Shown here: positions 1-64,000 of the stretch, in pieces | How the letters are laid out: each line of letters opens with the position of its first letter | Position numbering within the stretch: position 1 is the stretch's first letter | From: Lentibacter sp. XHP0401 | GTDB lineage: Bacteria > Pseudomonadota > Alphaproteobacteria > Rhodobacterales > Rhodobacteraceae | DNA: 64,000 nucleotides | Assembly (NCBI RefSeq): GCF_025751535.1 | Contig: NZ_JAOWLC010000004.1 | Location: 124,001 to 188,000, forward strand | Direction of reading: 5' to 3' | Notes under the pieces: generated by a model | Databases searched by the model: none | Seen by the model: the letters and a program-made list of their open reading frames with translations, nothing else | What the model was told of the DNA's origin: nothing | Made by a program: the position numbers and the translations under genes

Positions 1-202
1 CACCTTCGTTGCCGGCGATGAACACCGTGTCAAACATCGGGCGCATGATGTAGCTGAGCCCGCCCAGCATGGAGCCTTCGATGATCATGAAAACAAGTGA
101 CAGCAGGAGAAACCCTGTAAAGCGACTGAGGTAGTTGCGCCAGATCCAGCGGAAAAGTTTATCCCCGTTCTGTTCGTTGCTGTGTTGGGGGGTATCGCTC
201 AT
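1..202 (-). CDS. ABC exporter, N-terminal part (cut by window edge)
   Basis: The visible 67 residues begin MSDTPQHSNEQ, followed by a basic-aromatic stretch (KLFRWIWRNYLSRF) and a hydrophobic first membrane segment, then GGLSYIMRPMFDTVF. This layout is typical of the start of a fused membrane/ATPase ABC exporter of the MsbA or lipid-flippase kind. The ATPase domain lies outside the window, so the substrate cannot be named. The gene reads out of the window on the minus strand and is divergent from the aminotransferase at 343, sharing a 140-base promoter region with it. The family call rests on the first membrane helix only. Confidence 0.6.
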   Translation of the reverse strand, partial: MSDTPQHSNEQNGDKLFRWIWRNYLSRFTGFLLLSLVFMIIEGSMLGGLSYIMRPMFDTVFIAGNEG

Positions 203-342
203 TATGGGCCAATCTTTATTGCCTTTCATAATCGTTTAGAGAAGGGGCCGCGCGCTGGCAAGGTTTCGCCGCATACGACACAGCATTGACGCTGCGCAGC
301 ATCGGGCTAAAGTCCCCGGAATATTCGCTAAGGAGAGACACA

Positions 343-1533
343 ATGTCAGGCGCAGGTGGACGTGATTATCTAGCAATTCCAGGCCCATCGGTGATGCCCG
401 ATGCCGTTCTGCGTGCCATGCACCGTGCTGCGCCCAATATTTATGCAGGCGAACTTCCCGATATGATGCCCTCGCTTATTGAGGGTCTCAAAAAAGTTGC
501 CCGCACAGACCATTTCGCCACGATCTATATCGGCAATGGCCACGCCGCATGGGAGGCCGCGCTCAGCAACATCGTGCGTGAGGGGGATACCGTTCTTGGC
601 GTCATCAATGGCCACTTTGGCCGCGGCTGGGCGCGCGTGGCAGAAGGTCTCGGCGTCAATGTCATCCCGCTCGATTGCGGCCTCAAAGCGCCCGCGCAAG
701 GCGAAGCGCTGGAAGCTGCCCTGCGCGCTGATAAAGAAGGCAAGATCAAAGCTGTCCTCTGCACCCATGTCGATACCTCGACCTCGGTAAAAAACGATAT
801 CGCCACCCTTCGCGCCGCGATTGATGCGGCGGGTCACAGTGCGCTTCTGGCGGTTGATTGTATCGCCTCGCTCGGTTGTGACAGGTTCGAGATGGACGCT
901 TGGGGCGTCGATGTCATGGTCGCAGCTTCGCAAAAAGGGCTTATGGTTCCGCCCGGCCTCGGCTTTGTTTTCTTCAGCGATAAGGCCGCAGCCGTCCGCA
1001 ACTGTATGGACCGCGTCAGCCATTACTGGGATTGGGGCCCGCGCAGCGCGCCCGAAGCGCTCTGGCAATATTTCGCAGGCACAGCCCCCACACATCACCT
1101 CTACGGGTTGCAAGCCTCGCTCGAGATGATCCACTCCGAAGGCATGGAAGCCGTCTGGGCGCGCCACGAAAAGCTCGCTGGTGCTATCTGGGCAGCCTGT
1201 GAAACCTGGGGGCAGGGCGGCCCGCTTACGCTCAACGTGCCGGAGCCCGCGCACCGCTCAACGGCTGTCACCTCGCTGCACATCGGCAAAACAATAGGCA
1301 CACGCCTGCGCCAATGGACCGAGGGTGAAGCCGGCCTCACACTCGGCATCGGCCTTGGCATGGGCAACGAGGAGGACCCGATGGCCGACGGCTACTTCCG
1401 CATCGGCCACATGGGCTACGTTAATCCACAGATGATCATGGGCGCTCTGGGCAGCATCGAAGCGGGCCTCGCCGCCCTGCAAGTCCCACGCGGTTCAGGA
1501 GCGCTGGACGCAGCGGCGCAAGCACTGGCATAA
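343..1533 (+). CDS. Class V aminotransferase, serine/alanine-glyoxylate type
   Basis: A 396-residue PLP-dependent class V aminotransferase of the alanine/serine-glyoxylate family. Seen: the N-terminal block LAIPGPSVMPDAVLRAM, the VDCIASLGCD region with its PLP-contacting Asp, and VAASQKGLMVPPGLGF, where the Lys should form the Schiff base. Length fits the family. I chose the ATG at 343 because AAGGAGAG lies just upstream; a TTG 57 bases earlier would add 19 unconserved residues. Known family members move an amino group from serine, alanine or aspartate to glyoxylate, as in the serine cycle or photorespiration-like salvage. The exact donor cannot be read from sequence. No other glyoxylate genes are adjacent. 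Confidence 0.85.
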   Translation: MSGAGGRDYLAIPGPSVMPDAVLRAMHRAAPNIYAGELPDMMPSLIEGLKKVARTDHFATIYIGNGHAAWEAALSNIVREGDTVLGVINGHFGRGWARVAEGLGVNVIPLDCGLKAPAQGEALEAALRADKEGKIKAVLCTHVDTSTSVKNDIATLRAAIDAAGHSALLAVDCIASLGCDRFEMDAWGVDVMVAASQKGLMVPPGLGFVFFSDKAAAVRNCMDRVSHYWDWGPRSAPEALWQYFAGTAPTHHLYGLQASLEMIHSEGMEAVWARHEKLAGAIWAACETWGQGGPLTLNVPEPAHRSTAVTSLHIGKTIGTRLRQWTEGEAGLTLGIGLGMGNEEDPMADGYFRIGHMGYVNPQMIMGALGSIEAGLAALQVPRGSGALDAAAQALA

Positions 1534-1667
1534 AGGACAGCAACGTCTTTCTGCGAGACAAGCTTGCCACTCGGTTGTGAGGGAGCGTCTATGCACATCA
1601 GCCTGCTTCCCGCCGTTAAGGAACAAGTGCCGCCGGTGTTTTGCCGGAATGAACCAAAGGATTCAGA

Positions 1668-2120
1668 ATGCCTGCTGACATAGACAAGCTTGCTCTGCCC
1701 ATGACGCGGCCAATCGTTGCAACGATCGCGACGGTGTTTAGAGCTGATCATGTGCTGCTGGTGCGCCGCGCGAACCCGCCGGATGCGGGCAAGTGGGGCT
1801 TTCCGGGCGGAAAAATAGATCTCGGAGAATCTATTCAAGATGCAGCCGTCCGCGAAGTTCTTGAGGAAACCGGGGTGCACGTAACAGCACAGCAGGTCTT
1901 CACAGCAGTCGATGCTTTCGACCGTGATGAAAAAGGCATGGTGCGCCATCACTACGTCTTAGCGGCTGTCCTCTGTTCTTGGGTGTCGGGTGAGCCGATT
2001 GCGGGTGATGACGCCCTTGAGGCCCAATGGTTTCCGATGACTGAGCTAGGCACAGGAAATCTTGCTCTTAGCCTGGACGTGGAAGATGTCGCTCGGCAGG
2101 GTGCTGCAATCGCCACATGA
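1668..2120 (+). CDS. Nudix hydrolase
   Basis: A 150-residue Nudix protein. The Nudix box is complete: GGKIDLGE followed by REVLEETGV gives the G-x5-E-x7-RE-U-xEExGU pattern that binds the metal-pyrophosphate. The fold is a single domain with no extension. Such enzymes hydrolyse nucleoside diphosphates linked to another group, for example oxidised dNTPs, ADP-ribose or NADH. The substrate cannot be fixed from the box alone; the small size suggests a MutT-like or ADP-sugar enzyme. The gene stands alone, with dtd converging from the other side. Confidence 0.85.
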   Translation: MPADIDKLALPMTRPIVATIATVFRADHVLLVRRANPPDAGKWGFPGGKIDLGESIQDAAVREVLEETGVHVTAQQVFTAVDAFDRDEKGMVRHHYVLAAVLCSWVSGEPIAGDDALEAQWFPMTELGTGNLALSLDVEDVARQGAAIAT

Positions 2121-2191
2121 GTCTGGTCACGGCAGCGACAGAATGGCCGCTTTAGGCTCAAACCTAGCCTCTGCCACGTCCGTGCACCCCT

Positions 2192-2629
2192 TCAGCTTTC
2201 AACCCAAATCGTCACCGGCCCGTCATTGACCAGACTTACTTGCATGTCCGCGCCAAACTTCCCCGTTTCAACAGGTACGCCAAGCGCCGCGAGATCCTTT
2301 GCAAACAGCTCATAAAGCCGCTCGCCCACGTCAGGCGCGGCGGCGGCAGAAAAGCCGGGGCGGTTGCCGCGGGATGTGTCTGCCGCCAGTGTGAACTGGC
2401 TCACCACAAGGGCCCCGCCCTCAATGTCCAGAAGCGAGCGGTTCATCTTGCCTGCCTCATCCTTGAAAATGCGCAACTTCGAAACCTTGGCCGCCAGCCT
2501 CGCGGCGTCCTCCTCTCCGTCGCCCTGCATGGCGCAAACCAGAATCATCAGCCCATGCCCGCAGCCGCCAATCCGCTCGCCCTCGACGCGCACTTGCGCC
2601 TCTTTCACCCGCTGAAGTAGCGCTCTCAT
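2192..2629 (-). CDS. dtd: D-aminoacyl-tRNA deacylase
   Basis: A 145-residue protein, the normal length for DTD. It begins MRALLQRV and carries the two signature motifs: SQFTLAAD, the catalytic motif, and NDGPVT, the Gly-cisPro motif that checks chirality. It frees tRNA from wrongly attached D-amino acids and from glycine on tRNA-Ala. The ATG at 2629 is the conserved start; an in-frame extension upstream has no similarity to the family. It converges with the Nudix gene and is divergent from the PPK2 gene. Confidence 0.95.
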
Positions 2630-2743
2630 TTTACCCTCGCTCAGTTTGCGCGCAAGAAGGCCCAAAAGCTTGAGCGAGGTCAAGGCGCATACATTCAAAA
2701 CACGGTATAAAAGGAGCTGACACTAACAAAAGGAACACGCGAC

Positions 2744-3661
2744 ATGACGGCAAAGTCTCCAACTCCGGCAAACACACCTGCGGCAGCAAATGCGAAGCAC
2801 CCCAAACCTTCACTCGAAGAGGTGCGCCGTGCGTTTGAGAACGGAATCTACCCTTACAAAACCAAACTTGGTAAAAGAGACTACGAAGCCCAAAAAGCCG
2901 CGCTTCAGGCCGAGCTTCTGAAAGTCCAGCACTGGGCGCAGGAGACAGGCCAGAAATTTGTCATGCTGTTTGAGGGCCGCGATGCGGCAGGCAAGGGCGG
3001 CACGATCAAACGCTTCACCGAGCACTTGAACCCGCGCACCGCGCGCGTTGTGGCCTTGAACAAACCCACAGATGAAGAGCGCGGCCAATGGTATTTCCAG
3101 CGCTACATCCAGCACCTGCCCACACAGGGCGAGATCGTGCTCTATGACCGCAGCTGGTATAACCGCGCAGGTGTCGAGCGGGTCATGGGGTTCTGTGAGC
3201 CGAACGAATATCTGGAGTTCATGCGCCAGACACCCGACTTCGAGCAAATGCTCGTCCGTTCCGGCATCCGGCTCTACAAATACTGGTTCTCCGTCACACA
3301 GGAAGAGCAGGCCCGCCGTTTTGCCAGCCGCGAGACCGATCCGCTCAAACAGTGGAAGCTGAGCCCGATTGATAAAGCCAGCCTCAACAAATGGGATGAC
3401 TACACCGAAGCCAAAGAGGCGATGTTCTTTTACACCGATACCGCCGACGCACCTTGGACCGTGGTGAAATCAAACGACAAAAAGCGCGCGCGCCTTGCCT
3501 GTATGCGGCATTTCCTCGCGAGCCTCGATTACCCCGGCAAAGATGTCGAACTCGTGGGCGAACCTGATCCGCTGATTTGCTCAAGCGCCAATCACGTGAT
3601 TCACCGCACAGATCACATTCTGGGTGCCTCCCTGCACCCCGATCAACGCCGCGGAAAGTAA
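2744..3661 (+). CDS. ppk2: Polyphosphate kinase 2 family protein
   Basis: A 305-residue PPK2-type kinase that moves phosphate between polyphosphate and nucleotides. Seen: Walker A GRDAAGKGG at residues 78-86, the PTDEERGQWYFQRY block after it, and the Walker B/lid motif LYDRSWYNRAGVERVMGF around 133-150. This is a one-domain PPK2. Without phylogeny I cannot say whether it prefers nucleoside mono- or diphosphates. The first 20 residues are Ala/Pro-rich and poorly conserved. AAAAGGA lies upstream of the ATG, and a rho-independent terminator follows the stop. Confidence 0.92.
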   Translation: MTAKSPTPANTPAAANAKHPKPSLEEVRRAFENGIYPYKTKLGKRDYEAQKAALQAELLKVQHWAQETGQKFVMLFEGRDAAGKGGTIKRFTEHLNPRTARVVALNKPTDEERGQWYFQRYIQHLPTQGEIVLYDRSWYNRAGVERVMGFCEPNEYLEFMRQTPDFEQMLVRSGIRLYKYWFSVTQEEQARRFASRETDPLKQWKLSPIDKASLNKWDDYTEAKEAMFFYTDTADAPWTVVKSNDKKRARLACMRHFLASLDYPGKDVELVGEPDPLICSSANHVIHRTDHILGASLHPDQRRGK

Positions 3662-3678
3662 ACATCAAGCAAATCGAA

Positions 3679-3708
3679 GGGGTTGGCGCTTTTCCGCCAG
3701 CCCCTTTT
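3679..3708 (+). terminator. Rho-independent terminator after ppk2
   Basis: A 10-bp stem with one G-T wobble (GGGGTTGGCG against CGCCAGCCCC), a 6-base loop and a trailing TTTT lie 17 bases after the PPK2 stop codon. It separates ppk2 from the DUF1007/nickel exporter operon. Confidence 0.8.
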
Positions 3709-3751
3709 CGCTCCCATTGCAGGCAGGGGGATAGCAATCTAAGGCTTTCAC

Positions 3752-4375
3752 ATGCGTTTTCTAACCGCCCTTTTCATATGTTTTGCCGCTCCTCTCGGGG
3801 CGCACCCGCATGTCTTTGTCGAGACAGGCTTGCGACTTGTCGTGGATGAAAGCGGGCAAGTGGCAGGCGTCGAGGTGACATGGCGCTATGACGAGCTTTA
3901 TTCTCTCCTTGTTCTTGAAGATATGGAGCTTGATAGCGACTTTGATGGCAAGCTCACGCAGGCCGAACTGGCCCAACTCGACGGGTTTGATCTGCAATGG
4001 ATCGAGGGCTTTGAGGGCGACCTCTATGCGCAGGCCGGCGCTGGAAAGCTGGTGCTCGGCCCGCCCGAGAACCGTGGCACAACCGTTGATGCCGGTCATA
4101 TCACCTCACGCCATTACCGCGCGCTTGCCGACGGGCCGAAGGCGCTCAGCCTCAAGGCGTTTGATCCGACCTATTACACCGCCTACGACCTTGGCCTCGG
4201 AGTTCACATGCCTGCGGGCTGCAAATCCAATGTGGTAAAGGCCGATCTTGAAGCGGCCTACAAACTGGAAGCGGAGCTTCTGGGCGATGATGTTGACGAC
4301 CCCGAAGCCGACTACCCCGAAGTCGGCGAAGAATTTGCAGATGAGGTTATTGTAACATGCGCATCGGACTCCTGA
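3752..4375 (+). CDS. DUF1007 family secreted protein
   Basis: A 207-residue protein with an N-terminal signal peptide ([20 protein letters not shown]) and, directly after it, the HPHVFVET motif that marks DUF1007. It contains an acidic, EF-hand-like stretch around [16 protein letters not shown]1007 proteins are usually encoded next to NicO/RcnA-type nickel-cobalt exporters, as here, where the two genes overlap by 19 bases. A periplasmic role in metal delivery or sensing for the exporter is inferred from that pairing and has not been shown. The His/Asp-rich N-terminus would suit metal binding. Confidence 0.85.
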
Positions 4376-5256
4376 TTTTTGCCCTCGCAGCCGTGATGGC
4401 CCTGGTGGTCTGGCTCTGGGGCATGGGGGGAGCCGCGGACCTTTCGGCTTGGGCGTCCGAAGGCCAGCGCAAAGTGCAAAACGCAATGGCAGGCCTCTTG
4501 CGCGCGCTGAAAGGCGGCGAGCCGGGGGCCTTCTGGGGGCTTATGGGGCTGTGCTTTGCCTATGGCTTCTTTCATGCGGCAGGTCCGGGCCATGGCAAGC
4601 TGATCATCGGCGGATACGGTGCCGCGCGGCGCGTGCCGGTGCTCAGGCTTTCGGCTCTCGCTGTCCTCTCAAGCCTCGGGCAGGCGGCGGCAGCCGTGCT
4701 GTTGGTCTATGCCGGCGTCTTCGCCTTTGGACTCACGCGTCAAGCCATGACAGGCCTTGCAGAAGACTGGCTTGCGCCCGCCTCCTATATCGCGATTGCG
4801 CTTGTCGGGGCCTGGCTTGCCCTGCGCGGGGCGCGAAAGCTCTATTCGATCTGGAAACATCGCGGCCATGCCCATCACGACCATGACCATCACACCGACG
4901 GCAGCTGCGGTTGCGGCCACAAACACGGCCCCAGCGCCGATGAGGCCGCCCATGTCCACAGCCTGCGCGACGCGCTTCTGGTGATCGGCTCTGTCGCCAT
5001 ACGTCCCTGCACAGGCGCACTTTTCTTGTTGATTCTCACCTGGCGGCTCGAGATTGATCTGGTCGGGATTGCGGGAGCCTTTGTGATGGGCTTCGGCACA
5101 GCCAGTGTAACGGTGATCGTTGCAGTGCTCTCGGTTTTGATGCGCGAAAGCGCTTTTGGTGCGGTGGCCGAAAGCGGCACGGCTCTCAGGCTTTCGGCGC
5201 TTCTGGAGCTTGGGGCCGGAGCGCTTATTGCGGTTGTGGCGCTTTCGCTGGTTTAG
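4357..5256 (+). CDS. Nickel/cobalt transporter, NicO/RcnA family
   Basis: A 299-residue inner membrane protein with about six hydrophobic segments. The two family motifs are present: [17 protein letters not shown] after the second segment and a later [11 protein letters not shown] His-rich cytoplasmic loop ([12 protein letters not shown] and CGCGHKHG) lies in the middle and probably binds metal. Family members export nickel and cobalt. It overlaps the DUF1007 gene by 19 bases, so the two are translationally linked. No NikR, RcnR or other metal regulator is adjacent. Confidence 0.87.
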
Positions 5257-5299
5257 CTGGTGTCTGAATGAGGTTTTGCGCTGCACTTCGTGCATCGCT

Positions 5300-5335
5300 C
5301 AGGGGGGCGGGCCGCTAAAGCGGCCCGCCCCCCTG
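5300..5335. terminator. Perfect GC-rich hairpin between converging genes
   Basis: An inverted repeat with a 17-bp perfect outer stem (CAGGGGGGCGGGCCGCT and its complement) closes on only two bases. It lies between the ends of the nickel exporter and the HisC-like gene. There is no T-tract, so it is not a classic terminator. Its place between converging genes suggests bidirectional termination or transcript protection. Confidence 0.55.
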
Positions 5336-5397
5336 CTTGTATCTGGTGTATATGCCGGATTTGAAGTGTTGAGCGCTTTTATGGCGCAGGATTTGGA

Positions 5398-5418
5398 TAT
5401 TTAGAGCAATAAGAAAGG
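5398..5418 (+). repeat. Copy 1 of a short dispersed intergenic repeat
   Basis: TATTTA, two bases, then GCAATAAGAAAGG. The same 21-mer with two swapped bases is at 11074-11094. Both copies lie just before the stop of a minus-strand gene and downstream of a GC hairpin. Confidence 0.6.
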
Positions 5419-5421
5419 GAT

Positions 5422-6531
5422 TTAGCCTTTGTGAGCTTCTTCCAGGGCTTCGGGGAGGGCGGCTTTGAAGGCTGCGAGATCGCCCTCCGTGCCGCAGCTG
5501 ACGCGAATGCAGCGGTTTTGCGGGACAACGAAGGGCATACGCACGAAGATGCCACGCTTGATCAGCCCATCCAGCACAGCCTTGGCAAACGCGCCATCTT
5601 TTCCGCAGTCGATTGCCACGAAATTGGCGGCAGAGGGCAGGGCTTTGAGCCCGTTGTCAGCCGCGATTTCGGAAATACGGCTGCGTGCAGCGGCAACATT
5701 GGCAAGTGTCTCGGCAAGGTAGCTTTGGTCTGCCAATGCCGCCAGAGCGCCTATCTGGCTGGTGCGGTTCATGCCGAAGTGATTGCGGATCTTGTTGAAC
5801 GCCATAATCAGCGGGGCCGCGCCCATCGCATAGCCGACACGAGCGCCTGCCATGCCGTAAGCTTTTGAGAAGGTGCGCATACGGATGACGCGTGGATCGT
5901 TGATATCGACAGGGGCGGCCGTGCCCTCGGGGGCGAATTCGATATAGGCTTCATCCAGCACCAAGAGGCAGCCCTCGGGCAGGTCATCAAGCCTTTTGAG
6001 CACGTCAGCACCTTTGCGCCATGTGGCCATCGGGTTGTCGGGGTTGGCGAAATAGACGAGCTTGGCATCGGTTTCGCGCGCCTTCAGCATCAGCGCGGAC
6101 AGGTCTTCATGATCGTCACGATACGGCACTTTGTGCAATACGCCGCCAAAGCCTGCGACATGATAGTTGAAGGTCGGGTAAGCCCCATCGGAGGTGACGA
6201 CAGTATCGCCTTCACCGATCATCAAGCGCACCAGATAGCCCAAAAGCCCGTCGATACCTTCACCGACCATGATGTTCTCGGGCGCGCAGCCGTGATGGGC
6301 CGCCAGAGCCTGCCGCAAGTCGTGGTTCTCGCTGTCGCCATACATCCAGATACCCGAGAGGCTTTCGGCCATGGCCGCAAGCGCCAACGGCGAGGGGCCG
6401 AAGACATTTTCGTTCGCTCCGATACGGGCGGAAAACGCAACACCCGTGGCACGCTCATGCGCCTCGGGGCCGACAAAAGGGACGGTGGCGGGCAGGCTCT
6501 CGGCGAGCTTGGTGAGGCGTGTATGTGTCAT
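5422..6531 (-). CDS. HisC-like class I/II aminotransferase
   Basis: A 369-residue PLP aminotransferase of the histidinol-phosphate aminotransferase type. Seen: the ANENVFGPSP block of HisC-like enzymes, the NPDNPMATW motif, VLDEAYIEF, and the PLP-lysine region RTFSKAYGMAGARVGYA. Length is normal. The N-terminal sequence differs from what I expect of the main histidine-pathway HisC in this group and no his genes are nearby, so I treat it as a paralogue of unknown substrate, possibly an aromatic amino acid or histidinol phosphate. No gene symbol is given for that reason. Confidence 0.8.
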   Translation of the reverse strand: MTHTRLTKLAESLPATVPFVGPEAHERATGVAFSARIGANENVFGPSPLALAAMAESLSGIWMYGDSENHDLRQALAAHHGCAPENIMVGEGIDGLLGYLVRLMIGEGDTVVTSDGAYPTFNYHVAGFGGVLHKVPYRDDHEDLSALMLKARETDAKLVYFANPDNPMATWRKGADVLKRLDDLPEGCLLVLDEAYIEFAPEGTAAPVDINDPRVIRMRTFSKAYGMAGARVGYAMGAAPLIMAFNKIRNHFGMNRTSQIGALAALADQSYLAETLANVAAARSRISEIAADNGLKALPSAANFVAIDCGKDGAFAKAVLDGLIKRGIFVRMPFVVPQNRCIRVSCGTEGDLAAFKAALPEALEEAHKG

Positions 6532-6629
6532 GCGCTATCGTTAATCCAAACAGGGGCGCGGCGGCAAGTGGCCTTGTAAGCTTCGCGAGAGCACTTACAT
6601 GAGACTCACTCGCAACTGGAGGGCTGAAC

Positions 6630-6800
6630 ATGGCCAAACTTACCCGCCGCGGCTTTATCGGAACCACTCTGGCAGCCGGAGCGGCACGCACAGTTCCAAC
6701 TGTGGCCAGCAAAACGGGCAGCCGGCGCATCCTTACGCTGGTCTATGATAAATCGCTGGGCATGATGCGCGCGGTCGAGAAGATTGTGCCTTTACGTTAA
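6630..6800 (+). CDS. 56-residue Tat-signal-like small protein
   Basis: A short reading frame with a good ribosome site (GGAGGG, six bases before the ATG). The N-terminus MAKLTRRGFIGTTLAAGAA has a twin-arginine motif (RRGFIG) followed by a short hydrophobic stretch. About 35 residues remain, with a basic SRRILTLVYDKSLGMMRAVEK tail. It has no domain I recognise. It could be a tiny exported protein, a membrane-anchored peptide or the relic of a larger Tat substrate. It is transcribed in the direction of the crotonase gene, 54 bases before that gene's start. Confidence 0.6.
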   Translation: MAKLTRRGFIGTTLAAGAARTVPTVASKTGSRRILTLVYDKSLGMMRAVEKIVPLR

Positions 6801-6854
6801 GCTTTTGCGAAAGCAGCGCACGGGTTAGTCTCTTTTCAAAGAGGAGTTTTGCCC

Positions 6855-7640
6855 ATGGCCCGTGTCACCACCGAAATCAAAGATCATATCGCCCATGTCA
6901 CGCTCACCCGCGCTGACAAAATGAACGGCGTCGATATCGAAATGGCCAAGGCCCTCGTTGCGGCGGGGCAAGCTCTTCTAACAGATGACAGCATCAGAGC
7001 TGTGGTTCTCTCGGGCGAGGGGCGGGCCTTTTGCGCCGGGCTTGATGTGCAGAGCTTCGCCATGTTGGCGGCGGGCGATCCCGAAGCCACGATCATGCCG
7101 CGAGAATATGGCAGCACCAACCTCTTTCAGGAACTGGTCCTGATCTGGCGGCGTATCCCTGTGCCGGTGATTGCTGCTCTGCATGGTGTGGTTTATGGTG
7201 CGGGCTTCCAACTGGCGCTTGGCGCCGATATCCGTATCGCTCACCCCGAGACGCAGCTTGCAGTCATGGAGATGAAATGGGGCCTTGTGCCCGACATGGG
7301 CGGCATGGTTCTGATGCCACAACTCACCCGCTCCGATGTGATCCGCAAGATGACCTATACCGCCGAGCCGGTGAGCGCCGCACAGGCGCTTGATTGGGGC
7401 TTGGTGACCGAGTTGTCTGACACGCCGCTGGAAGCTGCCGAGGGGCTGGCGGCGACAATCGCCTCAAAAAGCCCTTCAGCCATTCGTGCAGCCAAGCGGC
7501 TCATCGGGGTTGCCGAAAGCGATGCTGGTGACGATGCAGTTCTGCTGGCCGAAAGCCGTGAGCAAACCGATCTTGTCGGCAAGCCGCACCAGATGGAAGT
7601 CATCGCCGCGAACATGCAAAAACGCGCACCGGAATTCTGA
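6855..7640 (+). CDS. Crotonase (enoyl-CoA hydratase/isomerase) family protein
   Basis: A 261-residue crotonase-fold protein. Seen: the oxyanion-hole block GRAFCAGLDV and the second block VVYGAGFQLALGADIRIA. In hydratases the latter carries a catalytic Glu (GGGCE); here that place is Gln. The second Glu seems kept in VMEMKWGLVPDMGG. Loss of one of the pair means plain hydratase activity is doubtful, and an isomerase or other CoA reaction is possible. The ATG at 6855 is preferred over an in-frame TTG at 6849 because GAGGAG ends eight bases before it. No other fatty-acid genes are adjacent. Confidence 0.85.
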   Translation: MARVTTEIKDHIAHVTLTRADKMNGVDIEMAKALVAAGQALLTDDSIRAVVLSGEGRAFCAGLDVQSFAMLAAGDPEATIMPREYGSTNLFQELVLIWRRIPVPVIAALHGVVYGAGFQLALGADIRIAHPETQLAVMEMKWGLVPDMGGMVLMPQLTRSDVIRKMTYTAEPVSAAQALDWGLVTELSDTPLEAAEGLAATIASKSPSAIRAAKRLIGVAESDAGDDAVLLAESREQTDLVGKPHQMEVIAANMQKRAPEF

Positions 7641-7704
7641 GGGCGCTGGGGGCATCGCGCGCTGCCTTAACTTAATTTCTGTTAACGAACAGGCGATTCA
7701 CGCG

Positions 7705-7733
7705 GTGCACGGGTTGTGCACGCATGGTGCACG
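7705..7733. repeat. Three GTGCACG copies with 11-bp period
   Basis: GTGCACG starts at 7705, 7716 and 7727, so the three copies are spaced by exactly 11 bases. Each core GTGCAC is self-complementary. They lie in the 250-base gap between the crotonase gene and valS. The regular, near-helical spacing suggests a protein binding array, but no known operator is recognised. Confidence 0.5.
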
Positions 7734-7750
7734 CTTTTCACCCCCTGTTT

Positions 7751-7779
7751 CTGGGGTTGCTCCGCAGCGTTAACCCCAG
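7751..7779 (+). terminator. Hairpin upstream of valS
   Basis: CTGGGGTT and AACCCCAG form an 8-bp stem with a 13-base loop that contains a smaller GCT/AGC pair. It has no T-tract. It may end transcription from the crotonase gene. Confidence 0.35.
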
Positions 7780-7817
7780 CGTGCGCTGCTTTCAGGGTTT
7801 GACATGTGTTGCCCCTT

Positions 7818-7846
7818 TTGACCCTTGGGTTTTGCCTGCGTATTCG
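7818..7846 (+). promoter_or_regulatory. Candidate valS promoter
   Basis: TTGACC, 17 bases, then TATTCG, about 45 bases before the valS ATG. The -35 half is good and the -10 half is weak. A TTGACA a little upstream, starting at 7799, is an alternative -35 element. Confidence 0.3.
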
Positions 7847-7890
7847 CTAGACCTTGAGGCAACGGAACACCCCAAGAAGGGCTGAAGATT

Positions 7891-10800
7891 ATGGCGATGG
7901 AAAAGACATTTAACGCAAGCGAAGCTGAACCTCGCATCACCGCGATGTGGGAGCGCGCCGGAGCTTTCCGCGCGGGAGCCAACCGCTCGCGCGACGAGAG
8001 CTTCACAATCATGATCCCGCCGCCCAACGTGACAGGCGCTTTGCACGTTGGTCACGCCTTCAACAACACGCTTCAGGACATCCTGATCCGCTGGCATCGT
8101 ATGCGTGGTTTCGACACGCTCTGGCAGCCCGGACAAGACCACGCAGGCATCGCCACGCAGATGCAGGTCGAGAAGATGCTGGCGGCCTCGGGGCAGCCTT
8201 CGCGGGGAGAGTTGGGCCGCCAGAAATTCCTTAAGAAAGTCTGGGAGTGGAAGGGGCAATACGGCGGAACGATTGTGGAGCAGCTCAAGCGCCTTGGCTG
8301 CTCATGTGATTGGAATCGCAACGCTTTTACCATGGCGGGCGCCGAGGGTGACCCCCGCGTTGGCCATGAAAACTCGGCCAATTTCCATGATGCGGTGATC
8401 AAGGTTTTCGTTGAAATGTACGACCAGGGCCTGATCTATAGAGGCAAGAGACTGGTCAACTGGGACCCGCATTTCGAGACCGCGATTTCCGATCTTGAGG
8501 TTGAGAATATCGAAGTCGCCGGCCATATGTGGCATTTCAAATACCCGCTCGCAGGCGGCGCGACATATACTTATGTCGAGAAGGACGAAGACGGCAATGT
8601 GACGCTCGAAGAAGAGCGCGATTATATCTCGATTGCGACGACCCGCCCCGAGACAATGCTGGGCGATGGAGCCGTCGCTGTTCACCCGGATGACGCGCGC
8701 TATGCGCCCATCGTCGGCCAGCTTTGCGAAATCCCCGTGGGGCCGAAAGAACACCGTCGCCTTATTCCGATCATTACAGATGAATACCCTGATATGACCT
8801 TCGGGTCTGGCGCTGTGAAAATCACCGGCGCGCATGATTTCAACGATTATGAAGTCGCCAAACGCGGCGGTATTCCGCTTTATCGTTTGATGGATACCAA
8901 GGGCGCAATGCGCTCGGACGGGGCAAGCTATGACGAGGCAGCGACTGTGGCTATGGATGTATCCAAGGGGTTGCAAACGCTCAGTATTTCAGAGGCTGAT
9001 GCGCTCAATCTTGTGCCTGAGGACCTGCGCGGGCTTGACCGTTTTGAAGCTCGCAAAGCCGTTGTGGAGCAGATAACATCCGAGGGTTTGGCTGTGATGG
9101 TCAACGAGCAATACGAGGACGACGGCGAGCTCAAATCGCGCATCGTGCCTTACGTTGAAAACAAGCCGATCATGCAGCCGTTTGGCGACCGTTCCAAGGT
9201 CGTCATCGAGCCGATGTTGACAGATCAGTGGTTTGTCGATGCCGAAAAAGTTGTTGGCCCCGCGCTTGAGGCCGTGCGCTCGGGCGAGATCAAGATCATG
9301 CCTGAAAGCGGCGAGAAAACCTACTATCACTGGCTCGAAAATATCGAGCCTTGGTGTATCTCTCGGCAGCTTTGGTGGGGGCATCAGATCCCTGTGTGGT
9401 ATGGGTTCGATCTCTCGGGCGAAGGCTTCAAGGACGATGAGGGCAATGGGGCTTTGGACCTTGTCGAGATGGGCCGTTTGCTCTCTGCCCAGCACTTGTT
9501 GAAAGGAGACGAGCGTCACCATGCAGCACCTGATTTTGAGACCGTGACGCAGCAGTTCGTCGACGTTCTCGCAGGCCTGCCTGTACCGCTTAATCACGCA
9601 CGTGTTGTCGAAGTCGAGAGCCGCAATGCGGCTGCTGATGCCCTGTCGGAAAGCCTCGCAGAGTATGCGGCAAATCAGGACCCGACCAAGCTGATCTACC
9701 CCGTCTGGCGCGATGCCGACGTGCTTGATACGTGGTTCTCCTCTGGTCTCTGGCCGATCGGAACTCTGGGCTGGCCCGAAGACACCGACGAGATGAAACA
9801 CTACTTCCCGACCGATGTTTTGATCACCGGTTTTGATATCCTCTTCTTCTGGGTTGCACGCATGATCATGATGCAGAAAGCCGTGGTAAACGATATTCCG
9901 TTTCACACGGTTTACCTGCATCAACTCGTACGTGACGAGAAGGGCAAGAAGATGTCCAAGACCACAGGAAATGTGATTGACCCGCTTGAAATCGTTGACG
10001 AATTTGGCGCAGATGCGCTGCGGTTTACCAACGCACAGATGGCGGCACTGGGGGGCGTTCTGAAGCTTTCTACGCAGAAGATTACAGGCTACCGGAACTT
10101 CACAACCAAGCTCTGGAATGCCGCGCGCTTTGCTGAAATGAATGAAGCTGTGGGCAGTGATGGGACTGTGCCAGAGGCCACAGCAACTGTGAACAAATGG
10201 ATTATCGGTGAGACGGCCAAAGTGCGTGAAACGGTTGATGCGGCGCTTGAAGCCTATCGCTTCAATGATGCCGCCAACGCGCTTTATGCGTTTGTTTGGG
10301 GCAAGGTCTGCGACTGGTATGTCGAGTTTTCCAAGCCACTCTTGCTGGATGGCGATGACGCCACGAAGGCAGAAACACAGGCCGTCATGGCTTGGGTGAT
10401 CGACCAATGCGTGGTGCTTTTGCACCCGATCATGCCGTTTATCACCGAAGAGCTCTGGGGCACTTTGGGTGAGCGCAAGAAAATCCTCGCGCACACCGAT
10501 TGGCCAACTTACGGCAGCGAGCTTGTTGATGCGGCAGCGGATGCTGAGATGAACTGGGTCATTGGCCTCATCGAAGAAATCCGTTCTGTCCGCGCGCAAA
10601 TGCATGTGCCTGCTGGCCTCAAAGTGCCAGTTGTGGTGCGCAACATGAGCGTTGAGGCCAAGGCGGCATATGAGGGCAACGAAGCTCTGATTAAAAAGCT
10701 TGCACGCATGGACGCGTTGCATGTTGTAACCGACTTCCCCAAAGGCACGGCTGCGCTGAGTGTGACGGGGGCCGAATTTGGCTTGCCACTTGCGGACATC

Positions 10801-11010
10801 ATTGATGTCGATGCAGAGAAGGCGCGGCTTGAAAAGAGCCTTGGAAAACTGGCTAAAGAAATCGGCGGTATGCGCGGGCGGTTGGGGAACCCCAAGTTCG
10901 TGGAAAGCGCCCCTGATGAGGTGGTTGAGGAAACCCGTGCGAACCTTGCTGAACGGGAAGAGGAAGAGGGGCTGATGAAGGCCGCTCTCAAGCGTTTGGC
11001 CGAGATCTGA
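7891..11010 (+). CDS. valS: Valyl-tRNA synthetase
   Basis: A 1039-residue class I aminoacyl-tRNA synthetase that charges tRNA-Val. Seen: the HIGH motif as HVGH at residues 52-55 inside [15 protein letters not shown], the editing domain with [10 protein letters not shown], the tRNA synthetase core WFSSGLWP, and KMSKT at 687-691. The C-terminal ~70 residues form the expected coiled coil rich in Lys/Glu. It is longer than most bacterial ValRS because of insertions after the catalytic core (around 505-590). The adjacent hairpins suggest it is transcribed alone. Confidence 0.97.
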
Positions 11011-11016
11011 TCTCGA

Positions 11017-11094
11017 ATTTTGCTTCGCAAAATCCGATCCGCTGGGGGACGCTGTCCCCCAGACCCCCTGGGGTATTTAAGGCAATAAGAAAGG
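11017..11094. repeat. Hairpin cluster with copy 2 of the dispersed repeat
   Basis: Three structures follow valS. ATTTTGC-TTC-GCAAAAT is a 7-bp stem at 11017-11033. CTGGGGGAC-GCT-GTCCCCCAG is a perfect 9-bp stem at 11042-11062. ACCCCCTGGGGT is a palindrome at 11063-11074. They are followed by TATTTAAGGCAATAAGAAAGG (shared with 5398-5418). The cluster sits between converging valS and the Lrp-type gene and probably terminates both. Confidence 0.55.
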
Positions 11095-11110
11095 ATGAAC
11101 GCAGCAGAAT

Positions 11111-11542
11111 TTAACTGCGGTCGATCTTTGTACTGAGATGGATAAGACTTTCTGAACTACGTACGCCTTTGGCTGCGCCGATATCATCGAGTGTTTCGTC
11201 AAGCGCTTCGGTTGTGGGGGCACTAAGGAGTGCAATGAGATCCCACCGCCCCGATGTTGTGTGAACCTGCTCGACACCCGTAAGTAGCTTGAGGCGGGCA
11301 AGAACGGCTGGTCCGGAACGCGGCTCGATCGAAATAAGCACGGTGGCACGCAAGGCCGCGCGCGCTTTGATGCCGCGCCGAAGGGTGTAGCCCGCTATGC
11401 TGCCGTTTGTTTCCAGCCGCTCGATCCGAGCCTGCACTGTGGTGCGCGCCAGCCCTAACTTGCGCGCCAGACTGGTCACCGAAGCGCGTGCGTTTTCGGC
11501 TAAAAGAGTGAGCAGCATTCTGTCAGTTTCGTCGTTATTCAT
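11111..11542 (-). CDS. Lrp/AsnC family regulator
   Basis: A 143-residue Lrp/AsnC protein. The N-terminal helix-turn-helix spans about residues 1-55 (NDETDRMLLTLLAENARAS, then LARKLGLARTTVQARIERLE), and a C-terminal RAM ligand domain follows. Length matches the family. It is divergent from the decarboxylase gene at 11646 with 103 bases between them, so it probably controls that gene and itself in response to an amino acid such as ornithine, lysine or arginine. The effector is inferred from the neighbour only. Confidence 0.9.
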   Translation of the reverse strand: MNNDETDRMLLTLLAENARASVTSLARKLGLARTTVQARIERLETNGSIAGYTLRRGIKARAALRATVLISIEPRSGPAVLARLKLLTGVEQVHTTSGRWDLIALLSAPTTEALDETLDDIGAAKGVRSSESLIHLSTKIDRS

Positions 11543-11645
11543 TTTGGCCTGACATATTGACGTTCATTTCTGTCTTTTTATCCGAATTGACGCGATGAAT
11601 CGACCAAATTTTGCGCCAAGCTGAAAAGAAAACGAGGCGGTGTTT

Positions 11646-12773
11646 ATGTTTGAACGAACCATTTTTAAAAGCCCGGAAGAGCATCTTGGCCTGACGCGGC
11701 CTGATGAGCCCATAATGTATTTTTCGCCCCATGCATTACGGTCTCAAGCCGAGCGGTTTAGCCGCGGCTTTGACGGGCAGGTGACCTATGCGGTGAAGGC
11801 CAACCCTGCGCCTGAGGTTCTGGAAAACCTTGTCTCTGCCGGATTGAACGGGTTTGATGTGGCCAGCCCCGAGGAAATTTCGAGGGTGCGTGCCGCCTCG
11901 AAAACGGCTGACTTGCATTATAACAACCCTGTCAGATCGGGCGCTGAGATTGTGGAAGGCAAACGCGCGCGTGTGCGCTCCTGGTCGGTTGATGATGTCA
12001 GTGAGCTTGTAAAGCTTGGTGCGCCTTCGCATTCGCAAGAAGAAGTTTCGGTGCGCTTCAAGTTGCCTGTGAAGGGCGCGCATTATGACTTTGGCGCAAA
12101 GTTTGGTGCGACACCGGATGTCACCGTCGAGCTCTTGAAAGCGGTCGTAGCTGCGGGGTATCGTCCTGCGCTCACGTTTCATCCGGGCACGCAATGTGCT
12201 GCACCTGAAGTGTGGTCTGCCTATATTGTGGCGGCCGCCGATATCGCCAGTCGTGCAGGGGTGCAGCCCGAACGCCTGAATGTGGGTGGCGGTTTTGCTT
12301 CGCACCGTGGAGGTGTTGCTCCTGACCTCGAGCGCATCTTCAGAGAGATAAAAGCAACAGTGCGCGCTTGCTTCCCTCACCCGCCCGCGCTTGTCTGTGA
12401 GCCGGGCCGCGGGATGGTTGCAGATAGCTTTACTCTTGCAACACGTGTTAAAGCGCTGCGCCCCGATGGGGCTGTCTTTCTGAATGATGGGATTTATGGC
12501 GGGTTTGCGGAGTGGCGCGATATTTGTCCATCAAGCCGCATTCGTGTTCTGGGCGTTGACGGATCAGAGAAAAAGGGAGGTATGCAGTTAAGAAAGGTCT
12601 TCGGGCCTACCTGTGACAGCATCGACTGCTTACCTGACGAAGTGAGCTTGCCGCGTAAAATTGCAGAGGGCGACTATGTGCTTTTTGCCGGTATGGGAGC
12701 CTATTCGCTTGCCATTGCAACGGGGTTTAATGGATATGGTGTGCGGTCTGTTCTGACGGTCGGGCGTGTTTGA
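11646..12773 (+). CDS. Ornithine decarboxylase-like PLP enzyme (fold type III)
   Basis: A 375-residue alanine-racemase-fold decarboxylase. The PLP lysine is K51 in VTYAVKANPAPEVL. GGGFASHRGG and CEPGRGMVADS are the phosphate and substrate blocks. The second-subunit cysteine of ornithine/lysine decarboxylases is present as C323 in GPTCDSIDC. These features point to ornithine (perhaps lysine) decarboxylation, giving putrescine. I start at the ATG 11646, eight bases after GAGG; a GTG at 11640 is too close to it. The divergent Lrp-type gene likely regulates it. Confidence 0.85.
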   Translation: MFERTIFKSPEEHLGLTRPDEPIMYFSPHALRSQAERFSRGFDGQVTYAVKANPAPEVLENLVSAGLNGFDVASPEEISRVRAASKTADLHYNNPVRSGAEIVEGKRARVRSWSVDDVSELVKLGAPSHSQEEVSVRFKLPVKGAHYDFGAKFGATPDVTVELLKAVVAAGYRPALTFHPGTQCAAPEVWSAYIVAAADIASRAGVQPERLNVGGGFASHRGGVAPDLERIFREIKATVRACFPHPPALVCEPGRGMVADSFTLATRVKALRPDGAVFLNDGIYGGFAEWRDICPSSRIRVLGVDGSEKKGGMQLRKVFGPTCDSIDCLPDEVSLPRKIAEGDYVLFAGMGAYSLAIATGFNGYGVRSVLTVGRV

Positions 12774-13024
12774 TTGAGGCGGCGTGAGATGTAAAAGCGT
12801 GGGGCTTGTTCATGCTTTTGCAGCCGGTATTCATTGTTCGGCATGGATTTGCCCTGAGTGTGCCTGAATTGTGTGCCAGCCTCATCATCTATCGTTGAAG
12901 CCTCTTTGCGAACGCTTGCAGCTTGCCTACACTTTGAGAGGCGGCATATAGCCAGTGCAGCAGAGACCATCGGCTTTGTCGATCAAATGATATATGAGGT
13001 TCAGGTAAAAGTAGTCGCAGGATC

Positions 13025-14110
13025 ATGTCACTCTATCAGCTAGGAAAACGCCTTTTTGGCCTGATATGGCCAGATCAAAGGCAGGGGCAGACCGCGCTTT
13101 CGAAGGTGCGTGGGCCTATGAGCCATGTGATCGTTCTGGATGGCACGATGTCTTCGCTTAAGCCGGGGTGCGAAACAAACGCAGGCCTCACTTACCGTCT
13201 TCTGAGTGAGGTGGGGGGCTCTGTATCGGTTTACTATGAAGCTGGCGTTCAATGGCAGGACTGGCGCAGCACCCATCATGTTATGATGGGGCGCGGCGTA
13301 AACCGGCAGATCAAGCGCGCTTTCGGCTATTTGGCCTCACGTTATCGGCCAGGTGACAATATCTTTTTCTTTGGATATTCACGCGGTGCGTATGCTGTGC
13401 GTTCGCTTGCAGGAGTGATTGACGCAGTGGGGCTCTTGCGCGCAGATGCAGCGACAGAACGAAATGTCGAGCAGGCCTACAGACTTTATCAGCGAGGTGC
13501 GAGTGACAAGCTGAAAGCGGCTTTTCGCAAGGCGAATTGCCATGCGCAAACCGAAGTTGAAATGGTTGGAGTGTGGGATACGGTCAAGGCTCTTGGACTT
13601 CGCGTGCCCATTGTCTGGCGCTGGACCGAGGGCGACCATGACTTTCACAATCACCAGTTGGGCGGCTCAATTCGCCATGGCTTTCAGGCGCTGGCGCTGC
13701 ATGAGACACGTTCGATTTTCGAGCCTGTTCTCTGGGAATGCCCCAATGATTGGCAGGGCCGTGTCGAGCAGGTCTGGTTTCCCGGTGCGCATGGGGATGT
13801 TGGCGGGCAGCTTGGCGGCGATGAAGCCGCCCGGCCGCTTGCTAATATCCCTCTGGTCTGGATGCTTGAGAAAGCCGAGAGTTGCGGGTTGCTTTTACCA
13901 GTTGATTGGCAACAGCGGTTTGTCCAAGATCCAATGGCCAAATCTGTTGGAACATGGAGCGGGTGGGGCAAACTGTTCTTGCTGCGCCGTCAGCGGAGTA
14001 TTGGTTCTGGCGCGTGTGAAAGCATACACGAGAGTGTTGATGCGCGGGCAAGTGCTGCGGGAAGCGCGGCAGGCCTATCCCGAATTAAAGCGCCAAAGTT
14101 CAATCCATAA
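13025..14110 (+). CDS. DUF2235 alpha/beta-hydrolase protein
   Basis: A 361-residue protein of the DUF2235 group (Tle1-like hydrolase fold). Seen: VIVLDGTMSS near residue 37, the nucleophile elbow FFGYSRGAYAVRSLAG with S119, and FPGAHGDVGGQ, which should carry the Asp/His part of the triad. Family members include phospholipase effectors of type VI secretion, but also housekeeping hydrolases. No VgrG, Hcp, PAAR or immunity gene is nearby, so an effector role is not supported here. The 3' end overlaps the converging sixA-like gene by 11 bases. The 251 bases upstream hold no gene I can support. Confidence 0.8.
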   Translation: MSLYQLGKRLFGLIWPDQRQGQTALSKVRGPMSHVIVLDGTMSSLKPGCETNAGLTYRLLSEVGGSVSVYYEAGVQWQDWRSTHHVMMGRGVNRQIKRAFGYLASRYRPGDNIFFFGYSRGAYAVRSLAGVIDAVGLLRADAATERNVEQAYRLYQRGASDKLKAAFRKANCHAQTEVEMVGVWDTVKALGLRVPIVWRWTEGDHDFHNHQLGGSIRHGFQALALHETRSIFEPVLWECPNDWQGRVEQVWFPGAHGDVGGQLGGDEAARPLANIPLVWMLEKAESCGLLLPVDWQQRFVQDPMAKSVGTWSGWGKLFLLRRQRSIGSGACESIHESVDARASAAGSAAGLSRIKAPKFNP

Positions 14111-14597
14111 GCGCGCGCGGCACGACAAAGTCGTGGAACTCTCCCTGCCCAAAGCGCAGGTCGGCCCAAGTATCGCAGTTAAAGTCGACAACAAGTGTTG
14201 CGGCTGTCGGGAAAAGCGCGAAGGCCTCGTCTTGCGGCGCCTTTGCAACTATAGACTCTGCAAAAAAGGCAGCGCCTGGGTTGTGCCCCAGAAGCAGAAC
14301 GCAGGAGCCTTTTGCTTGGTATTGTAAAAGCTGGAGCATCCTGTCTTCACTGGCATGATAGAGGGAGGGGAGAAAGATCGGCTCTAAAGCCAACCCCAAG
14401 CGTTCAAATGTTTCGCGCGTACGTGCCGAGCTTGAGCATAAAACTTGATCTGGCATGTAGTTGTTATCTTTGAGCCAGGCTCCTATGGCGTCGGCGCTGC
14501 GCTGACCCCGGGGGGATAGTGGACGGTCATGGTCTGGCAAGCTCAGGTCATCCCAGCTTGATTTGGCATGACGCATCAGGATCAGGCGGAGGCTCAT
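14100..14597 (-). CDS. SixA-like histidine phosphatase
   Basis: A 165-residue histidine phosphatase. It starts MSLRLILMRHAKSSWDD with the RHG/RHA catalytic motif (H10), followed by DHDRPLSPRG, CSSSARTRET and a second catalytic His in LLLGHNPG. This is the compact SixA fold, which removes phosphate from phosphohistidine or small substrates. The ATG overlaps the stop of the ferredoxin gene by four bases (ATGA), so it ends the yidC operon. Its target is unknown. Confidence 0.87.
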   Translation of the reverse strand: MSLRLILMRHAKSSWDDLSLPDHDRPLSPRGQRSADAIGAWLKDNNYMPDQVLCSSSARTRETFERLGLALEPIFLPSLYHASEDRMLQLLQYQAKGSCVLLLGHNPGAAFFAESIVAKAPQDEAFALFPTAATLVVDFNCDTWADLRFGQGEFHDFVVPRALMD

Positions 14598-15226
14598 AGG
14601 AAGCTCCTCATGTGGAAAGCGGATTGCTTGGGCAAGCGCCCGTAACGTTCGGATATAGGGCAGGCACGGCGAGTGAGGCAGCCGCCTGTTAAGCAGTTTT
14701 GCCCCTGTGCACTTGAAATATGGGATTTGCACTTGGGCACATCATATAGCTGGCTCTCGTCAAGTGCTGCGACGGGGCAGGCTTTGAGGCAGGGTTTCGC
14801 GATACAGGTATCGCACGGGTTTTGGGCCGGCTCTTCAAGAGTAAGCTTCCGACGGAGGCGCACGGCACCTCGGTAAGAGACCATAAGACCTGCGCGCGCG
14901 TGAACGAGCATCCCAACAGGAGATTGCCAAGCTTGCCCGCTTGCCAGAGCCCAGCGCATGAAGGGCGGATAGGGCGGCCCGTCAGACGGGAAAACGGCAA
15001 CCCCGCCCCAGTGTTGTGCCAGAGTAGCGATGACACGCTTTGACCAACGGTCAAGTGGGTCGGAAGTGTTGTCCAGATACTCGGGGGAGGAGCTGAATGT
15101 GGCCCAGAAGCCCGGTTCATTTGGGCCAAGCAAGACGATGGTGTCTTCGCCCTCATAGAGCGCACCAAATACGGAGAGAGAGCAGGTTTCGGGCGCAGGC
15201 TTCAGCGCTTGGCGAAGGGCAACCAT
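14594..15226 (-). CDS. 4Fe-4S ferredoxin-like protein
   Basis: A 210-residue protein. The N-terminal two thirds resemble the region before the clusters in QueG-type proteins. The C-terminus has two cysteine groups: CDTCIAKPCLKACPVAAL and, later, CLTGGCLTRRACPISERYG, enough for one or two [4Fe-4S] clusters. No cobalamin-binding or HEAT repeat parts are seen, so it is not a full epoxyqueuosine reductase. The function is unknown. It overlaps the hydroxylase gene upstream by 25 bases and the sixA-like gene downstream by four. The ATG at 15226 was chosen; a TTG three codons earlier is possible. Confidence 0.72.
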   Translation of the reverse strand: MVALRQALKPAPETCSLSVFGALYEGEDTIVLLGPNEPGFWATFSSSPEYLDNTSDPLDRWSKRVIATLAQHWGGVAVFPSDGPPYPPFMRWALASGQAWQSPVGMLVHARAGLMVSYRGAVRLRRKLTLEEPAQNPCDTCIAKPCLKACPVAALDESQLYDVPKCKSHISSAQGQNCLTGGCLTRRACPISERYGRLPKQSAFHMRSFL

Positions 15227-15996
15227 AGGCTCCAACCAAGCTTTGAAGGTCGATCATCTTGCCATTGAAGGCCGATCTTCATGTCATCATGGCCCGCCTT
15301 GGGCTGGGCAATATATGTGCGAAACAGCTTGTCCCAGATCGACAGCGAGAAGCCGTAATTGCTGTCATGCTCGGAGCGGTGAACGGAATGATGAACGCGG
15401 TGCATATCTGGCGTAACAAGCACGAGACGTAAAATCCGGTCAAGCCAGAGCGGCAAAGCAAGGTTGGAATGGTTGAACATCGCCGTGCCATTGAGAATGA
15501 TCTCAAACAGAATAATCGCCAGAGCTGCCGGCCCCATAAGGTAAACAAGCCCGACTTTGAGCAACATTGAAAGAGCGATTTCAATGGGGTGAAAGCGTAT
15601 GGCTGTCGTTACATCAATTTCGGTGTCGGCGTGGTGCACGCGATGCAACCGCCAGAGCAAAGGCACTTTGTGGGTGATCAAATGTTGTAGCCAGATAGCG
15701 AAATCAAAGAACAGAACAGCCAGCAGGATTTCAAGCCAGCTTGGCCAGTCGAGCAGATTGAAAAGGCCCCATCCGTTTTGCTCGGCATCAACGGCGGCGC
15801 CCACAGCAAGTAGCGGCAAGGCAAAGGCCATGAGCCGCAACATGCCTGTATTGAGCAGGGTTATGGCCCAATTTGTCACCCAGCGTTTGCTACGCGCTAT
15901 CTTGCGTGGCCGGCGCGGCAACAATGCTTCGGCACTTGCCAGAAGCACGAAGAGGCCGAGAAAGATAGAGAGGCGAATGAGCGTTTCATGTTCCAT
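15202..15996 (-). CDS. Fatty acid hydroxylase/sterol desaturase family protein
   Basis: A 264-residue inner membrane protein with four or five hydrophobic segments. The di-iron histidine boxes are clear: HLITH, then HRVHHAD, and MHRVHHSVHRSEHD. Family members hydroxylate or desaturate lipids, including sterols, carotenoids and ornithine lipids; the substrate here is unknown. The start is the ATG at 15996; a GTG 33 bases upstream is possible. It is 47 bases after argB and overlaps the ferredoxin gene, which might supply electrons, though that link is only inferred. Confidence 0.87.
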   Translation of the reverse strand: MEHETLIRLSIFLGLFVLLASAEALLPRRPRKIARSKRWVTNWAITLLNTGMLRLMAFALPLLAVGAAVDAEQNGWGLFNLLDWPSWLEILLAVLFFDFAIWLQHLITHKVPLLWRLHRVHHADTEIDVTTAIRFHPIEIALSMLLKVGLVYLMGPAALAIILFEIILNGTAMFNHSNLALPLWLDRILRLVLVTPDMHRVHHSVHRSEHDSNYGFSLSIWDKLFRTYIAQPKAGHDDMKIGLQWQDDRPSKLGWSLWLPFAKR

Positions 15997-16043
15997 ATGT
16001 TGAATGTGATATCCCTTTTGGCGAAACACAAGTCACGCCTGTG

Positions 16044-16904
16044 TCAGCCTCTGATGAGCGTTCCTGCACCGTGCGATGTGTAAAGCTCGAGCAGGCAGGC
16101 ATTGGGTGCGCGTCCGTCCAGGATGACCACACCGCGCACGCCACCATCAATCGCCATAAGCGCGGTTTCGGTCTTCGGAATCATACCGCCTGCGATGGTT
16201 CCGTCCGCAATCATATCTCTGATGGTTTGCGAGGTCAGTTCTGTAAGCACGTCGCCTTTGGCATTTTTTACACCTTCGACATCAGTGAGAAGCAAAAGCC
16301 TGTCTGCTTTCAATGCGGCAGCTATCGCGCCGGCGGCCGTGTCGCCATTCACATTGAATGTTTCACCGTTGCGCCCAGCGCCCAGGGGCGCAATCACAGG
16401 GATTGTGCCTTTTTCGAAGAGGTCTTTCAGGATGGTCGGATCCATCTCGGATGGTGTGCCCACAAAGCCGAGGTCCGGATCTGTCTGGTCACAAATCATT
16501 AGGTTTGCGTCTTTTCCGGACAGGCCAACAGCCTTACCGCCCTGACGGTTGATTGCTTGGACGATACGTTTGCCAACAAGGCCGGAGAGCACCATTTCAA
16601 CAACTTCAACAGTTGCGGCATCAGTGACACGCTTGCCGTTAACGAACTCGCTTTTGATCCCGAGGGCGGCAAGCTTTTCGTTGATCATGGGGCCGCCGCC
16701 GTGCACGATAACGGGGTTCACGCCGACGGTTTGCATCAGCACTATATCGCGGGCAAATTCGTCCATTGCCGCATCATCACCCATGGCGTGGCCGCCAAAC
16801 TTTACCACAACGATTGAACCGTTGTAGCGTTGAAGGTTTGGCAGTGCTTGGTTGAGTGTGCGGGCCGTGGCGATCCAGTCGCGTTTCATATCTTGAGTTC
16901 TCAT
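16044..16904 (-). CDS. argB: Acetylglutamate kinase
   Basis: A 286-residue N-acetylglutamate kinase, the second step of arginine synthesis. Seen: [13 protein letters not shown] (the nucleotide-binding lysine), VHGGGPMIN (substrate and phosphate loop), the GLSGKDANL block, and [11 protein letters not shown] with the [18 protein letters not shown] stretch before it. Length and all blocks are normal for the family. The N-terminal helix ([17 protein letters not shown]) is of the arginine-sensitive type. It follows engB by 65 bases and is probably in the same transcript as yidC. Confidence 0.97.
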
Positions 16905-16969
16905 TTTAAGCGCCTTGTTGCGGTTAAACGATATGACCTTATTGCGCGCTGCCGTGCAAGCGGTCAGCT

Positions 16970-17626
16970 TTATTCAAGCGTCGCAATCACCGCGCGGAGG
17001 ATATCAATACCATCGCCTTTTTCACTCGACGTAAGGATAATCTCGGGGAAGGCAGCAGGGTGCTTGGCCAGCGCTTTGCGAGTGGCCTCAATCGCGCGCT
17101 CACGGTCGGCGTCTTTTACTTTGTCCGATTTTGTCAGAACGACTTGAAAAGTCACAGCCGAACTGTCGAGGAGGCTCATGATCTCTTCATCAACGGCCTT
17201 AACGCCATGACGCGCATCAACCAGAACAAAGGCGCGACGCAGGTTCTGGCGGCCCGACAGGTATTGTTTGAGAAGGCGTTGCCACTTTTCAACCACAGCA
17301 AGCGGCGCATTGGCAAAGCCGTAGCCCGGCAAATCAACAAGATAGTGACTTTCACCAATGTTGAAAAAGTTAATTTCTTGCGTGCGACCCGGCGTGTTAG
17401 AGGCGCGCGCAAGGCCCTTGCGGTTGGTCAATGCGTTAATGAGTGTCGATTTGCCCACATTCGAGCGCCCCGCAAAGCAAACTTCAAGGCGGTCGCCTTC
17501 AGGAAGTCCTGACATGGCAACAACACCTTTGACGAACTCGGCACCACCACCTGCAAAAAGTTTGCGCCCTTTTTCACGGGTAAATTCATCAGGCGTTTCG
17601 GCGAGGGGGAAGGGAAGTTGCATCAT
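16970..17626 (-). CDS. engB: Ribosome biogenesis GTPase EngB/YihA
   Basis: A 218-residue GTPase that assists 50S subunit assembly. G1 is [10 protein letters not shown]2 lies in [15 protein letters not shown]3 is DLPGYGFA and G4 is LTKSDK. Length and motif spacing are typical of YihA/YsxC/EngB. The ATG overlaps the stop of the MOSC gene (ATGA), which signals translational coupling. Confidence 0.96.
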
Positions 17627-18369
17627 AGCACCTTTGCTTTATCGCCGCGCTTTATGAGGCCCGAACGAGTGACTTCGGCATAGACACCAAAATCTTGATG
17701 GCCCCAGCCGTCCTTGAGAAGCGCGAGTGTGTCAGTGTCGCGCTCGCCCGATTTGGGCGAGGCGGTTGTGTGTTTGCAGCGTATCACACGCTCCTTGATT
17801 TCAAGCTCTGCCGCACCGATCTCGATCCGCTTGCCGATCCAGTCGAACTCTTCCCAAGGTGCAAAACCCTCAAGCCAGATGTTTCCGCGCCAGCGTTCTG
17901 CCTCAAGAGCATGCCCAAGCCTGTCTTCTACAGCTTTGTGGGAGGCCGCGTTCATAAGTGAAACAGAGGGGAAGGGCGTGTCGGTAAACCCACGCTGACT
18001 GGCACGGATCACCCGTTCAGACTGAGCACGGTTTTCGGGGATGAGTGGACCAGCCCAGGCGACGAGTTTTTCACCTTCTGTATCCGGGTCAAACTCAAGT
18101 GTCCCAATTTCGGGGTGCGTCAGCCGCACACAGCCTGTGGCTTCGTCGAGTTCGGCATTTATCGCCGCGAGGCTTGGGGCTTTTGTGCCGATCGAGAAGT
18201 TTTGGCAGGGCACCCACTCAGAACCATCAGCCACCGAACTGTCATGCGCAACGGCCCAAACCCTATCCCAAGGAAGGGTTTGGGCCTTGGTGAGCGTCAC
18301 TTCACCTAGCGCTTCACGCCCGTGGCTTTTCACGGGGTAGCGCCAAAGCTGGGTGACGCGCCCGCTCAT
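17623..18369 (-). CDS. MOSC domain protein
   Basis: A 248-residue protein with an N-terminal MOSC beta-barrel block (MSGRVTQLWRYPVKSHGREALGEV) and a C-terminal MOSC domain holding the conserved Cys in VIRCKHTTASPKSGERD. That Cys binds sulfur or molybdenum cofactor in relatives, but the role of this lineage is unknown. The start is the ATG overlapping the yidC stop (ATGA). Position between yidC and engB is conserved in Rhodobacterales, as far as I know, which hints at a shared role or simple operon history. Confidence 0.87.
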   Translation of the reverse strand: MSGRVTQLWRYPVKSHGREALGEVTLTKAQTLPWDRVWAVAHDSSVADGSEWVPCQNFSIGTKAPSLAAINAELDEATGCVRLTHPEIGTLEFDPDTEGEKLVAWAGPLIPENRAQSERVIRASQRGFTDTPFPSVSLMNAASHKAVEDRLGHALEAERWRGNIWLEGFAPWEEFDWIGKRIEIGAAELEIKERVIRCKHTTASPKSGERDTDTLALLKDGWGHQDFGVYAEVTRSGLIKRGDKAKVL

Positions 18370-20153
18370 TCTTTGTCTTTCGACACCCGTTTGAAACCAG
18401 ACCGGATGTTGCCGAACACGTCGGGTTTGTAGCCGTGTGAGCGCATGATCAGATATTGCTGGGTAAAGGTAATCGTGTTGTTTGCGATCCAGTAGATCAC
18501 CAAGCCCGAGGCAAAGCTGCCGAGCATGAACATGAACACCCAAGGCATCCAACCGAAAATTTGCTGTTGGATAGGGTCCGAAGGCGCAGGATTAAGCTTC
18601 TGCTGTAGCCACATCGTGATCCCGAGGAGGAGCGGCAGAATACCGATGAAAACGAGCGCCATGATGGTGCCTGGCTCGGGGGCTGCCCAAGGGAAAATGC
18701 CGAAGAGGTTGAAGATCGAGGAGGTGTCAGGAGCCGAGAGGTCTTTGATCCAGCCGATCCAGGGAGCATGGCGCAACTCAAGCGTCACAAAAATTACTTT
18801 ATAGAGCGAGAAAAAGATCGGGATTTGCAGCAGAATTGGCAAGCAGCCTGCAGCCGGATTGACCTTTTCCTTTTTGTAGAGCGCCATCATTTCTTGTTGG
18901 ACTTTTTGGCGATCATCCCCTGCCTGCTCTTTAATTTTTTCCATCTGAGGCTGCAGCTCTTTCATCTTCGCCATTGAGGCGTAAGATTTATAAGCCAGCG
19001 GGAACAACAGAAGCTTGATGATGAAGGTCAAGCCAATGATGGCCCACCCCATATTTCCCAAGAAAGCATGAAGGTGGTGCAGGAGCCAGAACATTGGTTT
19101 GGTAATGAAGAAGAACCAACCCCAATCAATACTGTCCAGAAATTTGGGCACACCGCTATCGTCTTGGTAATTGCGAATGGTCTCCCATTCTTTTGCACCG
19201 GCGAACAGCCGCGAAGACACTTCTGCGCTTTGGCCTGGCGCAAGAGTTTCGGTTTTGTGCTTGGCCGTGGTTTGGAAGATGTTGCGGCTGGTATCTTTGA
19301 ACGCGCTAATCTCGGCGTCTGGTTGGTCAACGATCAGCGTTGTCATCCAGTAATGGTCGGTGAACCCGGCCCAGCCTTTTTCACCGACGGGATATTCTTC
19401 GTGATTTCGTGCTGATTCGAAGTCGTCGTAGTCCGTTTCAGTGAGTTCCCCCCCTACGTGGCGGATTGCCCCTTCGTGCAGAATGAAGAAATTTTTGAGA
19501 TCGGCTGGTTCACCGTGTCGGGCGATCGTTCCATAAGGTGCTAGGCTGACAGTGCCTGTACCGTTGTTCTGGACGGATTGTTTGACAGAAAACATGAAGT
19601 TTTCATCAAGCCCGACTTCGCGACGGAAAACGAGGCCAGCCCCATTCTGCCATTTCAGAGTGATTGGGCTATCGGGAGTGAGTGTTTCTCCGCTTTCAAT
19701 CTCCCAAATCGTGTTTGGGCCAGGGACAAGCTCTGTCGACAGGCCGGCGCCCGGTGCCCAGCCGTAGAGGGCATAATAAGCGCCGTCTTCGCTCGTTGGC
19801 TTGAGCAATTGAACAATATCGCTGCCTTCTTTGAGGTCTTGGCGATAATTTTTCAGCTTCAATTCGTCAATCCGACCGCCAAGAAGCGAAATTGTACCTT
19901 CGACAACACTGCTTTCCACATTGATACGTGGAGCATTGACTGTTGGCTGCGCTGTGGCCGCGGTTGGTGCATCTGTTCCTGTCGCGGCGGTTGGCACGCT
20001 TGCGGTATCACCGGTAGCTGTTTGGCTGTTGGGAGCTGTTTCGGCAATTTGCTCTGGAGTTGGCTCGGGGGGAGGGAAGAAAAAACTCCATGCCAGAATA
20101 ACAAGCATGCTGAGTGCAACCGCGAGAATGAGATTCTTGTTCTGATTGTCCAT
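18366..20153 (-). CDS. yidC: Membrane protein insertase YidC
   Basis: A 595-residue YidC, long form. The N-terminal signal-anchor is MDNQNKNLILAVALSMLVILAWSFFF, followed by a Pro/Thr/Ala-rich linker and a large periplasmic beta domain (roughly residues 75-350). The conserved core has five membrane segments, including the YKSYASMAKMKELQPQM cytoplasmic loop and NPAAGCLPILLQIPIFFSLYKV. It inserts inner membrane proteins with or without Sec. It starts the run MOSC-engB-argB. The usual upstream genes rpmH-rnpA-yidD are at 62 kb instead. Confidence 0.97.
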   Translation of the reverse strand: MDNQNKNLILAVALSMLVILAWSFFFPPPEPTPEQIAETAPNSQTATGDTASVPTAATGTDAPTAATAQPTVNAPRINVESSVVEGTISLLGGRIDELKLKNYRQDLKEGSDIVQLLKPTSEDGAYYALYGWAPGAGLSTELVPGPNTIWEIESGETLTPDSPITLKWQNGAGLVFRREVGLDENFMFSVKQSVQNNGTGTVSLAPYGTIARHGEPADLKNFFILHEGAIRHVGGELTETDYDDFESARNHEEYPVGEKGWAGFTDHYWMTTLIVDQPDAEISAFKDTSRNIFQTTAKHKTETLAPGQSAEVSSRLFAGAKEWETIRNYQDDSGVPKFLDSIDWGWFFFITKPMFWLLHHLHAFLGNMGWAIIGLTFIIKLLLFPLAYKSYASMAKMKELQPQMEKIKEQAGDDRQKVQQEMMALYKKEKVNPAAGCLPILLQIPIFFSLYKVIFVTLELRHAPWIGWIKDLSAPDTSSIFNLFGIFPWAAPEPGTIMALVFIGILPLLLGITMWLQQKLNPAPSDPIQQQIFGWMPWVFMFMLGSFASGLVIYWIANNTITFTQQYLIMRSHGYKPDVFGNIRSGFKRVSKDKE

Positions 20154-20332
20154 GAAGACCCAAGCCCTTTGCCTTTGAGAGTGACGCAGGTTCAACAGAG
20201 TGAAGGCGCGAAGGTCAAGCAGTTAATGGTGCTTTTGGGGTAAAAGGAGCCAGTATTCTGAACACCCGAGCAGTGGAGTGTTGTTAATTGTCTCTGTGCT
20301 GCCGCTTCTCATTATCTGTAAGGTCGAGCGCT

Positions 20333-21883
20333 CTAGGCTGATTTGCCGCGTATCTGAGGCAGAGCTCCTAGTGATGCATTGTGATTTTCAAGCCAGCCAA
20401 AGGTTTCATCAAAAGGCATAGGCCGTGCAATCGCGTAGCCCTGAACATGGGCGCAGCCGAGTTGGCCAAGGATGGCATGTTCGCCGGCTGTCTCGACGCC
20501 CTCGGCCAATGTTTCAAGGCCAAGTCTCTCGGCCATGGTTTGAATGGCCGAAACCATACGTTGCTGCTCTTGGTCTTTGTCGACCCGTGTGATGAAGGAG
20601 CGATCAATTTTTATCCGCTCAATCGCGAATCGGCGGACAGCCGTAATCGACGCGTGGCCCGTACCAAAATCATCCAGATCAACCCGGCAGCCCATTTGAG
20701 CCAGAGCGGCAAGGTTGCGCACTGCAGCATCCTCTGGTGAATTTGCGACGATTGTTTCAAGCACTTCGATGGTCAGGCGGTCCGGGGTAAGATTAAAGCG
20801 ATCCAGATCCCAGCGAATTCTTTTGGCCAGTTTGGGATTGTGTAGCTCGTCTGAAGAAAAGTTCACGGCAACACAGGGAACAAACCAACCTGCCTTGTCC
20901 CATTCTTTGAGCGCGGCGAGCGCGCCGTAGAGAATGACTTCTCCCAAGCGTTCAAGTTGGCTCGAATCTTCAAGTGCGGGCAAAAACTCCGAGGGTGGAA
21001 CCGTCCCGCGCGTGGGGTGTTGCCATCGGGCAAGGGCCTCAAAGCCTGTCACCTGTCCTGTGTCTGTCGAGATTTGCGGTTGGAACCAAGGGGCAATCTC
21101 TCCGTTATCCAATGCTGAGGATGCGTCTTTGACCAAGGCTTCCCGCCTCAGCGTCATTTTGCCCATTTTACTGCTATAAGCACGAATAGAGGAGGGGGCG
21201 TTGCGACAGGCCTCGTGTAAGGCTGCCTCTGCGGCTTTCAGCAAGGCAGGGCTTGAGGCTTCGGGGGTGCGCGCACTGAGGCAGATTCCAATAGCGCAGC
21301 TAACGTAGAGCGCCTGCATGTCTACTGACACAGGCTCTTCAGCGGCAGATTGAAGCCGCGCAGCCAGTTGAATGGCGCTTTCGAGTTCAAAATGCGGAAC
21401 GGGTGCAATAAGCACAGCATAGCGCGCGCCACCGAGCCAGTAGATTTTGTCATGTTCTCGCAAAAGGGCACGGAACCGCTCTCCCAAACGCTGAAGGAGT
21501 ACGCCACCAGCTTGCTGGCCGTACCGTTGCACCAGCGGGTCGAACTCTTCGAGCTGAATATAGAAAAGAGCGGTTTTTCGACCCGTCTCGGCGCATGCTA
21601 GAAGGGCCTCTTCAGCGTCATGCTCTAGCCTGTCGAGCATTGGCAAGCCAGTTGTACCGTCAACTTCCCTCATACGTGAGCCTCGCGCATCGCTGAGTGT
21701 TCCAAGCAGAAGGTAAACCAGCGGCAGCCCGAGAGCGACCATCACAAGAGCCATTTCCCCCGCGAGCCAGAAGGCACTCAGTGCGATAGCAGGCACAAAA
21801 GCAAGCATATGCGGCCCGAGCAGCCAGCGGCCGAATTCTTGTGTCTTGCCGCGTTTTGCTGTTTCGCCAGTGGCCGCCATCAT
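20333..21883 (-). CDS. GGDEF/EAL protein, probably a c-di-GMP phosphodiesterase
   Basis: A 516-residue inner membrane protein with two membrane segments near the N-terminus (residues ~28-62). The GGDEF domain follows, with the signature degraded to LGGARYAVLI, so diguanylate cyclase activity is unlikely. The EAL domain is intact: FEALARW, IEVLET, DLDDFGTG, IKIDRSF, LAEGVET and GYAIARPM are all seen. The likely net activity is c-di-GMP breakdown, with the degraded GGDEF domain acting as a GTP sensor. The ATG at 21883 is used; a TTG just upstream is in frame. It has no obvious partner gene. Confidence 0.87.
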   Translation of the reverse strand: MMAATGETAKRGKTQEFGRWLLGPHMLAFVPAIALSAFWLAGEMALVMVALGLPLVYLLLGTLSDARGSRMREVDGTTGLPMLDRLEHDAEEALLACAETGRKTALFYIQLEEFDPLVQRYGQQAGGVLLQRLGERFRALLREHDKIYWLGGARYAVLIAPVPHFELESAIQLAARLQSAAEEPVSVDMQALYVSCAIGICLSARTPEASSPALLKAAEAALHEACRNAPSSIRAYSSKMGKMTLRREALVKDASSALDNGEIAPWFQPQISTDTGQVTGFEALARWQHPTRGTVPPSEFLPALEDSSQLERLGEVILYGALAALKEWDKAGWFVPCVAVNFSSDELHNPKLAKRIRWDLDRFNLTPDRLTIEVLETIVANSPEDAAVRNLAALAQMGCRVDLDDFGTGHASITAVRRFAIERIKIDRSFITRVDKDQEQQRMVSAIQTMAERLGLETLAEGVETAGEHAILGQLGCAHVQGYAIARPMPFDETFGWLENHNASLGALPQIRGKSA

Positions 21884-21939
21884 CAATATCCCTCAAGTCG
21901 ATTTGAAAGGGACGCTAACGCATTAGTCTCAACAGGCGA

Positions 21940-22809
21940 TTAACGGAAGAGGGGCGGCAGATCGCTTGACTGGGTTTTCGGGCCTTCAGATCGCTCGAGC
22001 CCTTTGAAATCAAATAGATCGGGATCGAGAAGATGGCTTGGCCGTGCGTTCATCAAGGCACGAAACATGACCTGACGCCGTCCCGGGCTGTTCTTCTCCC
22101 AGCCATCGAGTATCTGTTTCACCTGTTGGCGCTGTAGCCCGTCTTGCGAGCCGCAGAGGTCACAAGGAATGATCGGATAATCAAGGCTGCGGGCGAATTT
22201 CTCGCAATCTGCTTCGGAGACATGCGCAAGCGGGCGGTAGACGAAAAGGTCACCCTCTTCATTCAGCAGTTTCGGCGGCATCGTCGCTAGGCGGCCACCA
22301 TGAAACAGGTTCATAAAAAACGTTTCCAAAATATCATCACGGTGGTGGCCAAGGACAACTGCTGTGCAGCCTTCTTCACGCGCGATGCGGTAGAGATTGC
22401 CACGACGAAGCCGCGAGCAGAGCGCGCAAAAGGTCCGCCCCTGCGGTATCTTGTCCATGACAATCGAGTAGGTATCTTGATACTCGATGCGGTGGGGAAC
22501 ATCGCGTTCTTTAAGGAACTCGGGTAAAACGGTCGCAGGAAAACCAGGTTGGCCCTGATCAAGATTGCATGCCAGAAGCTCCACAGGCAAAAGCCCACGC
22601 CATTTCAGTTCGTGCAGCACGGCAAGCAGCGTATAGCTGTCTTTACCGCCCGAAAGGCAGACAAGCCATTTTCCGTTGGGTTCGATCATCCCATATTGCT
22701 CGATCGCCTCGCGAGTCTGGCTCACGATGCGTTTGCGCAACTTCTTGAATTCGGTGCTTTTGGGCGCGCCGTTAAAAAGCGGATGAATGTCTTCTGCTTT
22801 GTCTAACAT
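21940..22809 (-). CDS. ttcA: tRNA 2-thiocytidine(32) synthetase TtcA
   Basis: A 289-residue PP-loop enzyme that thiolates C32 of some tRNAs. The PP-loop is [12 protein letters not shown]; the iron-sulfur cysteines are [13 protein letters not shown] and [13 protein letters not shown], and the [18 protein letters not shown] block is typical of TtcA. It lies between the GGDEF/EAL gene (56 bases after ttcA) and the Rieske group, all on the minus strand. Confidence 0.95.
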
Positions 22810-22845
22810 GGCTGAGCCAATAGCTTGTCAAAACGGGCGGGGCAA

Positions 22846-23055
22846 CTAAATCCGCCCCATCCCGTGCAAGCGGTCGCGTAAACCGTCTGCGCGGACATCA
22901 TCCGCCTCAAGCGCAAAGACAAAGGCATGGGTCAGAAAAAATGATTCCTTGATAACGTCATTCGATTGGTCTGCGGCCTCGGTATAGAGCACAATCAGTT
23001 CCTCGTGGTCGTCATGCTCATGCGCGGATAAAAGCCGAGAATGCAGATCCTTCAT
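22846..23055 (-). CDS. Small acidic protein coupled to the Rieske oxygenase
   Basis: A 69-residue protein rich in His/Asp/Glu (MKDLHSRLLSAHEHDDHEEL), predicted all-helical, without a signal or membrane segment. I do not recognise the family. Its ATG overlaps the stop of the Rieske gene by four bases (ATGA), so the two are probably translated together. A role as an accessory or stability factor for the oxygenase is inferred only from this coupling. Confidence 0.65.
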   Translation of the reverse strand: MKDLHSRLLSAHEHDDHEELIVLYTEAADQSNDVIKESFFLTHAFVFALEADDVRADGLRDRLHGMGRI

Positions 23056-24200
23056 TCCGCAGCAATTTTCTGACGGTGAGCCGTGATCTGGTTGGCGACC
23101 CAGTCATGGAAGCAATGGGTTGGCCCGTCCATGGCAGGTGAAAAGCGTCCGCCGTCAAAGCCCCGGCCATAGCGGCCTTTTTGCATACCCTCGACCACGA
23201 AGATATCTTCGACAAATACGGTCTTCCATTGGGTCGCGTTTTTGGCGCGCAGGGCTTCATCAACTTTTGGTTCGGCATAAAACAGGTGCACATGCTCAAC
23301 CGTTTTGTTTACGGCCTTCGGCTCTAGGATAATCGCGAAAGCGTGATCGCGTTGAACGCCCAATAGCACGTTGGGGTAAACTGTGATGTATTCGCCGCCT
23401 GTGTCCCATTTACTGGACAAGTTCGGGAAATCAGGGAAGGTTTCGCCTTCTTGCCCTGTGAGTTGGCGGTATACCAGCGTGCCCTGGCCAGAATAGCGGC
23501 CATATTCTTCAATGTTGTAGTGATCTTCCAGCCGTGAGTAGCTGTTGAGGCCGGGGTGAACCCAAGGCAAGTGGTAACTCTCGCAATAGTTTTCGACAGC
23601 AAGCTTCCAGTTTGTATCTACTTCAAGCTCGAATTTACTATCTTCTCCGCCGTGATAGAGCGGCAGGTCAAATTCCTTCCAGCGCTCCAGTAACTCAGAG
23701 TGAATCACGTCAAAAGGCTCGGCTGTTGCGGAGGCATTCACAAAGACAACACCCATCCAGATGTAGCTTGGCACTTCATAGAGGCCAAGCTCGCTGCGGG
23801 GCATGTCTTTGTGGGTGTTCATACCCGGTCCGCCCACATGCGGCGTAGCAACCAGATCACCCTTGGTTGAGTAGCACCATGAGTGATAGGGGCAGCGGAT
23901 GGCTCCCTCGATCTTCTTGGGTTCGGAGACAAGTATCATCCCACGGTGGCGGCAGGTGTTTTGAAACACGCGTACATTGCCGTCTTTGTCGCGAATGAGC
24001 AGCAGGGGCATACCGAGAAACTCGATTGGCTTTGCATCACCGTTTTCTGGCACATCGGTAACAACGGCAATACCTGACCAATTGTTGTAAAGAACGGCAT
24101 CGCGCTCTTCGAGAAAGACCCCTTCATCGACATAATGCTCGTTGGGCAAGCCGTTGGCAGTTGCCACAGGGCGCATTACGCCGGAAATATCCGTTGTCAT
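23052..24200 (-). CDS. Rieske non-heme iron oxygenase, alpha subunit
   Basis: A 382-residue ring-hydroxylating-type oxygenase. The Rieske centre is C83-x-H85 (NTCRHRGM) and C103-x2-H106 (CPYHSW). The mononuclear iron site is in ENYCESYHLPWVH, with H210 and H215. The bridging residue is Glu207 (E-x2-H-x4-H) where aromatic dioxygenases have Asp. I recall Glu here from carnitine and glycine-betaine type oxygenases, so demethylation or cleavage of a quaternary ammonium compound is as likely as ring attack. No reductase gene is adjacent. It is divergent from comDE with 264 bases between. Confidence 0.85.
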   Translation of the reverse strand: MTTDISGVMRPVATANGLPNEHYVDEGVFLEERDAVLYNNWSGIAVVTDVPENGDAKPIEFLGMPLLLIRDKDGNVRVFQNTCRHRGMILVSEPKKIEGAIRCPYHSWCYSTKGDLVATPHVGGPGMNTHKDMPRSELGLYEVPSYIWMGVVFVNASATAEPFDVIHSELLERWKEFDLPLYHGGEDSKFELEVDTNWKLAVENYCESYHLPWVHPGLNSYSRLEDHYNIEEYGRYSGQGTLVYRQLTGQEGETFPDFPNLSSKWDTGGEYITVYPNVLLGVQRDHAFAIILEPKAVNKTVEHVHLFYAEPKVDEALRAKNATQWKTVFVEDIFVVEGMQKGRYGRGFDGGRFSPAMDGPTHCFHDWVANQITAHRQKIAAE

Positions 24201-24254
24201 CTGGGTGCCTCCTCTACAGTTGCATCAAGCAAGCCTCAAAAAAGCGTGGATAAC

Positions 24255-24289
24255 TTTCCTCACTGCGACATGATTTTCCTCACTGCGAC
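24255..24289. promoter_or_regulatory. 15-bp direct repeat in the Rieske-comD promoter region
   Basis: TTTCCTCACTGCGAC occurs at 24255-24269 and again at 24275-24289, a period of 20 bases, about two helical turns. A partial copy (CACTGCG) is at 24384 and an inverted ACTGCG is at 24335-24340. Its place between the divergent genes suggests a shared operator. Confidence 0.5.
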
Positions 24290-24464
24290 CGCTGAAGACG
24301 CTTTCCAACCCGCTTTTGGGAGGCGGCATGCCTTCGCAGTACCTTTCGAAAAGCAACAAACAGGCTTTCGGGCAAAGTAAAAACACTGCGGTCCACTCAG
24401 ACACGCACTTGAGCATTTTGTCAAAGCCGCTTCATACTGGCAGCCAAGGCTTAGGAGGCTTCGA

Positions 24465-24971
24465 ATGAGTATCGACAAAAAGATAGCCGATGATTTGGTG
24501 GCCAATGACATTTCCTTTGTGACGACTGTTCCTTGCAAGCAGTTGGCGGGTGTCATTGAAGAAATCGAGCATCGAGACGAGATTTTCCACATTCCTTCAA
24601 ACAAGGAGGACGAGGGCATGGGCCTCTGCGCGGGGGCCTGGATGGGAGGAAAGCGCCCTGCAATTATTATGCAGAACACAGCTATTGGTGTGACGATCAA
24701 TACCTTGGCCACGCTCATCCAATACTACAGAATGCCGCTCCCCATGCTTATCAGCTACCGTGGCGAACTGCGTGAGCCTGTTGCGTGCCAAGTGGAAATG
24801 GCTGTGCATACAAAAGCGCTACTCGCGCAGATGAACATTCCGACCTACCACTTTCATAAGCAGTCCGATGTCGAGGAGCTCGACGCAATCCTGAAATACA
24901 CATTCATGTGCAATAAACCTGTGGCAATCCTCACAGATGCCAACTTCTGGGGAGGCTACGGCGACCAATGA
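24465..24971 (+). CDS. comD: Sulfopyruvate decarboxylase, alpha subunit
   Basis: A 168-residue TPP enzyme, PYR-domain half. Seen: the VTTVPCKQLAGVIEE block and IPSNKEDEGMGLCAGAWMGG, where the Glu contacts the thiamine ring. It is one of two separate genes that together match the single-chain phosphonopyruvate decarboxylase. ComDE turns sulfopyruvate into sulfoacetaldehyde and CO2. In roseobacters this serves the breakdown of C3 sulfonates (DHPS, sulfolactate, cysteate). It overlaps comE by four bases. A phosphonopyruvate substrate cannot be ruled out from sequence. Confidence 0.82.
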   Translation: MSIDKKIADDLVANDISFVTTVPCKQLAGVIEEIEHRDEIFHIPSNKEDEGMGLCAGAWMGGKRPAIIMQNTAIGVTINTLATLIQYYRMPLPMLISYRGELREPVACQVEMAVHTKALLAQMNIPTYHFHKQSDVEELDAILKYTFMCNKPVAILTDANFWGGYGDQ

Positions 24972-25525
24972 TCCGTTCTGAAATCCTGAAAGACATCGCC
25001 CCGATCTTGCGTGACCAGCTAGTCGTTTGCAACATCGGCATTCCCAGTCAAGAGCTGCACGCGATTGATGACCAGCCGACCAACTTCTATATGCTCGGCA
25101 CGATGGGGCTTGCCTCAAGCATCGGCCTTGGCCTCGCACTTTCGCAGCCCAAACCGGTGATAGTGATTGACGGTGACGGCTCGATCCTCACCAACATGGG
25201 CACGCTGCCGACTATCGCCAACAACGTGGCCAACAACTACATCCTGATGATCATCGACAATGGCTCGTATGGCTCAACCGGCGACCAGCCGACTTACACC
25301 GGCAAGAAGACCTCACTGGCCAAAGTGGCCGAGGCTTGCGGCTGCGATCGGGTGATTGAATGCCGGGATGTGGACACGGGACGTGTTCTTCAAGAGGCGC
25401 TGGATAGTGGCGAGATGACTGTGATGGTCGTGAAATGCGACAGCGGTAACGCGAAGATGCCGGTGATCACAATGGACCCCGTCATCATTCGCGACCGGTT
25501 TATGAAGGCAGTTGCAGCAGAGTAA
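24968..25525 (+). CDS. comE: Sulfopyruvate decarboxylase, beta subunit
   Basis: A 185-residue TPP-binding (PP-domain) half. The cofactor motif GDGSILTNMGTLPTIANN is the GDG-x(n)-NN fold, followed by IIDNGSYGSTGDQPT. It begins four bases inside comD, so the two subunits are made together. No xsc (sulfoacetaldehyde acetyltransferase), suyAB, slc or hps gene is in the window, so the rest of the route must be elsewhere. The stop codon directly abuts the stop of the converging small membrane protein gene. Confidence 0.82.
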   Translation: MIRSEILKDIAPILRDQLVVCNIGIPSQELHAIDDQPTNFYMLGTMGLASSIGLGLALSQPKPVIVIDGDGSILTNMGTLPTIANNVANNYILMIIDNGSYGSTGDQPTYTGKKTSLAKVAEACGCDRVIECRDVDTGRVLQEALDSGEMTVMVVKCDSGNAKMPVITMDPVIIRDRFMKAVAAE

Positions 25526-25882
25526 TCAGCTGTCTTCGGTTTGCCGCCAGAAAAGTGACTGGACGGTGTATACCAAGATTGCCATACCAATTGCCCCACC
25601 TGCTGCCACACCGAGCAAAACAATCACATCGATTGGTCCGCCAATGTCGGAAAAGCCCGAGCGGGTCACGCCCTGAACGAACATCACAGCCGCAATCGCT
25701 CCGATAGGCATGGATAGTTGCGCCCAGAGAAACTTGCGCCAGCTTACGGCGCGGTCGCGGATAAGCACGAATATGTAAAGCAAGGTCACGACTGCCGCAG
25801 CCACGACCATCGCCCAGAAAAGTCCGCGTCCGAAGATTTCTTCAAAGACGGCGAGAAGTGTTGTGAATGTAAGGTCTTGCAT
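25526..25882 (-). CDS. Small membrane protein, possibly DUF5368
   Basis: A 118-residue protein with three hydrophobic segments (about residues 20-40, 52-68 and 84-106) and a short hydrophilic tail. It matches in size and layout the DUF5368 proteins that I recall next to FAD oxidoreductases in this group, but I cannot confirm the family. It begins ten bases after the flavoprotein gene, on the same strand, with GGAG before the ATG. It may anchor or pass electrons for the neighbouring flavoprotein. Confidence 0.65.
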   Translation of the reverse strand: MQDLTFTTLLAVFEEIFGRGLFWAMVVAAAVVTLLYIFVLIRDRAVSWRKFLWAQLSMPIGAIAAVMFVQGVTRSGFSDIGGPIDVIVLLGVAAGGAIGMAILVYTVQSLFWRQTEDS

Positions 25883-25892
25883 GGCTGTCTCC

Positions 25893-27209
25893 TCAAGCTT
25901 TGCCGCGCAGCATGGCGTTATAAGTCGCTTTCAGCGCGACTTCCTTCATGAGCCAACTGATCCAGAGTTCTTCCAGCGGGGCAATAATCCCGGGGAAGCT
26001 CGGCACAAGGTTGTTGTGATAATCAAACTCGACAAGCATCGCACGGCCAACTTGCGTGATCAGGGGGCATGAGGTGTAACCATCGTAAGCCGCATCCGAT
26101 GTGCCTCCCGTAATTTGGGCGATCAGATGTTCTTCAACGACAGGAACTTGCCACTTCACGCTTGCGGCGGTTTTACCTTTTGGTACACCAGCCACATCGC
26201 CTACAGCAAAGACTTCGGGGTAGCGATTGTGGCGCAGCGTAGCCATATCGACTTCCATCCAGCCTTCACCGACCCATTTGTCGGCCCAACTCAAACCAGA
26301 CTGGCGTACAACTTCGGGCGCGCGCTGGGGCGGGATGACATGAATATAGTCGTAGTCCCGTTCAACCGTGCCTTCAGGCGTGCTAAAGCGCGCTCGCTTC
26401 GCTCCCGCATCAAGACCGGTAAGCACATGTGAATAGTCTGGCGCAATTCCACGATCACCAAAGAGCATCCGTACTTTTTCAGAGACAATTGGCACGCCAA
26501 ACAGGCTGTTGTTATTCGCCATATAATGCACATCCATCTTCCCGCGCGAACCGGCTTTACGGGCCAGATCATCAATCAGGAACGTGTGTTTGAGAGGCGC
26601 GCCTGCGCATTTCATTTCCGTGGCAGGGCGAGTGAACAGCCCCACGCCGCCATCTTCAATATACTTTGAGGCAGCCTTCCATGTGCGTGCCGCATATTCG
26701 GGCCCTGCATAGAGTGCGCCGATTCCGTTTTCACCAACCATATCGAGATCGAAGCCTTCGATGGCGTCATGGTCAAGTGAAAGCCCTGTTGCGACGATGA
26801 GATAATCATAGCTCAACACTTCTCCGCTTTGCAGAGCAACCTTACGACTTTCAGGGTCAATGTTTGCCGCCCATTCATGCTTGAGGGTGACATCTTTTGG
26901 TAGCCAGTCGGTTGTCTGGCTTACAGAATAGTTTGAGGGCTTAAGGCCTGCGGCAATGAGCGAGAAACCAGGCTGATACCAGTGTTCCTTACGGCCATCG
27001 ACAATTGTGATCTGCGCGCCGTTCAGCCGTTCGGTGAGCCTGTTGGCAAGCGCCGCACCTGCCGCACCCGCGCCGAGGATCACAATCTTTGCACTCGTTT
27101 GAACTTGCGCTTTGGCGTTGCTCGCTGCTCCTGTCAGGCCAAGCGCTCCTGCGCCTGCAGCCAAGCTCAAAAAACCACGCCGTGATGGCGTGTAAGTCGA
27201 ATCATGCAT
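25893..27209 (-). CDS. Sulfide:quinone reductase-like flavoprotein with Tat signal
   Basis: A 438-residue flavoprotein. It starts with a Tat signal (SRRGFLSLAAGAGALGL). The FAD-binding GxGxxG is ILGAGAAGAALANRL, and the second FAD block FAVGDVAGVPKGKTAASV is seen. Two well-placed Cys are in EMKCAGAPLKH and YTSCPLITQVG, as in sulfide:quinone reductases and the flavocytochrome c sulfide dehydrogenase flavin subunit. No cytochrome subunit or soxB is present. Export by Tat is unusual for SQR, which is normally peripheral and not exported, so the group may act on a periplasmic sulfur compound. A palindrome is 28 bases upstream. Confidence 0.8.
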   Translation of the reverse strand: MHDSTYTPSRRGFLSLAAGAGALGLTGAASNAKAQVQTSAKIVILGAGAAGAALANRLTERLNGAQITIVDGRKEHWYQPGFSLIAAGLKPSNYSVSQTTDWLPKDVTLKHEWAANIDPESRKVALQSGEVLSYDYLIVATGLSLDHDAIEGFDLDMVGENGIGALYAGPEYAARTWKAASKYIEDGGVGLFTRPATEMKCAGAPLKHTFLIDDLARKAGSRGKMDVHYMANNNSLFGVPIVSEKVRMLFGDRGIAPDYSHVLTGLDAGAKRARFSTPEGTVERDYDYIHVIPPQRAPEVVRQSGLSWADKWVGEGWMEVDMATLRHNRYPEVFAVGDVAGVPKGKTAASVKWQVPVVEEHLIAQITGGTSDAAYDGYTSCPLITQVGRAMLVEFDYHNNLVPSFPGIIAPLEELWISWLMKEVALKATYNAMLRGKA

Positions 27210-27237
27210 GGAAATTCCTCCGCGTTACATGCCTTTT

Positions 27238-27253
27238 ATAGAATGTGTTCTAT
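27238..27253. promoter_or_regulatory. Palindrome upstream of the SQR-like gene
   Basis: ATAGAA-TGTG-TTCTAT is a perfect 6-4-6 inverted repeat, 28 bases before the ATG. Placement suits an operator for a dimeric repressor. The regulator is not in the window and the site does not exactly match the SqrR consensus I know. Confidence 0.45.
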
Positions 27254-27449
27254 TACCCCGTTTTGATGCAGGTCAATACGTGGCCGACTATAAGATGCGG
27301 CGCGTTTGCGACCAAAAGAGGCGTAAAACAGTGGTATTTGGCAAAACACAATCCGCTTAACGAGGATTTACTCGGAGAGTATGCCGGACGGATTTCCTCA
27401 TGGAAAAGGAGGCTGACGTCAGGTTTTGAAGGGTTTGGTAAAGGATGAA

Positions 27450-28796
27450 ATGATGTTCGAAAGAATTGCCGACTTTTGTCTGGGCTCAATGTCGCCTCCC
27501 GACAGTGCCCTTGATATGGCTGCACTCTTGCTGGTCGATACTCTTGGTGTCGCCGCGGGTGCTTCAAACACTCAAGCAGGCCGAATTGCGCGTGACCACG
27601 CTTTTCGCTTTCATGCAGCTGCTTCGCCCGAGGATGCTGCGACCCTACTTTTTGACGGGCGTAAAGCGTCCTTGTCTGGTGCGGCCTTTGCGCTGGCAAC
27701 ACAGATCGACAACCTTGATGCGCATGATGGCTACAACCCCACAAAAGGGCATATCGGCTGCGCAGTTGTGCCGGCACTTTGCGCATTTGCCGAGCATCAG
27801 CCCGATCTGTCTGCTCATGACGCGCTGGTGGCCCTCGCGGTATCCTATGAAGTTGCAGCGCGCGCAGGTATAGCGCTTCATGCCAGTGCCTGCGATTATC
27901 ACACCTCTGGTGCTTGGAATGCACTTGGTGTTGCGGCCCTCGGCTGTCGCTTACGCGGATCAAACATCGAAGCTCTGCGCCAAGCCTTCGGGATTGCCGA
28001 GTATCATGGCCCCCGCAGCCAGATGATGCGTGAAATTGCCAACCCGACGATGCTCCATGATGGCTCAGGCATGGGGGCATTGGTTGGGATAATGGCCGTT
28101 TTGCTGGCAGAGGACGGCTTCATCGGCGCACCCGCCGTGACGGTTGAAGCCACTGAAACGGCTCGTTTTTGGCAAGACCTTGGACACAAATGGACTATCG
28201 AGCTTAACTATATAAAACCCTATCCGATTTGCCGATGGGCACATGCGGCTTTGGATGCACTTGGTGGCTTGCTCGACGCACACGGCTTGAAAGACGAGGA
28301 CGTTTGCAAGATCGAAGTGCATACGTTTGCGCAGGCGGCAGCTCTTTTTCCGAACATGCCCGAAACGACCTCGCAAGCGCAGTATTCGCTACCTTTCGCG
28401 CTAGCCGTGCGCCTTGTACACGGGCGGATCGGACCTGAGCATATCAGAGACGCGGGTTTGCGCGATCCGAGTGTTGCCGCAGCTTTGGGCAAGGTCACCA
28501 TTCTTGAAGACGCGCGTCACTCAAAGCGCTTCCCTGATGGGCGGTGGTCCGATGTCACTTTGCATTTGGCGGACGGCACTGTGCTCAAATCGGGTGATGT
28601 CCATGCGCGCGGCGGGCCGGAATCCCCCATGGAAATGTCCGAAGTCGAGGCCAAATTCCATACAATGGCGCATGGGCTTCCGCTCGCTCGCCGCGCCGCT
28701 TTGTGGGATATGACCCGTCGCTTAAGACAGCCTGATGCAAAATTTTCCGAGCTTCTGGATATCTTGCATAAAGGTGTTGAGGGAACAGCCCACTGA
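27450..28796 (+). CDS. MmgE/PrpD family protein
   Basis: A 448-residue protein of the 2-methylcitrate dehydratase/cis-aconitate decarboxylase family. Seen: ALATQIDNLDAHDGYNPTKGHIG, where relatives keep an Asp/His active site, a YPICRWAHAALDAL block, and the two-domain length. Members dehydrate or decarboxylate tricarboxylic or other organic acids. No prpB/prpC partner is adjacent, so 2-methylcitrate is not indicated. I use the ATG at 27450 after AAAGGA, though ATG 27453 is equally possible. It converges with the radical SAM gene. Confidence 0.82.
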   Translation: MMFERIADFCLGSMSPPDSALDMAALLLVDTLGVAAGASNTQAGRIARDHAFRFHAAASPEDAATLLFDGRKASLSGAAFALATQIDNLDAHDGYNPTKGHIGCAVVPALCAFAEHQPDLSAHDALVALAVSYEVAARAGIALHASACDYHTSGAWNALGVAALGCRLRGSNIEALRQAFGIAEYHGPRSQMMREIANPTMLHDGSGMGALVGIMAVLLAEDGFIGAPAVTVEATETARFWQDLGHKWTIELNYIKPYPICRWAHAALDALGGLLDAHGLKDEDVCKIEVHTFAQAAALFPNMPETTSQAQYSLPFALAVRLVHGRIGPEHIRDAGLRDPSVAAALGKVTILEDARHSKRFPDGRWSDVTLHLADGTVLKSGDVHARGGPESPMEMSEVEAKFHTMAHGLPLARRAALWDMTRRLRQPDAKFSELLDILHKGVEGTAH

Positions 28797-28803
28797 GTTT
28801 GCG

Positions 28804-30009
28804 TCAGGCTTTCGGCGGAGCGCCCGTTACGGGAATGCCGTTATTGAGTTGCCATGCCATTTTCTGCAGCCGCGCGCCTGCGTGTTTGAAAAACGCAGTG
28901 TAGCTTTCACAGAAGTAGTTGTGGCCAGTTTCCCCATTGCGGGCGCTGGAAAAGCGGTGCTTCGGGCAGCCACCATTACAAGCAAAGCGAAACTCGCAAG
29001 CGCGGCACTGGGCTGTCAGGGCCGCCTGTTTATCTTGGCCGAATTCGACCTGCCTGTCGCTCCAGAGCATATCGCGCATTGGCGTTTCTTTGATATTGCC
29101 GAGCTTGTATTCGGGGTAAACGTAGTGGTCACAAGAATAGAGGCTTCCGTCATGTTCTAGGGCCAAACTATTCCCGCAGGTTTCTGCAAAAACACACAGC
29201 GATGAAGGGCGCCCTGCCCATAGCCCGAGTTGCACATCAAAGAACTGCACAGACAGTTTTCCGACATCGGTTTTAAACCAGAGGTCAAAAACATCGCAGA
29301 GAAACTTGCCGTAAACGCGGGGTGCAACACTCCAGTCTGTAACGTTAATAGCTGGGTCGCCCTCAATCTGTGGGGCACCAGCCAGCCCTGTCGCCCCAAT
29401 GCGCTCAACAATCGGGATAAACTGCATGTGATCAAATCCGAGGCCTTTCAGGAAGCGATAGATATCCTTGCCTTTGCCACCGTTGGCACGGTGAACAGTT
29501 GTCAGTGCATTGTGGGCAACGCCTTGGCGTTGGAGCACTTCAAGGCCGCGTATCACTGCGTCAAAGGTGGGGCGCCCGGCGCGGTCGACGCGGTAGCGGT
29601 CGTGAATCTGCTTTGGCCCATCAATGCTGATGCCAACAAGGAAGCGGTTGTCTGCTAGAAAATGGCCCCATTCATCATCTAGCAACATTGCGTTTGTCTG
29701 CAACGAATTGGTGACGCCTGCTCCAAAGGGGGTGTGCTTCTTTTGCAGGTCAACGATCTTGCGAAAATATGCAATACCTAGCATCGTAGGCTCTCCACCC
29801 TGCCATGCAAAGTGTATTTCTGAAACGCCAGCTTCCAGTGAGGCGTCGATAGTTTCGCGAATGTAGCGCTCCAAAACCTCGTCTGACATACGAAACTTTT
29901 TTTCGTCGGGGTAAAGTTTTTCTTTCTCAAGGTAATAGCAATACTTGCAATCAATATTGCAGCGCGGCCCGATGGGCTTTGTCATGATGTTGAAGGGGAG
30001 GGGCGTCAT
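28804..30009 (-). CDS. Radical SAM sulfatase-maturase-like protein (anSME type)
   Basis: A 401-residue radical SAM protein. The SAM cluster motif is CNIDCKYCYYLEKEKLYP near residue 17, preceded by MTKPIGP as in anSME proteins. C-terminal SPASM cysteines are in CVFAETCGN, YSCDHYVYPE, CRACEFRFACNGGCPKH and a later FCES. It should oxidise a Cys or Ser in a sulfatase to formylglycine, but no sulfatase is in the window. A longer version starting at 30078 adds 23 Pro-rich residues and has no ribosome site, while GGAG lies six bases before 30009. It lies downstream of the LysR gene on the same strand. Confidence 0.82.
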   Translation of the reverse strand: MTPLPFNIMTKPIGPRCNIDCKYCYYLEKEKLYPDEKKFRMSDEVLERYIRETIDASLEAGVSEIHFAWQGGEPTMLGIAYFRKIVDLQKKHTPFGAGVTNSLQTNAMLLDDEWGHFLADNRFLVGISIDGPKQIHDRYRVDRAGRPTFDAVIRGLEVLQRQGVAHNALTTVHRANGGKGKDIYRFLKGLGFDHMQFIPIVERIGATGLAGAPQIEGDPAINVTDWSVAPRVYGKFLCDVFDLWFKTDVGKLSVQFFDVQLGLWAGRPSSLCVFAETCGNSLALEHDGSLYSCDHYVYPEYKLGNIKETPMRDMLWSDRQVEFGQDKQAALTAQCRACEFRFACNGGCPKHRFSSARNGETGHNYFCESYTAFFKHAGARLQKMAWQLNNGIPVTGAPPKA

Positions 30010-30116
30010 TCCGGGCTCCAGTCTAGCGCCTGTTGGTTGTGGCTCAATCCCTGGTGGTTGGCAATCTACTGGCGTCATAAAGTTCGTTCTGCCAGAAATC
30101 CAATCACTCCTAGATA

Positions 30117-31076
30117 TTAGGCGTTGTAGATGCGCTCTTCCAATGGAACGGTATCAAGCTGTTCATTCAACATCTTCACCAAAGCTTGTTCTGCTTTGTT
30201 CATGCTTCGCTTGGGATTGGTGAGCACGTGGATATCAATCGCCGGCAAGGACTTGTAAGGTGGCACTTGCCAAAGCAGACCTGCTCGCACATCGCGCTCG
30301 GCGACATGGACGGGGAGGGCTCCGATGCCGATATTGGCGACAATCATACGCCTTACCTCAGGGAGGTTTGAGGAAAGGCCTTTCGGCTCCACGCGCATAC
30401 CAAGCTTTTTGCGCATATGAGCGACGCTTTCGAGCGGGCCGTTTACTTCATCTGTCTGAAAGGTGACCACCGCTTCGTTTTTAAGTTCGGAAAGTTCTAT
30501 ATTGGTTTGTCCGAATAGCCTATGAGGCGGGCCGCAGAACAAACCGAAGAACTCGCGGTAAAGAACGCGGGCCTCTAGGCCCATTGGTGCTTCGTTAAGC
30601 AGACAAACACCAAAGGTCACTCGGTTTTGCAGAAGGTACGCAATGACCTCTGTGCTGTCTATTGTCGATATGGTGTAGTGGACGCCCGGATAAAGCGCGT
30701 TAAATCGTTTTAGAACATCATCAAAATGCGGCGAAACAACATGGCTGGCGACAGCAATACTAATTTGGCCCGTCACTTCTTCTTCCAGCCCGTCCATAAG
30801 ATCGGGCAGTTGAGTCACTGCGCCGAAAATTGAGCTGGCTTCTGTATAAAGAACCTGTCCCCAAGGGGTCAGACTGAAATGTTTGGGGGAGCGGTTGACC
30901 AGTTTGCGCCCGGTAATGTCTTCTAGCCGCTTTAGGGCGGCGCTGATGGTCGGTTGTTTTAATCCTAGATAATGAGCGGCAGGCGTTATCCCGCCTTGAT
31001 CAACGACGACCATGAAGGTCCGCAATAGATTCCAATCGAGATGCCAGGGAAAACGTTGTTCATAGGGTTTTAGCAT
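30117..31076 (-). CDS. LysR family regulator
   Basis: A 319-residue LysR regulator. The N-terminal winged helix-turn-helix (DWNLLRTFMVVVDQGGITPAA and LKQPTISAALKRLED) is followed by a two-lobed effector domain. It is divergent from the amino acid ABC operon at 31217, with 140 bases between, so it most probably controls that operon. The downstream radical SAM gene starts 38-107 bases after its stop depending on which start is right, so the two may share a transcript. The effector is unknown. Confidence 0.9.
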   Translation of the reverse strand: MLKPYEQRFPWHLDWNLLRTFMVVVDQGGITPAAHYLGLKQPTISAALKRLEDITGRKLVNRSPKHFSLTPWGQVLYTEASSIFGAVTQLPDLMDGLEEEVTGQISIAVASHVVSPHFDDVLKRFNALYPGVHYTISTIDSTEVIAYLLQNRVTFGVCLLNEAPMGLEARVLYREFFGLFCGPPHRLFGQTNIELSELKNEAVVTFQTDEVNGPLESVAHMRKKLGMRVEPKGLSSNLPEVRRMIVANIGIGALPVHVAERDVRAGLLWQVPPYKSLPAIDIHVLTNPKRSMNKAEQALVKMLNEQLDTVPLEERIYNA

Positions 31077-31216
31077 TATTTCAGTCTATTTTTGGAATTT
31101 ATAATATCTATTTGCCCTATGAGCGATTGCAGCGCAACCTCTTCATCAGAGTGCATCTGGATAGCGACTCAGCTTGAGCAGCCTGCAGTAGGCACGAATA
31201 AAGACAGGGAAATAAA

Positions 31217-32011
31217 ATGAAAAACTCGAAGAACTTTTTGCGTCGCAGCGTTTTGATGGGGGCCGTTGCGATGATCGGTCTGAACTTTTCACCTTTGGCA
31301 GCAAATGCAGACGAGCTTGCGGAGATCAAAGAACGCGGCGTATTGCGTATCGCAATGACGGGTCAATATCCGCCGTTCAACTTCGTTAACGAGAGCAATG
31401 AGGTTGTCGGATTCGATCCGGCCATTGGAACCGAAATTGCTAAACGGATGGGCTTGGAAACAGAGATCATCACGACGGCATGGGACGGTATTATTGGTGG
31501 CCTGATTGCGAATAAATATGATGCTGTTGTTGGCTCGATGTCGATCACCGAAGAGCGTGACAAAGTCATCGATTTCGTTGGTCCCTATTACAACACCAAG
31601 CGCGCCTTCTTTACTGTCGCGGGTTCAGAGATCACCACGCTTGAGCAACTTGACGACGAGAGCGTCAGAGTGGGTCTTACCCTGGGCGAGACACACGACC
31701 AGTGGGCGCGTGATCAGGGATACAATGTAAAAACCTACAAAGGTTTGCCCGAGCTGCTGCTTGAACTGACCAATGGCCGCGTGGATGTTATTGTGAATGA
31801 TTCAATTCCCGTTCTGCTGGCAATGAAGGCGGGCCAGTATGATCTGGCCGAAATTCCTGCACCGGATGCAGAGGCCTTTCCTGCCGGAATCGCCATTCGC
31901 GAGAACAACCCTGAGCTGGCTGCAGCAATGCAAAAAGCACTGGATGATATGATGGAAGACGGTACGTATATGGAGTTTGCCAACGAGTGGGTTGGTGGCG
32001 ACATCCGTTAA
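31217..32011 (+). CDS. Amino acid ABC transporter, substrate-binding protein
   Basis: A 264-residue periplasmic binding protein (family 3). It has a signal peptide of about 31 residues ending in PLAANADEL. The typical GVLRIAMTGQYPPFNF block and the ITEERDKVIDFVGPYY block are seen, the latter with the Arg that normally holds an alpha-carboxylate. So the ligand is expected to be an amino-acid-like compound. It heads the operon with two permeases, an ATPase, a class III aminotransferase, a BKACE and a GNAT. The gene is not close enough to any known binding protein for me to name the ligand. Confidence 0.9.
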   Translation: MKNSKNFLRRSVLMGAVAMIGLNFSPLAANADELAEIKERGVLRIAMTGQYPPFNFVNESNEVVGFDPAIGTEIAKRMGLETEIITTAWDGIIGGLIANKYDAVVGSMSITEERDKVIDFVGPYYNTKRAFFTVAGSEITTLEQLDDESVRVGLTLGETHDQWARDQGYNVKTYKGLPELLLELTNGRVDVIVNDSIPVLLAMKAGQYDLAEIPAPDAEAFPAGIAIRENNPELAAAMQKALDDMMEDGTYMEFANEWVGGDIR

Positions 32012-32100
32012 TTCAGTTTTGTGGCCTGCTGGTTGTTCTGGCAGGCCATGACCGGCCCCATCAGGCGCGTCATACGACGTGATACATTCGGAGTTTCCCC

Positions 32101-32748
32101 TTGGATATTGAACTTATCCTGCGTGTCTATCCGTTCTTTTTGCAGGCAGCTCTTGTCACGGTTCAACTTTCGGTCCTGACCTGCATCTTAGGCCTGATAT
32201 GCGGTGCAATAGGCGCGTTTATGCGCTTGTCTCGACTAGTGCCGTTGCGCTGGTTCGGGGCAGTATATGTCAGCTTGTTCCGCGGCACTCCCGCTTTGAT
32301 TCAGGTTTTCATCCTGTATTTCGGCGGTCCGCAGGTCGGGATCAACCTTGATGCATTCACCGCTGGCACTATCGCTTTGGGCGTCAATATAGGTGCCTAT
32401 ATGACCGAGACAATTCGCGGCGCTATCTTGTCTGTCGATAAAGGTCAGACGGAAGCCGCACGTACCCTTGGGATGAGCAAAGGGGAAACAATGCGCAAAG
32501 TCGTGCTTCCACAGGCCGCACGCATGATGATCCGCCCGCTAGGGGTGAACATCAACGCGCTGATCAAAGGAACGGCCCTGCTTGCGCCGATCTCGGTGAT
32601 TGAACTCACACAAACCGCACAGCGTTTTATTGGCTCGACATACAAGCCATTCGAGATGTTTTTGCTGGCTGGTATTCTCTATATGTTGTTCATCTATGCG
32701 GTCGGTCTCGGCATCAACTGGCTTGATCGGAAGGCACGGATATCATGA
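32101..32748 (+). CDS. Amino acid ABC transporter, permease 1
   Basis: A 215-residue permease of the His/Glu/Gln/Arg/opine type with about five membrane segments. The EAA loop is EAARTLGMSKGETMRKVVLPQAARMM. It starts at a TTG, since the first in-frame codon after GGAG (7-base gap) is TTG and there is no upstream ATG. It would pair with permease 2 to form the membrane channel. Confidence 0.88.
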   Translation: MDIELILRVYPFFLQAALVTVQLSVLTCILGLICGAIGAFMRLSRLVPLRWFGAVYVSLFRGTPALIQVFILYFGGPQVGINLDAFTAGTIALGVNIGAYMTETIRGAILSVDKGQTEAARTLGMSKGETMRKVVLPQAARMMIRPLGVNINALIKGTALLAPISVIELTQTAQRFIGSTYKPFEMFLLAGILYMLFIYAVGLGINWLDRKARIS

Positions 32749-32787
32749 GCTTCTGTTCCCCCATATTTGCGTTGACAGGAGGCTACC

Positions 32788-33444
32788 TTGGGTCTTGATT
32801 TCACGGTTGTCCCCGATTATTTCGGCATGCTTTTGCTGGGCATGGGTTGGACCGTCGCCATTACTATCAGCGCTGGTTTATTGAGTTTTTTCGGCGGCAT
32901 CCTTTTTGCTGTCATTGCCCTCTACGGACACTGGGCTCTGCGTTTGCCGTTTCGGGCATTTGCGTTTCTCTTTATGGGCACACCGCTTCTGTTGCAGTTG
33001 TTTCTCATCTATTTCGGGTTGATCCAGATTGGTATCGACCTGCCTGCATTTGTGGCGGGTGTGATAGGGCTGGGGCTGCATTTTGCAGTGTATAATTCCG
33101 AGCTCATTCAGGCCTCTATACTCGCTGTCGATAAGGGCCAGTATGAAGGTGCACGCACGCTTGGGCTCTCGCGAGGTCAAACGCTACGGCGCATCGTTAT
33201 TCCCCAAGCTGTGCGTGCGGTGATTCCGCCAATGGGGAATAACATGATCGCGCTTCTGAAAGACTCCGCACTGGTTTCGGTAATCGGTGTGGCCGAGTTG
33301 ACGCTGGCGGCGCAACAAGCCATCAGCCGAACGTATCGTCCCTTCGAGTTCTATCTCGCGGCTGCCTTTTGCTATTACATTATCAACCTCGCGCTAGAGG
33401 CGGGACTGCGCCGACTGGAACGCCGCATCGCTGCATCGCGTTGA
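32788..33444 (+). CDS. Amino acid ABC transporter, permease 2
   Basis: A 218-residue permease. The EAA loop is [29 protein letters not shown], near residue 118. It starts at a TTG, five bases after AGGAGG, so both permease genes of this operon use TTG. Heterodimer with permease 1 is expected. Confidence 0.88.
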
Positions 33445-33460
33445 GACTGGGAGAAACCAC

Positions 33461-34222
33461 ATGACAGATCAAGCCTTCGTCACAATCAAGAACGCGGCCA
33501 AAAGCTTTGGCGCACTTCAAGTCCTTAAGGATATCAATCTGACAGTCGAGCGTGGTCAGATTGTTGCGATCATTGGTCCGTCAGGCTCGGGAAAATCGAC
33601 ACTTCTGCGGGCGATAAACGAACTCGATCCTCTGACTTCAGGGGAAGTCTGGCTTGAAGGTGTGCAAGTTAACAAAACACTTCCGCATCGCCAGTATGAA
33701 GCGCACGTTAATCAGGTACGCCAAGATATTGGCATGGTGTTTCAGCATTTCAATTTGTTTCCACACCTCACTGTGCGCGGCAACATCACACTTGCGCCGC
33801 GAATGCTTAAAGGGTTGTCAGAAGACGAAGCCAACAAGCTTGCCGAGGAACAACTGGCCAAGGTTGGACTAGCCGAGAAGATCGACGAATACCCATCACG
33901 CCTCTCCGGTGGACAGAAGCAACGCGTGGCTATTGCGCGGGCTTTGGCGATGAAACCCAAAGTGATGCTTTTCGATGAAGCAACATCTGCTCTTGATCCT
34001 GAACTTGTCGAGGAGGTCAATTTGGTCATGAAGCAATTGGCCGAAGAGCACATGACAATGATTATTGTTACACACGAAATGGATTTTGCGGCCTCTGTTT
34101 GTGATCGAGTTTTGTTTATGGATCAGGGTGTTGTCGTTGAAGAGGGGCCGCCCTCGGTCATTTTTGAAAACCCTCAAGAAGAACGCACACGCAATTTCTT
34201 GCGCAAACACCTCAGCCGCTGA
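33461..34222 (+). CDS. Amino acid ABC transporter, ATPase
   Basis: A 253-residue ABC ATPase of the GlnQ/HisP type. Walker [10 protein letters not shown], the signature [17 protein letters not shown], Walker [16 protein letters not shown] and the His switch VTHEM are all present. It energises the two permeases just before it. The aminotransferase starts ten bases after its stop. Confidence 0.94.
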
Positions 34223-34232
34223 AGGCACCACC

Positions 34233-35570
34233 ATGAGCAATTTGTTCTATCAAACCAAGTCTCTCCGCCCGATGCTTGAGCGTGCAGAAGGCATCTATAT
34301 GTGGGGCAAAGACGGCAAGCGCTACATCGACGGTTCTTCGGGCGCGATGGTCAGCAATATCGGGCACTCCAATCCGGAGGTGCTAGCCGCCATGCGCGCG
34401 CAGATGGACAGTTCGACATTCGGCTACCGTTTGCACTTTCAGACCGAGTCATCTGAAAAGCTTGCAGCGATGACGGCTGCGCTTGCACCTGAAGGGCTAA
34501 ACAAGGTTTTCTTCGTTTCAGGCGGCTCCGAGGCTGTCGAAAGTGCTTTGAAAATGGCACGGCAATACGTGCTCACACAAGGCCAAGCCCAGCGTTACAA
34601 GGTAATTTCACGCTATCCAAGCTATCATGGCTGTACCCTCGGGGCGCTCGCGGTCACGGGCTATGCTCCTATGACGGCCCCGTTCGATCCGATGATGCAA
34701 AGGATGCCCAAAATCCCGGCGCCCCGCGCCTATCTTGACGGACTTGACCCCGAGCTTGAAGCCACAGGCCATTACTATGCCGATATGCTGGAAGCCAAAA
34801 TCCTGCAAGAAGGCCCCGACACTGTGCTCGCCTTTATTGTCGAGCCGGTCGGTGGAGCGTCGACCGGTGCACTTGTGCCGCCCAAAGGCTATATGCAACG
34901 CATCCGCGAAATTTGCACACGCTACGGAGTCTTGCTCATCCATGATGAGGTCATGACAGGAGGGGGTCGCACAGGCCGCTTCTTCGGGGCCGAACATTGG
35001 GGCGTTACCCCCGATCTTATTAGCCTCTCCAAAGGGTTTGGCGGAGGTTACGTGCCATTGGGGGCAATGGTTGCGCGTGATGATATTGTCGAGGCAGTGA
35101 TGAACGCGGGAGGCTTTATTCATGGGTTTACCTACGCAGGAAATCCGCTCGCCTGCGCTGCTGGCTGTGCTGTGCTTGAACAGATCGAAGAGCATGATCT
35201 CACAGGCAATGCAGAGCACATGGGCGATAAACTGGCCGAGCGCCTGCGCAGCCTCATGCAGCGCTATCCGCTTGTTGGCGATGTGCGCGGCAAAGGCCTT
35301 CTGACAGCCTTTGAGCTGATGACAGACCGCACCAGCAAAGAGCCGCTGCCAGCCGACTTACACGCCCACGCAAGGCTTGTTGATATCGCTTATGACAACG
35401 GCCTCATCATCTACTCGCGTCGCACGCGCGGCGGCACGTCAGGGGATCACTTCCTTGTCTGCCCACCTATGATTGTGACCGAGGCTCAGCTGGACGAAAT
35501 GACCGACATTTTGGATGCCTCACTAGCGCAGTATATGGCTGAAATTCCTCAATTTTCTGGCGCAACTTAA
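34233..35570 (+). CDS. Class III aminotransferase
   Basis: A 445-residue PLP aminotransferase, omega-amino acid type. Seen: the SGGSEAVESALKMARQY block, YPSYHGCTLGALAVTG, LIHDEVMTGGGRTGRFFG, and the PLP lysine in ISLSKGFGGGYVPLGA. It is ATG-started at 34233, ten bases after the ATPase stop. Class III enzymes can act on amines away from the carboxylate, including beta-amino acids, taurine, GABA and diamines. Followed directly by a BKACE, it would give a beta-keto acid if the substrate is a beta-amino acid. Substrate otherwise unknown. Confidence 0.87.
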   Translation: MSNLFYQTKSLRPMLERAEGIYMWGKDGKRYIDGSSGAMVSNIGHSNPEVLAAMRAQMDSSTFGYRLHFQTESSEKLAAMTAALAPEGLNKVFFVSGGSEAVESALKMARQYVLTQGQAQRYKVISRYPSYHGCTLGALAVTGYAPMTAPFDPMMQRMPKIPAPRAYLDGLDPELEATGHYYADMLEAKILQEGPDTVLAFIVEPVGGASTGALVPPKGYMQRIREICTRYGVLLIHDEVMTGGGRTGRFFGAEHWGVTPDLISLSKGFGGGYVPLGAMVARDDIVEAVMNAGGFIHGFTYAGNPLACAAGCAVLEQIEEHDLTGNAEHMGDKLAERLRSLMQRYPLVGDVRGKGLLTAFELMTDRTSKEPLPADLHAHARLVDIAYDNGLIIYSRRTRGGTSGDHFLVCPPMIVTEAQLDEMTDILDASLAQYMAEIPQFSGAT

Positions 35571-35579
35571 GGATATCTT

Positions 35580-36506
35580 ATGTCAAAGATCATTATCACC
35601 TGTGCCATTACAGGGTCAATCCATACACCCTCCATGTCGCCGCATCTGCCAATCACAGCCGAGCAAATCACCGAGCACTCTATAGGTGCTGCCGAGGCGG
35701 GCGCCGCTATTTTGCATCTGCATGCCCGCGATCCTGGCGATGGCCGCCCTTCGGCAGAGCCGGCGCATTTCATGGCCTTCCTTCCTCAGATAAAGCAGCG
35801 CTCTAATGCTGTGCTCAACATTTCGACAGGTGGCAGCGCCACGATGACGCTGGACGCCAGATTGGCCGCGCCAAAGCTTGCCGAGCCCGAAATGTGCTCG
35901 CTCAACATGGGAACAATGAACTTTGCGCTCTATCCAGCGGCCGAGCGGATCACCGAATGGAAGTATGATTGGGAAAAGCCTTTTCTCGAAAACTCTGACG
36001 ATCTGGTGTTCAAGAATACGCCTCGTGATATGGCATATGTTTTGCACGAAATGGGCGACAAACGCGGCGCGCGGTTCGAGTTTGAGTGCTATGATGTGAG
36101 TCACCTCTATATGCTGCGCCATTTTGTAGACCGCGGCTTGGTGCAGGGGCCACTGTTTATACAGTTTGTCTTCGGTGTGCTCGGCGGGATAGGGCCAGAC
36201 CCCGAAAACCTTACCCACATGAAACTCATTGCCGACAAGCTATTTGGTGATGATTATGCTTTTTCGGTGTTGGCCGCAGGCCGTCATCAGATCCCGCTTA
36301 TTACCATGTCAGCCATTCTCGGAGGGCATGTCCGTGTCGGCTTGGAAGATAGCCTGATGATCTCGCGCGGAGTGCTTGCCAAAAGCAATGCAGAACAAGT
36401 CTTGAAAATCCGTCGCATTGTCGAAGAACTGGGCCGCACTGTCGCCACCGCCGATGAAGCCCGCGAAATACTCGATCTCAAGGGTGGCGACCGGACAGGA
36501 ATTTGA
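35580..36506 (+). CDS. Beta-keto acid cleavage enzyme (BKACE, DUF849)
   Basis: A 308-residue BKACE family protein. The N-terminal Zn/substrate block TCAITGSIHTPSMSPHLPIT and LHLHARDP with the metal-binding His pair are clear, followed by NISTGG and a C-terminal GHVRVGLEDSL block. Known members condense a beta-keto acid with acetyl-CoA to give acetoacetate and a new acyl-CoA; the founding case is 3-keto-5-aminohexanoate in lysine fermentation. It follows the aminotransferase by nine bases, and this pairing suggests that the aminotransferase product is its substrate. Confidence 0.88.
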   Translation: MSKIIITCAITGSIHTPSMSPHLPITAEQITEHSIGAAEAGAAILHLHARDPGDGRPSAEPAHFMAFLPQIKQRSNAVLNISTGGSATMTLDARLAAPKLAEPEMCSLNMGTMNFALYPAAERITEWKYDWEKPFLENSDDLVFKNTPRDMAYVLHEMGDKRGARFEFECYDVSHLYMLRHFVDRGLVQGPLFIQFVFGVLGGIGPDPENLTHMKLIADKLFGDDYAFSVLAAGRHQIPLITMSAILGGHVRVGLEDSLMISRGVLAKSNAEQVLKIRRIVEELGRTVATADEAREILDLKGGDRTGI

Positions 36507-36509
36507 GCC

Positions 36510-36992
36510 ATGTCTGACATAAAAATTGCGCGCGTCACGCTCAAAGAAATAACGCTTCTTCACCAAGCCCTGCGCGCGCTTGCCGTTGATCTTGGTGATG
36601 ATTTTCTAACCGACGAAGACACTCTTTGCGAAGCGGTTTGCGGGGCCAATGCTCCCTGTATTGCGCTGCTGGCTCATGCGGGTGGTGAGCCCTTGGGTAT
36701 AGCTCTGGCTTCAAGAGTGTTCTCTACCGTGCGTGGTGGGGCAGGGCTCTATGTCAGTGATCTTTGGGTTGCAAAGGCCCAACGCGGCAAGGGGCTTGCA
36801 CGCAGGTTGCTGGCCCTCACAGCGCAAGAGGGAGTGAGCCTTAACGCAGGCCATTTTCTCAAGCTCACAGTCTATCATGATAACCCTCAGGCTTTGGCCG
36901 CCTACGACCAGCTCGGCTTCATTCGGCAAGTCGATGAGACAAACATGATCCTGACAGGCACAGGTCTGGCGGCTCTGAAAGAAACCTCGTGA
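36510..36992 (+). CDS. GNAT family acetyltransferase
   Basis: A 160-residue GNAT protein with the acetyl-CoA binding motif AQRGKGLARRLL near residue 90 and the typical C-terminal NPQALAAYDQLGF block. It begins three bases after the BKACE stop, so it is the last gene of the operon. It could N-acetylate a toxic or unstable amine intermediate, or modify the imported amino acid. That is inference from context. Confidence 0.85.
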   Translation: MSDIKIARVTLKEITLLHQALRALAVDLGDDFLTDEDTLCEAVCGANAPCIALLAHAGGEPLGIALASRVFSTVRGGAGLYVSDLWVAKAQRGKGLARRLLALTAQEGVSLNAGHFLKLTVYHDNPQALAAYDQLGFIRQVDETNMILTGTGLAALKETS

Positions 36993-37229
36993 AAGCTATC
37001 CTTGGCACGACATCCGCCTAAGCGATGTGTCGTTGCTCCGGACATCAGGTCCTTGGTGATATGGCTGGCGGTTTTCGTTGTTCTCAACAATTTGGGATAG
37101 CCGTTGAAAGACTGTGCGCCAAAGCTCCGCGTGCGGCAGGTTGCATCAGGCATTGATGGAGCACCAACAGTGAGGTGTTTAAAATCTTACGGAGCAATAC
37201 GGTTAGATGAAGACAGGAAGGATATTTCG

Positions 37230-37898
37230 CTAGGGTGCGCAGCCCTGTAAAAATATTGAAATGGCAAGTTCACGACGTCGCTCTATTTCTGCTTGGTTCT
37301 GTGGTTGAGAGCAGGGATGTAGAAGGCGTGTCAAGGGACTCTCGAATGCCATATCGAGTAGCATTTCTACCGCCATATTTAGGTCATGCCGGGCTAAAAA
37401 AATTTCACCACTCCCGACGGCTCGTAAAACCTCTGCGCGAACAAAATCAGCCAATGCTCCACGGCTTGTTGCGTATAGTTTTTGTGCTAAATCAGGATAA
37501 CTTTTCGCCTTTGCAATAATGGACCTAAGAAATTCGAGATTGTTCGGCCCACTGCCCGTCGGAGTGTTATAACGTAGTAAAAGTGACAATCTTTCCTTCA
37601 GCGGCCGGCGCAAGTCTTCGAGGCTTAGGGGAAGAAAGATGGTGCTTGAAAGGTTGATAATTGCACGTGTGAGTAAATCTTCGCGGTTCTTAAAATGTTC
37701 ATATACTGTTCGCTTAGACATGCCTGCTTTGCCAGCAATCACCGCCATGGTCACTTCATCAAATGGTCTTTCCAAAAGCAGTTGCGCTGTGGTTCTTAAA
37801 ATAGCGGCCTCTCGGGCCGCCAATTTCATTTGTAGCGGACGACCGCGCCGCACTTTCCCGCAGCAGGAGCTTTTCGTGTCAGTAAGTTTGTCGCTCAT
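37230..37898 (-). CDS. TetR family regulator
   Basis: A 222-residue TetR repressor. The helix-turn-helix is VTMAVIAGKAGMSKRTVYEHF near residues 50-70; the rest is an all-helical ligand domain. The N-terminal SSCCGKVRRGRP is basic with two Cys. I start at the ATG 37898; a TTG 39 bases upstream is less likely. It is divergent from the RND pump genes and is probably their repressor. The 237 bases between it and the GNAT gene hold no gene I can support. Confidence 0.88.
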   Translation of the reverse strand: MSDKLTDTKSSCCGKVRRGRPLQMKLAAREAAILRTTAQLLLERPFDEVTMAVIAGKAGMSKRTVYEHFKNREDLLTRAIINLSSTIFLPLSLEDLRRPLKERLSLLLRYNTPTGSGPNNLEFLRSIIAKAKSYPDLAQKLYATSRGALADFVRAEVLRAVGSGEIFLARHDLNMAVEMLLDMAFESPLTRLLHPCSQPQNQAEIERRRELAISIFLQGCAP

Positions 37899-38013
37899 CT
37901 TAGAGCTGCTCCCAGAAAGTGGTGTAACATTAGCCAAAGGAAATAATCTTTACAAAACTATCTGGTTTCCTTAATCGTATCGCAAGGGTGTTTTTTCATT
38001 TCCTGATAGGGTA

Positions 38014-38027
38014 GTAACCAGTGTTAC
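38014..38027. promoter_or_regulatory. Candidate TetR operator before the RND pump
   Basis: GTAAC-CAGT-GTTAC, an inverted repeat in the 188 bases between the divergent TetR and adaptor genes. GTGTAACATT at 37922-37931 carries a related half-site. The placement suits autoregulation and control of the pump. Confidence 0.4.
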
Positions 38028-38086
38028 ATTCATCGTGATTCACGGTATTTATCCCCATGATCTCTTAATTTATGGAGCTCTTCTCA

Positions 38087-39241
38087 ATGCCCCAATTGTT
38101 TACCGCTCCACTTGGTCGGTTTTCCGCCACGCTGTTTCTTGCGTTAAGCTTGCCCTTGAGCGCGTTTGCTCAGGAAGGCCGCCCTCCTGTACCGGTTACT
38201 GTTGTTACGCTTGAAGCTCACGACGTTACTCTAACAGCCCCACTTCCCGGCCGTGTTGCAGCCTCGTCTGAAGCACAAGTCCGCCCGCAGGTGAATGGCA
38301 TTATCCGCGAACGGCTCTACGTTGAGGGGCGTCCGGTTGCGAAGGGTGATCTTCTCTATCGTATTGATGCCGCATCATATGAAGCCCAGAAAACGTCTGC
38401 AGAAGCATTGCTTGCACAGGCGAATGCCTCACTCAGATCGGCTCAACGAGAACTCGATCGTCAGCAAGAACTGAAGTCTCGAAACGTTGTCTCACAGCAA
38501 AACCTGGACAATGCTATTTCGGCACGTGAAATATCGAGTGCCAGTGTGAAAGTTGCAGAAGCTCAATTGCTTGCAACTGAAATTGACCTAGAACGCACCG
38601 CTGTTCGTGCGCCTATCGCAGGGGTGGTTGGATTGAGCGAAGTCAGCGTTGGGGCGCTTGTGACCTCCGGCCAAGCGACCCCTTTGACGATTATCCGCGC
38701 GCTTGATCCTGTTCATGTCGATGTGACACAAGCCGCCGCTGATATTCTGCGTTGGCGCCGCGCCGACGGTGGGGCTGAGTTTGCTGAAGAGCTCGGCCAA
38801 GTGGTTCAATTAAAACTTGCTGATGGTACGATATATGAACACCAAGGCGAGCTTTCTGCCGCTGAGCCACATGTAAACGAAGGCACTGGGACAATTTTGC
38901 TTAGGCTGTCCTTTCCCAATCCTGAGGGGTTTCTTTTGCCTGGGATGTATGTGCAGGTTGATATGCCTCAAGGCGTCGTGAAAGATGCGATCTTGGTGCC
39001 GCAGCAAGCTGTAACACGTGATCGTCGGGGTGAGCCCACGGCGCTCGTTGTCAACGAGGAAAACGTCGTTGAGCAACGCAAGCTAACGGTTCTGCGTGAC
39101 CACGGCGAGGATTGGGTTGTAACCGCAGGTGTATCTGCTGGTGATCGTATCATTGTTGCTGGGCTTCAAAAAACTGCCGCTGGCGCTACAGTGGCTCCGC
39201 AAGAGCAGGAAGCTGAAGAGCCTTCTGCTGAAAACAACTAA
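38087..39241 (+). CDS. RND efflux periplasmic adaptor
   Basis: A 384-residue MexA/AcrA-type adaptor. Signal peptide ends near LPLSAFAQEG, with no lipobox Cys, so it is not a lipoprotein. Seen: the LPGRVAASSEAQVRPQVNG lipoyl half, the coiled-coil hairpin (about 95-165) and the AVTRDRRGEPTALVV region of the beta-barrel. The ATG at 38087 follows GGAG by nine bases; an upstream ATG at 38072 lacks one. It joins the RND permease, 21 bases downstream, to an outer membrane channel that is not encoded here. Confidence 0.92.
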   Translation: MPQLFTAPLGRFSATLFLALSLPLSAFAQEGRPPVPVTVVTLEAHDVTLTAPLPGRVAASSEAQVRPQVNGIIRERLYVEGRPVAKGDLLYRIDAASYEAQKTSAEALLAQANASLRSAQRELDRQQELKSRNVVSQQNLDNAISAREISSASVKVAEAQLLATEIDLERTAVRAPIAGVVGLSEVSVGALVTSGQATPLTIIRALDPVHVDVTQAAADILRWRRADGGAEFAEELGQVVQLKLADGTIYEHQGELSAAEPHVNEGTGTILLRLSFPNPEGFLLPGMYVQVDMPQGVVKDAILVPQQAVTRDRRGEPTALVVNEENVVEQRKLTVLRDHGEDWVVTAGVSAGDRIIVAGLQKTAAGATVAPQEQEAEEPSAENN

Positions 39242-39262
39242 ACTCAAATTTGAGAGCACCCC

Positions 39263-42200
39263 ATGGCCCGTTTTTTCATTGACCGCCCTATTTTTGCATG
39301 GGTGATTTCAATTCTGATTATGGGCTTGGGTCTGTTGTCTATCTACACGTTGCCTGTGGCGCAGTATCCTCAGATTGCTCCACCCTCGGTGACGATCAAC
39401 GCGACATATCCTGGTGCATCAGCTGATACTGTTGCCAATACAGTGACCCAAATTATCGAGCAGCGGATGACGGGGCTAGATGGGATGCGTTATGTTTCCT
39501 CATCATCAACGTCATCTGGTTCAGCTTCGATCACGCTTACGTTCGAGACAGGCACTGATCCGGACATTGCTCAAGTTCAGGTGCAAAACAAACTGGCCCA
39601 GGCAACCGCGCTATTGCCCGAAGCCGTGCAACGTCAGGGTGTGACAGTGCAAAAGTCGTCTGCCGGCTTCCTCATGGTGATCGGACTGATATCGGAAGAC
39701 GGAAGCATGGATCAGGCCGATTTGTCTGACTATCTAAACTCCAACCTCGTTGATGCGTTTAGCCGGATAGAAGGCGTGGGCGGCACTCAGGTTTTCGGGG
39801 CGAAATATGCAATGCGTATCTGGCTTGACCCGTCCAAGCTGGCAGCTTTCGATATGGCACCCTCGGATGTAGTTGCATCTGTCTCATCTCATAATGCCCA
39901 GATTTCCGCAGGGTCTTTTGGTGCTCTTCCTGCTGTCGAGGGCCAGGCATTTACAGCGACCATCACTGCACAATCCCTTTTGGAAACGCCCGAAGATTTT
40001 CGGAACATTATCCTGCGCTCCGAAGCCGATGGCGGGCTTGTCCTGCTTGAAGACGTCGCCCGCGTAGAGATCGGGGCGGAAAACTATATGGCGATCGCTA
40101 AGTATAACGGCAAGCCCGCATCGGGGATGGCCGTCCAGTTGGCACCGGGAGCCAATGCGCTGGATACATCAGCACTCGTTCGCGAGAAAATCGAGGAATA
40201 TTCAGGATTTTTCCCCGAGGGTATGACTTACGTTATCCCGTATGACACGACCCCTTTTGTTGAGGTTTCAATTCATGAAGTGCAAAAAACACTGATCGAA
40301 GCGATTATTCTTGTGTTCTTTGTGATGCTTTTGTTCCTACAGAATTTTCGCGCAACTCTGATCCCGACGCTGGCTGTTCCCGTTGTCATACTTGGCACAT
40401 TCGCGATCCTTGGAGTGTTTGGTTATACCATCAACGTGTTGACGATGCTTGCTCTTGTGCTTGCCATCGGGTTGCTTGTGGATGATGCCATCGTTGTAGT
40501 GGAAAACGTCGAACGGATCATGGAAGAAGAGGGGCTGTCCCCTCGCGAGGCGACACGTAAATCCATGGACCAGATCACCGGCGCATTGGTTGGGATTGGC
40601 CTTGTGATTTCGGCTGTGTTTATTCCAATGGCCTTCTTCGGCGGCTCTACAGGGGTGATCTATCGTCAGTTCTCCGTGACTATCGTTTCCGCGATGGGGC
40701 TTTCAGTTCTGGTTGCACTGACGCTGACGCCAGCGCTGTGCGCCACATTGCTGAAAAGCAAAGATGCCCACCACACCAAGCGCGGCTTTTTTGGGCTATT
40801 CAACCGTGCATTTAGCAAACTTGCTGGTGGGTATGGATGGACAGTGAATTTTGTAATTCGCCGCCCTCTGCGGATGTTGCTGGTCTATGGCGCGATGGGT
40901 GCTGGCATTACTTGGCTTTTCTTGCAAACACCGACAGGTTTCTTGCCCGACGAGGATCAGGGAATTATGCTTGCGCTGGTTCAAGGGCCGTCAGGGACAA
41001 CCGCCGAAAACACACAGAAAGCCACACAACAAATTCAGGATCACTTCCTTAACAACGAAAGTGAAAACGTCGATTCAGTGTTTAGCGTTGTTGGGTTCTC
41101 CTTTGCAGGGGCGGGCCAGAATAATGGCTTGGCTTTCATACGGCTCAAGGATTGGGATGAACGTCCAAGCCCTGAACAGTCTGTTCAGGCCATAGCTGGC
41201 CGCGCATTCCCTGCGATGATGGGTATTCAGGAGGCAATGGCGTTTCCTATCGTGCCGCCTGCCGTCACTGAGCTTGGCAATGTTTCCGGCTTTGATTTCT
41301 ACCTGCAAGCGCAGGGAGGCCAGTCGCACGAGCAGATACTGGAAGCACGGAACACGGTGTTGGGGATGGCAGCACAAAGCCCGCTCATTGCCTCTGCGCG
41401 CCCTTCGGGCCTTGAAGATGCAACCCAGTTCAAGCTGGATATTGATTGGCGTGCCGCTGGTGCAATGGGGGTATCACCCGCAAATGTGGGGAACACATTG
41501 GCGATTGCGATGGCCGGAACCTATGTGAACGACTTTAATGACAATGGCCGCACCAAGCGCGTTTATGTGCAAGGCGAAGCCAGCGCACGTGCAACACCGT
41601 CTGATCTTCAGAGATGGCGTGTGCGCAACACAGCAGGCGAGTTGGTTCCCTTTTCCAACTTTTCTAGTGAACGCTGGGTTTATGGCCCTCAGGGGTTGAA
41701 CCGTTACAACGGTACACCCGCGATGCAGATACAAGGTTCTCCAGCTCCGGATGTATCTACTGGCGAGGCCATGCTGGAGATTGAAAGCTTTGTTGACCAA
41801 CTGCCTGGCTTCTCCGTGGCATGGACGGGGCTCTCGCTTGAAGAGCGAGAATCAGGGTCTCAGGCGCCGATGCTGTATGCATTGTCACTTGCGGCGATTT
41901 TCTTCTGCCTTGCAGCTCTCTACGAGAGTTGGGCAATTCCGCTTTCAGTGATGCTGGCCATGCCTGTAGGGATTTTGGGCACGCTCTTTACAGCATGGAA
42001 CTTTGGATTTCAGAATGGAGTATTTTTTCAGGTAGGTCTTCTGACGGTCATCGGGCTTACTGGTAAAAACGCCATTCTGATTGTCGAGTTTGCTCGTGAA
42101 CAGGTAGATAGTGGTAAAGAGCTTTACGAGTCTGTTTTGACAGCAGCCCGATTGCGGTTCCGTCCTATTATTATGACCTCGCTTGCTTTCTCACTTGGAG

Positions 42201-42370
42201 TTGTCCCGCTTGTTCTGTCATCGGGTGCGGGTTCAGGTGGGCGCCGTTCGGTCGGGGCTGCTGTGCTCGGAGGAACAATAACAGGAACGATACTTGGGAT
42301 CATCTTTGTGCCGCTCTTTTTCATCTTGGTGCGCAAGACTTTAAGTCGCCAGAAGGCGAAGACTGCTTAA
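39263..42370 (+). CDS. RND multidrug efflux permease (HAE1 family)
   Basis: A 1035-residue AcrB/MexB-like proton-driven pump with 12 expected membrane segments and two large periplasmic loops. Seen: the N-terminal MARFFIDRPIFAWVISI, the loop with YPQIAPPSVTINATYPGASADTV, and the membrane-4 GLLVDDAIVVVENVERIMEE with the proton-relay Asp pair. A C-terminal GLTGKNAILIVEFA block in TM10 is normal. Probable substrates include antibiotics, detergents and dyes. No TolC/OprM-type gene follows. Confidence 0.95.
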   Translation: MARFFIDRPIFAWVISILIMGLGLLSIYTLPVAQYPQIAPPSVTINATYPGASADTVANTVTQIIEQRMTGLDGMRYVSSSSTSSGSASITLTFETGTDPDIAQVQVQNKLAQATALLPEAVQRQGVTVQKSSAGFLMVIGLISEDGSMDQADLSDYLNSNLVDAFSRIEGVGGTQVFGAKYAMRIWLDPSKLAAFDMAPSDVVASVSSHNAQISAGSFGALPAVEGQAFTATITAQSLLETPEDFRNIILRSEADGGLVLLEDVARVEIGAENYMAIAKYNGKPASGMAVQLAPGANALDTSALVREKIEEYSGFFPEGMTYVIPYDTTPFVEVSIHEVQKTLIEAIILVFFVMLLFLQNFRATLIPTLAVPVVILGTFAILGVFGYTINVLTMLALVLAIGLLVDDAIVVVENVERIMEEEGLSPREATRKSMDQITGALVGIGLVISAVFIPMAFFGGSTGVIYRQFSVTIVSAMGLSVLVALTLTPALCATLLKSKDAHHTKRGFFGLFNRAFSKLAGGYGWTVNFVIRRPLRMLLVYGAMGAGITWLFLQTPTGFLPDEDQGIMLALVQGPSGTTAENTQKATQQIQDHFLNNESENVDSVFSVVGFSFAGAGQNNGLAFIRLKDWDERPSPEQSVQAIAGRAFPAMMGIQEAMAFPIVPPAVTELGNVSGFDFYLQAQGGQSHEQILEARNTVLGMAAQSPLIASARPSGLEDATQFKLDIDWRAAGAMGVSPANVGNTLAIAMAGTYVNDFNDNGRTKRVYVQGEASARATPSDLQRWRVRNTAGELVPFSNFSSERWVYGPQGLNRYNGTPAMQIQGSPAPDVSTGEAMLEIESFVDQLPGFSVAWTGLSLEERESGSQAPMLYALSLAAIFFCLAALYESWAIPLSVMLAMPVGILGTLFTAWNFGFQNGVFFQVGLLTVIGLTGKNAILIVEFAREQVDSGKELYESVLTAARLRFRPIIMTSLAFSLGVVPLVLSSGAGSGGRRSVGAAVLGGTITGTILGIIFVPLFFILVRKTLSRQKAKTA

Positions 42371-42694
42371 TTAGACGAATGCCCGCTACGCGATGAATGG
42401 GCTCTCCTTGTAGTGTAGAACGCCAGACATCGGGCAATGCCGCTGCGTGTGGGGCAGAAGGTAGTGCCTGTTGCGGCCAGAATTTATGAAGGCGCAATCG
42501 TAAGCACCACCGTCGATAGCAGTGTTGAGGGCTGATTGATGTTGCCGGTTTGCACCTGGGCCGGTTGCGGAGATTGAAGGAAACCGCTCGCATATTCCGC
42601 TTGCCCGTTATGACAATCGATATATGACTATAGGCCTGACGCGAGAGTTCTAGGGCGGGTTGTTCAGCCCAAAGTATCATAAAGGGCAGGCTCA
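42371..42694. other. 324-base gap with no supported gene
   Basis: Between the RND permease and the 61-residue membrane protein gene. Minus-strand reading frames here lack a ribosome site and have no recognisable domain. No hairpin with a T-tract, tRNA or known RNA motif was seen. It probably holds the promoter of the symporter pair. Confidence 0.4.
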
Positions 42695-42880
42695 ATGTTA
42701 CGAAAAGTATCCTTCACTCTTATAGGTGTTTTGATTGTCGCCAGTTACGCGGTTCCTTATCTTGTGCTGGCCTCGGTTAGTGCATGGTATGGTAGTTTTC
42801 TGTTTTGGACACTTGTAGGTGTTTTCACCATCGTTTTGAATCTGATGGCAACAGCCGGTTTTAAGGATGATTCAAAATGA
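42695..42880 (+). CDS. Small membrane protein paired with the symporter
   Basis: A 61-residue protein made almost wholly of two hydrophobic segments (about residues 6-28 and 33-53), ending in a KDDSK tail. AGGGCAGG lies before the ATG. It overlaps the symporter gene by four bases (ATGA). The layout matches the small partner genes of some sodium/solute symporters (for example YhdT before PanF), but I cannot name the family. Confidence 0.7.
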   Translation: MLRKVSFTLIGVLIVASYAVPYLVLASVSAWYGSFLFWTLVGVFTIVLNLMATAGFKDDSK

Positions 42881-44352
42881 CACTGTCTCTCGTAATCTGG
42901 GGGGTAGTAATCTACACCGCGTTCTCGCTTTTTGTCGCATATCTTTCGCGGGTTGGGCCATCTTCTTCAATGTCAGAGTATTTCCTTGGCGGAAGGAATA
43001 TGGGGGGCGTTGTTTCTGCTTTGTCATATTCTGCCACAACCTATTCGGCTTTCATGATGGTGGGGCTTGCCGGTCTGACGTATCGGGGTGGGGTTGGCGC
43101 TCTGGGTTTCGAGATCATATATTTCGCAGGAGTTTCACTGGTTGCCATCTTCGGCCCCAGATTTTGGGCTGTAGGTCGCAAATATGGTTTCGTCACCCCG
43201 TATGAAATGCTTGGAAATCGCTATGGGAGTCGCTGGGTTGCGGTGGCAGGGGGGCTCGTCAGTTTGATCTTTCTGATCCCGTATTCTGCGGTCCAGTTGG
43301 CCGGCGTCGGTTATTTACTTGCAGGCATGACCGACGGCACCATACCGTTCGGAGCAGGCATTGTGATTGCGACGGTTCTGGCAATTGTGTTTTCTTACAT
43401 CGCAGGCATCCGCTCGGTGATGTGGACAGACAGTCTTCAGGCAGTGGTGATGATTGTCACGGCCTTGTTTGTAACGGGGCTGGTTGTCTCTAAGCTGGGC
43501 GGCTTTGGTGGATTGTTTGGCACGCTTGCCGAGACACGGCCCGAGATGTTGCGCGTCCCCGGGCCGGGATTTTTCAGTTTCACGACATTTCTGGGGCTGA
43601 CGCTGCCGTGGTTATTTTTCTCCATCTCTAACCCGCAGGTTAGCCAACGGCTGTTTATGCCTGCATCGCTTGGGGCCTTGCGGCGTATGCTTCTAATTTT
43701 CCTGTGCTTCGGCTTGATTTACACGTTGGTTTCGGTGATCTGGGGCTTTTCGGCGCTTGTGGCTTTTCCCGATCTTGAACGGCCTGATCTTGCAACTTCG
43801 ATGCTTTTATCCTCGGACATGGTTCCGCCCGTTTTGGGCTTGATCGTGATGATCGCTATTATCGCCGCCGCGGTTTCGACCATCGACTCTATTCTTCTTA
43901 CACTCTCCTCAATCTTTGCGCGTGATGTTTACGGGAACCTGAATGCAGATGTGACAGACAAGAAACAGTTGCTGATTGGCAAATTGGTGATTCCTGTTAT
44001 CTCGCTCTTGGCGCTGGCCTTCGCATGGATGGAGTTCAGCATGATTGCCATTCTATCGGTTGCAGCGTCGGTTGGTCTTGTGCTGATGGTTCCCGCAACG
44101 ATCGGTGCGTTTTTCTGGCGGCGAGGGACTGCGGCAGGGGCGCTTGTTTCGATCGTTGCTGGCAGCATATTTGTCGTGGCCATGTATCTGTCGGGCAACT
44201 CACTGTTCGGATTGAATGCCGGCATTCTCGGCTTTCCGGTTGCAACTATCCTCTTCATTGGGGTCAGTCTGATAACCAGCCCTGACACGTCCCATGCGGA
44301 TGAATTCATGCAAGCTGCCACTGACACGCTTTCGCGAAAATCCGCTCCCTAA
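42877..44352 (+). CDS. Sodium/solute symporter (SSS family)
   Basis: A 491-residue SSS transporter with about 13 membrane segments. The N-terminus has SEYFLGGRNMGG typical of the family, followed by AAAVSTIDSILLTLSSIFARDVY, the sodium-site segment. Substrate cannot be told from sequence; the paired small protein resembles pantothenate-like systems but many SSS members take proline, acetate or other organic acids. It is translationally coupled to the small protein. Confidence 0.9.
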   Translation: MTLSLVIWGVVIYTAFSLFVAYLSRVGPSSSMSEYFLGGRNMGGVVSALSYSATTYSAFMMVGLAGLTYRGGVGALGFEIIYFAGVSLVAIFGPRFWAVGRKYGFVTPYEMLGNRYGSRWVAVAGGLVSLIFLIPYSAVQLAGVGYLLAGMTDGTIPFGAGIVIATVLAIVFSYIAGIRSVMWTDSLQAVVMIVTALFVTGLVVSKLGGFGGLFGTLAETRPEMLRVPGPGFFSFTTFLGLTLPWLFFSISNPQVSQRLFMPASLGALRRMLLIFLCFGLIYTLVSVIWGFSALVAFPDLERPDLATSMLLSSDMVPPVLGLIVMIAIIAAAVSTIDSILLTLSSIFARDVYGNLNADVTDKKQLLIGKLVIPVISLLALAFAWMEFSMIAILSVAASVGLVLMVPATIGAFFWRRGTAAGALVSIVAGSIFVVAMYLSGNSLFGLNAGILGFPVATILFIGVSLITSPDTSHADEFMQAATDTLSRKSAP

Positions 44353-44363
44353 ATAATTTGACC

Positions 44364-44384
44364 ACTGGCGGATTGATCGCCAGT
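44364..44384 (+). terminator. Hairpin after the symporter gene
   Basis: ACTGGCG-7 bases-CGCCAGT, a 7-bp stem 12 bases past the stop codon. No T-tract, so weak. Confidence 0.35.
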
Positions 44385-44570
44385 ATCACGTTTCAAGACT
44401 GCCATGGGACGCAGATGTCATTCTGTTTTGTGATGCTTATCGCCCATTTGCAGGCACCTAGGGCTGGGTTTGGTCAGCATAAGTCTTCTCCACATACGAT
44501 TGGTTCGGTTGAGTATTGCTTGGCTTGTTCTGAGAGAGCGAGAAGAGATCGCAATTTAAAAATCAGCATG

Positions 44571-44600
44571 TTGACACGCACTGCATCGCTGGCACATTAT
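44571..44600 (+). promoter_or_regulatory. Promoter of the nrdHIEF operon
   Basis: TTGACA, 18 bases, then CATTAT, directly before the riboswitch. The -35 is perfect and the -10 is fair. Transcription would start about where the riboswitch aptamer begins. Confidence 0.5.
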
Positions 44601-44610
44601 GTAGTTGCTT

Positions 44611-44768
44611 TGGTTCCTGTGGCGCGAGTCGCAGGCTAAGAGGGAAGTCGGTGTAAAACCGGCGCTGCCCCCGCAACTGTAAGCGGCAAGTGTTGGCCTG
44701 TTGTCCACTGATGCACCAGCATCGGGAAGGATGGTCGCACATTCGAGCCGCGAGCCAGGAAACCTGCC
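44611..44768 (+). ncRNA. Cobalamin riboswitch
   Basis: A clear AdoCbl-type aptamer. The core GCTGCCCCCGCAACTGTAAG (B12-box region) starts at 44664, preceded by AGGGAA and a GTCGGTG/ACCGGC stem, then CCACTG, CGGGAAGG, and at the 3' end the box GCCGCGAGCCAGGAAACC. The CCCAAGC at 44767-44773 can pair with GCTTGGG at 44799-44805, which gives a candidate expression platform. It should repress nrdHIEF when cobalamin is plentiful. Confidence 0.92.
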
Positions 44769-44888
44769 CAAGCACGATACGACTACCGCGAGCGGAGGGC
44801 TTGGGGACGTGTTTAAGGTTGTGGGCCAAACGAGGCCGATACCCTGCGCGCCCCTGTTCCTTCGTCAGAAAACCAAAAGGATATGGGC

Positions 44889-45110
44889 ATGACCATCACA
44901 GTTTATTCAAAACCTGCTTGCGTGCAATGCACGGCCACCACCCGCGCACTTGACACACGGGGGCTGAAATACCGCGTTGTCGACCTGACACAAGACACCG
45001 AAGCGATGCAAAATATCACCGAAATGGGCTACCGTCAGGTGCCTGTCGTTGTGGCAGGTGATACGCATTGGGCAGGCTTTCGCCCCGACATGATCGGCCA
45101 GTTGGCGTAA
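44889..45110 (+). CDS. nrdH: NrdH glutaredoxin-like protein
   Basis: A 73-residue redoxin with the CVQC active site at residues 11-14 and the WAGFRPDMI block that marks NrdH. It donates electrons to the class Ib reductase, fed by thioredoxin reductase. I start at the ATG 44889, since AAAGGA is eight bases before it; the ATG at 44883 is too close. Confidence 0.95.
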   Translation: MTITVYSKPACVQCTATTRALDTRGLKYRVVDLTQDTEAMQNITEMGYRQVPVVVAGDTHWAGFRPDMIGQLA

Positions 45111-45116
45111 AGGGAC

Positions 45117-45514
45117 ATGGGCGGGCTGGTTTATTATTCTTCTGCCACGGGCAACACTGCGCGGCTGGTTGCCGCCCTCGGACTAAAGTCTGCGCGTATC
45201 CCTCTGCGCCCGTCTGACCCGATGCCAGTCCCCGCAGGTCCCTTTGTGCTGATCTGCCCCACTTTTGCTGATGGGGCTGGGCGCGGGGCAGTTCCAAAAC
45301 AGGTGATCCGCTTTTTGAATGTCCCCTCAAACCGCGTCTTTCTGCGTGGTGTGATCGGCGCTGGCAATCGCAATTTCGGCGCAACCTTTGCGCTGTCGGC
45401 AGACGTGATCGCAAAGAAGTGTAACGTGCCGGTGCTCACCCGCTTCGAGCTGGCAGGAACAGAACTCGATATCGCCCGCATCCGTGACGGGCTTGACAAA
45501 TTTTGGAGAACGCA

Positions 45515-45533
<19 letters not shown>
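45117..45533 (+). CDS. nrdI: NrdI flavodoxin-like protein
   Basis: A 138-residue flavodoxin-fold protein with the phosphate loop [13 protein letters not shown] and the FMN-proximal [10 protein letters not shown] and [11 protein letters not shown]. It helps build the dimanganese-tyrosyl cofactor of NrdF. It starts 6 bases after nrdH and overlaps nrdE by 19 bases. Confidence 0.93.
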
Positions 45534-48624
<3,091 letters not shown>

Positions 48625-48657
48625 GGGAACAGAAAGGTGGATGCCGCACGAACCGAT

Positions 48658-50982
48658 CTAACTTTTCTGATCAAGCTGGCGCTTCAAAGCTTCCGCAAGA
48701 GCTGAACCCAAGGCTCCATCGGTGCCTGCCGCTTGCGTCCGCGCCGCCTTGGGCTTCGTTTTGGCATTGGCTTTTGGCTTTTCGGGCGCACGTCGATCCT
48801 TTGTAGAATCCACGCTATTGTCTTTGCGCATGGTCAGGCCGATGCGTTTTCTCGGCACGTCAACTTCTGTGACGCGCACGCGGACGACGTCACCGGCTTT
48901 GACAACCTCATGTGGGTCTTTCACAAAGCGATCAGCAAGTTGGCTCACATGTACCAGACCGTCCTGATGCACGCCGATATCTACAAAAGCCCCAAAGGCC
49001 GCGACATTTGTCACCGTGCCTTCTAGCGACATGCCTGGTTTGAGGTCGGTAATGCTGTCAATCCCTTCGGAGAAGGTTGCCGTCTTAAACGCCGGGCGCG
49101 GGTCGCGGCCCGGCTTTTCGAGTTCCGACAGTATATCGCGTACTGTGGGCAGCCCAAAATCGCCATCGACAAACTGCTCGGCCTTCAAACCTGCAAGGGC
49201 CTTGCTATCGCCCATAATTTCCCTGACATCGCGCCCACAAGCCTGCACGATTTTGCGCGCCACACCGTAAGCCTCGGGGTGAACCGATGACGCATCCAGC
49301 GGCTCTTTCCCTTCGGTGATGCGCAAAAATCCAGCGCATTGCTGAAAGGCCTTTGGCCCCAATCCGCTGACTTTCAGTAGGGCCTTGCGGTTTTCAAAGG
49401 GTCCGTTTGCATTCCGGTGCACGACGATGCTTTGTGCCAGTGAGGGTCCAAGGCCCGCAATATGTGACAGCAGCGGCGCCGAGGCCATGTTGAGATCGAC
49501 ACCAACAGCGTTCACCGCGTCTTCGACAACAGCGGCCAAAGATTGGGCAAGCTGGCGCTGGTCGACATCGTGCTGGTATTGTCCCACGCCGATGGCTTGT
49601 GGTTCGATTTTCACCAGTTCGGCGAGAGGATCCTGAAGCCGCCGAGCAATTGAAACAGCCCCGCGGATCGACACATCTACATCCGGAAATTCCTGCGAGG
49701 CCAATTCTGATGCGGAATAGACAGAAGCGCCCGCTTCAGAGACAATCACAGGCGTTGGCCGCGCAACCCCTGTGGGCAGATGCTTCAACACATCAGCGAC
49801 CAACCTTTCAGACTCTCGGCTCGCTGTGCCATTGCCAATCGCAATCAAGGCGACGTCATGCTTGCGGATTAAGTGCAGCAAGGTTTCCTCGGACCCGCGC
49901 AGATTGTTGCGGGGCTGGAACGGATAGATTGTGGCCGTGTCCAATAACTTGCCCGTCTCATCGACGACCGCAATTTTACAGCCAGTTCGTATACCCGGAT
50001 CGAGACCCAATGTCGCGCGTGCACCTGCGGGCGCGGCCAGCAAAAGATCACGAAGATTGCGGGCAAATACCTCAATCGCTGTGGCATGTGAGCGGCGGCG
50101 TAAATCCGTCAGCAACTCCATAAACATTGTCAGGCTGAGCTTGACGCGCCATGTCCAGGCGGCGGCCTCTCGCAACCACAAGTCTCCGGGCCCTTGACCG
50201 CAGATGCCGATTTCGGCGGCAATGATAGCATTGATGCGCGCAAGGCCCTCATCATCAGCAGGCCCGATATCGACGGTGACAATTTCTTCCTTTGCAGCCC
50301 GCAAAATTGCCAGCGCGCGGTGCGAAGGGATCGTCGCCCACTTTTCGGTATGGTCGAAGTAATCCGAAAATTTGACGCCAGCCTCTTCTTTCCCTTTGCT
50401 CACGCGAGAGAACACCAGGGCTTCTTGTTGCATCACCTGCCGCAAACGGCCCAGAAGGGCGGCGTTTTCGCCCAGTTCCTCGGCCAGAATATCACGCGCG
50501 CCATTCAGCGCGTCTTTTTCGGTTGCGACCGCCTCGGACAGATAGCCGCCTGCAAGTTTGGCAGGGTCAGCAGCGCGATTGTCGAGAATGGCGCGCAAGA
50601 GTGGCTCCAACCCGTTCTCGCGGGCGATCATCGCTTTTGTGCGCCGCTTGGGCCTGAAGGGAAGGTAAAGGTCTTCAAGAACGGCCTTGGTCTCAGCGCC
50701 AGTGATGGCGCGGGACAGTGCATCGGTCAGTTTGCCCTGGTCCTTGATCTCCCCAAGAATGCTGGCGCGTCGCTTCTCTAGGTCGCGCAGATAGTCCAGC
50801 CGTTCAGCCAGAACGCGAAGCTGAGTGTCGTCGAGGCCGCCAGTTACTTCCTTGCGGTAGCGCGCTACAAAAGGAACGGTATCACCGCCATCCAGAAGCG
50901 CGACCGTGGCGGTTACCTGTTCGGGGCGCGCATTGATCTCGGCGGCTATATTGCGGGCAATGCGTTCTGCAACGGCGTTCAT
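48658..50982 (-). CDS. tex: Transcription accessory protein Tex (S1 RNA-binding)
   Basis: A 774-residue Tex/YhgF-like protein. The N-terminal helical part (about 1-190) is followed by a YqgF-like domain (LGLDPGIRTGCKIAVVDE), HhH motifs and the ASSVHPEAYGVA block, then the C-terminal S1 domain (SLEGTVTNVAAFGAFVDIGV to GLTMRK). A Lys/Ala/Pro-rich tail follows. The ATG at 50982 follows GGAGAG by six bases. It binds RNA and affects transcription in relatives. It is divergent from the MoxR gene. Confidence 0.95.
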   Translation of the reverse strand: MNAVAERIARNIAAEINARPEQVTATVALLDGGDTVPFVARYRKEVTGGLDDTQLRVLAERLDYLRDLEKRRASILGEIKDQGKLTDALSRAITGAETKAVLEDLYLPFRPKRRTKAMIARENGLEPLLRAILDNRAADPAKLAGGYLSEAVATEKDALNGARDILAEELGENAALLGRLRQVMQQEALVFSRVSKGKEEAGVKFSDYFDHTEKWATIPSHRALAILRAAKEEIVTVDIGPADDEGLARINAIIAAEIGICGQGPGDLWLREAAAWTWRVKLSLTMFMELLTDLRRRSHATAIEVFARNLRDLLLAAPAGARATLGLDPGIRTGCKIAVVDETGKLLDTATIYPFQPRNNLRGSEETLLHLIRKHDVALIAIGNGTASRESERLVADVLKHLPTGVARPTPVIVSEAGASVYSASELASQEFPDVDVSIRGAVSIARRLQDPLAELVKIEPQAIGVGQYQHDVDQRQLAQSLAAVVEDAVNAVGVDLNMASAPLLSHIAGLGPSLAQSIVVHRNANGPFENRKALLKVSGLGPKAFQQCAGFLRITEGKEPLDASSVHPEAYGVARKIVQACGRDVREIMGDSKALAGLKAEQFVDGDFGLPTVRDILSELEKPGRDPRPAFKTATFSEGIDSITDLKPGMSLEGTVTNVAAFGAFVDIGVHQDGLVHVSQLADRFVKDPHEVVKAGDVVRVRVTEVDVPRKRIGLTMRKDNSVDSTKDRRAPEKPKANAKTKPKAARTQAAGTDGALGSALAEALKRQLDQKS

Positions 50983-51236
50983 GACTGGCTCTCCAAAGTG
51001 TTCGAAGTGCCGTGATAGCGTCAAAGCAAAATAGCGCCAAGCCCAAGAAGTCGCTCAGAAGCTAGCAATGTAGACATGCTGGTCTTTCGGGATAGGCGCG
51101 CCAGTGTCTGTGGCTGCTGCTAAGCCAGCGCAGAGCGCGGCGAAGCGGGCCAGTCAACGCGCCGCCCTTCCCACGATAGACAGCCAGTCACGTGACTGCT
51201 TTAATGGCGGTTGTGAAACTCAACAGAAAGTCCGAT

Positions 51237-52148
51237 ATGGCCGCTCTTCCCGCTTCGATCGACGACACGATCGCAATGCTCGCCAAACAAGACTACGTCT
51301 GTGGCCGTGCATTGGGCACTGTCGCCTTCCTTTCGCTCAAGCTTGGTAAACCGCTGTTTCTCGAAGGCGAGGCAGGCACCGGCAAAACCGAGATTGCCAA
51401 GGCTCTCGCCCACTCCTTGGGCCGCCGCCTGATCCGCCTGCAATGTTACGAAGGCCTTGATGTGTCCTCCGCACTCTACGAATGGAACTTCACCGCACAA
51501 ATGGTCGCGATCCGCACCGCCGAAGCAGCGGGCGAAGCTGACCGTACATCGCTGCAAACCGAGCTTTTCTCACCTGACTACCTCATCAAGCGGCCCCTGC
51601 TTGAAGCGCTCGAGCCGCACCCGGAAGGCCCCCCCGTTCTACTGATCGACGAACTCGACCGCACCGATGAGCCGTTTGAAGCCTTCCTGCTTGAAGCCCT
51701 GTCAGACTTTCAAGTCACCATTCCCGAGCTCGGCACCATCAAAGCTGGCGAGCCACCGATTGTCATTCTCACGTCCAATCGCACACGCGAAGTGCATGAC
51801 GCCCTCAAGCGCCGTTGCCTCTACCATTGGGTTGATTACCCGCAGTTCGAGCGCGAGGTCGAAATTCTCAAGGCCCGCCTGCCGGAGTGCACTGAAAAGC
51901 TCACCCGTGAGGTCGTCGCTTTCGTGCAGGCCTTGCGCGGCGAAGACCTGTTCAAAAACCCCGGAGTAGCCGAAACGATCGACTGGGCGCGCTGTCTCAT
52001 CGCGCTTGATGCTGTCGCGATCACGCCTGATGTCGTCGCCGACACGCTTGGCGCGCTGCTCAAGTATCAGGACGATATCGCCAAGATCACAGGCTCAGAA
52101 ACCGCGCGACTGCTTGATGAAGCCCACGCCCAACTGTTGGCAGAGTAA
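51237..52148 (+). CDS. coxD: MoxR-type AAA ATPase (CoxD-like)
   Basis: A 303-residue AAA+ ATPase. Walker A is GEAGTGKTE, Walker B VLLIDELDRTDEPF, and the sensor ILTSNRTREVHDALKRRC is present. It starts a six-gene run with a VWA protein, coxG and coxSLM; its position and type match CoxD, which helps form the [CuSMoO2] or Mo active site of CODH. The start is set at the first ATG with conserved sequence (MAALPASID); two earlier ones are possible. Confidence 0.83.
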   Translation: MAALPASIDDTIAMLAKQDYVCGRALGTVAFLSLKLGKPLFLEGEAGTGKTEIAKALAHSLGRRLIRLQCYEGLDVSSALYEWNFTAQMVAIRTAEAAGEADRTSLQTELFSPDYLIKRPLLEALEPHPEGPPVLLIDELDRTDEPFEAFLLEALSDFQVTIPELGTIKAGEPPIVILTSNRTREVHDALKRRCLYHWVDYPQFEREVEILKARLPECTEKLTREVVAFVQALRGEDLFKNPGVAETIDWARCLIALDAVAITPDVVADTLGALLKYQDDIAKITGSETARLLDEAHAQLLAE

Positions 52149-53371
52149 TGCAGGCGCTGCCGGACACCGAAGGCAAGCTGGCCGAGAATATTATTCACTT
52201 CGCCCGCGCTTTGCGTAAGGCGGGCGTCAATGTCGGCCCCGCGCAAGTGCTTTCGGCCATCGAGGCAGTGCAAACAGCAGGTTTCACCCGCCGGGAAGAC
52301 TTTTATAACACCCTCAAAGCCACGCTCGTCTGTCGCCCCGAGCAGTTTCAAACCTTTCATCAGGTTTTCACCCTGTTCTGGCGTGACCCCGAGTTTTTGC
52401 AAAAAATGGTTCGATCCATGCTGCCTTTGTTGCAGACGATGGGCAGTGACGCTCCGGAGGCCAAAGCCGCCCAACGCCGCGCCGAGGACGCGCTTGAAGA
52501 GGGCAAGCACGAGGCGCCTGATGATATGCCCGAGCGTGACGTGCTCGAGATGGACGCGCAGATGAGCCTGTCGCAAACCGAAGTGCTCCGCAGCCTTGAT
52601 TTCGAGCAGATGAGCAACGCTGAGCAGGCCGCAGCAGTCGCGGCGATCAGCAAGCTGACACTGCCCGCCAAGCCTGTCAAAACCCGTCGCACAACACCCT
52701 CGCACATCGGGCGCCAGCCCGATGTGCGTGCTCTGCTTCGAAATGCTCTGAAAAGCGGCGGTGAGTTCGGCCCGCTACCTAAAAAGGCTTTGCGCACCCG
52801 CCCGCTCAACCTCGTGGTGCTGTGTGATATCTCCGGCTCCATGGCCACATATGCGCGGATGATGATGCACTTTCTGCACACGCTTGTTTGGGCGCCTCAC
52901 TCGGACTGGGGCCACGTCCACGGTTTTACGATGGGCACACAGCTCACCAATATCACCCGTGCCTTGCATCGGCGTGACGTTGATGATGCCCTCAAAGCCG
53001 TCGGACACGACGCGCCCGACTGGCAGGGCGGCACGCGGCTTGGTGACGCGCTGCATGCCTTCAATCGCGATTACTCGCGTCGTGTTCTGGGGCAAGGGGC
53101 TGTTGTGCTGCTGATCACCGACGGGCTTGAAACTGGCGGCACCGAGATGCTCCGTAAAGAAGCCGAGCGCCTATCGTTGTCGTGCAAACGCCTCGTCTGG
53201 CTCAACCCGCTTTTGCGCTTTGACGGCTTTGCCCCTAAGGCCGCAGGTGTGCGCACACTTTTGCCATTGGTCGACAGCTTCCATGCCTGCCACAACGTTG
53301 ACAGCCTCGCCGAGTTGTCAAAGGCGTTGGGTGCACCCTCACAAAAGTCCGAGTTTATTGCTCAGCTTTAA
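52148..53371 (+). CDS. coxE: VWA domain protein (CoxE-like)
   Basis: A 407-residue protein with a C-terminal von Willebrand A domain. The MIDAS motif is DISGSMATYARMM at D227, and GGTRLGDAL and LITDGLETGG complete the metal site. The N-terminal half is helical and charged. The stop of coxD and start of this gene overlap as TAATG. CoxE works with the CoxD ATPase in enzyme maturation. No cytoplasmic membrane anchor is seen. Confidence 0.85.
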   Translation: MQALPDTEGKLAENIIHFARALRKAGVNVGPAQVLSAIEAVQTAGFTRREDFYNTLKATLVCRPEQFQTFHQVFTLFWRDPEFLQKMVRSMLPLLQTMGSDAPEAKAAQRRAEDALEEGKHEAPDDMPERDVLEMDAQMSLSQTEVLRSLDFEQMSNAEQAAAVAAISKLTLPAKPVKTRRTTPSHIGRQPDVRALLRNALKSGGEFGPLPKKALRTRPLNLVVLCDISGSMATYARMMMHFLHTLVWAPHSDWGHVHGFTMGTQLTNITRALHRRDVDDALKAVGHDAPDWQGGTRLGDALHAFNRDYSRRVLGQGAVVLLITDGLETGGTEMLRKEAERLSLSCKRLVWLNPLLRFDGFAPKAAGVRTLLPLVDSFHACHNVDSLAELSKALGAPSQKSEFIAQL

Positions 53372-53455
53372 GGCGAAAACAATCACTTGCTAAGAATCGC
53401 TGCAGGCTTACACTTTGAAGTCTTGATTTAGATTTTTCGGGGAGGAAAAACCTAA

Positions 53456-53917
53456 ATGGATATGACGGGAGAGCATACCATTGCCGCACCACGCGAAGCG
53501 GTATGGGCCGCGCTCAACGACGTTGAGGTGCTTAAGCTCTGCATCCCCGGATGTGAAGAGATAGAACAAACCTCACCGACCACGATGGAAGCCAAAGTTG
53601 TCCAGAAGATCGGCCCAGTTAAAGCCAAATTCGCTGGTGCTATCGAGCTTCTCAACATAGATGCCCCCGCCAGCTATACCATCAGAGGTGAAGGCAATGG
53701 CGGCGTTGCAGGCTTTGCCAAGGGCGGCGCTGATGTGGTGCTGCAGGAGGTGCCCGAAGGCACGCTTTTGAGCTACGAGGCCCACGCTCAGATCGGCGGC
53801 AAACTGGCCCGCCTCGGCAGCCGTCTTATTGATGCCACAGCAAAAAAGTTGGCGGCGAAGTTTTTCGACAATTTTCAAGAACACTTAAACGGACCCGACA
53901 CGCCGGAGGAGGGCTAG
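53456..53917 (+). CDS. coxG: CoxG-like SRPBCC protein
   Basis: A 153-residue START/Bet v1-like protein. The START-fold blocks [21 protein letters not shown] and [13 protein letters not shown] are normal for CoxG, as is the ALLSY-like middle ([21 protein letters not shown]). Relatives help recruit CODH to the membrane; this copy has no long hydrophobic C-terminal anchor, so that role is unclear here. GGGAGG precedes it. Confidence 0.85.
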
Positions 53918-53941
53918 GCGGGGCCAAAAAGGGAGGACCAT

Positions 53942-54412
53942 ATGACAAAAGTAAATATGACAGTAAACGGCAAAGCCGTCTCGCGGAATGTCTCCGGCGA
54001 GACGCTTCTGTCGGAGTTTCTACGCGAAGACCTGCGCCTGACCGGCACGCATATTGGCTGTGACACATCCCAATGCGGCGCTTGTGTTGTGCATATTAAT
54101 GGCAAAGCTGTGAAGGCTTGCACCACGCTTGCTGCGGCCACAGATGGCGCGGATGTCACGACAATCGAGGGCCTCGCCAACGGCGAACTGCACCCTATGC
54201 AAGCCGCCTTTAAAGAGCACCATGGGTTGCAATGCGGTTTCTGCACACCGGGCATGATCATGTCGGGCGTCGATATGGTGAACCGCTACAAAGCCGAGGG
54301 CCGCGAGCTGACAGCCGAGGCCGTGCGCCACGAGTTGGAAGGCAATATCTGCCGCTGTACGGGCTACCACAACATCGTCAAGGCTGTGCAAGACGCAGCC
54401 ACAAAAATGTAA
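53942..54412 (+). CDS. coxS: Form II CODH-like small subunit (CoxS)
   Basis: A 156-residue [2Fe-2S] protein. The plant-type cluster is in [23 protein letters not shown], and the second cluster in [13 protein letters not shown] and [15 protein letters not shown]. It carries electrons between the molybdenum and FAD subunits. It is preceded by GGGAGGAC, the same ribosome site seen before coxL and coxM. Confidence 0.94.
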
Positions 54413-54433
54413 TCTGACAAGGGAGGACAAGAC

Positions 54434-56803
<2,370 letters not shown>

Positions 56804-56816
56804 GGGAGGACAGAGT

Positions 56817-57611
56817 ATGTATCCGACAAAATACCACAAAGCCGCAAGCATCGATGACGCGGTAAAAGCGCTGGGCGCGGGCGAAGAGGCAATGATCCTC
56901 GGGGGCGGACAAACATTGATCGCAACGATGAAACAACACCTCGCCGCCCCGAGCGATTTGGTTGATGTTCGTAGTATCGAGGGTATGGTTGGCGTGTCGC
57001 TAGATGGCGACATGCTCGTCATCGGCGGGGCGACAACCCACGCAGAGGTGGCCAGCAGCAAGGAGGTGCAAAAGCACACCCCCGCGCTCGCGAGACTGGC
57101 AGGCGGTATCGGCGACCCCGCTGTCAGGCACGCAGGAACAATCGGCGGATCGGTCGCCAATAACGATCCGGCAGCCGACTATCCGGCAGCTCTTTTGGCA
57201 CTCGGCGCAACGGTGGTGACAAACCAGCGCGAAATCGGGGCGGATGATTTCTTCGACGGGCTGTTCACCACAGCACTCGACGAGGGCGAAATCATCACGG
57301 CCGTGAAGTTCCCCAAAGTTGAAGCCGCAGCCTACGCCAAGTTTGCGCAACCCGCCTCTCTGTTTGCACTTGTTGGGGTGTTCGTCGCTAAAACTGCAGA
57401 TGGCGTGCGCGTGACGGTTACGGGCGCGGGCGATGAAGGCGTGTTCCGCTCCGAGGCGCTCGAAGTGGCGCTGACGGCGGACTGGTCGGAAGCTTCGGCA
57501 AAAGGCGCTGACGTTTCAGCCGACGGGCTTATGTCCGATATCCACGGAGCCGCCGCTTACCGCGCGAACCTTATCAAGGTTATGGCTGCCCGCGCGGTAT
57601 TGGCATCTTAA
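56817..57611 (+). CDS. coxM: Form II CODH-like FAD subunit (CoxM)
   Basis: A 264-residue FAD-binding subunit. Seen: [19 protein letters not shown] and [19 protein letters not shown], the two FAD-contact blocks, then the C-terminal CO-dehydrogenase flavin domain. The ATG at 56817 follows GGGAGGAC. It ends the operon, and a hairpin follows six bases past the stop. Confidence 0.93.
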
Positions 57612-57616
57612 AAAGA

Positions 57617-57643
57617 CGTCGCCACGCGCACAGCGTGGCGACG
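57617..57643 (+). terminator. Hairpin after coxM
   Basis: CGTCGCCACGC-5 bases-GCGTGGCGACG, a perfect 11-bp stem starting six bases past the coxM stop. No T-tract follows. It likely ends the cox operon. Confidence 0.6.
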
Positions 57644-57929
57644 CCTCGGTAGACATTGCAACGTTCGCTACGATAAGTTCAATACGTTGGTCGTGTCCGG
57701 CATCAAGCTTCCTTAATCACTTACCACTCAGCAATTAATCTGGCGGACGCAGTCACACGAATGCACCTCACAAGATACAGGACACTGTGCCGGTAGCTTA
57801 GCTTGCTGTCCTTTTGCGTCGCGAGGCTTCACTCGGTTGAGCATAGAAATATCAGCCAATCCTATGCCGTTGAGGAGAAGTGCATGCTTAAATTTCAGAA
57901 GCTTATTTCGGCTATTAGAAGGGGGGGAA
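57644..57929. other. Gap between coxM and tRNA-Arg
   Basis: I see no gene with a ribosome site or known domain here. The stretch lies downstream of both the cox operon and the minus-strand tRNA, so it should carry the end signals of both. No obvious integrase or attachment repeat is present. Confidence 0.4.
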
Positions 57930-58006
57930 TGGCGGACCGAGGAGGATTCGAACCCCCGACCCCCTGATTCGTAGTCAGGTACTCTATCCAGCTGAGCTAT
58001 CGGTCC
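57930..58006 (-). tRNA. tRNA-Arg (ACG)
   Basis: A 77-base tRNA on the minus strand, with the CCA encoded. The acceptor stem is GGACCGA/TCGGTCC, D-arm GCTCAGCTGGATAGAGT, and the anticodon loop CTACGAA lies between CCTGA and TCAGG, giving anticodon ACG (inosine at 34 reads CGN). The T-loop GGTTCGAATCC is normal. Confidence 0.95.
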
Positions 58007-58124
58007 GTGAGGGTGAGCAATTAAGCCCTGTGCTTTGGCTTTGCAAGCAGCTTTTCGTAAAAAAACAAAATTTGCTTGTTCGGCCTCTCGGTGAGCTAGC
58101 AAGCGACCTTATGGTATTGTTGTT

Positions 58125-59495
58125 TTATCGGGGGAGGCGAATTGTGAAGCTTGTGCCGTTTTCGTCTGACCGTTCCAACAATAGTTCCCCGCCGTGTCCG
58201 CGGATCAGCTCGGACGCGATCGCAAGTCCAAGCCCGGAGCCGCCTTTGCGCGCGCCGCCGTGGAAGGCCTCAAACAGATGTTTGCGCGCCTTCTCGGGCA
58301 GCCCTGGGCCGGTGTCGCTCACGCTGATCTCCAGCATCTTGTCAGCCTCTTGCGCCGCAACGCGCACCTCGCCGCTTTGGCGGGCGCTCTCAAGTGCCTG
58401 GCGCGCGTTGCGCACAAGGTTGCTGATCACGCGATAAAGCTGTTCGCTGTCAGCCCTGACAGTAAAACCTTGCGGCACAGTGTCGATAAATATGATTTCG
58501 CCGTCGCTGCGTGTGAGTTGCTCGGCTTCAAACACATCCTCGACAAGTTCTTTCAGGTTCACTTCGCCCAGCTTGGGCGCGGGCTCCTCGGCCTTGCCGA
58601 AGGTCAGCGTGGTTTCGCAAAGCTTCACCGCGCGGCTGATCGAGTTGACGAGCTTGGGCGCCATCCGCTTTACCGCCGGGTCTTCGCTCATTTCGATACG
58701 GTCGGTAAAAAGCTGTGCGGTCGTCAGAATGTTGCGCAAATCATGGCTGACTTTGGCCACAGCCGAGCCAAGCTGCGCGAGGCGATCCTTTTGTCTCAAG
58801 GCACTGGTCAGTTGGGTTTCAAGGCTTTGCAGCGCTTCCTCGGCCTCGCGCAATTCCGAGACACTGGCGGAAGGCTGGATAATCCGGTTGGCATCTTCAG
58901 GGTTGGCTGCATAGGCCTGAATATCCCCGACAACGCGCTTGATCGGGCGCACAAGCAGCATCCGGACGGCAAGGAAAAGCAGCACCGCCGTAAATGCAGA
59001 AATCACTGCGGACATCAGCAAAATGCGCAGGCCGTAATCAATCATTGCGGTGCGCAAACCGTCGGTTACCATCGACACCTCGATGAGCAGACCGGCCTCG
59101 CGAACAGGGTTCCCGATCACGCGGATCACACGGTCTTCGGTGTCAAACAGTCGTGCCATAGCATCGCGTATGAGGACAAAGGCAGAAGCTTCGCGCAGAT
59201 CATATGTTGCATGAATAGGTCTCGGCATCGGAGACGAGAGGATCAGTTGGCGCGCTTCGTCGCGCCGTAACACCACGTTAAACACCTCGGCATTGCGCAG
59301 GAGTTCTTCTTCAAGATCCGTGTCAATCATATCATCGGCCAGCAGCACCAGCGAGGCGATCTGCGCGCGCTCAAGGCGGCTCAGCAGGTAGTCTTCCCGA
59401 AACCGCGCAATCGAAGGCACAAAAATCAGGATTTCGGCCAGCATCACAAAGATGACGGTCAAAACCAGAAAGCGCCCTGACAGCGTGTTGAGCAT
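58125..59495 (-). CDS. Sensor histidine kinase (orphan)
   Basis: A 456-residue membrane kinase. Two membrane segments (about 8-28 and 157-181) flank a periplasmic domain of about 125 residues. The HAMP-like segment follows, then H-box VAKVSHDLRNILTTAQLF with H251, N-box NLVRNARQALESA and G-boxes DTGPGLP and GGSGLGLAIAS. No response regulator is adjacent, so partner and signal are unknown. It is separated by 15 bases from the flavoprotein gene upstream, and may share its transcript. Confidence 0.92.
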   Translation of the reverse strand: MLNTLSGRFLVLTVIFVMLAEILIFVPSIARFREDYLLSRLERAQIASLVLLADDMIDTDLEEELLRNAEVFNVVLRRDEARQLILSSPMPRPIHATYDLREASAFVLIRDAMARLFDTEDRVIRVIGNPVREAGLLIEVSMVTDGLRTAMIDYGLRILLMSAVISAFTAVLLFLAVRMLLVRPIKRVVGDIQAYAANPEDANRIIQPSASVSELREAEEALQSLETQLTSALRQKDRLAQLGSAVAKVSHDLRNILTTAQLFTDRIEMSEDPAVKRMAPKLVNSISRAVKLCETTLTFGKAEEPAPKLGEVNLKELVEDVFEAEQLTRSDGEIIFIDTVPQGFTVRADSEQLYRVISNLVRNARQALESARQSGEVRVAAQEADKMLEISVSDTGPGLPEKARKHLFEAFHGGARKGGSGLGLAIASELIRGHGGELLLERSDENGTSFTIRLPR

Positions 59496-59510
59496 AGCCT
59501 GTGTTACCTC

Positions 59511-60902
59511 TTACGGCAGAAAGCGCTGTACCGCGCTGACGACCCTTTTGATCATCTTACTCTCAAATAGCCGCGGAGAGAAATAGGCCCCTGCGACGCG
59601 CTTGTTGATTTCACCAATAGTGGGGTAGGGCGCAACCATAGCTGCGATCTGGCTCATTTTCATGTTGTTTGCCAGCGCCAATGCCCAAGTGTTGATAAGC
59701 TCGCCCGCCTGATGGCCCACAATCGTCGCGCCAACAGGGCGGCCCTTCACAATCATCACCTTGATAAACCCCGTTGTCTGCCCCTCGGCAATCGCACGGT
59801 CATTGCCAGCATACTCGAAGCGCACAACCTCAAGCTTGTCGCCGTGCTGCGCACGCGCACCTGCTTCGGTGAGGCCAACTTGTGCCAGTTCGGGTGCTGT
59901 GTAAGTCGCCCAAGGGATGTGGCTGTGCTTGGCTTTTGCAGGCAGCCCGAACAGGGCAGAGCGGATGACGATCCCCGCATGATAGCCCGCCACATGGGTA
60001 AACTGCATCCCGCCCGCCACATCGCCAATCGCATAAACACGGCGGTTGGTCGTCTTGAGGGACGCATCCACCTTGATGCCCGTTTTGGTCGGCTCAATCC
60101 CTGCGGCTTCAAGGTTCAGTTTGTCGGTGTTGGCCTTGCGCCCCACCGCCATCAGAAGGTGTGTGCCCTTGAAGATGCGGCCGTCCTTGGCCTCAACTTC
60201 AATCGCGCCTGCTTCTCCGCGAATTTCTGCTGCCAGTGCATCTTCCTCAATCACAATGCCCTCGTTACGCAGGCGTTCAATCAAAACCGTGGCCGCTTCG
60301 GGGTCATCTTTGCCCAGTGCCTTCGCGCCTTCAATCACCGTGACCTGCGAGCCAAGTCGCTGATGTGCTTGCGCCATTTCCATGCCAATCGGCCCGCCGC
60401 CGATGATCAGCAAGCGCTCGGGCCTCTCGCGCAGTTCAAAGATGGTCTCGTTGGTCTCGTAAGGCACGCTTTCAAGCCCCGGTATCGGCGGCACAAGCGG
60501 GCTGGACCCCGTGGCAATCACAATCCGTCGCGCGCTGATCTCGTAGTCGCCCGCCTGCACTGTCTCGGCCCCCGTAAACGTTCCGTAGGCTTCAATCACC
60601 CGCACACCGAGGCCTTCAAACCGCTCCACAGAATCATGTGGCGCAATCGTGTTAATCACGGCGCGCACATGGTCCTTTGCAGCCTCGTAAGCCTTGGCCG
60701 GTGCACGGCCCTTGGCAAAAGCCGCCTTGGCCTCGGAGAGCAGCGCTTTGGAGGGCACACACCCATAGTTAAGGCAATCCCCGCCCATCTTGTGTCCTTC
60801 CAGAAGCACAACGCTTGCACCCATCTGCGCAGCACCCGCCGCAACAGACAGCCCGCCAGAACCCCCACCAATGACCAGCAGGTCTGTTTTGATCTTTTCC
60901 AT
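59511..60902 (-). CDS. Mercuric-reductase-like flavin disulfide reductase
   Basis: A 463-residue FAD/NAD(P) disulfide oxidoreductase. Seen: the GGGSGGLSVAAGAAQMGA fold, the redox pair CLNYGC (C43, C48), a GGGPIGMEMAQAHQRLG NAD block and YAIGDVAGGM. The dihydrolipoamide dehydrogenase C-terminal HPT(L)SE motif reads YPTIGE here: Tyr replaces the base His, as in MerA. But the C-terminal vicinal Cys pair of MerA is absent. Not a normal lipoamide dehydrogenase. It is paired with the VTT membrane protein gene, 28 bases upstream. Confidence 0.87.
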   Translation of the reverse strand: MEKIKTDLLVIGGGSGGLSVAAGAAQMGASVVLLEGHKMGGDCLNYGCVPSKALLSEAKAAFAKGRAPAKAYEAAKDHVRAVINTIAPHDSVERFEGLGVRVIEAYGTFTGAETVQAGDYEISARRIVIATGSSPLVPPIPGLESVPYETNETIFELRERPERLLIIGGGPIGMEMAQAHQRLGSQVTVIEGAKALGKDDPEAATVLIERLRNEGIVIEEDALAAEIRGEAGAIEVEAKDGRIFKGTHLLMAVGRKANTDKLNLEAAGIEPTKTGIKVDASLKTTNRRVYAIGDVAGGMQFTHVAGYHAGIVIRSALFGLPAKAKHSHIPWATYTAPELAQVGLTEAGARAQHGDKLEVVRFEYAGNDRAIAEGQTTGFIKVMIVKGRPVGATIVGHQAGELINTWALALANNMKMSQIAAMVAPYPTIGEINKRVAGAYFSPRLFESKMIKRVVSAVQRFLP

Positions 60903-60930
60903 GGAGATGTCCTTTCAGGGGAGGGCTGGC

Positions 60931-61671
60931 TTAAAATGCCTTGCCGCCGCGTATCGCCTTGATGCCAATCGGGAGCGCCGCCAGTACCGCAAGGCCGAGA
61001 ATCGGCAAGAGAATATGTGGCTCGAAAATAATGCCCAAATCGGGGGTCTCACCGCGGGCAAACACCTCGCCCAGCCCCGCTCCAACCGAAGTGTAAACAA
61101 CTGCACCGGGGATGATCCCGAAGAACGTGCTGATCACAAAGCGCCTGAGCGACACATCAAGGAAGGCTGGTAGTAAGTTGGCCACAAAAAACGGCACAGC
61201 CGGCACAAGGCGGATGAGAAACAGCATCGACCATTGGTTTTCGTCAATTCCGTCCTTGATCGCTTTGATCTTGCCGTCACTAGCCTCAAGCTTGGCCCCA
61301 AGTCGCGCACCAAGGCCCCAACGGGCCGCGAGAAAAATGAGGGTCGCGCCCAGAGTTGCTCCTGTCACATTGAACAATGCGCCGGGGAAGGTGGCAAAGA
61401 GAAACCCGCCGGTGAGTGTGGCAATCGTCGCTCCGGGAAGGGAGAAGGCAACAATCACAACATAAGCCGCAATAAAAACCAAAGCAGTCAAAAGATAGTT
61501 GGCATCGCGGAACGCAATCAGCGCCTCGCGGTTTTGTTGCAGTGCTTGAAAGCTGAGATAATCGCGCAAATAGACCGCGCCAAATATGGCTGCGCAGACA
61601 ATAACCGCCAAAGGCAAAAGCCGTGCGGCAGAAGATTTCTGCATATCCGCGTCATTTGACATGTTTGTCAT
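60931..61671 (-). CDS. VTT domain membrane protein (TVP38/TMEM64 family)
   Basis: A 246-residue inner membrane protein with about five hydrophobic segments. The VTT core includes FSLPGATIATLTGGFLFATF, ATLGATLIFLAARWGLG and RLVPAVPFFVANLLPAFL, all typical. Members of the DedA/TVP38 group act in lipid scrambling or membrane homeostasis; the substrate is unknown. It starts at the ATG after GGAAATGGA; a nearby in-frame ATG is 9 bases downstream. The pairing with the flavoprotein is seen in many proteobacteria. Confidence 0.87.
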   Translation of the reverse strand: MTNMSNDADMQKSSAARLLPLAVIVCAAIFGAVYLRDYLSFQALQQNREALIAFRDANYLLTALVFIAAYVVIVAFSLPGATIATLTGGFLFATFPGALFNVTGATLGATLIFLAARWGLGARLGAKLEASDGKIKAIKDGIDENQWSMLFLIRLVPAVPFFVANLLPAFLDVSLRRFVISTFFGIIPGAVVYTSVGAGLGEVFARGETPDLGIIFEPHILLPILGLAVLAALPIGIKAIRGGKAF

Positions 61672-61866
61672 TGTCCATTTCCGGCTTTTTACTTGTAGAG
61701 CGCAACCTGCGCAGGTTTGCCGCAAAACCCAAGAGGACTCACAGGGCGTTGATCTTGTCATTGCGATTTTGTGAACATATCGGGTAAATCCTGCAAAACT
61801 GTAACATAGCACGTCAGGCATTCGCGGTTTTTGTTGCAATTTCCGCTGAATCCCTGCTCTACGGGT

Positions 61867-61895
61867 TTGACAGCCCCTAAACTGCCGCCTATAGA
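61867..61895 (+). promoter_or_regulatory. rpmH promoter
   Basis: TTGACA, 17 bases, then TATAGA, about 70 bases before the rpmH start. It would serve rpmH and, by read-through, rnpA and yidD. Confidence 0.6.
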
Positions 61896-61964
61896 GCGGG
61901 CTTCAAGTATTCACCAAGCATCCGTGCGACTCGCACGCCTGCCTGACAATTCGGAGACGGAGCG

Positions 61965-62099
61965 ATGAAACGCACCTACCAACCAAGCAACCTCGTCCGC
62001 AAGCGGCGCCACGGTTTTCGCTCACGCATGGCCACAAAAGCTGGTCGCAAAATCCTGAACGCGCGCCGCGCGCGTGGCCGCAAGTCGCTTAGCGCGTAA
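61965..62099 (+). CDS. rpmH: 50S ribosomal protein L34
   Basis: A 44-residue protein: [20 protein letters not shown] to GRKSLSA, a complete L34 sequence. GGAGACGGAG precedes the ATG. It heads rpmH-rnpA-yidD. yidC is not the next gene here (see the yidC entry). Confidence 0.98.
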
Positions 62100-62146
62100 G
62101 CTGGCCTTGCCCTTTTTACAGGGCATAGGATTGCGAAAAAGAGATC

Positions 62147-62176
62147 AAACCGCTTGAGAGCCTCTCAGGCGGTTTT
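62147..62176 (+). terminator. Terminator-like hairpin between rpmH and rnpA
   Basis: AAACCGC/GCGGTTT plus an inner TTGAGA/TCTCAG arm make a stem of about 13 bp with a 3-base loop, followed by TTTT. It lies 40 bases before rnpA and could cut rnpA expression relative to rpmH. Confidence 0.65.
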
Positions 62177-62215
62177 CACTTGTTCTGCCCTCACTTTGGC
62201 GCGAAAACCTCTCTC

Positions 62216-62557
62216 ATGACAGCACCGCTCATCATCCTCAAAAAACGGTCCGAGTTTCTGGCCGCTGCCCGCGCGCAAAAGTGCGGCACAAAGGGCCTGA
62301 TGCTTCAAGCCCGTTCGCGGGGCGATGAGGCTCCGATGCGTGTTGGCTTTACCTGCTCCAAGAAGGTTGGCAATGCCGTAGCGCGCAACCGCGCCAAGCG
62401 CCGCCTGCGCGAAGCTGCGCGCGCGGTCCTACCCGTCAATGGCCGCAGTGGGTATGATTACGTCTTGATCGGCCGCTTTGAAACAACAGCCAACCGCGAT
62501 TTTGAGGCGCTCAAAGGCGATCTGGCCTATGCGCTCGGAAAGGTGCATGCATCATGA
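62216..62557 (+). CDS. rnpA: Ribonuclease P protein component
   Basis: A 113-residue RNase P protein. The RNR motif ARNRAKRRLREAAR and the GFTCSKKVGNAV block before it are clear. ATG 62216 is the conserved start; an earlier ATG 36 bases upstream is not conserved. It overlaps yidD by four bases (ATGA). Confidence 0.95.
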   Translation: MTAPLIILKKRSEFLAAARAQKCGTKGLMLQARSRGDEAPMRVGFTCSKKVGNAVARNRAKRRLREAARAVLPVNGRSGYDYVLIGRFETTANRDFEALKGDLAYALGKVHAS

Positions 62558-62775
62558 CACCCCTTGCTTTCGTCATATCGCTGCCGGTGCGCTTTTATCG
62601 TCTCGTGTTCAGCCCGTGGGTTGGCCACGGCTGCCGTTATCATCCGACATGCTCGGCCTACGGCATGGAAGCCCTGCGCAAGCACGGCGGCATCAAAGGC
62701 ACATACCTCATGGTCCGCCGCATCCTGCGCTGTCACCCGTGGGGCGGCAGCGGCATCGACAATGTGCCGGATTGA
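62554..62775 (+). CDS. yidD: Membrane protein insertion efficiency factor YidD
   Basis: A 73-residue YidD. The signature CRYHPTCSAYGMEALRKHG and RRILRCHPWGGSGIDNVP are complete. It assists YidC, which here lies 42 kb away on the other strand. Six bases separate it from the converging DMT transporter gene. Confidence 0.97.
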   Translation: MTPLAFVISLPVRFYRLVFSPWVGHGCRYHPTCSAYGMEALRKHGGIKGTYLMVRRILRCHPWGGSGIDNVPD

Positions 62776-62781
62776 AGCGTC

Positions 62782-63762
62782 TCAATATCGCCTGTGAACC
62801 CGTTTCTTGATCATCGGGCGGCTCTTGATGCGCTCGCGCACAAAGACAAACAAACCTGACACCATAATCAGAGCGATTCCCGCCAAAACCAGCGGGGTAG
62901 GGAACTCGGCCCAGACCATCCAGCCCCAAAGTACAGCCAATGGCAGCCCCAAATATTCAAACGGTGCAACCGTGGCCGCACTTGCAAGGCGGTAGGCCTG
63001 CCCAAGGCAATAGCCGATGATTGCCGAGTTGAGTCCAAGCCCGAGAAATAGCCAGCGGTCTGTGCCCTCGGGCATAACCCATGCCCTTAACAGAAAGATC
63101 ACGCTTTCATTGCTCGCGCCTTCCGTAAACCGCCCATCGCCTGCGACAAGGAAAAATCCGAGCGAGACAATGAGAAATATCCCCTGAATATAGACAGCCA
63201 TCGCGCTGGCTTTGCTGGCCACACCCAGCTTACGGGTCATCAACTGGTTGAGCGCATAGGTCAGCGCGGCAAATATTGGTAGCGCCAGAACAACCAATGA
63301 CACATCCGCTGGCGCGTTCTCTCCGCGCCACGCCAGCATCATCAGAATCACCCCGCCAAAGCCGATGACAACCGCGCCCAGCCGCCACGGCCCGACCTTT
63401 TCTCCAAGGATTGGGATCGATAAAAGCGTGATCATCAGAGGTGCAACAAAGAACAGCGCGGTGGCGTCCGCCAGCGGCAGCACAGCCAGCGCCGCAAAGT
63501 AACTCAGGTTTGAAACAACCACAAAAAGCCCACGCAGCAGGTGCAAGCCGGGGGTTTTAGTTCTCAAAATCCCCCAGCCGCCTTCGATCTGTACCAAAAC
63601 AAGGCTAAAGAAAATTCCGATACCTGAGCGGATGAAAACCATCTCGTGCAGAGGGTAGCCACCCGAGAGAAGCTTGATCAGCACGTCATTCACGCTGATC
63701 GCCGTAATCCCTGCGATAACAAATAAAATACCCGCAGCAGGGCGGTTCAAAGCTTCCGTCAT
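62782..63762 (-). CDS. DMT family transporter (EamA domains)
   Basis: A 326-residue inner membrane protein with ten hydrophobic segments in two EamA repeats. The first repeat has the VLIKLLSGGYPLHEMVFIR block and the second has AVLWGWMVWAEFPTP. Members export amino acids or other small metabolites; substrate unknown. The ATG at 63762 is conserved; a longer form has no support. Confidence 0.87.
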   Translation of the reverse strand: MTEALNRPAAGILFVIAGITAISVNDVLIKLLSGGYPLHEMVFIRSGIGIFFSLVLVQIEGGWGILRTKTPGLHLLRGLFVVVSNLSYFAALAVLPLADATALFFVAPLMITLLSIPILGEKVGPWRLGAVVIGFGGVILMMLAWRGENAPADVSLVVLALPIFAALTYALNQLMTRKLGVASKASAMAVYIQGIFLIVSLGFFLVAGDGRFTEGASNESVIFLLRAWVMPEGTDRWLFLGLGLNSAIIGYCLGQAYRLASAATVAPFEYLGLPLAVLWGWMVWAEFPTPLVLAGIALIMVSGLFVFVRERIKSRPMIKKRVHRRY

Positions 63763-63893
63763 GACATGTCCTTTTGATAACCTGTTAACAGACCGCAAGC
63801 GACACCGCGCGCCGTTTAGCGACAAAAGCGCTTTCGCGGTTTCGCTCGGGTCAGCCGCGCAGTAGTGTCGGCACGCGAACAGGAGGGCAGGCC

Positions 63894-64000
63894 ATGGCCA
63901 TTGTCGAGATCAACGATCTGAAAAAAATCTACGAGGGCGGTTTTCAGGCGCTCAAAGGGGTGACCCTTGAAATTGGAGAAGGCGAGATCCTTGCCCTTCT
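63894..64000 (+). CDS. ABC transporter ATPase, N-terminal part (cut by window edge)
   Basis: The visible 36 residues read [20 protein letters not shown] and continue into [16 protein letters not shown], the standard start of an ABC ATPase just before Walker A. AGGAGGG precedes the ATG. Walker A itself is outside the window, so the transported compound is not known; the [13 protein letters not shown] form fits ABC-2 type exporters. Confidence 0.85.

Follow-up and report, generated by a model that had tools for sequence, protein, structure and literature searches.

The aerobic degradation of beta-lysine by a Pseudomonas was reportedly worked out at the level of enzymology in the Barker laboratory between the 1970s and 1981. 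The route is said to involve an N6-acetyltransferase, a transaminase that forms 3-keto-6-acetamidohexanoate, and an acetyl-CoA-dependent cleavage to acetoacetate and 4-acetamidobutyryl-CoA, and a deacetylase/thiolesterase and a 4-aminobutyrate transaminase reportedly catalyze the later steps. To our knowledge, the chemistry has long been known, but the genes seem hardly to have been assigned. Our literature search retrieved neither an assignment of the BKACE and aminotransferase genes treated here to beta-lysine nor an account of the Pseudomonas route. A second related system is the kam locus of Bacillus, which makes beta-lysine from lysine with lysine 2,3-aminomutase (KamA) and acetylates it with the beta-lysine N-acetyltransferase AblB. 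In the yod nomenclature, its genes are ablB/yodP, yodQ for the ArgE-type protein, yodR/S for the CoA-transferase, and yodT for the aminotransferase. In lysine fermentation, the BKACE family member Kce acts on a substrate with a free amine, and presumably Glu14 is its mark. Another characterized BKACE is BKACE15 of Paracoccus denitrificans (PDB 8RIO/8RIP/9HNF). In the available text of PMC11961710, activity is confirmed on 3,5-dioxohexanoate, beta-ketohexanoate, and others, the confirmed substrates being C5-C6 keto acids besides malonate semialdehyde; the physiological role is called unknown there, and aromatic degradation is suggested as the context.

Results

An operon with an importer, an aminotransferase, a BKACE, and a GNAT

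The window, i.e., the whole analyzed stretch of 64,000 nt from Lentibacter sp. XHP0401, contains a block of eight genes, which had all been named in a preliminary description and were all found again: a divergent LysR gene and, on the plus strand, the genes for a PAAT-type ABC transporter, a class III aminotransferase, a BKACE, and a GNAT. The gaps from the binding protein gene to the GNAT gene are 89, 39, 16, 10, 9, and 3 bases. The tight spacing after the second permease gene was thus confirmed, with measured values of 16, 10, 9, and 3 instead of a range of 3–17 bases.

The transporter comprises a family-3 (PAAT) solute-binding protein (31217..32011; PF00497, 129 bits), two permeases with TTG start codons (32101..32748 and 32788..33444; both PF00528, TIGR01726 with 103 and 69.2 bits at a cut-off of 42.2), and a PAAT-type ATPase (33461..34222; PF00005), which is GlnQ/EhuA-like but stays under those cut-offs. 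The SBP_bac_3 domain, the HEQRo permease domains, and the ABC ATPase that characterize a PAAT amino acid transporter were all present. The solute-binding protein exceeded no NCBIfam cut-off. Its residues Arg114 and Asp195, which we take to be the carboxylate and amine ligands, are invariant in 32 of 32 aligned orthologues.

The aminotransferase, a proposed N6-acetyl-beta-lysine transaminase, is encoded at 34233..35570. The ATG at 34233 was chosen as its start and not the upstream TTG of the longest open reading frame; the PF00202 score of 349 bits was obtained with the frame starting at 34230. Its best NCBIfam model, PRK07483, was reached with 468.9 bits, below the cut-off of 485. The BKACE gene (35580..36506) is followed by the GNAT gene (36510..36992; PF00583, 47 bits). 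The GNAT is a proposed beta-lysine N6-acetyltransferase outside the AblB family, as it gave no TIGR03827 match at E 0.001. Its best solved relatives are a thialysine acetyltransferase (12jc, 44.6 bits) and 2fe7 (44.4 bits); thialysine is a lysine analogue. The preliminary description had left the GNAT without explanation, and matching chemistry exists.

The LysR-type regulator is encoded on the minus strand (30117..31076; Pfam HTH_1 and LysR_substrate). Among the 41 loci that extend for 5.5 kb on either side of the aminotransferase gene, 39 have a LysR match upstream of it. The gap between the LysR and binding protein genes contains a conserved element, TCTATTTT...ATATCTATTTGCCCTATG, at 31085..31121 (no strand assigned). 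It was recognized in an alignment of the intergenic regions of the window and those 16 of 42 loci in which 90–220 bases lie between the called genes, and it is possibly the operator or promoter on which the LysR protein acts.

Residues and family placement of the BKACE

The BKACE belongs to its family by score (PF05853, 354 bits at a cut-off of 24.8) and by the presence of the His pair, the Glu base, and the Arg. His46, His48, Glu169, Tyr171, Arg252, and Glu256 are kept in 54 of 54 aligned orthologues. BKACE15 is a near relative (374 bits); its Glu171, Tyr173, and Arg254 correspond to Glu169, Tyr171, and Arg252 of the window protein, but its genomic context is different, as far as it is described in PMC11961710. 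The window protein passed the cut-off of NF053538 (3,5-dioxohexanoate:acetyl-CoA acetone transferase) with 508.8 versus 430 bits.

All 54 aligned orthologues have Ile or Val at position 14; the window protein has Ile. By contrast, the BKACE encoded beside KamA in locus L151, which was assumed to be a Kce, has Glu14, so that the Ile of the window protein fits a substrate with an uncharged tail. The role of the L151 protein is uncertain because it has Phe at the otherwise conserved Tyr. In spite of the common family chemistry, a lysine-fermentation Kce was rejected for the window: NF052387 gave 239.7 of 382 bits, Glu14 is replaced by Ile14, and the genome has no KamA match.

Conservation of the block and exchange of its modules

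The preliminary description had proposed to look for the same cluster across the Rhodobacterales. In 42 loci labelled as Rhodobacterales-type, with aminotransferases that are 62–89% identical, a BKACE gene follows the aminotransferase gene in 36 and a GNAT gene in 24 cases (tblastn; some loci are cut by contig ends). The block recurs in other families of the same class, with aminotransferase identities of 52–73%. Judged by this conservation, the gene order is not a matter of chance.

The module content was counted in 45 loci with at least 5.5 kb after the aminotransferase gene, taken from 55 loci (42 plus 13, which possibly share species) that are related to one another. A BKACE alone was present in 34 loci, the 3-oxoacid CoA-transferase subunits A and B alone in 8, both in none, and neither in 3, one of which (L067) has a BKACE according to tblastn. 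As the two enzymes are mutually exclusive, the product of the aminotransferase is very probably a 3-oxo acid. A thiolase gene adjoins the CoA-transferase genes in two loci (L066 and L123), and this form of replacement makes a beta-keto acid very likely as well. The earlier proposal that a beta-amino acid is converted to a beta-keto acid, which the BKACE then cleaves, is therefore well supported.

The type of deacetylase changed together with the cleavage module. A PF00850 deacetylase was found in 31 of 34 BKACE loci and 0 of 8 CoA-transferase loci, whereas an ArgE/DapE-type deacetylase occurred in all 8 CoA-transferase loci and in none of the 34 BKACE loci. An N-deacetylase is thus usual in the relatives, which suggests that an acyl group, probably acetyl, is removed. 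The nearest relatives of the L034 member of PF00850 are acetylpolyamine amidohydrolases. In the aminotransferase tree, which was built without L105 and L109 because of a stop character in the matched stretch, the CoA-transferase loci occupy two separate places, by topology alone. Outside the class but within the phylum, one genome (L259) combines the aminotransferase with a CoA-transferase, a thiolase, and a PF00850 deacetylase.

No GNAT gene was found downstream in 13 of 34 BKACE loci and 5 of 8 CoA-transferase loci. Puniceibacterium sediminis (L034), for example, has the GNAT, and Antarctobacter heliothermus (L035) lacks it. Among 18 genomes with a GNAT-less locus, twelve had no GNAT match at E 1e-6, and the other six only matches of at most 39% identity. 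A different transporter is present in 13 of the 41 loci; it is similar to those for spermidine/putrescine, with scores under the equivalog cut-offs. Some relatives also carry creatininase, M20 plus racemase, or dimethylformamidase-like genes, which have no place in the route proposed below.

Fifteen loci with paralogous aminotransferases, some of them short, yielded no GNAT, no deacetylase of either type, and no CoA-transferase at E 1e-8; a distant BKACE (24–29%) occurs in four of them. Among 38 more distant aminotransferase loci (L076–L113), two carry such genes: deacetylases of both types in L090 and a weakly matching CoA-transferase in L110. The Firmicute-type aminotransferases in this set (L086, L091, L093, L094, L095, L099, L100, L102, L105, L108, and L109; 29–33% identity) were rejected, as no other module genes adjoin them; L102 has a weak binding protein match only.

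Linkage to lysine 2,3-aminomutase in Bacillus

A related aminotransferase, 39% identical to that of the window, is encoded in the kamA/ablB cluster of Bacillus. In 20 loci of the Bacillus marasmi family, CoA-transferase A and B were found 20 times, ArgE 19 times, and KamA and AblB 17 times each, KamA and AblB being together in 17 loci. Aminotransferases of at least 63% identity occurred in 32 of 41 genomes, including the reference; the 20 loci consist of 19 of these and L197 (43%). For a locus outside the 20 (L148), the family cut-offs were exceeded by both KamA (TIGR03820, 640.1 of 525.4) and AblB (TIGR03827, 304.3 of 205.1). The second aminotransferase in two scanned clusters is a 4-aminobutyrate transaminase (603.6 and 603.4 of 506.65), which fits a C4 amino acid as product. 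The position of the Bacillus aminotransferases differs between trees: one places paralogues of 43–48% identity nearer to the window clade, another the Bacillus proteins.

KamA exceeded the cut-off in 10 of 16 genomes searched. The neighbourhoods of eight genomes (L148–L155) and of a second KamA (L160) were inspected, the kamA genes of G100 and G101 being left out. A linked aminotransferase was found beside kamA: L148 holds the module and L151 a BKACE; the remaining neighbourhoods of this set contain no module genes. The alphaproteobacterial neighbourhoods L156–L159 contain none of the module; L156 gave weak oxidase matches only. In a further search, 4 of 50 genomes had KamA; all four carry the aminotransferase cluster, as do 39 of the 50 (27 recognized by aminotransferase loci and 12 by an aminotransferase orthologue). 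The link to beta-lysine is thus borrowed from the Bacillus relatives, as the window genome and most of the 50 genomes lack a KamA match. In the absence of a KamA match from this genome, lysine was rejected as an internal source of beta-lysine, and the substrate must come from outside.

Discussion

Judged by its genes and their relatives, the operon probably serves the uptake and aerobic breakdown of beta-lysine (3,6-diaminohexanoate). The ABC transporter would import beta-lysine, and the GNAT would acetylate the amine at N6, the terminal one; left free, this amine would form a ring with the keto group. N6-acetyl-beta-lysine would then be the substrate of the class III aminotransferase, with 3-oxo-6-acetamidohexanoate as the product, and the BKACE would use acetyl-CoA to split this keto acid into acetoacetate and 4-acetamidobutyryl-CoA. 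From there, 4-aminobutyrate would be reached with a thioesterase and an N-deacetylase whose genes would lie elsewhere in the genome. We infer the exact substrate, the individual enzyme activities, and the transporter ligand from sequence.

Candidates for the acetyltransferase, the transaminase, and the acetyl-CoA-dependent cleavage enzyme are encoded together in one operon, and this parts list matches that of the Pseudomonas route. The operon differs in that it adds an importer and in that the deacetylase is unlinked in this genome, and the Pseudomonas route is known to us from enzymology only. The Bacillus kam locus shares a related aminotransferase, an acetyltransferase, an N-deacetylase, and an enzyme that processes 3-oxo acids. 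However, it contains a CoA-transferase, AblB, and a sigma-54 activator, whereas the window has a BKACE, a short GNAT, and a LysR regulator. The statement that no named pathway with this exact gene set is known is therefore not supported. Nor is a complete uptake and opening step: the acetyl group added by the GNAT has to come off, and the deacetylase of most relatives is absent from the operon. This absence argues against the beta-lysine route, as the nearest relatives in the aminotransferase tree (L075, L034, L043, and others) have one. The many GNAT-less loci among the relatives also count against it. Two PF00850 proteins that are 36–46% identical to the linked type are encoded elsewhere in the genome. 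For 4-aminobutyrate transaminase (TIGR00700), no protein of the genome exceeded the cut-off; there were 12 matches below it, including the window aminotransferase.

Of the two compounds suggested before, the beta-lysine type was the better guess. Beta-glutamate is unlikely, since a compound that is acetylated and later deacetylated should carry a second amine. The same logic would hold for a different N-acylated diamino beta-acid, e.g., 3,5-diaminopentanoate or 3,5-diaminohexanoate, or its amide or lactam. The sequence does not fix the chain length, BKACE15 accepts several C5-C6 keto acids, and the amide-type enzymes linked in some species (creatininase, M20/racemase, dimethylformamidase-like) point to such a start. 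Nevertheless, the frequent company of KamA and AblB in the Bacillus family, with scores over the family cut-offs in L148, and the 4-aminobutyrate transaminase of the two scanned clusters make a substrate other than beta-lysine rather unlikely.

The name given to the BKACE by NCBIfam also speaks against beta-lysine. If it were taken literally, the enzyme would act on 3,5-dioxohexanoate or another neutral beta-keto acid of this kind supplied by the aminotransferase from an amino precursor, in line with the score for NF053538 and the activities of BKACE15. This would leave the GNAT and the deacetylase without explanation, and the role suggested for BKACE15 lies in another context, so that we consider it very improbable. 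There is equally little to be expected of an ordinary uptake operon for an alpha-amino acid or a polyamine with an aminotransferase and a BKACE acting on unrelated products. The transporter matches general PAAT models, and the alternative transporter of some relatives is of a polyamine-like kind, but the tight gaps, the linkage of aminotransferase and BKACE in several alphaproteobacterial families, and the replacement by a CoA-transferase would be hard to explain.

N6-acetyl-beta-lysine is described as a compatible solute, i.e., a salt-protectant, of methanogens. The 18 genomes with GNAT-less loci have no or only weak GNAT matches, while the deacetylase is mostly kept. This led us to the tentative idea that the operon family might serve to scavenge an osmolyte of archaea. 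GNAT-less species could import ready-made N6-acetyl-beta-lysine, GNAT-bearing species like the present one could also use free beta-lysine, and Rhodobacterales and other Alphaproteobacteria could thus recycle archaeal osmolytes.

If the beta-lysine route is true, it would be modular, with either a BKACE or a CoA-transferase/thiolase, either an amidohydrolase or ArgE, and either a PAAT or a polyamine-type importer. It would offer candidate genes for a route known to us from enzymology alone, and a role for a group of BKACEs and for a group of class III aminotransferases now named only 'aspartate aminotransferase family'. A role would also be proposed for the Bacillus YodT family, which is listed as putative and of unknown process in a table of PMC6522883. 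The exchange of BKACE and CoA-transferase allows the prediction to be tested with either of two enzyme sets, and Alphaproteobacteria would be predicted to feed on beta-lysine or its acetylated osmolyte form.

Gene content of the operon

Downstream of a divergent LysR gene, the plus strand of the window carries genes for a family-3 binding protein, two permeases, an ATPase, a class III aminotransferase (AT, 34233-35570), a beta-keto acid cleavage enzyme (BKACE, 35580-36506), and a GNAT acetyltransferase (36510-36992), in this order, and the gaps from binding protein to GNAT are 89, 39, 16, 10, 9, and 3 bases. The gene names of the preliminary description agreed with the Pfam and NCBIfam matches. 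The BKACE exceeded the cut-off of the NCBIfam equivalog NF053538, "3,5-dioxohexanoate:acetyl-CoA acetone transferase" (508.8 of 430), and stayed below that of the NCBIfam model for Kce, the BKACE of lysine fermentation (239.7 of 382). The top NCBIfam match of the AT was PRK07483, slightly under its cut-off (468.9 of 485).

The LysR gene adjoins an anaerobic sulfatase maturase gene on the minus strand (28804-30078; TIGR03942, 485.9 of 349.45), and no sulfatase was found among ten scanned window genes. A TetR-type regulator and RND-type efflux genes, the latter called by eye, lie immediately downstream of the operon (37230-42370) and are apparently separate.

Conservation of the cluster and of the BKACE active site

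The cluster, proposed earlier as a possible beta-amino acid route, recurs in Rhodobacterales-type loci. Contigs were scanned with the AT as query, and among the best 80 of 116 stretches encoding a relative, 42 Rhodobacterales-type loci had ATs 62–89% identical to that of the window. By tblastn, the AT was followed by BKACE in 36 and by GNAT in 24 of these 42 loci, some of which are cut by contig ends. A search of 60 genomes, including that of the window, yielded 13 further AT orthologues (61–80% identity). Among 398 genomes of the phylum, again including that of the window, 31 had an AT match at E 1e-110 or better, some of them in other families of the class, and BKACE (63–86% best identity) adjoined the AT in 14 of 20 loci fetched from these 31 genomes.

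His46, His48, Glu169, Tyr171, Arg252, and Glu256 were retained in all 54 aligned BKACE orthologues. Glu169 corresponds to Glu171 of BKACE15, the proposed base in a passage of PMC11961710, and Tyr171 to Tyr173, discussed in a passage of PMC12871164. All 54 orthologues have Ile or Val at position 14. The BKACE adjoining the lysine 2,3-aminomutase (KamA) gene of locus L151, taken as a putative Kce, has Glu at this position and Phe in place of the conserved Tyr. In Kce, Glu14 is reported to hold the free amine of the substrate. From its nearest solved relatives, our guess is that the window BKACE belongs to group G1, which acts on hydrophobic and non-charged polar substrates according to a passage of PMC4922564.

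Exchange of BKACE and deacetylase

Genes adjoining the AT were called, clustered into families, and named by Pfam and NCBIfam, and exchanges were counted at those 45 of 55 loci whose sequence extends 5.5 kb or more past the AT. BKACE alone was present in 34, CoA-transferase alone in 8, both in none, and neither in 3, one of which (L067) does have a BKACE by tblastn, leaving L063 and L130. Loci without BKACE usually encode subunits A and B of a 3-oxoacid CoA-transferase plus an ArgE/DapE deacylase instead, and L066 and L123 additionally a thiolase. The deacetylases followed the same division: a PF00850 deacetylase (family f4; acetylpolyamine amidohydrolases are the best solved relatives of the L034 member) occurred in 31 of 34 BKACE loci (exceptions L041, L045, and L074) and 0 of 8 CoA-transferase loci, ArgE in 0 of 34 and 8 of 8. 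GNAT was found downstream in 21 of 34 and 3 of 8, respectively. The kind of substrate common to BKACE and to CoA-transferase plus thiolase is a 3-oxo acid, and deacetylase and GNAT together imply that an acyl group, probably acetyl, is added and then removed. In an AT tree of 127 sequences, the CoA-transferase loci stand, by topology, at two separate places inside the core clade, and therefore the exchange probably occurred more than once.

Outside this set, the pairing was looser among the 20 phylum-wide loci: L246 combines BKACE with ArgE, and in L248 and L249 both deacetylase types accompany BKACE. In L259, which belongs to another class of the phylum, CoA-transferase and thiolase occur together with PF00850. 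L256 and L257 lack BKACE as well as CoA-transferase but encode GNAT and PF00850. As a control, none of 15 loci of paralogous ATs (43–48% identity, some of the loci short) matched GNAT, either deacetylase, or CoA-transferase at E 1e-8; among 38 loci of more distant ATs, L090 had both deacetylase types and L110 a weak CoA-transferase match.

Paralogous class III ATs (43–46% best identity) adjoin a distant BKACE (24–29%) in L202, L206, L209, and L214, and these may be additional AT-BKACE pairs that act on other beta-amino acids. In L068, two 4HBT thioesterases, candidates for a thioesterase step, and an iron-type alcohol dehydrogenase follow AT, BKACE, and deacetylase (11356-13369), and similar genes in L070 cluster with them.

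Substrate supply and departures from the scheme

In the 41 loci that extend 5.5 kb to each side, the binding protein was of the PAAT type in 22 and of the polyamine type in 13; 6 loci had neither type, and no locus had both. The polyamine-type parts remained under the equivalog cut-offs (PotB 201.6 of 348, PotF 50.8 of 636). Arg114 and Asp195 of the binding protein were kept in 32 of 32 orthologues. Because KamA was not found in a search of this genome and is present in 4 of 50 genomes searched, the substrate should come from outside the cell.

With the GNAT of L034 as query, 27 genomes were searched; in the 18 with a GNAT-less locus, 12 gave no match at E 1e-6 and 6 only matches of at most 39%. 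In L126, the GNAT is located behind LysR instead, and because this gene is itself only 38% identical to the query, the weak matches are possible candidates for the missing enzyme, as is a non-homologous acetyltransferase. Otherwise, GNAT-less species would import the substrate already acetylated.

The window operon has no deacetylase, though its nearest relatives in the AT tree (e.g., L075, L034, and L043) do; it is also absent from L040, L041, L045, and L074, which group together elsewhere in that tree. Two PF00850 proteins encoded elsewhere in this genome are candidates. No 4-aminobutyrate transaminase scored over the cut-off in this genome.

Some relatives carry a creatininase gene, an M20 gene paired with an alanine-racemase-like one, or a dimethylformamidase-like gene, which suggests that part of the family starts from other compounds. 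In L034, a creatininase-family amidohydrolase gene (5072-5863; protein scanned) separates the binding protein gene from that of the first permease; it is placed likewise in many relatives and is absent from the window. An M20 amidohydrolase and alanine-racemase-like pair stands behind the operon in L059 (pair scanned), L063, L064, L069, and L126-L129, and none of these eight loci has GNAT downstream of the AT. A dimethylformamidase-like gene (PF20254) immediately precedes the AT in L253 (6331-7971), and L250, L251, and L254-L258 have an ORF similar to it in size and place.

Probable link to beta-lysine

In L148, from a Firmicute-type genome, a row of AT, CoA-transferase A and B, ArgE, the beta-lysine N-acetyltransferase AblB, and a sigma-54 activator adjoins KamA. 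Among 20 loci from the family of this genome, CoA-transferase A and B were present in 20, ArgE in 19, and KamA and AblB in 17 each; the two clusters scanned (L184 and L195) also include 4-aminobutyrate transaminase and aldehyde dehydrogenase. This Bacillus-family gene set fits a route from lysine via beta-lysine, N6-acetyl-beta-lysine, 3-oxo-6-acetamidohexanoate, and 4-aminobutyrate to succinate. Barker's laboratory reportedly described an aerobic beta-lysine route with an equal parts list, and Bastard et al. 2014 reportedly included an acetamido-oxohexanoate among the compounds tested in their BKACE survey. The Bacillus ATs are placed differently in different trees.

In passages of PMC6522883, YodT is a putative aminotransferase and the physiological function of B. 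subtilis KamA remains to be determined; a passage of PMC4428206 assigns kamA of B. thuringiensis and six upstream genes to L-lysine metabolism under control of KamR and sigma-54, and one of PMC2821294 states that ablA clusters with ablB. These passages do not spell out the route from beta-lysine to succinate. For Bacillus cereus, a passage of PMC6962202 proposes that the beta-lysine acetyltransferase may protect the cell from a platelet compound. A role in lysine catabolism is suggested instead by the linkage of ablB to kamA.

In summary, uptake and degradation of an N-acetylated beta-amino acid is a well-supported function of the operon, most likely with beta-lysine as substrate, and the operon is a variant of an already known kind of system.
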